Shown piece by piece: positions 1 to 27,484 of a stretch of 27,484 nucleotides of DNA. A model generated the notes under the pieces. That model saw nothing but the letters and a program-made list of their open reading frames with translations. It ran no database searches and was not told where the DNA came from. The position numbers were made by a program, and so were the translations under genes. Within the stretch, counting starts at the first letter, position 1. Every line of letters starts with the position of its first letter. The DNA comes from a virus: positions 1 through 27,484 of IMG/VR virus record IMGVR_UViG_3300036651_000126. The stretch is one strand, 5' to 3'.

Positions 1-2
1 AC

Positions 3-464
3 CAGCAGTGGATCAAGTTGCTGGCCTACAAGGTGACCGCCACGCCCATGGAAGAGGGCGACCCGGTCGCTGTCCTGGACGTGTACTTCACCAACGGTCG
101 TCGCTACTTCAAGTCCGACGTGGCGCTTGTCGAGAAGCGCATCCAGTCCCTGCTGGAAGGCTGGGAAGGCGGCGAAGACGATCATGAGCAGATCATCGAG
201 TCCCTCCTGGACCGGGCTGTCGAGGTTAGCGCCAGTGAGGCCAAGGGCACCGAGCAGCGCCACTACACCATCACCGACGACGGCTGGCAGTACACCGACG
301 AGGAGATGCTGGAGCGGGTAGCCCTGGGCACCGAAGACCCGCACCTGGCCAACCTGCTGCACAAGTTGGCCAACTTCCTGCCCGAGGTCAACCTGGTCAG
401 CCTTGCCGACCCCGCTGCTCAGGTTGCTGCCGCTGCGGTGGCCTACGCCTGGAGCACGCTGTGA
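3..464 (+). CDS. Hypothetical phage protein, 5' end outside the window
   Basis: The reading frame is open to the left edge, so the true start is probably upstream. A TTG at 18 is a possible but unpersuasive start. The visible 153 residues are acidic and soluble. A beta-like N-terminal stretch (around VLDVYFTNGRRYF) is followed by a charged helical region, and the last 20 residues are Ala-rich and hydrophobic (AAQVAAAAVAYAW). I do not recognise a family and see no catalytic motif. The stop overlaps the GTG start of the next gene (GTGA, 461-464), so it belongs to the translationally coupled chain that runs to 2463. That it is a phage accessory gene is inferred only from this context. Confidence 0.7.
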   Translation, partial: QQWIKLLAYKVTATPMEEGDPVAVLDVYFTNGRRYFKSDVALVEKRIQSLLEGWEGGEDDHEQIIESLLDRAVEVSASEAKGTEQRHYTITDDGWQYTDEEMLERVALGTEDPHLANLLHKLANFLPEVNLVSLADPAAQVAAAAVAYAWSTL

Positions 465-775
465 GAATCGTGATCAGTGAGCGCTTCGGCGGGTTCGGAC
501 TGAGCCCTGCTGCCACTGAGCGCCTCAAGGAACTCGGCATGGAGGATGCCAACAAGTACTCAGAGCGTGACGGCGACCGCTCCGACCCCCGCCTGGTCCA
601 GGTGGTCGAGGAGTTGGGCGACAAAGCGAGCGCTGGCTATGCCGAACTGGTGATCGTAGAGATTCCTGATGGGGTCGAGTGGCATATCCATGAGTACGAC
701 GGGTTCGAGTCCGTGCATGAGGAGCATCGCACCTGGGCCTCTGAGGGCCTCCTGGAAGACAAGGACTGGTGCTGA
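461..775 (+). CDS. Conserved phage hypothetical protein (FGGFGLS-type)
   Basis: This 104-aa protein starts at a GTG that overlaps the previous stop by 4 bases. It opens with the pattern RFGGFGLSPAATERLKELG. It continues with DPRLVQVVEELG and VEIPDGVEWHIHEYDG, and ends in a charged HEEHRTW region. I recognise this overall pattern from small proteins widespread in phages of many hosts. To my knowledge it has no assigned biochemical role. It has no signal peptide, membrane segment or metal cluster. The compact acidic fold and the coupling to neighbouring small genes suggest a cytoplasmic accessory protein. The gene is very likely real, and its function is unknown. Confidence 0.85.
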   Translation: MRIVISERFGGFGLSPAATERLKELGMEDANKYSERDGDRSDPRLVQVVEELGDKASAGYAELVIVEIPDGVEWHIHEYDGFESVHEEHRTWASEGLLEDKDWC

Positions 776-776
776 C

Positions 777-1097
777 ATGGCGCTGCATGGAGAGATTGCG
801 GTCAACTCCCAGCCCATCGCACGCTGGTACGCCAGGCGCACTGAGGACCTCAAGCATCTGGAGGATCGCCAGTACGTGCCGATCTACGCCTACGAGTGCG
901 AGGTGGTGCGCTACCAGGATGGCAAGAAGGTCAACTTCATCCTGTACCACAACTATGAGGACGGCGGCCTTGTGTTGGCCGCTGACGTGATCCGGCAGGG
1001 CAGTCACTACCTGAACACCATTCCGGTTGAGCCGGAGTGCATCCATGCCCGCAACCTGGACGGAAGTTGCGCCCTCTGTGGAGAGAGGGTCCCGTGA
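777..1097 (+). CDS. Hypothetical protein with C-terminal zinc-binding-like cluster
   Basis: The chosen start is ATG 777, one base after the previous stop. The frame is open upstream to 669, but that would overlap the preceding gene by over 100 bases. The 106-aa product has a beta-rich middle (around [13 protein letters not shown] and [12 protein letters not shown]). It ends in C-x-H-x8-C-x2-C ([19 protein letters not shown]), which looks like a small zinc site. No family is recognised. It is coupled to the next gene by a GTGA overlap at 1094-1097. Function is unknown. A metal-stabilised small phage protein is the most that can be supported. Confidence 0.8.
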
Positions 1098-1459
1098 AGC
1101 GCATCTTGGTCACTGGCTCTCGCGATTGGGAGGCCGAGGCGGTCATCGAGTTCGCGCTCAGGACGGCATGGCTCGACCTGCGCGGCTCCGGAACGGTAAC
1201 GCTGGTGTCGGGTGCCTGCCCGACTGGTGCTGATCAGATCGCTGAGGCCTGCTGGAGGCTCCAGGGATTCCCGGTTGAGCGTCACCCTGCTGATTGGAAT
1301 AGGTACGGGAAGGCCGCTGGCTTCAGGCGCAACGCTGAGATGGTCAACCTGGGTGCTGACCTCTGTCTAGCGTTCATCAAGGACGGCTCCAAGGGGGCTA
1401 CCTCTACTGCCAACCTGGCTGAGGCTGCTGGCATCCCTGTGCGTAGGTGGTACCTGTGA
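1094..1459 (+). CDS. SLOG-family (DUF2493/YspA-like) nucleotide-binding protein
   Basis: The chosen start is GTG 1094, which overlaps the previous stop (GTGA) and places the Rossmann-like strand at the N-terminus. The upstream start at 1037 would add a non-conserved leader. The 121-aa product has the SLOG hallmarks in order: ILVTGSRDW at residues 4-12, [13 protein letters not shown] in the middle, then RNAEMV, then GADLCLAF followed by [23 protein letters not shown] proteins bind nucleotides or nucleotide-derived ligands. Phage-encoded DUF2493 members are common, but their ligands and roles are mostly unknown. The fold call is confident. No enzymatic activity is claimed. Confidence 0.9.
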
Positions 1460-1926
1460 AGCGCTCCGGGATCAGCAGGAAGACGCCCTTGGTCGCCAAG
1501 GCACCCCTGAAGCCTGGCTCCAAGAAGATGAACGCGGTCTCCAAGACCAACAAGCGTCGTCGGGAGCAGGCCAAGGGGGAGTCGATGGGCGCACTGCGCA
1601 AGGTCATCCACGTCCGGTGCGGCGGTAGTTGTGAGCGCTGTGGCCGTGCTCTAGGTAGTTCTGAGGACCCCTGGCACGCTCACCACCGGAAGTTCCGCTC
1701 GCGCGGGGGCAAGGACGAGGTCGTCAACCTGGTCGCCCTGTGCGAGAACTGTCACCACTGGGCGCACAACGCGGCGCTCCAGTCCGTACCTCTGGGCTAC
1801 TCAGTGCTCTCTACCGAGGACCCAGCGGAAATCCCCGTCATGTTGCGTGGACGCAAGCGCGTCTTCCTCCAGCCTGATGGAACCTACTGGGCTGCGGCCC
1901 CGCTCTATTTGGAGGAAGTTGAATGA
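1456..1926 (+). CDS. HNH endonuclease
   Basis: The chosen start is GTG 1456, in a GTGA overlap with the previous stop. GTG 1447 is an in-frame alternative that adds three residues. The 156-aa product has a Lys/Arg-rich N-terminus that probably contacts DNA. It then has a treble-clef HNH domain: Cys59 and Cys62 (CERC), His76/His77 in [12 protein letters not shown], Asn91 in the VVNLVALC strand, Cys96 and Cys99 (CENC), and His100. The four cysteines form the structural zinc site, and His77, Asn91 and His100 fit the catalytic triad. HNH proteins encoded next to packaging genes often assist terminase-dependent DNA cleavage in phages. Whether this one does is inferred from its position upstream of the portal gene. 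Confidence 0.93.
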
Positions 1927-2180
1927 GTGACAACAAGGCCACCGTCAATGCTGGCCCCAACCTGTGCACCCTGCTCACCGTGCTGTTCGTGGCGCTGAAG
2001 TTGCTGCACAAGATCGACTGGTCCTGGTGGTGGGTGCTCGCGCCTACCTGGATTCCCCTCGCCATCGCGCTCCCGCTGCTGGTTTTTTTCGGGGTGATGG
2101 TCTTGGTGAGTGGCCGCAGTGAGCGCCGCACCCGGAAGCGCAACGAGGCACTGCGTGAGTACCAGCGGAGCATCCGGTGA
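1923..2180 (+). CDS. Small two-helix membrane protein
   Basis: ATG 1923 overlaps the HNH stop (ATGA). The 85-aa product has two hydrophobic segments: residues about 13-25 (LCTLLTVLFVALKLL) and about 35-62, separated by IDWSWWWVLAPTW. A strongly basic C-terminal tail (GRSERRTRKRN) should stay in the cytoplasm. The LK-LL-IDWSWWWVLAP pattern is one I associate with small actinobacterial and phage proteins often labelled 'transmembrane Fragile-X-F protein', a name with no functional meaning. Its role is unknown. A run of seven T at 2083-2089 interrupts the otherwise GC-rich gene and forms a T-TTT-TTC heptamer in frame. Confidence 0.85.
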   Translation: MSDNKATVNAGPNLCTLLTVLFVALKLLHKIDWSWWWVLAPTWIPLAIALPLLVFFGVMVLVSGRSERRTRKRNEALREYQRSIR

Positions 2181-2365
2181 GATACACCATCGCTGACCCC
2201 ACTCTGGAGCACCAGGTGATCCTGTCCTTCGCCTCAGGGACTGGCGACATCCGCGTCACCTGCAACTGCCGGGAGGAACTGGGCATTGCCAAGGACTTCG
2301 GTGACGTGGTCTGCCTCTACGACTCCCACCTTCCTGAGGGCAGCACCTTCAGGATGACGGCATGA
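2177..2365 (+). CDS. Small hypothetical phage protein
   Basis: This 62-aa ORF starts at a GTG overlapping the upstream stop (GTGA, 2177-2180) and ends in an ATGA overlap with the next microgene. The tight coupling is the main evidence that it is translated. The sequence contains a CNC pair (VTCNCREELG) and one later Cys, but no clear metal motif. It has no membrane segment. The N-terminal half (HQVILSF, DIRVTCNC) looks like a small beta-sheet protein. I do not recognise a family. Confidence 0.75.
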   Translation: MRYTIADPTLEHQVILSFASGTGDIRVTCNCREELGIAKDFGDVVCLYDSHLPEGSTFRMTA

Positions 2366-2463
2366 GGCGGCTGGTGCTGTGCTGGTTCGGTAGGCACGAC
2401 TGGGTGATGAGCAAGATCGAGGACGCCTACCCCTTCTGTCGCAAATGTGGGAAGCCGATGTAG
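2362..2463 (+). CDS. 33-aa zinc-ribbon-like microprotein
   Basis: ATG 2362 overlaps the previous stop as ATGA, and the frame closes with TAG at 2461-2463. The product begins MRRLVLCWFGRHDW and ends FCRKCGKPM. The order Cys7, His12, then Cys-x2-Cys matches the small C-x-FGH-x-W ... C-x2-CG pattern of tiny phage zinc-ribbon proteins (DUF1660-like). It is too short for automatic gene callers with a 60-codon cut-off. The overlap and the conserved-looking metal ligands make it credible. Function is unknown. Confidence 0.7.
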   Translation: MRRLVLCWFGRHDWVMSKIEDAYPFCRKCGKPM

Positions 2464-2490
2464 AGCAGGACCCCACCGTGTAAGTCGCGC

Positions 2491-2496
2491 TACTCT
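2491..2496 (+). promoter_or_regulatory. Candidate -10 element for a leaderless transcript of the 50-aa ORF
   Basis: TACTCT matches the TANNNT form of an actinobacterial sigma-70 -10 element. Its last T is 7 bases before the A of ATG 2503, which is where transcription would start. No ribosome binding site precedes that ATG, which fits a leaderless mRNA. No convincing -35 hexamer is seen at 16-18 bases upstream. Confidence 0.4.
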
Positions 2497-2502
2497 ATAG
2501 AC

Positions 2503-2655
2503 ATGATGACCGCTATGCAGGCAGAGGGACTGCTCAACGCCCTCCGTGATATGCACGTTTGTGACGCCGAGTGCACCCATGGCTGTGTGCTTGCCGGGCT
2601 GGAACCTGTCCTGCCTGGTGACCGCGCGCTCATCGAGGCTCTCGCGCACGCTTAA
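2503..2655 (+). CDS. 50-aa hypothetical protein with Cys/His cluster
   Basis: This short ORF runs from ATG 2503 to TAA 2653-2655. The product begins MMTAMQAEGLLNAL and has C-x3-C-x-H-x-C spacing (residues 20-28, CDAECTHGC), suggesting a metal or disulfide cluster. A helical C-terminal half follows, with an LEPVLPGDRALIEAL segment. It is not coupled to the upstream chain; 39 bases separate them. It has no Shine-Dalgarno sequence but does have a well-placed -10-like element, so it may be translated from a leaderless transcript. Coding status is likely but not certain, and no family is recognised. Confidence 0.6.
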   Translation: MMTAMQAEGLLNALRDMHVCDAECTHGCVLAGLEPVLPGDRALIEALAHA

Positions 2656-2687
2656 GCGTAGGGACGGATTCTGAGGCGTTCTCCACT

Positions 2688-2693
2688 TACCAT
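2688..2693 (+). promoter_or_regulatory. Candidate -10 element for leaderless portal transcript
   Basis: TACCAT fits TANNNT. Its last T lies exactly 7 bases before the A of the portal ATG at 2700, the same spacing as the element at 2491-2496. The GGGGG run at 2694-2698 is too close to the ATG (one base) to act as a ribosome binding site, which favours a leaderless late transcript. No strong -35 box is visible. Confidence 0.4.
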
Positions 2694-2699
2694 GGGGGT

Positions 2700-4520
2700 A
2701 TGCCGCAGAGTCCGTCCACCTACATGCAGGACCCTTCTCTCGCGCCGCAGTCGGACATCCCTGACACCGTGCGGCTCCCCCAGCCTGGGCCGATGGAGGA
2801 GATGGGTCTTACCGGCCTCAAGCGCGTCAGTGGCTACGTGGAGGAGGAGTTCCTCCCAGCACTGCGCGGTCGGAACGCCGTCAAGGTCTTCCGCGAGATG
2901 GGTCTCAACGACAGTGCCGCTGGCGCTGTCCTTTTTGTTATCGAGACCCTGTTGTCCGAGACCAAGTGGAGTGTGACTCCGGCTAGCCAGGACCCTGAGG
3001 ACATGGCTGCGGCCCAGTTCCTTGATGAGTGCATGAACGACATGAACCAGCCTTGGTCAGCGTTCATCACCGAGGTCTGCTCGATGTTCCAGTTCGGCTA
3101 CTCCTGGCACGAGATTGTCTACAAGAAGCGAGTTGGGCCCTGGGAGACGGATGGCTCCAAGCGCTCCCAGTACACCGACAACCTGATCGGCATCCGGAAA
3201 CTCCCCATCCGAGCCCAGGAGACGAACTGGCGCTGGGTCTTCGATGAGAGCGGCGGCATCAAGGGCTTCGTCCAGATGGCCCCGCCGACCTACAAGCAGG
3301 TCACCATCCCCATCGAGCGCTCGCTTCTGTTCCGGACCCGGTCCAACAAGGGCGACCCCGAGGGCTTCTCCCTGCTGCGCCGCGCCTACCGCTCCTGGCA
3401 CATCCTCAAGCGCATCCAGGAGATTCAGGCAGTCGGCATGGAGCGCGACCTGGCTGGTATGCCGGTCGGTCGCATCCCGGCCTCCTACCTCAACGCCAAG
3501 GCGGGCACGCCGCAGGCCGCCACCCGCGATGCCTTCAGGAAGATGGTCCGAGGCGTCCGTAGGGATGAGAACGAGGGGATCATGATCCCCAGCGACGTGG
3601 ACGTTGAGTCCAAGTTGCCCCTGTTCGAGTTTGAACTGATGAGCGCTGGTGGCTCGCGCCAGTTCGACATCGAGGCCACCATCCAGCGCCTCCAGGGCGA
3701 AATCATGCGCACCGTGATGGCTGACTTCCTGATCCTGGGCACCTCAGGCCAGTCCAGCACCGGTTCCTACGCGATGCACACCGACAAGACCGGCCTGTTC
3801 CGCACCGCGATCAACTCCTTCTCCAAGAACATCGCTGACGTGCTCAACCGCTACCTGGTGCCGCGCCTGTTCGCCGCCAACGGCTGGAAGCCAGACAAGT
3901 TGCCCAAGATCGAGGTCGCCAACATCGACCCGCCTGACCTGAGCCAGTTGGCTGAACTGATCACCTCCACCGCTGGCGCTGGCCTCCAGTGGTTCCCGAA
4001 CCCGACCCTGGAGAAGTTCATCTTCGACATCGCCGGGCTGCCTGAGATGCCTGAGGACTACCAGGAGCACCAGGAGCAGATGTTCTCGATGAGCCAGATG
4101 TCTGACGAGGCCAACTCCCAGATGCAGTTGCTGGGCCTCAAGCAGTCCGCTGAGGCGACCGCTCAGGGCGTCCCGGCACAACAGGCCATGCAGGGCATGT
4201 CGCCTGAGGACCACCAGATGCAGCAGATGCAACAGGGCATGGGCATCCAGCAGCAGGGCATCGCCAACGCTCAGCAGGCCATGACGGACCCGAACAAGCC
4301 CGAGCCGGTTGACCCCAACCAGCAGAAGCAGTCGGACCTGAAGACCCAGCAGTTGGGCACTGACGCGAAGTCCAAGGCGGCCATCGCTGCCGAGAAGATC
4401 AAGCAGGCCAAGATCGACACCCAGACCAAGCAGGTCGGCCTGAAGAACGCCAAGAAGCCCCCTGTTGGAGCGCTGCGCCCCACCAGCAAGAAGCCCGCAA
4501 CTCCTGGGAAGAAGAACTGA
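2700..4520 (+). CDS. Portal protein (DUF935-like)
   Basis: This 606-aa protein has the length and order of a dodecameric portal. The N-terminal arm is followed by a helical clip/wing region. In that region LLSETKWSVTPA and MFQFGYSWHEIVYKKRVG resemble the conserved core of DUF935/Mu gp29-type portals. Further on are the IPIERSLLFRTRSNKGDPEGFSLLRRAYR turn and a stem/crown region up to about residue 460. The last 140 residues are Gln/Met-rich low complexity ending in a Lys/Ala-rich tail, a common disordered extension of portals. The portal forms the DNA gate and nucleates head assembly. Start ATG 2700 lacks a usable ribosome binding site; ATG 2724 is an alternative. It leads the head module. Confidence 0.85.
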   Translation: MPQSPSTYMQDPSLAPQSDIPDTVRLPQPGPMEEMGLTGLKRVSGYVEEEFLPALRGRNAVKVFREMGLNDSAAGAVLFVIETLLSETKWSVTPASQDPEDMAAAQFLDECMNDMNQPWSAFITEVCSMFQFGYSWHEIVYKKRVGPWETDGSKRSQYTDNLIGIRKLPIRAQETNWRWVFDESGGIKGFVQMAPPTYKQVTIPIERSLLFRTRSNKGDPEGFSLLRRAYRSWHILKRIQEIQAVGMERDLAGMPVGRIPASYLNAKAGTPQAATRDAFRKMVRGVRRDENEGIMIPSDVDVESKLPLFEFELMSAGGSRQFDIEATIQRLQGEIMRTVMADFLILGTSGQSSTGSYAMHTDKTGLFRTAINSFSKNIADVLNRYLVPRLFAANGWKPDKLPKIEVANIDPPDLSQLAELITSTAGAGLQWFPNPTLEKFIFDIAGLPEMPEDYQEHQEQMFSMSQMSDEANSQMQLLGLKQSAEATAQGVPAQQAMQGMSPEDHQMQQMQQGMGIQQQGIANAQQAMTDPNKPEPVDPNQQKQSDLKTQQLGTDAKSKAAIAAEKIKQAKIDTQTKQVGLKNAKKPPVGALRPTSKKPATPGKKN

Positions 4521-4521
4521 A

Positions 4522-7500
4522 ATGCCGCTCCGTGACGTAACAGGGGTCGTCTTCGACCGTGGCAATGGACCTTTCAACGAGTCGGCTGCCCGTGAGGCCT
4601 ACCACCTGGTGATGAAGATGGACCCGGAGTCCGCCAACGAGTTCGTCCACCACGTCGTCAACGAGGTCGTGGAGACGGTGATCGAGGAGAACCGGGAACT
4701 GGTGCAGAAGCACCTTGACCGCACCATTGCCAAGTGCCTGGTCTACGCCGACCTCGATGCAGTGGCTGCGGGCCTCAATCTTGAGGAGCGTCAGGAGTTC
4801 AAGAAGGCTCTGCTTGCAACTGTTAGCAAGGCAGAGTTCGACCCGGATGAGCACCTGCGGGATGACCATGGTCGCTTCATTGTGATGACCACTCATCAGT
4901 TGAGCCGCAAGGACGCTGAGAAGATGGGCATCAACATTCCGCCGCACCCCGACCATGACGAGTTGGTACGGAGCAACCCTGCGGCCCTCAACCGCTACCG
5001 ATCCCAGTACGCCCAGGTGGTCAACCACCTGAACCTGCACGACGGCTTCGCTGGGCACAACAATGTCACCCTGCACTACACCAGCGGCGATCCCCAGGAA
5101 GTCAAGGTTCACAAGAACCCCGCGACCCTCGCTGCTGCGATCCGGCCCGAGGAGGGCGTAGACGTGAAGGCGGTGGAAATCACCCCCTACAAGCCCGTCA
5201 TGGGCGGCAAGGTTGTGAACCTGACCCAGGCCTTGGGTGGCGGCGCTGCTGCTGGGATGAAGACCATCGGCTCCAAGGAAACCGACATGTCGGGCTACAG
5301 CGACCCCTACGCCGAGGGGGGCGAGTCGCCTTTCGTGCGACAGTGGAACTCGGGACATCCCAGCAACTCCACCCAGCAGATGTACAACCGGATTGGCGCT
5401 GGGTCAAAGTTGATCACCGACACCGGGCTCGGTGCCGCCAACCCCCTGGCGCGCACGGCTGCCAAGTTTGGCTCCTACGTTGGCCAGTACGGCTCCTCGG
5501 CTGAGTCCGTGTTCGGCCCTCCGGTGCGCCGGATGGCCTACCGCTACCGGGGTACCGAGCGGCGACCACCCGCCGACCTTGTTGAGGAATACGGCACCGC
5601 CGTACACAACGCCAAGCAGACCCTGGGCGCTCAGCCCAACCGCCGTTACGGGGAGTCGGTTCAGGACTGGGAGAAGCGGGCCATGCTGACTCACGCTGAG
5701 CGTGTTCCGACCTGGCAGGAGCGGGGCGCGGGTCGCGTTGCCATCGCTCGCTGGTTGGAGAAGCAGGCCCCGGACAAGCAATACACCGCACTGCACCTTC
5801 AGGCTGGCCACACTCCTCCGTCTGAGGGCGTCCTCCTGAACGCTGACGGCCAAATCGTCACCACCGCTGTCGGCGCTGCTGATGACTGGTATCTGCCGTT
5901 CAACCTCAAGCACCTGAGCCAGTTGAAGGGTGGGGAGTACATCCGCACCCGCTCCTCCGGTGGCTTGACCCCTGAGGATGTCTACACCGGCCTGATGACC
6001 GGCGCGCGCCGCGTCAGCGTGGTCTCACGCTCCGGCGTGTTCTCCATTGACTTCGATGACGAACTGCGTGGCGGTCGCCGCCACAACGACAAGGCGCTGC
6101 GGATGACCAAGCGCTATGCCGAGTTGCTGGACGCAGTGCAGTCGGGCCAGGTCCAGCGAGCCGACCTCGACCCGAAGCAGATGAACGAGATTCGCGCGGA
6201 GGTTCGCAGCAAGCACCCCGGCATCTCCGGCAAGGAGTTCCAGGAGCGGGTCAACGCTGCGAAGAAGGAGCGGATGGAGAACCCCACCCACATTGATCTT
6301 GAGATTGAGCACCTCAAGTTCGACCGCGCGCAGACCGAGAAGACCCGCGCGCTGGGTAAGGATGAACTGACCGCCTACAACGAGCGCCTCTTCGATCTGA
6401 ACAAGCAGAAGGAGTACAACTGGCGGCTCAACGGGATTGGCTACGGAGCAGCCGCCAAGGCGCTCCAGGAGCAGTTCCCGTACTACATCAAGGCCTCCTA
6501 CACCGCTCGATTCGGCCACGACACGCCCATCTCTGAGAAGGACATGGGCTACGTGGAGCCCGGCGCGCTGCGGCCCACCGCCGCCCGCGCCAACTTGTTC
6601 GGGGGCGCTGTCGGCCCTAATGGAGTGCGGGTCAAGGCTCAGTGGGACGAGAAGCACAAGGGCGGCATCTCTGCGCGCACCGCTGACCACGCCAAGCCGA
6701 TTGTGGATCGCTACCCCGACAAGAAGGGGCGCAGTGGCGACATGGCTCCCGAGAGTAGCGAGAGCAGCGAGAGCGCTTCGTCCTCTGGGTGGTCAGGCTC
6801 CTCGGGTGCCTCTGCTGAGGAGAAGCAGGCGGCCTGGCTGCGCAAGCAGGAGGCCATCGAGGAAGCCACCAAGGTCCGCGCGGCCCTCCCCGCACTCGTT
6901 GGGATTAAGCAAGATGGCGGCATTGATATCCCTCAGTTCGTCGCAGCGCAGAGGTACGCCGCCATGAGCAAGCCAGGCGAGTTCGAGGAGGTGATCAGTC
7001 GCCCGGGTGAACTGGAGAAGTTCCAGGACGCCGTCCAGCAGGTCCAAGATCGTTACTCCATCGACCCTAGGTCCAAGGACACCAAGGTCCCGAACTTCGA
7101 GGAGTTCAAGTCCAAGATGGGCGGCAAGAAGGGAGGGGAGTACAAGCATGAGAAGGCTGTGCGCAACCCTGAGGGCATCTTCTCCTTCCCTGGCATCTCC
7201 CCCATCGAGCGCGATCAGGCGATGAGTGCACCCATGGCCAGCAATGGCCGCGCTGCTGGTGACGCGGACGCGACCGAGCGGCTGAACGAGGCGAAGATGT
7301 GGGTCGAAGCCGACAAGATCGCCAACGACAGTTCAATCGAGTCGGGCGATAAGGCTGCATACCTGCGGCTCAAACTTGAGCATCTTGGCATCGAGCCTGC
7401 GGACGAGGACTTCTACAGGGACGCGATGGATGAGGGGATTCGCAAGCGCGCCCTGCGGAACATCCAATTGGTCCGTGCCGAGAAGGACAAGCCGCTGGTG

Positions 7501-7596
7501 GCCATCGGGAGCGGCAAGGCTGCCAAGCAACCATTTGTGAAACCTGCGGATGAGTACCGAGGCGCAGGGCCGCGTACCAAGTTGGACCTGACATGA
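4522..7596 (+). CDS. Large head-module protein of unknown function (1024 aa)
   Basis: ATG 4522 sits one base after the portal stop. The in-frame GTG/ATG codons further up overlap the portal and were rejected. Residues 101-119 carry VSKA-x-FDP-x2-HLRDDHGRF, a motif also present in the MuF protein downstream. A beta-rich central domain around residues 445-535 includes PPSEGVLLNADGQIV, LPFNLKHLSQLKGGEY, GLTPEDVYTGLMTGARRVSV and FSIDFDDELRGGRR. A helical charged region follows, then GIGYGAAAKALQEQFPYYIK at about 636-655. A Ser/Glu-rich linker spans about 744-766, and the C-terminal 250 residues are helical. There is no signal peptide or membrane segment. The portal-MuF location implies a virion or assembly protein. 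Its biochemical role is unknown. Confidence 0.8.
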   Translation: MPLRDVTGVVFDRGNGPFNESAAREAYHLVMKMDPESANEFVHHVVNEVVETVIEENRELVQKHLDRTIAKCLVYADLDAVAAGLNLEERQEFKKALLATVSKAEFDPDEHLRDDHGRFIVMTTHQLSRKDAEKMGINIPPHPDHDELVRSNPAALNRYRSQYAQVVNHLNLHDGFAGHNNVTLHYTSGDPQEVKVHKNPATLAAAIRPEEGVDVKAVEITPYKPVMGGKVVNLTQALGGGAAAGMKTIGSKETDMSGYSDPYAEGGESPFVRQWNSGHPSNSTQQMYNRIGAGSKLITDTGLGAANPLARTAAKFGSYVGQYGSSAESVFGPPVRRMAYRYRGTERRPPADLVEEYGTAVHNAKQTLGAQPNRRYGESVQDWEKRAMLTHAERVPTWQERGAGRVAIARWLEKQAPDKQYTALHLQAGHTPPSEGVLLNADGQIVTTAVGAADDWYLPFNLKHLSQLKGGEYIRTRSSGGLTPEDVYTGLMTGARRVSVVSRSGVFSIDFDDELRGGRRHNDKALRMTKRYAELLDAVQSGQVQRADLDPKQMNEIRAEVRSKHPGISGKEFQERVNAAKKERMENPTHIDLEIEHLKFDRAQTEKTRALGKDELTAYNERLFDLNKQKEYNWRLNGIGYGAAAKALQEQFPYYIKASYTARFGHDTPISEKDMGYVEPGALRPTAARANLFGGAVGPNGVRVKAQWDEKHKGGISARTADHAKPIVDRYPDKKGRSGDMAPESSESSESASSSGWSGSSGASAEEKQAAWLRKQEAIEEATKVRAALPALVGIKQDGGIDIPQFVAAQRYAAMSKPGEFEEVISRPGELEKFQDAVQQVQDRYSIDPRSKDTKVPNFEEFKSKMGGKKGGEYKHEKAVRNPEGIFSFPGISPIERDQAMSAPMASNGRAAGDADATERLNEAKMWVEADKIANDSSIESGDKAAYLRLKLEHLGIEPADEDFYRDAMDEGIRKRALRNIQLVRAEKDKPLVAIGSGKAAKQPFVKPADEYRGAGPRTKLDLT

Positions 7597-9596
7597 CCCT
7601 GCTCCCCCAGATTGAACTGACCTCGGAGCGCCCCATTGCTCCCGAGATGCTGCTGGACGCGGCGGTCAGGGACTATCGGGCGAGGGTGGTCAAGGAGGGC
7701 GTACTGCGCGTCCTGGCTGGGCCGCTTGAGTTCGGCGGCGGCTTCCTCTCAGGCGTGCTTAAGGAGGTGATGGCAGGCAACCTGCACCCGTACCGGATCA
7801 TGGCTGGCGCTGCTATCCGGCACCTGATCCTCGACTCCCGCGAGCGCAACGGCATCTTCATCCAGGAGACGGACGCTGCCCAGGTGGCTGACGAGGCCGC
7901 TCTCAACCTGGTCACCTACGTGGCGAGCACCTCTGGGGACGCAGTGTTGGATGGCTATCACCGGATGGTCAACATGGGCATCCCGCCCAAGGAGGCCGCT
8001 CGGCGCGCCATCAGCGCCTTCGGCCTCACCAAGCCCCAGATGCGCACCATGATCGCGCTCAAGCCGGACCAGGGCGTCAAGTCCTCGGTGCCTGGGTCGC
8101 TGAAGAAGAAGTCAGACGCCTACATCCGGCGCGCCTTCCAGCAGCGGGTACGGACCCTGAACCAGAACACGGTGCGCCAGGTTGAGCACGATGCGGTCCA
8201 GTCCGGCTGGGAGGAAGAGGTCCGCACCGGCACCTTGCAGGACACCACTCTCAAGGTTTGGCTGACTGCTGCCGACGAGCGCACCTGCCCGATCTGTGCT
8301 CCGATGGATCGGCACGCCGTGGGCGTGATGGACACCTTCCGGCTCCCGGATGGCAACCGGGTGAAGAACCCTCCAGTGCACGTCAACTGCCGCTGCTCGA
8401 CCCAGTTGGTGCGGGACTATCGCGACGTAGAGCGCTTCTCCAAGGCCTGGGACCCCAAGAAGCACCCCCGTCAGAGCAACGGCGAGTTCGGACGCAAGGA
8501 AGTCGCTTTCAAGGACCCGGGGCGTCAGATCAACCTCACCGACCTCTCAATGGAGCAATTGAGTGAGGTGTCCGGCTTGACCGATCTGGGGGGTCCGCAG
8601 TTGAGCATCCCCTCACAACTGACCAATTTCACGAGCCTCACTAACTTCACTCCCCTCACCTCCCTCACTCCCCTCACCCCCACCTCGCTTAGCAACCTCA
8701 CCAGCACGGCGACCACGCCCAGCAGCCTGACCAATTACCAACTGGACGGACTGGTCTCCCCCAGCGGCAAGACCTACTCACTGACCAACCTGTCTCTGGT
8801 CGCTGCCGCCGCTACCGCGCACCCCGACCTAGCCCCTCGGGAGGCACCTATCTCAGGCCCCGTGCGCTCCCTGGGCACGGAGTACGTCTCCCTCGCGCTG
8901 CCTAGCGATTTTGAGCGCACTGATCTGAGCGATTCCAGCGGAGCCTTGTATCTCGATGGCCTCAGGTTCGTGAAGCGGGGCAATTATCCGGCGCTGCGCA
9001 ACCTCGTCAACGAGAAGATGAGTGCTCCGCGCGGCGCGGACACCTGGCTTGATGAGCATGAGCACGATATGGCTGCCGAGTTGGACGAACTCAGGTCCAG
9101 CAAGGACCCGAACATCACCCAACTTCACAAGAGCCTGGTGCATCAGTTGGTGGGCAAGAACGTCTACGGCGCGCCAGTGCTGGACATCAGCGCTGACCGG
9201 GCCAAGGAAGCGTGGCGCGAGGTGCTCAGCCGCCCTAGCAGCGAGGTGGAGCGGCGGCAGGTTGGCTGGAAGGACGGCCAGTACAGCGTCGCGGTCTTCG
9301 ATGGCAACGGGCATCAGATTGCTGAGGAGTTAGTGCCTGCTCACGTCTACGCCGCCCTGACCAACATCAGTCCCGAGGCCGAGTTCATGCCGCGCGTATT
9401 CGCTGCGCGCAACGCCTGGGATTCCAAAGCGGCTGGCACGGAGGGCGATACCGAACAGGTGGTTGCCGGAAGCGACGAGGAACTGAATGTGGGAGGGCCG
9501 TTCGTCTGGAAGAAGGGCCTCCGTGGCGTCTTCTGGCTGACGCCTGACGTAGACCTCCAGCCTCGCATGGCTCGGGGTAGGACCGGCGAAGGCTGA
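7593..9596 (+). CDS. MuF-type minor head protein with C-terminal extension
   Basis: ATG 7593 overlaps the previous stop (ATGA). The first 275 of 667 residues are a phage head-morphogenesis (MuF/SPP1 gp7-like) domain. It is helical and contains the signature WLTAADERTCPICAPMD followed by PPVHVNCRCSTQLV, a Cys/His cluster. This family binds the portal and is packaged in small copy number. Residues 282-299 carry FSKAWDP-x2-HPRQSNGEF, the tag-like motif shared with the upstream protein. Residues about 343-384 are a Leu/Thr/Asn/Pro repeat linker. A further 280-residue acidic domain has no recognised fold. Long extensions after MuF domains are known in other phages and sometimes encode effectors; none can be identified here. 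Confidence 0.88.
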   Translation: MTLLPQIELTSERPIAPEMLLDAAVRDYRARVVKEGVLRVLAGPLEFGGGFLSGVLKEVMAGNLHPYRIMAGAAIRHLILDSRERNGIFIQETDAAQVADEAALNLVTYVASTSGDAVLDGYHRMVNMGIPPKEAARRAISAFGLTKPQMRTMIALKPDQGVKSSVPGSLKKKSDAYIRRAFQQRVRTLNQNTVRQVEHDAVQSGWEEEVRTGTLQDTTLKVWLTAADERTCPICAPMDRHAVGVMDTFRLPDGNRVKNPPVHVNCRCSTQLVRDYRDVERFSKAWDPKKHPRQSNGEFGRKEVAFKDPGRQINLTDLSMEQLSEVSGLTDLGGPQLSIPSQLTNFTSLTNFTPLTSLTPLTPTSLSNLTSTATTPSSLTNYQLDGLVSPSGKTYSLTNLSLVAAAATAHPDLAPREAPISGPVRSLGTEYVSLALPSDFERTDLSDSSGALYLDGLRFVKRGNYPALRNLVNEKMSAPRGADTWLDEHEHDMAAELDELRSSKDPNITQLHKSLVHQLVGKNVYGAPVLDISADRAKEAWREVLSRPSSEVERRQVGWKDGQYSVAVFDGNGHQIAEELVPAHVYAALTNISPEAEFMPRVFAARNAWDSKAAGTEGDTEQVVAGSDEELNVGGPFVWKKGLRGVFWLTPDVDLQPRMARGRTGEG

Positions 9597-9608
9597 GAGG
9601 ATTAGGAC

Positions 9609-12452
9609 ATGGACCCGCAGATTGTTCAGAACGCGCTACGCGCAGTGCTTGGAGACGCCTACGAGGAGCGCTCCCGCGTCACCATCAACGATCCGCGCCC
9701 CGACGCTCCGGTGCGCAAGGACGCCGTTGGGTCCGACATGCACGTCATGACCTCCATCAGCACGCCCCGCAGCAAGCGCGCGGTGCGCGTCCCGGGCGGC
9801 AACGGCAAGTTGAAGCCGATGGTCTCGGTTGTGGACAACTCTGTGGGCAGTGTGGATAAGGCCATGGACCCCCAGACCAAGTCCAAGGTGGGCGAGGGCC
9901 TGACCACTGCCGGAGCGGTCGGTGGAGCACTCTCCCTCCCTGGGTTGGCGGGACACACGGGCACCAAGTTGCAGCAGGCTGGGGTGCTCAAGCCCAAGGC
10001 CGCACTCCCCCCGATGGCCGCAGGCATGAACGCGGACCCGGAGGTCGCCCACATCGGGACTGGAGTAAGCCGAAAGATCAGCCACGTTCTTAAGCCGATG
10101 GCGGACGCTGCGCACAAGTTGCCCGGCATGAAGGTCGAGGGCGAGGGGCTCCGTAACCCCAAGGTTGGTGCTGGCCTCGCTGTCGGTGCCGCAGGGCTGG
10201 AGATTGCGGGCCTGGCTGGTGACGTGATGGGTCGCAAGGCTTTCAAGGAGCAGCGTCAGGTCGGCACTCCGGGCAACATCGCCGGAGTTTCTAAGTCAGA
10301 CGCTGGCAAGCGCCGTCAGGGCGCTGCTGCTCTTGGCGCTGGCACCGTTGCTGGCAGCCTTGGGGCCGTGATGGGCGGCGTCCCGGGCGCGAAGGAGCCG
10401 GACACCCTGCGTCCCTGGAGTCTGAAGAGCGCTCCCCACCTGTCCCGCGCTGGCATCTTCGGCTACCGATCCAACGCTCATGAGCACGCCACGGCGAGCA
10501 TTAAGGCCGAGCCTCGCGTCACCGCCTACGAGAAGGGCAACATGGCCGGGAAGGTCGAGGCGGAGACCAAGATCATGCGTGGCATGCGCCGCGCCCGTAA
10601 GGGCAGTTACGCGCTCACCGCACTGGGTGGCGCTACGGCTGTGGCTGGTGCTCACCGGTTCCACGAGGGCAACAAGAAGGTCAGCAAGGCCAGGAGGAGC
10701 GACTCGCGCACCAACCTGTCCAGCGCTGAGGTAGGTGCTGGAGCCGCTCTGGCAGGCGGTGGCCACCTGATCCCCAAGGCTCTAGATCACTACGCCCGAC
10801 ACTTCGACCAGAGCGCCAAGACCCACCTGCGTTCCGCTGAGGCAATCGCTCCCAACTTGGGTGGTCCCCGGATGAAGCCTGCCCGGATGAACGCGGATGG
10901 CCACGAGGTGCGCCCGGCGAAGGTGGACCGCAAGCCCGAGGTGGAGAATTACAAGATTCTTCCCTCTAAGGCCGACCCCCAGCAGGTGCACCCGGCGCGC
11001 CAGGAGCAGAAGGGTCGCCTCAAGGGAGTCCCGCGCGAGGGCCGATTCCAGGCTGGCCTGCACCGTGGCAAGGCTGCCAACGAGGCTCACTTCGCTGACG
11101 TGTTCGCTGAGAACGCCGAGCACTTCCGTCGCCTGCGCGCACCCGGCCTGGCGCTGGCCGGAGCCGGTGCGATGGGCCTGGCGGTGTCCCACCAGGACCG
11201 AGGGCCGGTCAAGAAGTCCGCAGAGGATGTAGTGACCTTCTCCAAGGTGGATGACGACAAGCAGCAGGTCTTCGGCTGGGTCTCCATCTCCAAGAAGGAT
11301 GGGGTCGAGGTGCTCGACCTCCAGGGCGACTACGTGCCCATCGAGGAGATTGAGAAGTCGGCCTACGACTACATGCTCAAGTCCCGCAAGGGTGGCAACC
11401 AGCACGCTCGCATCTACTCCGAACTCGGTGACCAGCCCAAGCACGTCGCTGACGTGATCGAGTCTGTGGTCTTCACCCCGGAGAAGATCGAGAAGATGGG
11501 CCTGCCTGGGGATCACACCCAGGGCTGGTGGATGGGCATGCAGATTTTCGATGACGAGACCTGGCGTCAGGTGAAGTCCGGTGAGCGCGCTGGCTTCTCT
11601 ATCCACGGCCAGGGCAAGCGCGAGGTTGTCGAGAAGGCCCATGACGAGATTGATCGCAAGGAACAGGCCAAGATCATCGGCCTAGGTGCCGCTGGTGCCA
11701 CCGCTGCTGGCTCCGGTGCGGCGGCTGCCACTGTTCCGTGGCTCCAGCAGAACCACCCCGCGCGGGCGGCCAAGGTGGGGATCAAGTCTGCTCAGCAGGC
11801 TGAGAAGTTGAGCGGACACCTGAAGTTGGTTGCCGCTGGTGTTGCTGCGCCTGCGGGTATCTATGGCGGCCTGCACGCCATCCACTCCGCAGTGCACCGT
11901 CCACCCAAGAAAACCGACCCCAAGCGCACCATGGCTGACATCGTGGTCGGCAAGGCGTGGTCCCCTGTGGTTGAGCACAACAGCCTGGAGGAGGACCGTC
12001 AGCGTCGTACGGCTGGCTATCAGCGGGCCGCCACGGCTACTGCTGCTGGTGGGGCTGCTGTTGGTGCGGGTGGTCTCGCCGTGCGTCACGTCAGCCTGCG
12101 CGGTGCGGCTGAATCCAAGGCTTCCGCTGATCGCGTCCGGGTTCCCACCAGTGCTGATCTGGAGCGCAACCTCAAGCGGGGTGCGAACTACCGCAGGGCC
12201 AGGAACATCCCAGAGGGAGGCAAGAAGGCCGCCCTCTCTATGAGGACCACGAACCTGAACCACAGTGCAGCGGTAAAGACGGCCACCGACATCAAGGCTG
12301 GGCATGAAGCCGCTGCTGGGAAGTTGGTCGCTCGCGCGGGGAATGCGGGCAAGGTCGCCCGGGTTGGTGGGTTGGTCGCCCTGGGTGCCGGAGCAGCCGC
12401 TGGAGCCATCCATCACGAGCGCAAGAACTCCTGGAAGCCCTACGGCCAGTAG
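9609..12452 (+). CDS. XkdF-like capsid maturation protease in a 947-aa Gly/Ala-zipper protein
   Basis: ATG 9609 follows AGAGGA at good spacing. The central part, about residues 546-672, matches the phage XkdF serine protease family. It has VFGWVSISKKDG, LDLQGDYVPIEEIEKSAYDYMLKSR, then His599 (GNQHARI) and His612, VADVIESVVFTPEK, WWMGMQIFDDETWRQVKSGE and Ser664 in AGFSIHG. Ser664 and His599 are the likely catalytic residues by family analogy. Such proteases digest scaffold and trim capsid proteins in the prohead. Unusually, the domain is embedded between about 535 N-terminal and 275 C-terminal residues. These flanks contain some ten Gly/Ala-rich hydrophobic segments, several ending in His/basic residues (AGAIHHERK, AGAHRFHEG, LHAIHSAVHR). 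Family members are normally only a few hundred residues. The flanks may be membrane-active or head-internal. Confidence 0.85.
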   Translation: MDPQIVQNALRAVLGDAYEERSRVTINDPRPDAPVRKDAVGSDMHVMTSISTPRSKRAVRVPGGNGKLKPMVSVVDNSVGSVDKAMDPQTKSKVGEGLTTAGAVGGALSLPGLAGHTGTKLQQAGVLKPKAALPPMAAGMNADPEVAHIGTGVSRKISHVLKPMADAAHKLPGMKVEGEGLRNPKVGAGLAVGAAGLEIAGLAGDVMGRKAFKEQRQVGTPGNIAGVSKSDAGKRRQGAAALGAGTVAGSLGAVMGGVPGAKEPDTLRPWSLKSAPHLSRAGIFGYRSNAHEHATASIKAEPRVTAYEKGNMAGKVEAETKIMRGMRRARKGSYALTALGGATAVAGAHRFHEGNKKVSKARRSDSRTNLSSAEVGAGAALAGGGHLIPKALDHYARHFDQSAKTHLRSAEAIAPNLGGPRMKPARMNADGHEVRPAKVDRKPEVENYKILPSKADPQQVHPARQEQKGRLKGVPREGRFQAGLHRGKAANEAHFADVFAENAEHFRRLRAPGLALAGAGAMGLAVSHQDRGPVKKSAEDVVTFSKVDDDKQQVFGWVSISKKDGVEVLDLQGDYVPIEEIEKSAYDYMLKSRKGGNQHARIYSELGDQPKHVADVIESVVFTPEKIEKMGLPGDHTQGWWMGMQIFDDETWRQVKSGERAGFSIHGQGKREVVEKAHDEIDRKEQAKIIGLGAAGATAAGSGAAAATVPWLQQNHPARAAKVGIKSAQQAEKLSGHLKLVAAGVAAPAGIYGGLHAIHSAVHRPPKKTDPKRTMADIVVGKAWSPVVEHNSLEEDRQRRTAGYQRAATATAAGGAAVGAGGLAVRHVSLRGAAESKASADRVRVPTSADLERNLKRGANYRRARNIPEGGKKAALSMRTTNLNHSAAVKTATDIKAGHEAAAGKLVARAGNAGKVARVGGLVALGAGAAAGAIHHERKNSWKPYGQ

Positions 12453-12507
12453 CCGGAAGGTAGGTCGGGACAGCCCCCTTACGCTTGTTTTGAAGGAGTG
12501 ATGAGAG

Positions 12508-13266
12508 ATGCCGAAGCCAGCCACGCGGCTCCGCGACATGGAGATTGATGAAGTCTCCGTCGTGGACAAGGGTGCGGCTCCTGACGCTTTGATCGCCATT
12601 GCCAAGAGGGCTACCCAGGAGGTTGACATGCCCAAGTACACGTTTGAGGACGGTACGCCGGTCAGCGAGGAGGAACTCGTCCCCGGTGACATCGTCTTCG
12701 ATGAGAACGGCGGGGCCTTTGAGTACGTCCTTGAGGACGAGGCCGCCGAGGATTTTGCTGACGAGAGCGAACTGGAGCCGGTCGGCAAGGCCGCCTTCCC
12801 GTCCTTCACTGAGGAGATTCGCGAGGAGTTGTCCAAGGCGTTCGAGAACCGCGACGCCTCTGGTCAGCGTGAACTCTTCGCCAAGGCTGCCCAGGAGATT
12901 GACTCGCTGCGCCGACAGGTCGCTGAGTCTCAGAGCATCGCCAAGGCCGAGCGCGACACGCGCCTGACCGAGGCGTACATCTCCAAGGCTGCGGAGTACA
13001 ACCTCCCCGGCGACCCGCGTGACCTCGGCCCGGTCCTCTTCCGCATGGCAGAGACCATGTCCTACGAAGACTGCGCAGTCATCAACAAGGCGCTGACCGC
13101 TGCTGGCTCGATGCTGTTCCAGGAGATTGGCGCTGTGGGCGGCGGAGACAACGACGACATCCTCACCCAGGTTGCCAAGGCCGCCTACGAGGGTGGCAGC
13201 GACGTGATCAGCGTCCTGGACGAAAACCCCGAGGCTTACGCCGAGTACCTGGCGAGCCAGAAGTAA
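12508..13266 (+). CDS. Capsid scaffold-like protein
   Basis: ATG 12508 has GAAGGAG nine bases upstream. The 252-aa product begins with LRDMEIDEVSVVDKGAAPDA and IAIAKRA. That resembles the short [E/D]-x-VSLVDKGA element I associate with the ends of XkdF-type proteases and the starts of their scaffolds. An acidic segment follows (FEYVLEDEAAEDFADESELE). Next come a helical coiled-coil-like region at about residues 100-160 (LFAKAAQEIDSLRRQVAESQ) and a C-terminal region with YNLPGDPRDLGPVLFRMAETMSYEDC and LFQEIGAVGG, typical of actinophage scaffolds. It is flanked by the protease and the decoration/capsid genes, the classic position. It presumably lines the prohead interior and is digested by the upstream protease. 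Confidence 0.75.
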   Translation: MPKPATRLRDMEIDEVSVVDKGAAPDALIAIAKRATQEVDMPKYTFEDGTPVSEEELVPGDIVFDENGGAFEYVLEDEAAEDFADESELEPVGKAAFPSFTEEIREELSKAFENRDASGQRELFAKAAQEIDSLRRQVAESQSIAKAERDTRLTEAYISKAAEYNLPGDPRDLGPVLFRMAETMSYEDCAVINKALTAAGSMLFQEIGAVGGGDNDDILTQVAKAAYEGGSDVISVLDENPEAYAEYLASQK

Positions 13267-13281
13267 GGAAGGAGTGCAGTC

Positions 13282-13707
13282 ATGACGGCGAATTACGATG
13301 AGTCCCTCCGGACCATCACCCTCAATGCAGATGCCACCTTGGCCGTGCTCACTGGCGCGCCTGGTCTCCCTGGGTCTGCCAACGGCGTCAACGTCGCTGG
13401 CAACCAGTACCGGGCGGTAGTGGTCACGGGCGCTCGGCAGGCAGGTCTCTCCAACGCCAACAACGGCAAGGTTGTCGGCGTCTGCCAGAGCAAGCCGCAG
13501 TACACCGGAAACGCCAGCACCATCGGCTTCTCGGGTGTCTCGCGGGTGATGACCTCGACCAACGTCACCGCTGGTCAGGCCGTCTACTGCGATGCCAACG
13601 GCAAGGGGTCCAACTCCAACGCCACCGGGGTTCTCCTCGGCATCGCTCTTGACACGTCCACTACGGCGGGATCGCTGGTTCCAGTGCTCCTTCAGTTGAG
13701 CGAATAA
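13282..13707 (+). CDS. Head decoration-like protein (DUF2190-type)
   Basis: ATG 13282 follows a strong AAGGAG seven bases upstream. The 141-aa product is small-residue-rich and beta-rich: YRAVVVTGARQAGLSNANNGKVVGVCQSKPQ, then GFSGVSRVMTSTNVTAGQAVYC and GVLLGIALDTSTTAGSLVPVLLQ. This resembles DUF2190-type proteins, which lie immediately before major capsid genes and stabilise the shell or occupy its surface. Its position between scaffold and capsid supports this. The strong ribosome binding site fits a structural protein made in high copy. The exact family is uncertain. Confidence 0.75.
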   Translation: MTANYDESLRTITLNADATLAVLTGAPGLPGSANGVNVAGNQYRAVVVTGARQAGLSNANNGKVVGVCQSKPQYTGNASTIGFSGVSRVMTSTNVTAGQAVYCDANGKGSNSNATGVLLGIALDTSTTAGSLVPVLLQLSE

Positions 13708-13723
13708 GAAGGAGTGAATAGCC

Positions 13724-14734
13724 ATGCCTAACCCCGTAGGCCCTGACCTTCACGTCAACGTGCCGCTGACCAACGTCAGCATCGCGTATTTCCAGGATCA
13801 GTCGAACTTTGTCGCTGACAAGGTCTTCCCGATCATCCCGGTTGACAAGCAGAGCAACCTCTACAACCGCTACAGCAAGTCGCAGTGGCGCAAGACGAAC
13901 GCGCAGAAGCGTGCTCCGGGTACCGAGTCGGTCGGCACCGGGTACGACATCACGCGTGACCAGTACTACTGCGATGTCTACGCGATCCACAAGGACATCA
14001 CCGACCAGGACCGCGCTGCGGCTGACTCGGAGTGGATGCTGGACAAGGACGCCACCAACCTGGTGTCCAACGACCTCTTGCTCATGCGTGAGATTGCCTG
14101 GCAGCAGAACTTCTTCGGCACCGGTATCTGGGGTACCGACCTGGCTGGTACCAACACCGGCTCTGGTCAGTTCCCCAGCACCAACACGTTCCTTCAGTGG
14201 GACCAGGCGTCGTCTGACCCGATTCAGCAGTTCGCGACTCTCCAGGAGTCGTTCATCCAGAACTCGGGTCGCAAGGCGAACAAGTTGGTGCTCGGTGCTC
14301 ACGCGTACAACGCGCTGAAGAACCACCCGGACCTGATCGACCGCATCAAGTACACCCAGAAGGGCATCGTGACGACTGACCTCATCGCGACCCTGCTGGA
14401 TGTGGAGAAGGTCTACGTCTGCTACGCCTCGCAGGCGACCGGTCCCCAGATGGATGGTGCGGTGGCCGATGACGCCAACGCGACCTACTCCTTCATCGCG
14501 GACACCAAGTCGGCCCTCCTGTGCTACGCACCGGACTCGCCGTCGCTGCTCACCCCGAGCGCGGGCTACACCTTCAACTGGAAGGGCTACCTCGGCGGCA
14601 ACGCCCAGGGCGTCCGGATGAGCCGGTTCCGCATGGAGCACCTCAAGGTGGACCGGATCGAGGGTGAAATCACCTACGCACAGAAGGTGGTCTGCAACGA
14701 CATGGGCACCTTCATGCACGCGGTCACTGCGTAG
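13724..14734 (+). CDS. Major capsid protein
   Basis: ATG 13724 is preceded by AAGGAG at nine bases. The 336-aa product has the size and position of an HK97-fold capsid subunit. Its N-terminal arm (VPLTNVSIAYFQDQSNFVADKVFPIIPV) leads into an E-loop-like basic stretch (YNRYSKSQWRKTNAQKRAPG). Then come DITRDQYYCDVYAIHKDITDQDR, a spine helix (NDLLLMREIAWQQNFFG) and a domain containing GRKANKLVLGAHAYNALKNHPDLIDRIK. The late segment (FRMEHLKVDRIEGEITYAQKVV) resembles the P-domain strand that closes many capsid proteins. A strong hairpin follows at 14760-14792, consistent with high expression. The HK97 fold is inferred from context and pattern; no catalytic motif is expected. Confidence 0.85.
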   Translation: MPNPVGPDLHVNVPLTNVSIAYFQDQSNFVADKVFPIIPVDKQSNLYNRYSKSQWRKTNAQKRAPGTESVGTGYDITRDQYYCDVYAIHKDITDQDRAAADSEWMLDKDATNLVSNDLLLMREIAWQQNFFGTGIWGTDLAGTNTGSGQFPSTNTFLQWDQASSDPIQQFATLQESFIQNSGRKANKLVLGAHAYNALKNHPDLIDRIKYTQKGIVTTDLIATLLDVEKVYVCYASQATGPQMDGAVADDANATYSFIADTKSALLCYAPDSPSLLTPSAGYTFNWKGYLGGNAQGVRMSRFRMEHLKVDRIEGEITYAQKVVCNDMGTFMHAVTA

Positions 14735-14759
14735 TCCTAGGACTGCGTACCAAGCCTGA

Positions 14760-14792
14760 GAGGGGCGGGTGGGGTCAACCCGCTCGCCCCTC
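14760..14792 (+). terminator. Strong hairpin after the capsid gene, probable (partial) terminator
   Basis: The arms 14760-14773 and 14779-14792 pair over 14 positions, including two G-U pairs, around a 5-base loop (GTCAA). The outer 8 pairs (GAGGGGCG with CGCCCCTC) are perfect. No T-run follows, as is common for hairpin terminators in GC-rich bacteria. It lies 25 bases past the capsid stop and 20 bases before the next start. That position fits an attenuator or 3' stabiliser separating abundant capsid mRNA from downstream genes. Confidence 0.65.
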
Positions 14793-14812
14793 ACTCAGTT
14801 CCAGGAGAGAAC

Positions 14813-15145
14813 ATGGACGGTCACGACGCCTTCTTTGGCGAGGTGAGCAAGGGCTGGTCCCCGGGGAAGGTCGCTGCCGTCTACCGGGCCGGAAGCAGTC
14901 ACGGGGGAACCCTGGCGACCGAGTGGGGCAACTCGAAGATGATCGCGCACCGCAACGGCAAGCATTTCGCAGAGATGACCCGCGAGGGAGTCTCTCGGGG
15001 TGACGCCTCCTTCGCAATCCATAACGGCAGGCGGAACGCCGCTGAGGCCAGGGAGATGCTCTCCACTGGCAAGCGGTACGGGAAGCGCAAGTTCGTCGCC
15101 CCCGGGGCCGCCCATCGCCCTGGCCAACTACGACCCCTCCCTTAA
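14813..15145 (+). CDS. Tag-bearing hypothetical protein after the capsid gene (110 aa)
   Basis: ATG 14813 follows AGGAGA. The product opens directly with MDGHDAFFGEVSKGW, the clearest copy of the GH[D/E]AFF motif that recurs in this window. The remainder is basic and small (HGGTLATEWGNSKMIAHRNGKHFAEMTREGVSRG, then AIHNGRRNAAEAREML). It has no membrane segment or catalytic signature. It is not one of the standard head genes and lies between the capsid hairpin and a Pro-rich protein. The first 25 coding bases after the A of ATG are nearly repeated at 18750-18774, at the 3' end of another gene. A virion-associated accessory role is inferred from this alone. Confidence 0.75.
   Translation: MDGHDAFFGEVSKGWSPGKVAAVYRAGSSHGGTLATEWGNSKMIAHRNGKHFAEMTREGVSRGDASFAIHNGRRNAAEAREMLSTGKRYGKRKFVAPGAAHRPGQLRPLP
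14814..14838 (+). repeat. 25-bp near-identical repeat, copy 1 (encodes DGHDAFFG)
   Basis: These bases match 18750-18774 at 23 of 25 positions, and both differences are synonymous. Here the repeat forms the very start of a gene. Copy 2 forms the end of another, nearly 4 kb away. Confidence 0.85.
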
Positions 15146-15155
15146 GGAGAATGAC

Positions 15156-15749
15156 ATGAAGCCCCTTCTTGCCAGCCGATACATCAGTTGGATGGCCATC
15201 CGCCCGCTTCGCTTCGGTGAGCGCGACTTCGCCCCTGGCGAGAAGGTGCCCCAGAAGTACCTGGAGCCCATGCGCGACCCTGAGGTGCTGATCCGCACCA
15301 ACCGCCTCGCTGCGGTGACCAAGGACATGAACAAGATTCCCCGGATGCTGCGCAAGTTGGTGACCGAGGAGGAGGAGATGCGGGCCAAGATTCTGGCTCC
15401 TCGTGGCGGCGTCGGCCAGGTCGTGCCGACCCACCTGCTGGCCTCTACCCCTGAGCCGGAGCCGGTGACGCTGCCCACCTTCACTGATGAGGATGTGGAG
15501 CCGACCGAGTTCGAGAAGGCACACTCCGCCAGCGCGGGTCCTGACACGGCCCCTCTGGGCCCTGCTGACATCTCTGACAGCACCCCGGCCCCTGCGCCCA
15601 AGGAAAGCGGGCAGGCGGACACGCCGGTACCGTCTGAGACGCCGGAGCCTGAGGTTACCCCCGTCCCCGTCGAGGAGCCCCAGGCTCCGGTCCAGCCCCA
15701 GGCGGACGCGACTTCAGAAGCAACGCCAGAGGAGGCTTCCGGTGAGTAA
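15156..15749 (+). CDS. Head-associated protein with acidic Pro-rich tail (197 aa)
   Basis: The chosen start is ATG 15156, with AAGGAG six bases upstream. An ATG at 15151 is out of frame and too close to the ribosome binding site. The N-terminal half holds a small beta-like domain (ISWMAIRPLRFGERDFAPGEKVP, then DPEVLIRTNRLAAVTKD). This resembles the tiny R-P-x-R-FxPGxxVP domains of small phage head proteins. From about residue 90 the protein becomes a disordered acidic Pro/Thr/Glu-rich tail (PEPEPVTLP, TPEPEVTPVPVEEPQ). The stop overlaps the start region of the next gene by 8 bases. Its role is not known; a surface or connector-associated protein is possible. Confidence 0.75.
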   Translation: MKPLLASRYISWMAIRPLRFGERDFAPGEKVPQKYLEPMRDPEVLIRTNRLAAVTKDMNKIPRMLRKLVTEEEEMRAKILAPRGGVGQVVPTHLLASTPEPEPVTLPTFTDEDVEPTEFEKAHSASAGPDTAPLGPADISDSTPAPAPKESGQADTPVPSETPEPEVTPVPVEEPQAPVQPQADATSEATPEEASGE

Positions 15750-17841
15750 GAACATCACGTACCACCAGACTGCGGCTCGTAAGGGTCGCCGCACCCGTAA
15801 CGACTCCGCCGCCATCGGCGGTCTGGGCCTGGCAGGGCTCGCGGCCACCCCGAAGAAGCCCGGGTTTTTTGGCAATTCGCACCTGAGGGAGAGCGCGAAC
15901 GAGACAAATCGCATTGCCTCGGCAGAGCATCGCGCTTCCTCGTCCTTCTCTGGGGCGGACAGGGTCAAGGGTCATGTGGCGACCGAAATGGGCCGCGTTG
16001 CGAACCTGGCTGGCGACGTGCGACACACGGTCCACCCCGGGCGCGGTCTCGCTGAGGCTGCGGTGGGGGTCGGTGCGGCTGGGATTGCAGCAGGCGAGGC
16101 CCGTAACTTCCACCACACCCGGCAGGAGCAGAAGTTGCGCCGCAACCGGGGCGTCTCCAAGTCTGCCTTCCTTGATGAAAGCGTGAGCAAGGCCATGAAG
16201 GGCAGGCAGGTCTACTGCAAGCAGCACGGCAAGTTCGACGCGTGCGCCGAATCGGTGGAGAAGGCCTACAAGGCCAAGCCTAAGCCGGGCGACCCGGGCT
16301 TCATGGGCCACGCCATCAAGAATGCCCACAAGCGTCACCGTGCGGCCCTCCAGCGCTCCAAGACGGAGAACCTGGGTGACAACGGGATCGTCCACGCGGT
16401 CGGCAAGGCTGCCAAGTTCCCCCAGGGTGGCGACGACGGCATCCGGCACCTGACCGGTACCTCGCACATCACCACCTCGGTGGAGGGTCGCGGGACTGGC
16501 AAGTTGGTGGCCTGTGAGGTCGGCAACCGCCAGTTCGATGGCACCCCGATGATGGGTCACGCCAAGGGACACGCTGCGATCCTCCGGCAGGACAAGCAGG
16601 GCAAGTCCTCGCCTGCTACGGCTGCGGTGGGTGGCACCAGCCTGCGCGAGCAGGTCCCTGGCAAGAGCGTCTCCAAGGCGCATGAGGCTGACCCGTTCGA
16701 GGTGTTCTCTAAGGCCTCCATGTTCGGGACCAAGGGTGACAAGCGGAACACCAAGTACTACGCGGCTGCCACTGGCGGCTCCACGCTCGGCGGCCTTGTT
16801 GGTCGCTCAGCCGGGGGTGAGGTCGCCGGGGTCGCCGGGAACCGGACCGCGTTCGAGGCCGCCAAGGCGGGGCACGAGGCTGCTACTGATGCCACGCTTA
16901 GTAGCCGCGCCTGGGGCGGCGGGGCGATTGAGTCAATCAAGGCTGGACAGAAGGCAGCCAAGGTGGCCCGAAATGCCGTCCCTGGCTACAAGGCTGTCGA
17001 AAGGGGCGGCCTGATTGGTGCTGGCGTCGGCGCGGCTGGCGCAGCCGGGGCCTACGCGATGCACCGCCACAACAAGGGCATGGGTGTCCAGAAGTCGGCT
17101 GACCCGTTCGAGGTTGAGAAGGCCGAGAACAAGAATGTCCGCGCGAGCGGGGCGGCTCGCTACGGCCTAGGGCCCATCTTCACCGCCAAGAAGGGGAAGA
17201 AACTCGCCGCTACGGGGACCATGTTCGGACACTCCCTCGGCGGTGCGGTGGGGGGCGGCGTGACGGGAGCAGGTGCCGGGGCCGCTATTGGGCGTGTAGT
17301 GGGGGGCAAGGAAGGCATGATCGGCGGAGCCAGCCTGGGCGCGCTTGGCGGCGAAATTGCTGGCTCGGTTGCAGGAGCGCGCCATGCTGCCGACAAGAAT
17401 GCTCGCCTGGGTCGCCTCAAGAGCCACTATGTTGTGCAGAAGTCAGCCTTCCTTGACGAGGGCGTCTCCAAGGCGGTCAAGAAGGCCGAGCGGCCCGAGG
17501 AAGCGAAGAAGGGCCAGCACCCTCCCGAGGTGCACGCCTACATCGCTGAGAAGAAGAAGGACCTGAGCAAGTCTCACGACGCCTTCCTGGTGGACATCGA
17601 GAAGTTCGATGGCTTTGGTGCGGCCAAGAATGTCATCCCGGGGATCAGGCAGGCTGGCAGCCTGGCTGCCGGTGCGGTCAAGACCAACCCCATGGCCGCA
17701 GGCGTGGCTGGCGGGGCTGTCGGCGGTGGCCTGATGGGCAAGAAGAAGGTCAGGGACGCCATCGGTGGTGCAGCGGGCGTGGGTGCCGGAATCGGTGCAG
17801 CCAAGGGCGTGAAGGCGTTCCGCGCGTTCAAGGCGATCTAG
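15742..17841 (+). CDS. Gly/Ala-zipper protein with repeated peptide tags (699 aa)
   Basis: The chosen start is GTG 15742, because AGAGGAGG lies six bases upstream; the frame is open much further up but overlaps the preceding gene. Hydrophobic Gly/Ala-zipper blocks lie at about residues 24-36, 102-120, 341-366, 422-440, 496-550 and 638-695. Two of the blocks end in His/basic clusters (NFHHTRQEQK, MHRHNKG). Between them sit repeated short motifs: VSKSAFLDE-x-VSKA at 138 and in similar form at 565, DPFEV at 318 and 454, and SKSHDAFLVDIEK at 609. A small Cys-containing globular region spans about 155-300 (VYCKQHGKFDAC, GTSHITTSVEGRGTGKLVACEVG). I recognise no family. Similar zipper segments occur in the 947-aa protease protein, suggesting both act together, perhaps as head-internal or membrane-inserted ejection proteins (inference). 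Confidence 0.82.
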   Translation: MSKNITYHQTAARKGRRTRNDSAAIGGLGLAGLAATPKKPGFFGNSHLRESANETNRIASAEHRASSSFSGADRVKGHVATEMGRVANLAGDVRHTVHPGRGLAEAAVGVGAAGIAAGEARNFHHTRQEQKLRRNRGVSKSAFLDESVSKAMKGRQVYCKQHGKFDACAESVEKAYKAKPKPGDPGFMGHAIKNAHKRHRAALQRSKTENLGDNGIVHAVGKAAKFPQGGDDGIRHLTGTSHITTSVEGRGTGKLVACEVGNRQFDGTPMMGHAKGHAAILRQDKQGKSSPATAAVGGTSLREQVPGKSVSKAHEADPFEVFSKASMFGTKGDKRNTKYYAAATGGSTLGGLVGRSAGGEVAGVAGNRTAFEAAKAGHEAATDATLSSRAWGGGAIESIKAGQKAAKVARNAVPGYKAVERGGLIGAGVGAAGAAGAYAMHRHNKGMGVQKSADPFEVEKAENKNVRASGAARYGLGPIFTAKKGKKLAATGTMFGHSLGGAVGGGVTGAGAGAAIGRVVGGKEGMIGGASLGALGGEIAGSVAGARHAADKNARLGRLKSHYVVQKSAFLDEGVSKAVKKAERPEEAKKGQHPPEVHAYIAEKKKDLSKSHDAFLVDIEKFDGFGAAKNVIPGIRQAGSLAAGAVKTNPMAAGVAGGAVGGGLMGKKKVRDAIGGAAGVGAGIGAAKGVKAFRAFKAI
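16686..16703 (+). repeat. 18-bp exact direct repeat, copy 1 (encodes ADPFEV)
   Basis: The 18 bases GGCTGACCCGTTCGAGGT occur identically at 17097-17114, 411 bases downstream and in the same reading frame. Each copy encodes Ala-Asp-Pro-Phe-Glu-Val and is followed by a Lys within four residues. Identity at synonymous positions suggests recent internal duplication of this peptide motif or recombination between copies. Confidence 0.85.
17097..17114 (+). repeat. 18-bp exact direct repeat, copy 2 (encodes ADPFEV)
   Basis: This is the partner of 16686-16703, with perfect identity over 18 bases. Here the motif is preceded by VQKS and followed by EKA, and it lies directly after a Gly/Ala-rich segment ending in a His/basic cluster. 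Confidence 0.85.
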
Positions 17842-17849
17842 GCTGAATT

Positions 17850-18350
17850 ATGCCTCCTTCCACCTACTCCGGGGACCCGGCGACCAGTGACCTCGATCAG
17901 GTGCGATTCCTGCTCGGGGACACTGACGTGTCCAACGCGCTGTTCACTGACGCTGAGATTGAGTGGGGTATCAGCACCTGGGGTCCGCTGTACGGCTCCG
18001 ACCTATTGGTGGCTGCTCAGTTGGCCGAGAACGCTGCCGCCTCCTACGCCCAGCAGGCCTCCTACAACGCCGATGGCGTCTCGGTGTCCTTCGGGCCCAT
18101 TGGGGATGCCCTGCGTGCCGTAGCGGCCAGCCTGAAGAACCAGTACGCCATGGCTGCCCAGTCTGGCGTGATGCCTGACGCTGGTGGAGTGACTCCTGGT
18201 GAGGGGATGATCCCCAACACCCGGAACTTCATGTTCGGCATCAGGATGGACGACAACCCGAGCGCTGGCCAGCAGGACTTCGGTGGCGAGTGGCCTGCTG
18301 ACTTCTACAACGAGAGCACCTGGGGAGCACCGGGTGAGTGGTCGCCGTGA
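17850..18350 (+). CDS. Head-to-tail adaptor (neck connector)
   Basis: ATG 17850 lies eight bases after the previous stop, with only a weak ribosome binding site. The 166-aa product has the pattern of a gp6/gp15-type adaptor: an N-terminal DLDQVRFLLGDTD followed by ALFTDAEIEWGIS, then a helical AAQLAENAAASYAQQA. The LxxVRxLLGDxD...xLxDxEI pattern is typical for these ring-forming proteins, which dock under the portal. The C-terminal third is a Gly/Pro-rich acidic tail that may bind the next neck ring. It is first in the neck module, and its stop overlaps the next GTG start (GTGA). Confidence 0.85.
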   Translation: MPPSTYSGDPATSDLDQVRFLLGDTDVSNALFTDAEIEWGISTWGPLYGSDLLVAAQLAENAAASYAQQASYNADGVSVSFGPIGDALRAVAASLKNQYAMAAQSGVMPDAGGVTPGEGMIPNTRNFMFGIRMDDNPSAGQQDFGGEWPADFYNESTWGAPGEWSP

Positions 18351-18799
18351 GCGGGTTCACCAGGGGGCAGGCCCTCGATAACACCTCGGCAGACCCCCAC
18401 ATGGGCGACATGTCCCAGCGGGAAGGCGTCGAGCGCAGCAGCGAGGTCCTGAAGAAGGGCCGAACCGTGAAGACCCCTACCGGGCATCAGGTTTCAGTGC
18501 ATGGGCCTCGCGCTGTGGTGATTGCGCGCACTTTGGACCATGATCGCAGTGGACGCCCGGCCCCACTCATGCATGTCACCACCGTGGAGTCGGTCCGCTC
18601 TGGAGAGGCCGCGAAGACCTTCCAGAAGCACGCCAAGGCAATGGGACGGCATATTGCCAACCCGGCCTCCCTCCACGAGGAGATGGTGCATGGTGTCACG
18701 CAGGCAGCCTCGAAAGGATTTCTGGGGACTGGGCTCTTTCGCAAGAGCCTGGACGGTCACGATGCCTTCTTCGGAGGCCAGCGATGCGCAACGGACTGA
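18347..18799 (+). CDS. Tag-bearing hypothetical protein in neck module (150 aa)
   Basis: The chosen start is GTG 18347, overlapping the adaptor stop as GTGA; GTG 18338 is an in-frame alternative. The product has a basic, His-containing body (VKTPTGHQVSVHGPRAVVIARTLDHDRSGRPAPLMHVTTVES). A helical segment follows (FQKHAKAMGRHIANPASLHEEMVHGVTQA), and the C-terminus carries the GHDAFFGG tag near the end (FRKSLDGHDAFFGG). The gene lies between two standard neck genes but resembles neither. Its end overlaps the next gene by 16 bases. A role is not assignable from sequence; the shared tag groups it with the 110-aa, 70-aa and 699-aa proteins. Confidence 0.75.
   Translation: MSGFTRGQALDNTSADPHMGDMSQREGVERSSEVLKKGRTVKTPTGHQVSVHGPRAVVIARTLDHDRSGRPAPLMHVTTVESVRSGEAAKTFQKHAKAMGRHIANPASLHEEMVHGVTQAASKGFLGTGLFRKSLDGHDAFFGGQRCATD
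18750..18774 (+). repeat. 25-bp near-identical repeat, copy 2 (encodes DGHDAFFG)
   Basis: This is the partner of 14814-14838. It encodes DGHDAFFGG close to the C-terminus of the 150-aa protein. The GGAGG at 18773-18777, at the edge of this repeat, also serves as the ribosome binding site for the gene at 18784. Confidence 0.85.
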
Positions 18800-19206
18800 C
18801 CAAGCGGGGCACCCAGATGGTGCAACGGATGGCTACCTCTCAGATGCTCCAGACCTGCGTCGTGGAGAGGGTCTCAGCGGTCACCTACGACACTGCGACC
18901 TTGGAGGCTACTGCTGGCTCCCGCACCACGATCTACACCGGGATTTGCCGGGTCTGGGAGCAGCAGAACCCCTCTCAGGTGATGCTGGGTGAGTCTGAGT
19001 TCGTCCTGTACCAGACCGTCTTGAGCATCCCGTGGGACACCCCGACCGGGAATATCCCAGCCCTGCACGACGAGTTCCAGATTCTGACCTCCCCCACCGA
19101 CCCGAAGTGGGTTGGTAACCGGTTCCGCATCCAGTCGAGCAAGCGTGGTGGCCAGATCATGGCTACCCGCTCCTTCGTGGTCGAGAAGATGGACCCGCGA
19201 CCATGA
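18784..19206 (+). CDS. Head closure/stopper protein (DUF6093-like)
   Basis: ATG 18784 follows GGAGG at six bases and lies inside the end of the previous gene. The 140-aa product is beta-rich. It has CVVERVSAVTYDTATLEA, an IYTGICRVWEQQ turn, then VLYQTVLSIPWDTPTGNIPALHDEFQI, DPKWVGNRFRIQS and ATRSFVVEKM. This organisation matches actinophage DUF6093 proteins, which sit between adaptor and gp10-like genes and probably form the stopper ring that closes the portal channel. It ends in an ATGA overlap. The family assignment is from pattern recall; the role is inferred from gene order. Confidence 0.78.
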   Translation: MRNGLTKRGTQMVQRMATSQMLQTCVVERVSAVTYDTATLEATAGSRTTIYTGICRVWEQQNPSQVMLGESEFVLYQTVLSIPWDTPTGNIPALHDEFQILTSPTDPKWVGNRFRIQSSKRGGQIMATRSFVVEKMDPRP

Positions 19207-19415
19207 GCGGCCACGAGGCATTCTTCTCCAAGGCTGGCACCCATGCTGCTCCGGTAGGGAAACTCAAGCCGCTCAAGCCAGCCTCCTTGGACCACTTCAC
19301 GCACGTCCCAGAGCACCTCCCTGCCGCCAAGGGCGTCCGTGAGGCACTGGGGCGTGAGCGGGATGCCCTCCGGCTCGGAGTGACCCTCCAGCGCGCCGCT
19401 ATGAGGCGGCTATGA
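19203..19415 (+). CDS. Tag-bearing small protein in neck module (70 aa)
   Basis: ATG 19203 overlaps the previous stop (ATGA), and the stop overlaps the next start in the same way, so translation is well supported. The product opens with MSGHEAFFSKAG, an N-terminal copy of the GH[D/E]AFF-x-SK motif. A Lys/Pro-rich linker (GKLKPLKPASLDHF) and a basic helix (VREALGRERDALRLGVTLQRAAMRRL) follow. It resembles no standard neck protein and looks like a tag joined to a short basic helix. Function unknown. Confidence 0.78.
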   Translation: MSGHEAFFSKAGTHAAPVGKLKPLKPASLDHFTHVPEHLPAAKGVREALGRERDALRLGVTLQRAAMRRL

Positions 19416-19864
19416 GTAGCGAGGCTTCAGCCAACATCGACGCGCTCGCTCAGCGCCTGATGCAGGCTGGGCTTTCCTCTGAGCAGGCCGTCACCGAGGC
19501 CATGATGCAGGCGGCCACCTTCATCGCGGCCACGATGAAGTCCCTGGCCCCGGTGGACACCGGCAACCTGCGCGACAGCATCGGCATCCAGTTGCAGGGC
19601 GGCAGCATCATCATCGGTCCGGACATGTCCCAGGCCCCTTACGCAGGCTACGTGGAGTTCGGTACCCAGCCGCACGACATCCGCCCCAAGAACGCTCAGG
19701 CGTTGCGCTTCCAGGTCGGCGGAAGGGTGATCTACGCTCGTGTAGTGCATCACCCTGGTACCGCCCCCGCCCACTACGTTGCCCGCGCGTTCGAGCAATG
19801 GGTGGACAGCCTTGGCCCCATGGCCGCTGATGTTGGTGCTCAACTGATCACCCAGGGGTACTGA
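19412..19864 (+). CDS. HK97 gp10-like tail completion protein
   Basis: ATG 19412 overlaps the previous stop (ATGA). The 150-aa product shows the gp10 family signature. An N-terminal helix (IDALAQRLMQAG) and an amphipathic helix lead into SLAPVDTGNLRDSIGIQ. Then come a beta hairpin (GSIIIGPDM), YAGYVEFGTQPHDIRPKN and a C-terminal HPGTAPAHYVARAFEQW helix. Proteins of this family join the neck to the tail tube and complete the tail. Length is typical. It is followed by a TGATG junction with the tail terminator candidate. Confidence 0.92.
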   Translation: MSSEASANIDALAQRLMQAGLSSEQAVTEAMMQAATFIAATMKSLAPVDTGNLRDSIGIQLQGGSIIIGPDMSQAPYAGYVEFGTQPHDIRPKNAQALRFQVGGRVIYARVVHHPGTAPAHYVARAFEQWVDSLGPMAADVGAQLITQGY

Positions 19865-20331
19865 TGACACACATCCTTGAGATGGCTCCGGTGACGACCT
19901 ACATCTTCACCCAACTCGAAACCCTGAACTTCCCGGTCGGTGACAACTCCTCCCCGTCCACCTCCTATGGGTGGCAGGGCGAGCCCAACGCGGCAGCGAC
20001 CAACTTCACCCCCTGGATGTCGCTGACCGCCATGACGGGTCAGCCGCAGCAAGCACCCACCCTGGACATCTATGAAGATGGCGGCATGTGGGTACTGAAC
20101 TATGTGGTGTTCCACGCGGCGGTCAACCGCACACAGACTCAGACACTGGCCGACCGCGTGCGCAACCTGCTTGCCAGCAGCGCGCCGACGCTGGTGACTG
20201 GGGCGGTGGCCTCCTGGAGCATCCATGGGGTCAAGTGCACCAACATAGGTGGCACGAACCGGGTTGGCGAAGCCACCCCGTACTACTACACCGAGACGGA
20301 CTCTTACGCCGTCTTGGTTTCGGAAGGGTGA
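19864..20331 (+). CDS. Probable tail terminator protein
   Basis: ATG 19864 overlaps the previous stop by one base (TGATG). The 155-aa product starts with MAPVTTYIFTQLETLNFPVGD, the usual short helix and strand of tail terminators. Beta strands follow (LDIYEDGGMWVLNYVVFHAAV), then a helix (QTLADRVRNLLA) and a closing strand set (YYYTETDSYAVLVSEG). Its position, after the gp10-like gene and before the tail tube gene, is the canonical one. Tail terminators cap the tube once it reaches tape-measure length. Call by gene order and general fold pattern. Confidence 0.7.
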   Translation: MTHILEMAPVTTYIFTQLETLNFPVGDNSSPSTSYGWQGEPNAAATNFTPWMSLTAMTGQPQQAPTLDIYEDGGMWVLNYVVFHAAVNRTQTQTLADRVRNLLASSAPTLVTGAVASWSIHGVKCTNIGGTNRVGEATPYYYTETDSYAVLVSEG

Positions 20332-20336
20332 GAAAA

Positions 20337-20546
20337 ATGGCAGCAGCCGGTTACGTGGACATCATCCACAAGGCCACGGGACAGACCTCGACGGTGATTG
20401 CAAGCACGGTTCCCGCTTGGGAATCGGCGGGCTGGACACCCGTGGACAATGGTAATGAAGGGGAAGGCGCAATCAGCGCTCCTGACTCTTCGCTGAACGA
20501 GCAGCCCGGTACCGTTGCGGCGGTGGGCGACCCGAGTGAGGAGTAA
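20337..20546 (+). CDS. Small tail-module protein (69 aa)
   Basis: The chosen start is ATG 20337, five bases after the previous stop; frames that extend further upstream are shadows over the terminator gene. The N-terminal 40 residues (AAAGYVDIIHKATGQTSTVIASTVPAWESAGWTPVD) look like the small domain seen in many actinophages just before the tail tube gene (a GYVxVxHPxTG...xPxWExxGWxPV pattern). The rest is an acidic disordered tail. Function is not established. It may be a minor tail-tube or assembly factor. Confidence 0.72.
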   Translation: MAAAGYVDIIHKATGQTSTVIASTVPAWESAGWTPVDNGNEGEGAISAPDSSLNEQPGTVAAVGDPSEE

Positions 20547-20549
20547 CCC

Positions 20550-21035
20550 ATGAGCAAGATCATCGCGAACCAGACTTCGTGGATCGGCTTTCAGAGCAAC
20601 ATGGCCAACGTGAACGCCATCCACGTTGCCGACATCACCAGCGCGATCAACCTGACGCCGCTGACCATCTCGATCACCGCGAGCACCCAGGGCAACACGA
20701 TCCCGACCCCGACCTTGGACTCGCTGTTCGAGACCTCGGTGGCCGGTGTTGCTCAGGGCTCCTTCACGGGCGACTTCTACCGTGACTCCAACGTGGCGGC
20801 GGACACGGCCTGGACCGCGCTCCCGCGTGGGGCGGTCGGGTACTTCATCGTCTGTCGGTTCGGTGGTAGCAATGTTGCCCCGTACGCCCCGGTGGCGAAC
20901 ACCATCGTGGAGTCTTGGCCGGTTGTCATCACCGCGCGTGCTGCGGCTGCTCTGACTTCCAATCAGGCACAGACCTTCTCGGTCACTGCTGCGGTGCCGA
21001 GCATCCCCAACGAGAACCTCACCGTTCTCGCCTGA
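20550..21035 (+). CDS. Major tail (tube) protein
   Basis: ATG 20550 has GAGGAG six bases upstream. The 161-aa product is beta-rich with small polar residues (LTISITASTQGNTIPTPTLDSLFETSVAGVAQGSFTGDFYRDS). It has a clear tube-protein rhythm in AVGYFIVCRFGG and VESWPVVITAR, ending with a strand set (AQTFSVTAAVPSIPNENLTVLA). It lies between the terminator and the chaperone/tape-measure genes, the standard place. Two hairpins follow, in keeping with a separately abundant transcript. Length is at the small end for tube proteins. Confidence 0.85.
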   Translation: MSKIIANQTSWIGFQSNMANVNAIHVADITSAINLTPLTISITASTQGNTIPTPTLDSLFETSVAGVAQGSFTGDFYRDSNVAADTAWTALPRGAVGYFIVCRFGGSNVAPYAPVANTIVESWPVVITARAAAALTSNQAQTFSVTAAVPSIPNENLTVLA

Positions 21036-21049
21036 GTCATCGAAAAACT

Positions 21050-21071
21050 CCTCTGGATGTGGTGCCAGAGG
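21050..21071 (+). terminator. Hairpin after the tail tube gene, probable terminator
   Basis: CCTCTGG (21050-21056) and CCAGAGG (21065-21071) form a perfect 7-bp stem around an 8-base loop, 14 bases past the tail tube stop. A short A-run (21043-21047) precedes it and no T-run follows. The stem alone is moderate, and its placement supports the call. Confidence 0.5.
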
Positions 21072-21092
21072 TTGGGCGCTGGGCGCGCTAGG

Positions 21093-21129
21093 GTAGGAGC
21101 AGGTAAGCCGGAAGGCTGCCTGCTCCTAC
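21093..21129 (+). promoter_or_regulatory. Long GNRA-capped hairpin upstream of the tail chaperone gene
   Basis: GTAGGAGCAGG (21093-21103) pairs perfectly with CCTGCTCCTAC (21119-21129). An inner AGCC/GGCT stem is capped by a GGAA tetraloop, giving about 15 base pairs with one small internal loop. It ends just 7 bases before the AGAGG ribosome binding site of the next gene. It could be a second terminator, an mRNA end-protector, or a translation control element for the chaperones; sequence alone does not decide. Confidence 0.55.
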
Positions 21130-21147
21130 TGCTATGAGAGGCCCCAC

Positions 21148-21543
21148 ATGCCCACTGAAGTCTCGGAGAACAACGACAAGGTTGCCCTCCTCCTTGGAAA
21201 GCCCAAGTCGCGCCTGACCTTCAAGTTGTACCTCGGAGACGGGGACGACAAGTTCGAGATGGAGATGACCGTCGAGGCGCTCTCCATGAAGGACTATGAC
21301 AAGTTGATTGCCAAGTACCCGCCCACCGATGAGGAGCGGGCCCGGGGGATGACCTACGAACTGGACAAGTTCGCCCCCGCCCTGATCGCCGCCTGCCTGG
21401 TTGAGCCGGACATGACCCTGACCCAGGCCAAGCAGTTGTGGACCAGCGAGAACTGGTCGCGTGGTGACGTGGAGGGAATCTTCACCAAGGTGCTGGAGAT
21501 TAACCACCGGGAGAGCACCGTCCCTTTCACCAATCGCGGCTGA
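21148..21543 (+). CDS. Tail assembly chaperone, short form (lambda G-like)
   Basis: ATG 21148 follows AGAGG six bases upstream. The 131-aa product has an N-terminal beta part (KSRLTFKLYLGDGDDKFEMEMTVEALSMKDYDKL) and a helical C-terminal part (FAPALIAACLVEPDMTLTQAKQLW, then WSRGDVEGIFTKVLEINHRES). This is the usual build of the first tail assembly chaperone, which coats the tape measure protein before the tube polymerises. Near its end lies the slippery heptamer CCCTTTC at 21522-21528. Ribosomes that do not slip terminate at 21541-21543. Confidence 0.9.
   Translation: MPTEVSENNDKVALLLGKPKSRLTFKLYLGDGDDKFEMEMTVEALSMKDYDKLIAKYPPTDEERARGMTYELDKFAPALIAACLVEPDMTLTQAKQLWTSENWSRGDVEGIFTKVLEINHRESTVPFTNRG
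21522..21528 (+). other. Programmed -1 ribosomal frameshift site (C CCT TTC)
   Basis: In the frame of the upstream chaperone the codons are CCT and TTC. The heptamer is a canonical X-XXY-YYZ slippery site with X = C and Y = T. Slipping back one base moves ribosomes into the open frame that contains the second chaperone part. A potential stem downstream pairs GAACT (21542-21546) with AGTTC (21556-21560), extended by CGC 21535-21537 with GCG 21561-21563, starting 6 bases after the site. A G-to-GT shift is the conserved arrangement in lambda-like tails. Confidence 0.85.
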
Positions 21544-21914
21544 ACTATGACGGGCAGTTCGCGCTAGAGATGCGCTACTGCCACGACCACGCGATCCCCC
21601 ACTCCCGGTTCCTAGAGGAGTGGAGTGGGGAGGACCGTGACAAGTTAGTCGCGTACCTGGTCAACGAGGGCGACCGGTGCTCCCAGTGCGGCACCAAGGA
21701 GAGCGAGTGGGAGCAGAACCGCTTCGCCTACGTCGCTGAGACCCACCTCTGCATGGGCTGTTACATCACCGATGCCGAGAACGAGAACAACCGTGACTCC
21801 GAGGGCAAAAGCATGCCCGGCACCACAGTTAAACTGGTTCTGAATACGCCGGAGAAACAGGCTGAGATGCTGGAGTTCGCGGCTCGGATGAGGTCACTTC
21901 AGCGGCAGGAGTAG
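21528..21914 (+). CDS. Tail assembly chaperone, frameshift extension (lambda T-like)
   Basis: This frame is -1 relative to the upstream chaperone and is open from 21504 with no independent ribosome binding site. An ATG exists at 21570, but residues encoded before it (LNYDGQFALEMRYCHDHAIP) look conserved in the T-part of such proteins. That argues for entry by frameshift. The extension is 128 aa, giving a fusion of about 255 aa. It contains FLEEWSGEDRDKLVAYL and a Cys cluster (CSQCG, then CMGC) that may bind zinc. Its C-terminus is charged and helical (EKQAEMLEFAARMRSLQ). The long form normally recruits the tube protein to the tape measure complex. Confidence 0.87.
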   Translation, partial: HQSRLNYDGQFALEMRYCHDHAIPHSRFLEEWSGEDRDKLVAYLVNEGDRCSQCGTKESEWEQNRFAYVAETHLCMGCYITDAENENNRDSEGKSMPGTTVKLVLNTPEKQAEMLEFAARMRSLQRQE

Positions 21915-21916
21915 TC

Positions 21917-24900
21917 ATGTACCAAGGCGGTGGCTTCGGTGCAAGCGTGCCAGCCAACGTCGTACTGTCTGCCAACACCGATCAGTATTCCAGCGCCATG
22001 CAAGGCGCGGCCCAGCAGGCCAGTGCTCTGGGACGCTCTATCGACTCCCTCCAGCAGAAGATTGACGGCCTGTTCCGCACTGCGGGCCGGATCAGCCTAG
22101 GCATCACTGCTGCTGACGTGGCCACCCTGACTGGCGCGACCGCCGCTGCGTCCAAGTTCCAGTCGGTGATGCAAAACCTGAGCAACCAGAACCAGGTGCT
22201 CACCCAGTCCTTCGGCAACGGCGCTCAGCGCATGAAGTCCTACACCGATGCGGTGGACCAGTTGCGCTCCAACTTCGGGGCAGCCTCCTCTCAGGCTGCT
22301 CAGTTGGTCCAGGTCATCTCCGGCTTCGAGCGGATGGGCTCTACCAGTGGCCTGGCGCAGTTGGCCACCACCTTTGAGAAGATGGGCATCACCACCGGGG
22401 AGAACCCGGCTGCGCTGGCCCAGAGCGTGCTGGGCCTGGGGCAGGCGATGGGTAGCAGCCTCAACACCGCTAAGGGCTACGCCGACCAGTTGACCACCAT
22501 GGCCGACTCGTCCAACACGACTGCCGAGAGCCTGGCCAACTTCGCCTCCCAATTGGCCCCCCTGGGCCGCCAGTTGAACATGAGCCAGTCTCAGGTCACT
22601 GGCTTCGCTGCTGCCTTCTCCAAGGCTGGCCAGGATGGCTACCGAGCGGCCAACGTGTTCTCTCAGATGACCGGCACCGTGGCTCAGGCGCTCCAGAAGA
22701 ACTCCCCGGCTCTCCAGCAGTTCGCCAACCTGATGGGCGTCTCGGTGGGCACCTTCAGGTCCATGTCGGGCGGCCAGCAGATGGCAGGCCTCTACGACGC
22801 CATCGGGCGCTCTGGTAGCCAGTCCCTGAGCATCCTCAACAACCTGGGCTTCGATGGCCTCTCTACCCAGCGGGTCATCTCTGCTGTGACCCAGCAGGGG
22901 TCGGTGCAGGGCATGATCAACCAGTCCACCGGAGCCTATGGGAATGGGTCCAACTCACATCCGCAGTTGACCACTGGGCAGCAGTTCGCCAAGTTTGGTC
23001 AGGACATTGCCCAGACGTTCGAGGCCTTCGGGCAGCCCTTCAACCAGGCACTCGGGAAGTTCATGGGCGGCCTGGACAAGGTGGCTCAAGCCTTCACTGC
23101 GATGGCTCAGAACCCTGAGGTGCAGGCGCTCGCCACCATCGTAGGCACCATCGCAGCCGCCTTCGGCACCCTAGCCTCCGGCCTGCTGGCCCTGCATGGT
23201 GCGCTGGGACCGTTCCTGGCCGTACTGGCGCTCAAGCGCTCTAGCCTGGGCGCAGGTCTTTTTGAAGGCCTCGCTGGCGGCGGGGCCCTCGGCTCTGGTG
23301 GTCGTCTGGGCAGGCGCGGGAGCCTCCTCCAGGAGGCCGTGGACAACGGCACGGCTCGGCCCCTCACCACCGCGTTCTACGGTTGGGGCCAGCGCAGGGG
23401 CGCAGCCCTGAACGAGGATGTACGCGGTTGGCGCTCCCATGGTGGCCGGGGCCGCATGGCGGCCAGTCGGCTGGCCCTGGGTCGCGCAGGGGCCGCTCCT
23501 GGCACCATGACCGACGCTGCGTTTGCTGAGCGCAATGCTCTGGACGAGTTGCAGTTCCAGCGCCCCTTGACCGCCGAAGAGAAGGCCCGGGCCGACGAGT
23601 TGGGCGTCCGCAAGCCTGGCATCGGTCGTCGCGGGGCTCGTGGGTTGGCTCGATGGTTCGAGACCGAGTACACCATGGGTGCCAATGCTGCCCTTTTCGG
23701 TAAGGGCAAGTACGACATCACCGCTCGACCATCCTTCATCAGCAAGGGCATCCAGGATCGGGTCGCCGGGGGGGTTGGGAACTTCGGAGGGGGCTTCCGT
23801 TCCGCCTTCGACACTGCTCGATTCGGCTCCTTCGGCAGCCTGTTCAAGAAGGGCGGCGAGGAAGGCAAGGAGGGCGAGGAGGCGTCTGAGGTCTCTGCGC
23901 TCCAGCGCTTCAAGGAGGGCCTCGCCAACGGCGCTACGGCAGTCGCCAACTTCTCCAGGAGCCTGATGGAGGCAGCCAAGGCTGTCGAGGTCAACGTCGC
24001 GGCCACCGAGCAGGAGGCCAAGTCCCACACAACCGTGGGTGAAGCGGCGGTCAAGGACGCCACTGCGACCGCTGAGCACACCAAGACTGTCCAGCAGGAC
24101 AGTGTCGCCACTGCGGAGAACTCCAAGAGGCAGTCCCAATCGGTGGTGACTAGCCTCGGTGGCGCAGCCAAGATTCAGGGGCGCGGCATCATGGGCGCGG
24201 TGGGCAGCGTGGCTGGAGGTACTGCTGGCCTGGTGGGCCGTCTCGGTATGGGCGCGATGGACCTGGCTGGCGGCCCGATAGGGCTGGGATTGATGGCGGC
24301 GATGATGGCCCCCACCATCATCTCTGGCGTAAAGAGCATGTTTGGTGGCGGTAACCCGAGCCCAATGACCAACAACATCGTTGGATCGGGGCTCAACTTC
24401 ACCACCAGTGGCGTCGTGGCTCCGGTGCCGGGTGCCACCACGGGCACTCTCAATGTCAACAACCCGTCGCAGGCGGCGCTCTTCCAGTTGACTCAAGGCA
24501 AGCCCGCGATCCAGAACAGCCTATTCAAGAACGCCAAGGCCAATGGCGGCAGCATGAACCTCTCGGTGCAGCAGGCTGCCGCAGTGATCGGCCCCCAGTG
24601 GGGCTCGATGACCAATGACCAGAAGCAGATGGTCATGTCAGACCTGGTGAACACCTACGGCACCGGGGCTTGGTACCAATTCTCCGGCTACCTCAACCAG
24701 TACAGCACTGTCGGTAGGGCAAATCCTGTCATTCAGAGCATGCCTGGCTATAGCGGAGCCCAGGCGCTGTACTCAGGATTGCAGACATACAACCTCAACA
24801 CCTACGGCGCGAACGCGGGCGGCTTCAACGCGGAGGCGCTGGGTCAGACCTACGGCGGTTCGGCGTGGGTGAAGTCCCTCCAGGGGCAGACTCTGGATCA

Positions 24901-27484
24901 CCGGTACGCGGGGAAGAAATATGACTTCGGGCCATCTTCTGCTCAGGCTGCCGAGAATGCTTACGTCAAGAAGAGTTCTTCCGGCCCCTTTTGGACAGGA
25001 ACTAGTTATGACCTGACTCCTGCTGGGGTCGCCCTCTCCAACATCCTTGGCCTGGGTGACCACGGCGGCACGAGCAAGGAACTACAGGGCATCGTGGCCA
25101 AGATGGGCCCACAGGATGGTGGGATCAATTTCACCAAGAAGATTCTGAGCGGCCTGGCCGCGTCCGACACCAAAACGGGCAATCACGACCTTGAGACCGC
25201 GATGAGCAGCATGGGCATGGTCAATGGGCAGACGGGCAATGCCCAGCATGACTTGGCCCTGGCCTTCAGTGACCTGAAGATCAGCAGCCACGCCCTCAAG
25301 TCAGCCCTGGATGGCCTGGGGCTGAGCGCTAAGCAGACCAAGGCCTGGATGGACCAGGATCAGACCGCTCCGACCGCCAACGCTCTGGCAGCCTTGGGGG
25401 GACCGGCCCTCTTCAGCGGTCGCGGCGTGTCGAGCCGCGCTCTGGGTTCGGCCTTCAGCGGACCGAAGGGCCTCCAGAACTTCCTGAACCTCTCCAAGAG
25501 CAGCACGCAGCCGTCCTTCCAGAGCACGATGAACCAGTTGAGTGCCAACGAGGCTGCCGCTGCCCCGTACCTGACTCAGGGGCAGCAGTTGGGGCTCAAG
25601 CAGCGCGATGCTGGGCTCTGGGCGGGCAGGTTGCAGGACGAGATGAAGCCCGAGAACGGCGGCAAGATGCAGGAGGCCGACGTAACCTCCTTCTTGAGCG
25701 CGATGAGCGCCGTTCAGCAGCAGATGACTTCGATGTTGCAGACGATGAAGTCCTACGACATGTCGATGCAGCAACTCGCCTTTTCGACCCAGCAGTTCAA
25801 CCAGTCGATGGGTTGGCAGAAGCAGGCTGAGGCGCTCCAGGTGAGCCGTGCCGAACTCCAGCAGCGGATCAGCATTAGCCGCCAGGAGTACCAGTTCAAC
25901 CTCCAGCGCACGCGCGCTGAGGCTGACTACAACCTCCAGCGGATGCGCGGCATCCAGGACTTCAATCACCAGACCCAGCAGATGATCAAGCAGTCTGCGA
26001 TTTCGATGATGGACATCTATCAGCAGAACCCGGTCGAGGGCCTGACCAGTGCGCAGTTCGTGATTTCCAACAGCACTAAGCAGACCTCGCAACTGAACCA
26101 GCAGGAGAGCCAACTGGCGAAGTTGCGCCAGATGGGCCTGTCCACCGACTCGATCCAGCAGTTGGGCCTGACCTCTGCGAGCAACAATCAGAAGACCAAC
26201 TCGTTCTTCGAGCAGTTCATGGCCGATCCGGCCCTGATTGACCGGATGAACCAGGCGGTGAAGCAGCGCATCGCGGCTGCTGGCGGCCTGGCTACCGACG
26301 CATCCTCGATGACCTGGCAGGAGACCCAGTACCAGTTCAAACTCCAACTCGACCGGAGTTACGCAGACTTCGTGCGGTCGATGAAGCGCTCTGGGCAGGA
26401 CTTCCACACCCAGATGGCGTACAACGTGGCTGATTTCGCCCGCCAGATGGCCTGGCAGGCACATGACTTCGACCTCCAGATTGAGCACAGCGCGCTCCAG
26501 TTCCACCAGAGCATGAACGAGCAGCAGATGCTCTTGCGTGAGTCGATTCAGCCGTTGAGTCAGATCAGCAACCATATCCAGGAGATTGCCAAGCAGGCAG
26601 GTCCCTACGGCGACATGGCTCGGGCCATCCTGAAGGCCTCAGGCGGGGTGACCAGCCTGACCAAGTTGTTCAATGACCTGACGGCTATCGAGACCAAGAC
26701 CGCGCAGAACAAGAGCATCGACAACCTGATCAAGATCATGAAGTCCCCAGGCGGCCTGAGCGCGCTCTTGGGGGGCTACGGGACTGCTCCTGGACATGGT
26801 GGTGGCGGAATAGGCGGCGGCGGCCCTGTCGGCTCATTGCCCTCGGCTGTGGCCCACCGGATGCAGGCGATGAGCCCGTCTTCTGGAATGTGCCTCTCTG
26901 ATGTAGAGACCGCCTGGGGCTCGCAGCACAAGGGCTCGACTGCCTACGCCCAATGGCAGGCCGAGGTCGGCCACCGGCACGCGATGGGTAGTTCCGGGAT
27001 GATCCCTGGGGTCCCGATCTGGTTCGGCCCCCAGTACGGCGGTGGCGCTGGGCACGTAGCCATCAACGCTGGCGGCGGCTTCATGTGGTCTGAGGATTCT
27101 GGTAACAAGTGGGTCAAGAAGCCGATCTGGTCGGGCGCTCTGGGCTGGACTGATGACATCGCGGGCACCCCTACCGCCCTCCCGCTCACTCCTGGGTTCG
27201 CCAAGGGTGCCTGGAACTTGGCCAAGGACATGGTAGCCAACGTCCATAAGGGCGAGATGATCATCCCCGCGAAGATTGCCTCCGTGGTGCGCCGGGCGGT
27301 CTCCCAGGGGGCCGCAGCCAACCTGCGCACGGTCAGCCAGCCGGTCTACAACCACTTCGACAACCGCACCTACCAGACCAACCATTCGGTGACCTACACG
27401 GGCGACATCTGCGTCCAGGCCAACGACCCGAAGGCGATGGAGCGCGACATGGCCCAGCGTGCGCGCATGAGCAACCTAGTGCTC
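21917..27484 (+). CDS. Tape measure protein, 3' end outside the window
   Basis: ATG 21917 has AGGAG five bases upstream. The frame stays open for 1856 codons to the last base. The N-terminus (SANTDQYSSAMQGAAQQASALG) and a Gln/Ala/Ser-rich helical repeat pattern are typical. Hydrophobic segments occur near residues 395-435 (LATIVGTIAAAFGTLASGLLAL) and 755-800 (Gly/Ala/Met-rich). A long Gln/Met-rich coiled-coil stretch covers about 1270-1540. A peptidase-like domain follows at about 1655-1755, with Cys1659 (SSGMCLSDVETAWG) and His1713 (GGAGHVAINAGGGFMWS), the layout of NlpC/P60- or CHAP-type domains. After it comes FAKGAWNLAKDMVANVHKGEMIIPAKIA, a segment common near tape-measure ends. It sets tail length and probably helps cell-wall passage. 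Confidence 0.93.
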   Translation, partial: MYQGGGFGASVPANVVLSANTDQYSSAMQGAAQQASALGRSIDSLQQKIDGLFRTAGRISLGITAADVATLTGATAAASKFQSVMQNLSNQNQVLTQSFGNGAQRMKSYTDAVDQLRSNFGAASSQAAQLVQVISGFERMGSTSGLAQLATTFEKMGITTGENPAALAQSVLGLGQAMGSSLNTAKGYADQLTTMADSSNTTAESLANFASQLAPLGRQLNMSQSQVTGFAAAFSKAGQDGYRAANVFSQMTGTVAQALQKNSPALQQFANLMGVSVGTFRSMSGGQQMAGLYDAIGRSGSQSLSILNNLGFDGLSTQRVISAVTQQGSVQGMINQSTGAYGNGSNSHPQLTTGQQFAKFGQDIAQTFEAFGQPFNQALGKFMGGLDKVAQAFTAMAQNPEVQALATIVGTIAAAFGTLASGLLALHGALGPFLAVLALKRSSLGAGLFEGLAGGGALGSGGRLGRRGSLLQEAVDNGTARPLTTAFYGWGQRRGAALNEDVRGWRSHGGRGRMAASRLALGRAGAAPGTMTDAAFAERNALDELQFQRPLTAEEKARADELGVRKPGIGRRGARGLARWFETEYTMGANAALFGKGKYDITARPSFISKGIQDRVAGGVGNFGGGFRSAFDTARFGSFGSLFKKGGEEGKEGEEASEVSALQRFKEGLANGATAVANFSRSLMEAAKAVEVNVAATEQEAKSHTTVGEAAVKDATATAEHTKTVQQDSVATAENSKRQSQSVVTSLGGAAKIQGRGIMGAVGSVAGGTAGLVGRLGMGAMDLAGGPIGLGLMAAMMAPTIISGVKSMFGGGNPSPMTNNIVGSGLNFTTSGVVAPVPGATTGTLNVNNPSQAALFQLTQGKPAIQNSLFKNAKANGGSMNLSVQQAAAVIGPQWGSMTNDQKQMVMSDLVNTYGTGAWYQFSGYLNQYSTVGRANPVIQSMPGYSGAQALYSGLQTYNLNTYGANAGGFNAEALGQTYGGSAWVKSLQGQTLDHRYAGKKYDFGPSSAQAAENAYVKKSSSGPFWTGTSYDLTPAGVALSNILGLGDHGGTSKELQGIVAKMGPQDGGINFTKKILSGLAASDTKTGNHDLETAMSSMGMVNGQTGNAQHDLALAFSDLKISSHALKSALDGLGLSAKQTKAWMDQDQTAPTANALAALGGPALFSGRGVSSRALGSAFSGPKGLQNFLNLSKSSTQPSFQSTMNQLSANEAAAAPYLTQGQQLGLKQRDAGLWAGRLQDEMKPENGGKMQEADVTSFLSAMSAVQQQMTSMLQTMKSYDMSMQQLAFSTQQFNQSMGWQKQAEALQVSRAELQQRISISRQEYQFNLQRTRAEADYNLQRMRGIQDFNHQTQQMIKQSAISMMDIYQQNPVEGLTSAQFVISNSTKQTSQLNQQESQLAKLRQMGLSTDSIQQLGLTSASNNQKTNSFFEQFMADPALIDRMNQAVKQRIAAAGGLATDASSMTWQETQYQFKLQLDRSYADFVRSMKRSGQDFHTQMAYNVADFARQMAWQAHDFDLQIEHSALQFHQSMNEQQMLLRESIQPLSQISNHIQEIAKQAGPYGDMARAILKASGGVTSLTKLFNDLTAIETKTAQNKSIDNLIKIMKSPGGLSALLGGYGTAPGHGGGGIGGGGPVGSLPSAVAHRMQAMSPSSGMCLSDVETAWGSQHKGSTAYAQWQAEVGHRHAMGSSGMIPGVPIWFGPQYGGGAGHVAINAGGGFMWSEDSGNKWVKKPIWSGALGWTDDIAGTPTALPLTPGFAKGAWNLAKDMVANVHKGEMIIPAKIASVVRRAVSQGAAANLRTVSQPVYNHFDNRTYQTNHSVTYTGDICVQANDPKAMERDMAQRARMSNLVL

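Follow-up and report, generated by a model that had tools for sequence, protein, structure and literature searches.

Gly/Ala-segment proteins and a recurrent peptide label in the head-gene block of a phage clade: candidate internal head proteins

What could be the function of Gly/Ala-rich segments that recur in two large proteins encoded in the head region of a phage? The question is raised by the window analysed here, 27,484 nucleotides of viral DNA (IMG/VR record IMGVR_UViG_3300036651_000126, positions 1-27,484), in which all features given below with start and end positions lie on the + strand. The first protein, of 947 aa (9609-12452), contains a Peptidase_S78_2 (XkdF) domain (aa 541-671, 11229-11621; 63.3 bits against a profile cut-off of 24, E 2.9e-17) with Gly/Ala-segment flanks on both sides. 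The domain is matched by Pfam and by PHROG head maturation proteases, and the gene order, with the portal at 2700, MuF at 7593, the protease at 9609 and the capsid at 13724, puts the gene where XkdF is expected, between portal/MuF and the major capsid protein. By profile and position, this protein is an XkdF / Peptidase_S78_2 capsid protease, its activity being predicted. The second protein, of 699 aa (15742-17841, GTG start), carries Gly/Ala segments with charged linkers between them, as well as copies of a peptide label. The two genes are not adjacent, being separated by genes for a scaffold-like protein of 252 aa (12508-13266; so called for its position between the protease and capsid genes, with a homologue of 47% identity in the relative L002 and homologues in 60 loci), a cement/decoration protein (13282-13707; Pfam Phage_cement_2, E 9.4e-7), the major capsid protein (13724-14734; phrog_1005, E 1.6e-80), a 110-aa protein that starts MDGHDAFFGEVSKG and is encoded by the first gene 3' of the capsid gene (14813-15145), and a 199-aa protein. 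A gene for a 153-aa protein is found further downstream (18338-18799).

In the 947-aa protein, Pfam recognizes only the protease domain and PHROG yields only protease matches; for the 699-aa protein, Pfam detects no domain (best E 0.21) and PHROG gives no match. When compared by tblastn with the INPHARED phages, the 699-aa protein gave no match and the 947-aa protein matched 19 records, in the protease domain only. Single-protein scans of IMG/VR recovered one identical contig for the former and nothing for the latter, PDB sequence searches gave no match, and, at the sensitivity of these searches, the phage collection yielded no member of the clade defined below.

The first point to settle is whether the segments are more than a by-product of composition. 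With a strict segment defined as at least 14 residues free of D, E, K, R, N, Q, H and P, there are seven in the 947-aa protein and six in the 699-aa protein, as compared to means of 0.31 and 0.50, respectively, and a maximum of three, in 1000 shuffles of each. An earlier note on this DNA had put the number at about six in the 699-aa protein, which agrees with the strict count, and at about ten in the 947-aa protein, which requires a looser rule. The five His/basic segment ends that it quoted are present in the translations. When the two proteins are pooled, His is enriched in the eight residues that follow segments (12/120 against 48/1175 elsewhere, Fisher p 0.009); this enrichment is driven mainly by the 947-aa protein (p 0.002) and is not significant in the 699-aa protein alone (p 0.53). 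The enrichment is clear among 72 proteins from relatives, where His accounts for 101/1947 residues (5.2%) after segments versus 392/16823 (2.3%; p 2e-11), and for 2.8% before them. The GxxxG spacing described as frequent is indeed so in the 699-aa protein (32 against 18.3 +/- 3.8, a number reached in 0/1000 shuffles), but its enrichment had to be rejected for the protease protein (15 against 13.7 +/- 3.3). The notion of a module common to both proteins did not hold up either: there is no detectable homology between them (best E 1.2). BLASTP of the window proteins against the Gly/Ala genes of L002 found nothing significant.

It could be argued that a high-GC genome would yield segment-like, Gly/Ala-rich linkers without any common function, and the GC content of the clade is high (median 0.61). 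However, shuffles of the same proteins fail to yield the segments, Gly/Ala genes are absent from all 7 of the other XkdF loci whose GC content is 0.55 or higher, and both particular motifs and the homology of modules are conserved, so that this explanation is already contradicted and appears highly improbable. Just downstream of XkdF, a gene that encodes two or more Gly/Ala segments is present in 52 of 53 loci with this type of XkdF (40 of 41 distinct) and in 0 of 35 other XkdF loci (0 of 30 distinct), in accord with the earlier claim that standard capsid proteases lack such segments; the two sets were split at 115 bits, a line drawn on sight of the scores, and distinct counts are given alongside because several loci come from identical or nearly identical phages. 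These comparisons support the view that the Gly/Ala segments of the head region are genuine and conserved, and that they characterize a phage clade.

The flanks of the protease also have counterparts elsewhere in the clade. Specifically, a module in the N-terminal flank (aa 184-217, 10158-10259), in which a Gly/Ala segment is followed by A-x-LAGDxxxRxxxxxQ, recurs both in the N-flanks of XkdF and in separate proteins of relatives; an HMM built from 14 relatives matches it with 18.3 bits (E 4e-5), the best of 600 shuffles reaching 5.9 bits. The C-terminal flank (aa 676-947, 11634-12449) is the counterpart of a gene, 'family 1', that in most relatives stands on its own between the protease and scaffold-like genes. 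An HMM of 25 such separate proteins matches aa 794-946 of the 947-aa protein (24.9 bits, E 1e-6), with no shuffled decoy among the matches listed; a DRQRR motif and a C-terminus with Gly/Ala, His/basic and aromatic residues are conserved. The protease flanks are thus supported, by these profile matches, as separable modules. A second lineage-specific label, 'GHG...K' (26 loci), was considered and dropped, since it is a motif conserved in the family-1 protein, where it occurs once and is not repeated.

The window repeats a short motif that is not in the earlier note, KSAFLDExVSKA / ADPFEVxSKA / DGHDAFF. In the 699-aa protein, it takes the forms SAFLDESVSKA (aa 141-151, 16162-16194), DPFEVFSKA (aa 317-325, 16690-16716), DPFEVEKA (aa 454-461, 17101-17124), SAFLDEGVSKA (aa 568-578, 17443-17475) and DAFLVDIEK (aa 613-621, 17578-17604). 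The eight residues DGHDAFFG are found, in identical form, at the start of the 110-aa protein (14816-14839) and at the C-terminus of the 153-aa protein (18752-18775), the former being the only N-terminal copy in the window, with all others internal or C-terminal. These are divergent versions, recognized after the fact, of a label common to many relatives, M-x-SAFGV[DE]HG-x-(I/V)SK; forms of the type DPF[E/S/G][V/I/L]xK co-occur with SAFGVDHG within proteins of relatives (L051, L052, L066, L092). A Gly-zipper module of the 699-aa protein (aa 475-552, 17164-17397) has a homologue in the relative L134, an N-terminally labelled protein of 114 aa (2855-3199; 20.5 bits, E 1.7e-5 in a pairwise comparison with 300 shuffles of the same protein included in the database); an HMM made from three Gly-zipper sequences only did not match the 699-aa protein. 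The 110-aa protein resembles labelled proteins of relatives only weakly (E 0.004-0.006), barely better than the best shuffle (0.011).

The expressions used to search for the label among the relatives were chosen with the data in view, and the IMG/VR and GTDB scans, as well as the charge and position tests, came later; the search patterns partly determine the residue frequencies of the label. Altogether, 189 N-terminally labelled proteins were found, which are otherwise mostly unrelated: upon removal of the first 25 residues, they fall into 112 groups, 88 of which are singletons. In 181 of the 189, the label is at residue 2-4; elsewhere, it occupies the last few residues of the chain or lies between modules of multi-module proteins. 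The core label occurs in 30 of 72 Gly/Ala proteins, with 52 copies against 0.33 expected from shuffles, and part of the clade has Gly/Ala genes without the SAFGV label (e.g. L049, L054, L055, L067-L070, L072-L077). The 114 N-terminal labels are encoded by 100 different DNA spellings, with both serine codon boxes used, and therefore selection acts on the peptide. The same exact N-terminal pattern was met in 103 stretches in IMG/VR versus 2 in the GTDB genome collection. As to position, the interval from XkdF to the tape-measure gene makes up 18.5% of the bases and contains 56 of 75 labels (p 6e-26; of 16 contigs, 3 were excluded for want of a tape-measure match or an XkdF/capsid match, or because the contig end splits the head block); the other 19 labels lie outside it.

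Such a label might be the site that the XkdF protease recognizes and cleaves, in which case polyproteins like the 699-aa protein would be processed at every copy to release individual Gly/Ala proteins. This would fit with the label copies at junctions of multi-module proteins, with the presence of a protease gene in the same block, and with modules that are joined in one phage but are separate genes in another. However, the label resides mostly at chain ends, and therefore cleavage there would release nothing. Furthermore, no recognizable label is present in the 947-aa protease protein or, among the labelled loci, in the portal (0/14), XkdF (0/22), cement (0/22) and capsid (0/22) proteins or in five connector/tail-tube families (0/63), although conserved structural proteins are commonly cut by prohead proteases. 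We consider this function of the label unlikely.

All 189 labelled proteins are net basic, with a median of +11 per 100 aa as compared to -1.3 for 691 control genes. Because unrelated, uniformly basic proteins of the head block have a common label, packaging as internal proteins becomes likelier. The same uniform charge would be expected of proteins that condense the DNA or neutralise its charge, remain with the genome and have no membrane role, their segments being self-assembly or packing elements. The weak hydrophobicity of the segments is compatible with this possibility: the mean Kyte-Doolittle value over 280 segments is 1.27, which is only mildly hydrophobic and hence makes true membrane insertion uncertain. 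AlphaFold models place helices at the segments with low confidence (pLDDT 39.8 and 58.2). However, the segments are devoid of charged or strongly polar residues over 13-21 positions and have basic residues on either side, a pattern that, we infer, resembles membrane or self-associating hairpins, and a purely DNA-bound role seems to us somewhat unlikely.

Yet another possibility is that the Gly/Ala proteins are assembly factors, that is, membrane-bound nucleators of the prohead core that act beside the scaffold and are not delivered to the next host. The separate family-1 gene, which in most loci is directly upstream of the scaffold-like gene and adjoins the protease, would suit such a role. 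The labelled proteins, though, are numerous, mostly unrelated and variable across relatives, and some are enzyme-like, with an HExxH motif in 9 of the 189 and one GNAT match (E 5.3e-6); therefore, cargo fits better than core structure, and the assembly role appears quite improbable. Two labelled relatives weakly match Gly-zipper_YMGG (best E 8e-5), and Pfam detected no convincing domain in nine large labelled or Gly/Ala proteins. An impression of ART-like and ParB-like domains in L047, L037 and L050 found no support in Pfam at E up to 1.

Taken together, these data incline us, on balance, to the view that both window proteins belong to a set of accessory internal head proteins, basic in charge and found throughout the clade, which would be addressed to the prohead by the label and probably ejected with the DNA, with the Gly/Ala segments acting at membranes. 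In this scenario, the label (here in the DPFEVxSKA, SAFLDExVSKA and DGHDAFF variants) would direct unrelated proteins to the prohead during its assembly, with the 252-aa scaffold-like protein (a candidate receptor) or another inner component as the probable binding partner. In this phage, XkdF is fused to two Gly/Ala-segment modules, and the protease would therefore carry cargo in cis. At infection, small or weakly folded basic proteins would exit with the DNA, and Gly/Ala hairpins, with basic and His residues at their borders, could enter the membrane or align along it and help the DNA or companion proteins across. Against this view weigh the lack of a recognizable label in the 947-aa protein, the divergence of the label forms in the window, the mild hydrophobicity of the segments, the members of the clade that have Gly/Ala genes without the SAFGV label, and the 19 labels outside the interval from XkdF to the tape-measure gene. 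The inference of the earlier note, that the flanks could be released by the protease domain, packaged, and used to form a channel or protect DNA during ejection, is supported in part, namely for the conserved segments, for the separable flanks and, as a likelier possibility, for packaging; release by the protease and a channel would be putative steps.

A close parallel to such an address is provided by the capsid targeting sequences (CTS) of phage T4, short N-terminal peptides on the internal proteins IPI-III and Alt, which are different small proteins packaged with the DNA; the CTS is common to few proteins and is cleaved by gp21 (PMC9026906). Like the CTS, the label is a short N-terminal peptide on otherwise unrelated proteins encoded together with a prohead protease; unlike it, the label has a different sequence, occurs also at C-termini and inside chains, and marks up to several genes per contig. 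Gly/Ala hairpin cargo is absent from the available T4 description (PMC9026906). Neither the window proteins nor 71 proteins (70 labelled relatives and the 110-aa protein) had a Pfam or PHROG match to T4 internal proteins or Alt; one weak PHROG match to 'internal virion protein' was seen among relatives (E 0.0078). The internal virion proteins of T7-like phages reside in the head and are proposed to form an envelope-crossing conduit. The ejection proteins gp7, gp16 and gp20 of P22 are likewise head-internal and are proposed to provide a conduit across the envelope (PMC8402733). The window proteins would resemble both in the proposed role but match no profile of the ejection or internal virion protein families, and the window phage has a tape-measure gene, so that a long tail is expected here. 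The polyvalent proteins, multi-module products of virion structural genes that are thought to be packaged and injected and that include zincin-like peptidase modules (Iyer et al. 2017, PMC5512222), share with the present set the multi-module chains in the structural block and the HExxH motif; however, two or more catalytic or nucleic-acid-binding domains per chain are not found in the 699-aa or 947-aa protein, and the text of that paper makes no mention of glycine or transmembrane. The segments have the glycine-zipper character of Gly-zipper 2TM-like Pfam families, although neither window protein matches Gly-zipper_YMGG or Gly-zipper_Omp (PF13441, PF13488) at E up to 1. Finally, the 947-aa protein shares its protease domain with the XkdF / Peptidase_S78_2 capsid proteases but differs from most of them in its Gly/Ala flanks, the fusion to cargo modules being special to this clade.

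More broadly, and more tentatively, one peptide, present in a large clade of uncultured phages on many unrelated basic proteins and at module joints, could be a general address for variable cargo, from Gly/Ala hairpins to metallopeptidase-like and acetyltransferase-like enzymes, with the protease sometimes fused to membrane-active modules, so that the head would serve as an effector-delivery platform; on the sequences at hand, we put this somewhat short of probable. If true, a single peptide of 12-14 residues would predict which uncharacterized genes are packaged and injected, a function could be assigned to many orphan proteins of these phages, and the label would offer a testable tag with which proteins of choice could be addressed to the heads of phages quite unlike T4. 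A further implication would be that a capsid protease evolves through fusion to its own cargo, and the small, separate modules would make the help of internal proteins in the crossing of membranes by DNA amenable to testing.

The window is a virus record from IMG/VR, 27,484 bases long. Its head genes run from the portal (2700-4520) through a 1024-aa protein not assigned to any family (4522-7596; nothing in PHROGs, and nothing in Pfam below E 0.28) and a MuF-like protein (7593-9596) to the 947-aa protein that contains the XkdF capsid protease domain (9609-12452). Between the latter and the major capsid gene (phrog_1005, E 1.6e-80) lie genes for a 252-aa scaffold-like protein and a cement protein; the capsid gene is followed by genes for a 110-aa, a 199-aa and the 699-aa protein (GTG start 15742, end 17841), the connector genes and, cut off by the contig end, a tape-measure-like ORF. 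L001, a contig of 8.5 kb that comes from a different sample, does not differ from the window across the 699-aa and capsid proteins. A motif H-x-R-x-x-x-G-x-F, which might be another short head-protein motif, occurs in the 1024-aa protein (HLRDDHGRF) and in the MuF-like one (KKHPRQSNGEFGRK); the MuF-like protein of L002, the nearest capsid relative, has DRDRRGRF. The tRNA-Gly that ARAGORN places within the MuF-like gene (8294-8382, opposite strand) is probably a false positive.

The earlier note had ascribed to the 947-aa and 699-aa proteins a shared module of Gly/Ala-rich segments with His/basic ends, with about ten segments in the former and about six in the latter. Under a strict rule (at least 14 residues without D, E, K, R, N, Q, H or P), uncharged segments number 7 and 6, so that the estimate held for the 699-aa protein and, for the 947-aa one, would take a looser rule; the segments are real, their counts in both proteins greatly exceeding those in same-composition shuffles. 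The ends are borne out as well: in proteins of relatives, His stands at 5.2% after segments vs 2.3% elsewhere (p 2e-11), and basic residues are found on either side. GxxxG spacing, said to be frequent in general, is enriched in the 699-aa protein only, and the idea of one module common to both proteins finds no backing, BLASTP detecting no homology between them.

The Gly/Ala segments are a clade trait. In L002 (54% capsid identity), a shorter XkdF gene is followed by separate genes for proteins of 374 aa (3 segments) and 263 aa (4 segments) and then by the scaffold-like gene. Two alignment-based scans yielded 98 more loci (L027-L124); the 94 of all fetched loci with an XkdF ORF were scored against the window domain, 58 reaching at least 115 bits and 36 falling lower. 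Among loci with at least 1.5 kb downstream of XkdF, a following ORF had at least two segments in 52 of 53 high-scoring loci (the single exception is L071) vs 0 of 35 low-scoring ones or, counting distinct XkdF sequences only, in 40/41 vs 0/30. The segments are conserved in this clade, and the other XkdF loci lack them, as had been supposed for standard capsid proteases. GC content alone does not explain them, since none of the seven low-scoring loci with GC of at least 0.55 has a segment gene downstream of XkdF.

In relatives, the gene that immediately precedes the scaffold-like gene, separate from XkdF, encodes what we call family 1, with a basic N-terminus, usually 3-4 segments and a motif resembling YDPEADRQRR; at its C-terminus, a segment precedes a basic/His stretch and aromatic residues. 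An HMM built from 25 separate members, omitting the 15 of 40 candidate upstream genes without the motif used for cutting, matches aa 794-946 of the 947-aa protein (24.9 bits, E 1e-6), with 0 of 600 shuffles among the matches listed. A second module, a segment followed by AELxGDxxAxRAL, is found in XkdF N-flanks and also in separate family-1 proteins; its HMM matches aa 184-217 of the window protein at 18.3 bits (E 4e-5), against 5.9 bits for the best shuffle. These matches at both flanks indicate that modules move between genes and that the window protease is, judging by sequence, a fusion with modules often separate in relatives; long fused XkdF versions occur also in L056 and L059.

The Gly/Ala proteins of relatives contain, at their starts, at their ends and between modules, a short label of the form SAFGV[DE]H-G-x-(I/V)SK or DPFEVSK. 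The core is present in 52 copies in 30 of 72 such proteins (shuffles: mean 0.33, maximum 3), and both forms co-occur within proteins of L051, L052, L066 and L092. In the 699-aa protein, the exact core occurs twice (at least two in 5 of 20,000 shuffles) and SAF/DPF/HDAF copies number five (0 of 20,000). There is homology between its module at aa 475-552 and a protein of L134 that is 114 aa long and carries the label at its N-terminus (E 1.7e-5 against decoys made by shuffling the 699-aa protein 300 times). In the window, the 110-aa protein begins with MDGHDAFFGEVSKG, and in a 153-aa protein DGHDAFFG is followed by eight residues before the C-terminus. The octapeptide DGHDAFFG stands at 14816-14839 (a protein start) and, 3.9 kb away, at 18752-18775 (near the end of another protein), the DNA of the two copies being nearly identical.

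The label extends beyond the Gly/Ala proteins. Its exact N-terminal pattern occurs in 103 stretches in IMG/VR vs 2 in the GTDB genome collection, the latter being MAG contigs L125 and L126 (Lachnospiraceae, Burkholderiales). Across all loci, 189 different proteins carry the label close to their N-terminus; in 181 of them it sits at residue 2-4. Once the first 25 residues are cut away, these proteins form 112 groups, of which 88 have a single member, and are thus mostly unrelated outside the label; 100 DNA spellings among 114 distinct starts, with both serine codon boxes used, place the conservation at the peptide level. Net charge is positive in all 189 (median +11 per 100 aa), as compared to -1.3 in 691 control genes, which were called on the same strand simply as longest ORFs (p 4e-68). 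The commonest group comprises 36 small proteins (including those of L128, L166, L167 and L182), several ending in a single Gly/Ala segment preceded by an ISxKxxGR-like motif. For 70 labelled relatives and the window 110-aa protein, Pfam matched one to GNAT acetyltransferase (E 5.3e-6) and two to Gly-zipper_YMGG (best E 8e-5), its other matches being weak, and PHROGs gave one weak match to an internal virion protein (E 0.0078); a Pfam scan of nine large labelled or Gly/Ala proteins found nothing convincing. HExxH, mostly followed by KR and, a few residues further, arginine, occurs in 9 of the 189, which may be metallopeptidases.

The label marks accessory proteins, not the shell. In all 16 contigs searched whole (XkdF in 15, capsid in 15, tape-measure match in 14) it is confined to one strand, and the reversed control pattern was not found. 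In the 13 placeable contigs, the interval from XkdF to the tape measure makes up 18.5% of the bases but holds 56 of the 75 labels (p 6e-26); 40 of these 56 come after the capsid gene. Within labelled loci it is absent from portal (0/14), XkdF, cement and capsid (0/22 each) and five connector/tube families (0/63), with weak matches in 1/19 MuF and 1/22 scaffold-like proteins.

A tyrosine integrase was found in just 1 of 14 contigs searched (the records behind L050, L145, L157, L147, L169, L194, L138, L134, L027, L060, L056, L055, L066 and L067), and the group may be mainly lytic. No clear relative turned up in INPHARED for a label peptide, for the 699-aa protein or for either of two labelled proteins, so that this seems to be a phage group without close sequenced isolates. 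Literature searches on SAFGV in a phage context, on glycine zippers and phage ejection, and on N-terminal motifs of ejected proteins or XkdF with internal proteins gave nothing on point among the results listed, a weak absence given that most subscription journals and preprints lay outside their scope.

The best-supported reading is that the label is a putative address tag for internal head proteins. Three other readings compete with it: that the label is a cleavage site, that the proteins serve in assembly, and that they condense DNA and play no part at membranes. As outlined in PMC9026906, the capsid targeting sequence of T4, a ten-residue N-terminal peptide, brings otherwise unrelated proteins inside the head before being removed; the label would be alike in its proposed mode of action but is by sequence no member of that family. 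The Gly/Ala modules, protease-fused or separate, would travel inside the head and might, notwithstanding the only mild hydrophobicity of the segments, act at the envelope during ejection.

Follow-up and report, generated by a model that had tools for sequence, protein, structure and literature searches.

Why do several otherwise unrelated proteins, encoded among the head and neck genes of a phage, carry copies of the same short peptide, and carry it at the N-terminus, at the C-terminus or internally? The question is raised by a virus record of IMG/VR that spans 27,484 bases and is referred to here, in its entirety, as the window. Its genes are arranged in the order portal, 1024-aa protein, MuF-like protein, 947-aa protein with an XkdF-type protease domain, scaffold, cement and major capsid protein (MCP), followed by the 110-aa, 199-aa and 699-aa proteins, adaptor, 150-aa protein, stopper, 70-aa protein, gp10-like protein, terminator, tube and tape measure. 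The labels adaptor, stopper and terminator are those of the initial annotation, and PHROGs backs the functions of the portal, MuF, cement, MCP, gp10/Neck1 and tube proteins. That annotation had quoted peptides from the 110-, 150-, 70- and 699-aa proteins, and all are present in the proteins named, with five copies in the 699-aa protein (Table 1).

Table 1. Tag copies, predicted cleavage sites and associated genes of the window; vertical bars in peptides, here and in the text, mark predicted cut sites.
Feature	Position	Strand	Remarks
1024-aa conserved protein, function unassigned	4522..7596	+	Site VSK|AEFDPDEH after Lys103
MuF-like protein	7593..9596	+	Site FSK|AWDPKKHP after Lys284, immediately behind the MuF domain
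947-aa protein with XkdF-type prohead protease	9609..12452	+	Pfam PF14550, E 2.9e-17
Protease domain Peptidase_S78_2, aa 541-671	11229..11621	+	Pfam match; predicted fold, best match T4 gp21
Predicted sites bracketing the protease domain	Codon ends 11216 and 11636		VKK|SA (Lys536) and VEK|AH (Lys676)
Scaffold	12508..13266	+	Predicted sites after Lys 94, 110, 126, 146, 160, 194, 224
Major capsid protein	13724..14734	+	Without tag; served to find relatives
N-terminal tag MDGHDAFFGEVSK| of the 110-aa protein (14813-15145)	14813..14851	+	Predicted cut after Lys13, then G; layout as in 189/189 N-terminal tags of relatives
699-aa predicted polyprotein	15742..17841	+	Glycine/alanine-rich segments with tag cassettes between
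Internal tag VSK|SAFLDESVSK|A, 699-aa protein	16162..16191	+	Predicted cuts at both ends
Internal tag VSK|AHEADPFEVFSK|A, 699-aa protein	16678..16713	+	Intermediate form SPFGVVSK|A in L002
Internal tag VQK|SADPFEVEK|A, 699-aa protein	17095..17121	+	
Internal tag VQK|SAFLDEGVSK|A, 699-aa protein	17443..17472	+	
Internal tag LSK|SHDAFLVDIEK|F, 699-aa protein	17572..17604	+	
C-terminal tag GLFRK|SLDGHDAFFGG, 150-aa protein (18347-18799, GTG start)	18746..18778	+	Outer side of predicted site; layout as in 27/27 C-terminal tags of relatives
N-terminal tag MSGHEAFFSK|A, 70-aa protein (19203-19415)	19203..19232	+	Stopper/gp10 slot, tagged in relatives too

Within the window, the pattern [SDEHNT][AP]F-x(1-7)-[VIF]xK occurs six times in nine accessory, scaffold and protease proteins, where 0.34 occurrences would be expected (maximum of 3 in 2000 shuffles), and is absent from ten canonical head, neck and tail proteins, as the initial annotation had held for the recognised neighbours; both the pattern and the two protein groups were chosen after sight of the sequence. 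The shorter pattern [VF]xK[AS] is likewise concentrated in the former nine (26 versus 5.3 expected from shuffles), whereas the canonical set contains it at the expected frequency (3 versus 3.1). Each of the window peptides ends at, or comes after, a Lys situated two residues past a hydrophobic residue, as in GEVSK|G, FFSK|A, FRK|S and the copies of the 699-aa protein.

The decisive evidence is independent of the window. A search of IMG/VR with an MCP alignment yielded 80 related loci, and a near-fixed peptide, M-x-SAFG[VI][DE]HG-x-[VI]SK, was found in approximately 30 related uncultivated phages (SAFGVDHGEVSK of record G041 is one example). Among the non-scaffold ORFs of the nearer loci, a loose form of the tag pattern yielded 75 occurrences where 18 were expected, the majority of which read as the near-fixed peptide. 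The gene slots that carry the tag SAFG[VI][DE]H correspond to those of the window: across the relatives, tagged genes recur in four slots (protease-scaffold, MCP-adaptor, adaptor-stopper and stopper-gp10). The tagged genes of the window fill three of these, and the fourth is covered by its fused 947-aa protein. In one relative, L002, separate ORFs lie between protease and scaffold (L002:2051-5550), the first of which begins with the tag NAFGVDDGTISK; the window instead encodes a single 947-aa protein with the protease in its middle.

A tree of the MCPs places the window as the sister of a supported clade comprising 26 loci (support of 95/93 for the set of 27), and SAFG tags occur in all 26 of these. 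The window tags themselves differ from SAFGVDH and are linked to the family by their position, their Lys site, the common AF or PF, and the intermediate forms of L002 (54% MCP identity), namely NAFGVDDGTISK, SPFGVVSK and, in its scaffold, DAFLEEGISK. As part of the best explanation of these data, the window peptides GHDAFF, SAFLDE and DPFEV are probably diverged copies of a family-wide tag, which would place the window at the diverged edge of a larger system. The canonical window genes have homologues in the relatives, most of them approximately 38-62% identical, whereas none was found there for the 110-, 699-, 150- and 70-aa proteins; thus, the tagged genes change quickly while the tag persists. 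For the 699-, 150- and 110-aa proteins and the protease protein, searches of named phages and IMG/VR found homologues only in two near-identical contigs, L001 and L030; other matches were confined to the protease domain.

Chance, compositional likeness or DNA-level repetition could also generate recurrent peptides, and such an origin might be suspected from two window tags that resemble each other in DNA and from one-off pattern matches in unrelated phage genes. One such match, TAFGIEH in a DnaB-like helicase fragment (L118:914-1300), was rejected as fortuitous. For the family, this explanation is so improbable that it is rejected, on the grounds of the shuffle tests and fixed gene slots already described, of controls for strand and direction, and of the DNA itself. 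In a search of whole records, SAFG[VI]xH was present in 16 of 28 relatives with up to 8 copies each, exclusively on the coding strand, and the reversed pattern gave zero matches in the same 28 records. When anchored at the start codon, M-x-SAFG[VI][DE]H was found in at least 120 IMG/VR stretches among the matches listed, against an estimated nine or so by chance. The 108 copies of SAFGVDH are encoded by 95 different DNA spellings, which indicates selection on the peptide; this codon diversity, along with the existence of C-terminal copies, rules out a DNA repeat or a translation-start signal. The tag led to 23 further records. The family's MCP or protease is present in each of the 11 that contain at least three copies; records with neither mostly have one copy and may be chance matches. 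No credible tag was detected in named phages, where the best match (E 2) fell in a tape measure gene. Hints alone of alternative tags were obtained in related clades without SAFG. In one such branch, an N-terminal GK[VF]QTSI[KR]K|A is repeated on ORFs of unequal length (L067:11646; L071:11628 and 11927) and is possibly another tag. Tag-like variants were also observed as MSTSVWGVEHGDISK|A (L092:6942) and MSHFVYSDEVAK|G (L084:4184).

In total, 241 distinct tag occurrences were collected. Of those that had been obtained by means other than the tag, 85 lie at the N-terminus, 18 at the C-terminus and 10 internally. Across the whole collection, the complete carriers, once the tag is masked, form 107 clusters of otherwise unrelated proteins. 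An alignment of 95 representatives leaves only M, S-A-F-G, H and a downstream Lys as near-invariant, the last of which lay outside the search pattern used to collect the tags. A hydrophobic-x-Lys follows within 20 residues of each of the 189 N-terminal tags borne on ORFs of more than 40 residues, whereas the same test with Arg or Glu succeeds for 42 and 27, respectively; it likewise precedes every C-terminal tag (27 of 27). The tag is thus always on the side that cleavage at this Lys would remove, which accounts for what had puzzled the initial annotation, namely that a single motif can be N-terminal, internal or C-terminal.

That the Lys marks a site of proteolysis is suggested by the scaffolds. 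In 43 scaffolds, non-redundant at 60% identity, hydrophobic-x-Lys-[Ala/Ser] occurs 308 times versus 45 in shuffled sequences (maximum 65), and the corresponding Arg form 17 times versus 29; the consensus at these sites is [IVL][ASG]K|[AS]. Across 14 related scaffolds, the position that follows hydrophobic-x and precedes Ala/Ser is occupied by Lys in 103 instances (18 expected) and by Arg in none (8.9 expected). Coiled-coil periodicity is ruled out as the origin of the motif, since Arg, Glu or Gln at the same position is not enriched. The P1' residue is not invariably small, and Leu, Arg and Phe also occur. In the T4 scaffold gp22, the enriched motif is [LI]xE, which is the one known for T4, and there is no enrichment of hydrophobic-x-Lys; the scaffolds of T7 and P22 are enriched in neither. 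The protease domain is itself preceded by a matching site within 25 residues in 31 of 44 relatives, compared to 32% of random upstream segments of the same proteins. Common to the 1024-aa and MuF proteins of the window, after their predicted sites, is a D-P-x-x-H-x-R-x(3)-G-x-F sequence (4831-4875 and 8445-8490; AEFDPDEHLRDDHGRF and AWDPKKHPRQSNGEF), similar forms of which are present in L002 and L041.

The protease of the window matches Pfam family PF14550 at 63.3 bits against a cut-off of 24. Two residues of the aligned window segment, H75 and S140, do not vary among the 38 aligned sequences and are presumably the catalytic residues of a serine protease. An AlphaFold model of the domain (pLDDT 82.7) gave no significant match with Foldseek against the PDB; in a second look with VIA-align, its best match was T4 gp21 (5jbl; Z 9.0, rmsd 3.4 over 109 residues), followed by herpesvirus proteases. 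As modelled, the domain would possess an assemblin/gp21-like fold. In the Arthrobacter phages Ottawa (L025:6142-7281) and Kovu (L026:6957-8090), proteins annotated as "RNA ligase" contain a C-terminal XkdF-type protease domain, directly preceded by ITK|S or LTK|A.

A precedent for such a site is provided by the gp4 protease and gp5 delta domain of HK97, where gp5 is cut at FNK103|S104 (PMC10275583). PDB chain 1ohg begins at residue 104 of this protein, and FNK|S fits hydrophobic-x-Lys|Ser. HK97 differs in that its scaffold is part of the capsid protein, and we know of no cargo-targeting tag in this phage. Owing to the scaffold enrichment, the HK97 precedent, the sites before the protease domain and the predicted protease fold, hydrophobic-x-Lys|[Ala/Ser] is a strong candidate for the sequence at which the XkdF-type prohead protease cuts. 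Among the papers searched, none was found to describe this tag or to give cleavage data for XkdF.

The initial annotation had offered a head-directing tag and a cleavage site for an XkdF-like protease as two options. Both are supported and coexist: the Lys end is the predicted site, on the basis of the scaffold statistics, the bracketed protease and HK97, and the core is a separate conserved element. It is likely that the tag serves as a removable capsid-targeting propeptide, similar in function to the capsid-targeting sequence (CTS) of T4, cut after Lys and placed at either end of a protein or internally. The SAFG[VI][DE]H core, linked to its hydrophobic-x-Lys, would be bound by some part of the assembling prohead core, most likely the scaffold, and proteins with a tag at either end or inside would be packed into the prohead. 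The XkdF-type protease, itself produced as part of a larger precursor with these sites on its flanks, would then cut after Lys in [IVLF]-x-K|[A/S/G], destroying the scaffold and trimming the tag off the cargo. The cargo, presumably a constituent of the virion, would remain in the head and probably be ejected with the DNA. In the window, it would consist of the 110-, 150- and 70-aa proteins and segments of the 699-aa polyprotein.

A different role for the core, that of an extended recognition or docking element that only recruits the protease to chosen substrates, with head entry by other means, would be compatible with its constant proximity to a predicted site. It would also suit the tags found on a MuF protein and on a portal, which reach the head anyway; in the portal homologue of L188 the tag lies near the C-terminus as VKK|SDTTSAFGVDHGDISK|G, so that tagging extends beyond small cargo. 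This role is nevertheless unlikely, because the scaffolds bear many sites without the AFF, AFL or AFG core, which is thus not needed for cleavage, and because most carriers are small, unrelated and without another evident route into the head.

Tagged proteins are mostly 97-214 aa in length, and 98% are net basic, compared to 21% of ORFs. Searches of 95 cargos against Pfam and PHROGs returned almost nothing, with Pfam matches for two, a GNAT acetyltransferase and a Gly-zipper protein. Tagged ORFs of L168, L132, L087, L188 and L240 include GNAT acetyltransferase (PF00583), HExxH-like and ADP-ribosyltransferase-like sequences, among which GNAT alone was confirmed; by eye, some carriers resemble zinc-protease or ADP-ribosyltransferase folds. 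The Gly-zipper match, together with the glycine/alanine-rich stretches of many carriers, including the 699-aa protein, could suggest instead that the tags are linkers whose excision matures glycine-rich ejection proteins, membrane-active or pore-forming, and which keep these proteins soluble until the head matures. Such a function is highly improbable in view of the GNAT acetyltransferase and other carriers that are not glycine-rich, and of the presence of tags at both ends of proteins.

The closest functional analogy is with T4, in which the 10 N-terminal residues of IPIII are enough to bring about entry into the head, with gp21 removing the peptide, and in which Alt, an ADP-ribosyltransferase, is packaged with the internal proteins and trimmed at both ends (PMC9026906). 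The CTS of IPI, IPII, IPIII and Alt is likewise short, removable and borne by internal head proteins that are unrelated to one another; these proteins are located in the prohead and ejected, and gp21 is a prohead protease of the fold predicted for the window protease. Here, too, several unrelated proteins carry the same short peptide, and its removal would proceed through an adjacent prohead-protease site, as judged from the scaffold statistics for hydrophobic-x-Lys. Unlike the T4 CTS, the present tag has another sequence and a predicted cut after Lys instead of Glu, is frequently C-terminal or internal, and reaches up to 9 copies per genome; the phages also form a separate lineage with an XkdF protease and a phage Mu-like portal. 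Given the different motifs for which gp22 and these scaffolds are enriched, common descent with the T4 CTS is not claimed. We conclude by analogy that the tag would be a functional counterpart of the CTS, unrelated in sequence, with a Lys-specific site and placement at both ends.

In SPN3US and phiKZ, a gp245-type prohead protease removes N-terminal propeptides from many head proteins, ejection proteins included, with several sites inside long propeptides (PMC10052503). As described there, these phages differ in cutting after Glu and in their mostly long propeptides, with no common short tag reported in the passages considered (PMC10052503). The herpesvirus assemblins have a related protease fold, as suggested by the model match. 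They are made inside a scaffold precursor and released at hydrophobic-x-Ala|Ser sites. They differ in that their P1 residue is Ala and that no tagged cargo family is known for them.

To our knowledge, little is understood of how non-shell proteins enter the heads of tailed phages other than the T4-like and giant ones. On balance, though with less assurance than the capsid-targeting role itself, the tag may be regarded as a modular two-ended protein-packaging signal, composed of a 7-residue core and a Lys-specific trimming site, that could be attached N-terminally, C-terminally or internally to any protein. Borne on more than 100 unrelated, small and fast-changing genes, it would provide each phage with its own head-delivered effectors. 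The Lys-specific site constitutes a testable cleavage rule for XkdF-type proteases, for which the warning in the initial annotation about trypsin is apt, since that enzyme itself cuts after Lys and would tend to hide such cleavage. The near-fixed peptide would predict head cargo from sequence alone, even where no homologues exist, and many genes of uncultivated phages with no assigned function thereby become candidates for head-delivered proteins. The same peptide may also be of use as a short tag with which proteins are loaded into siphophage heads.
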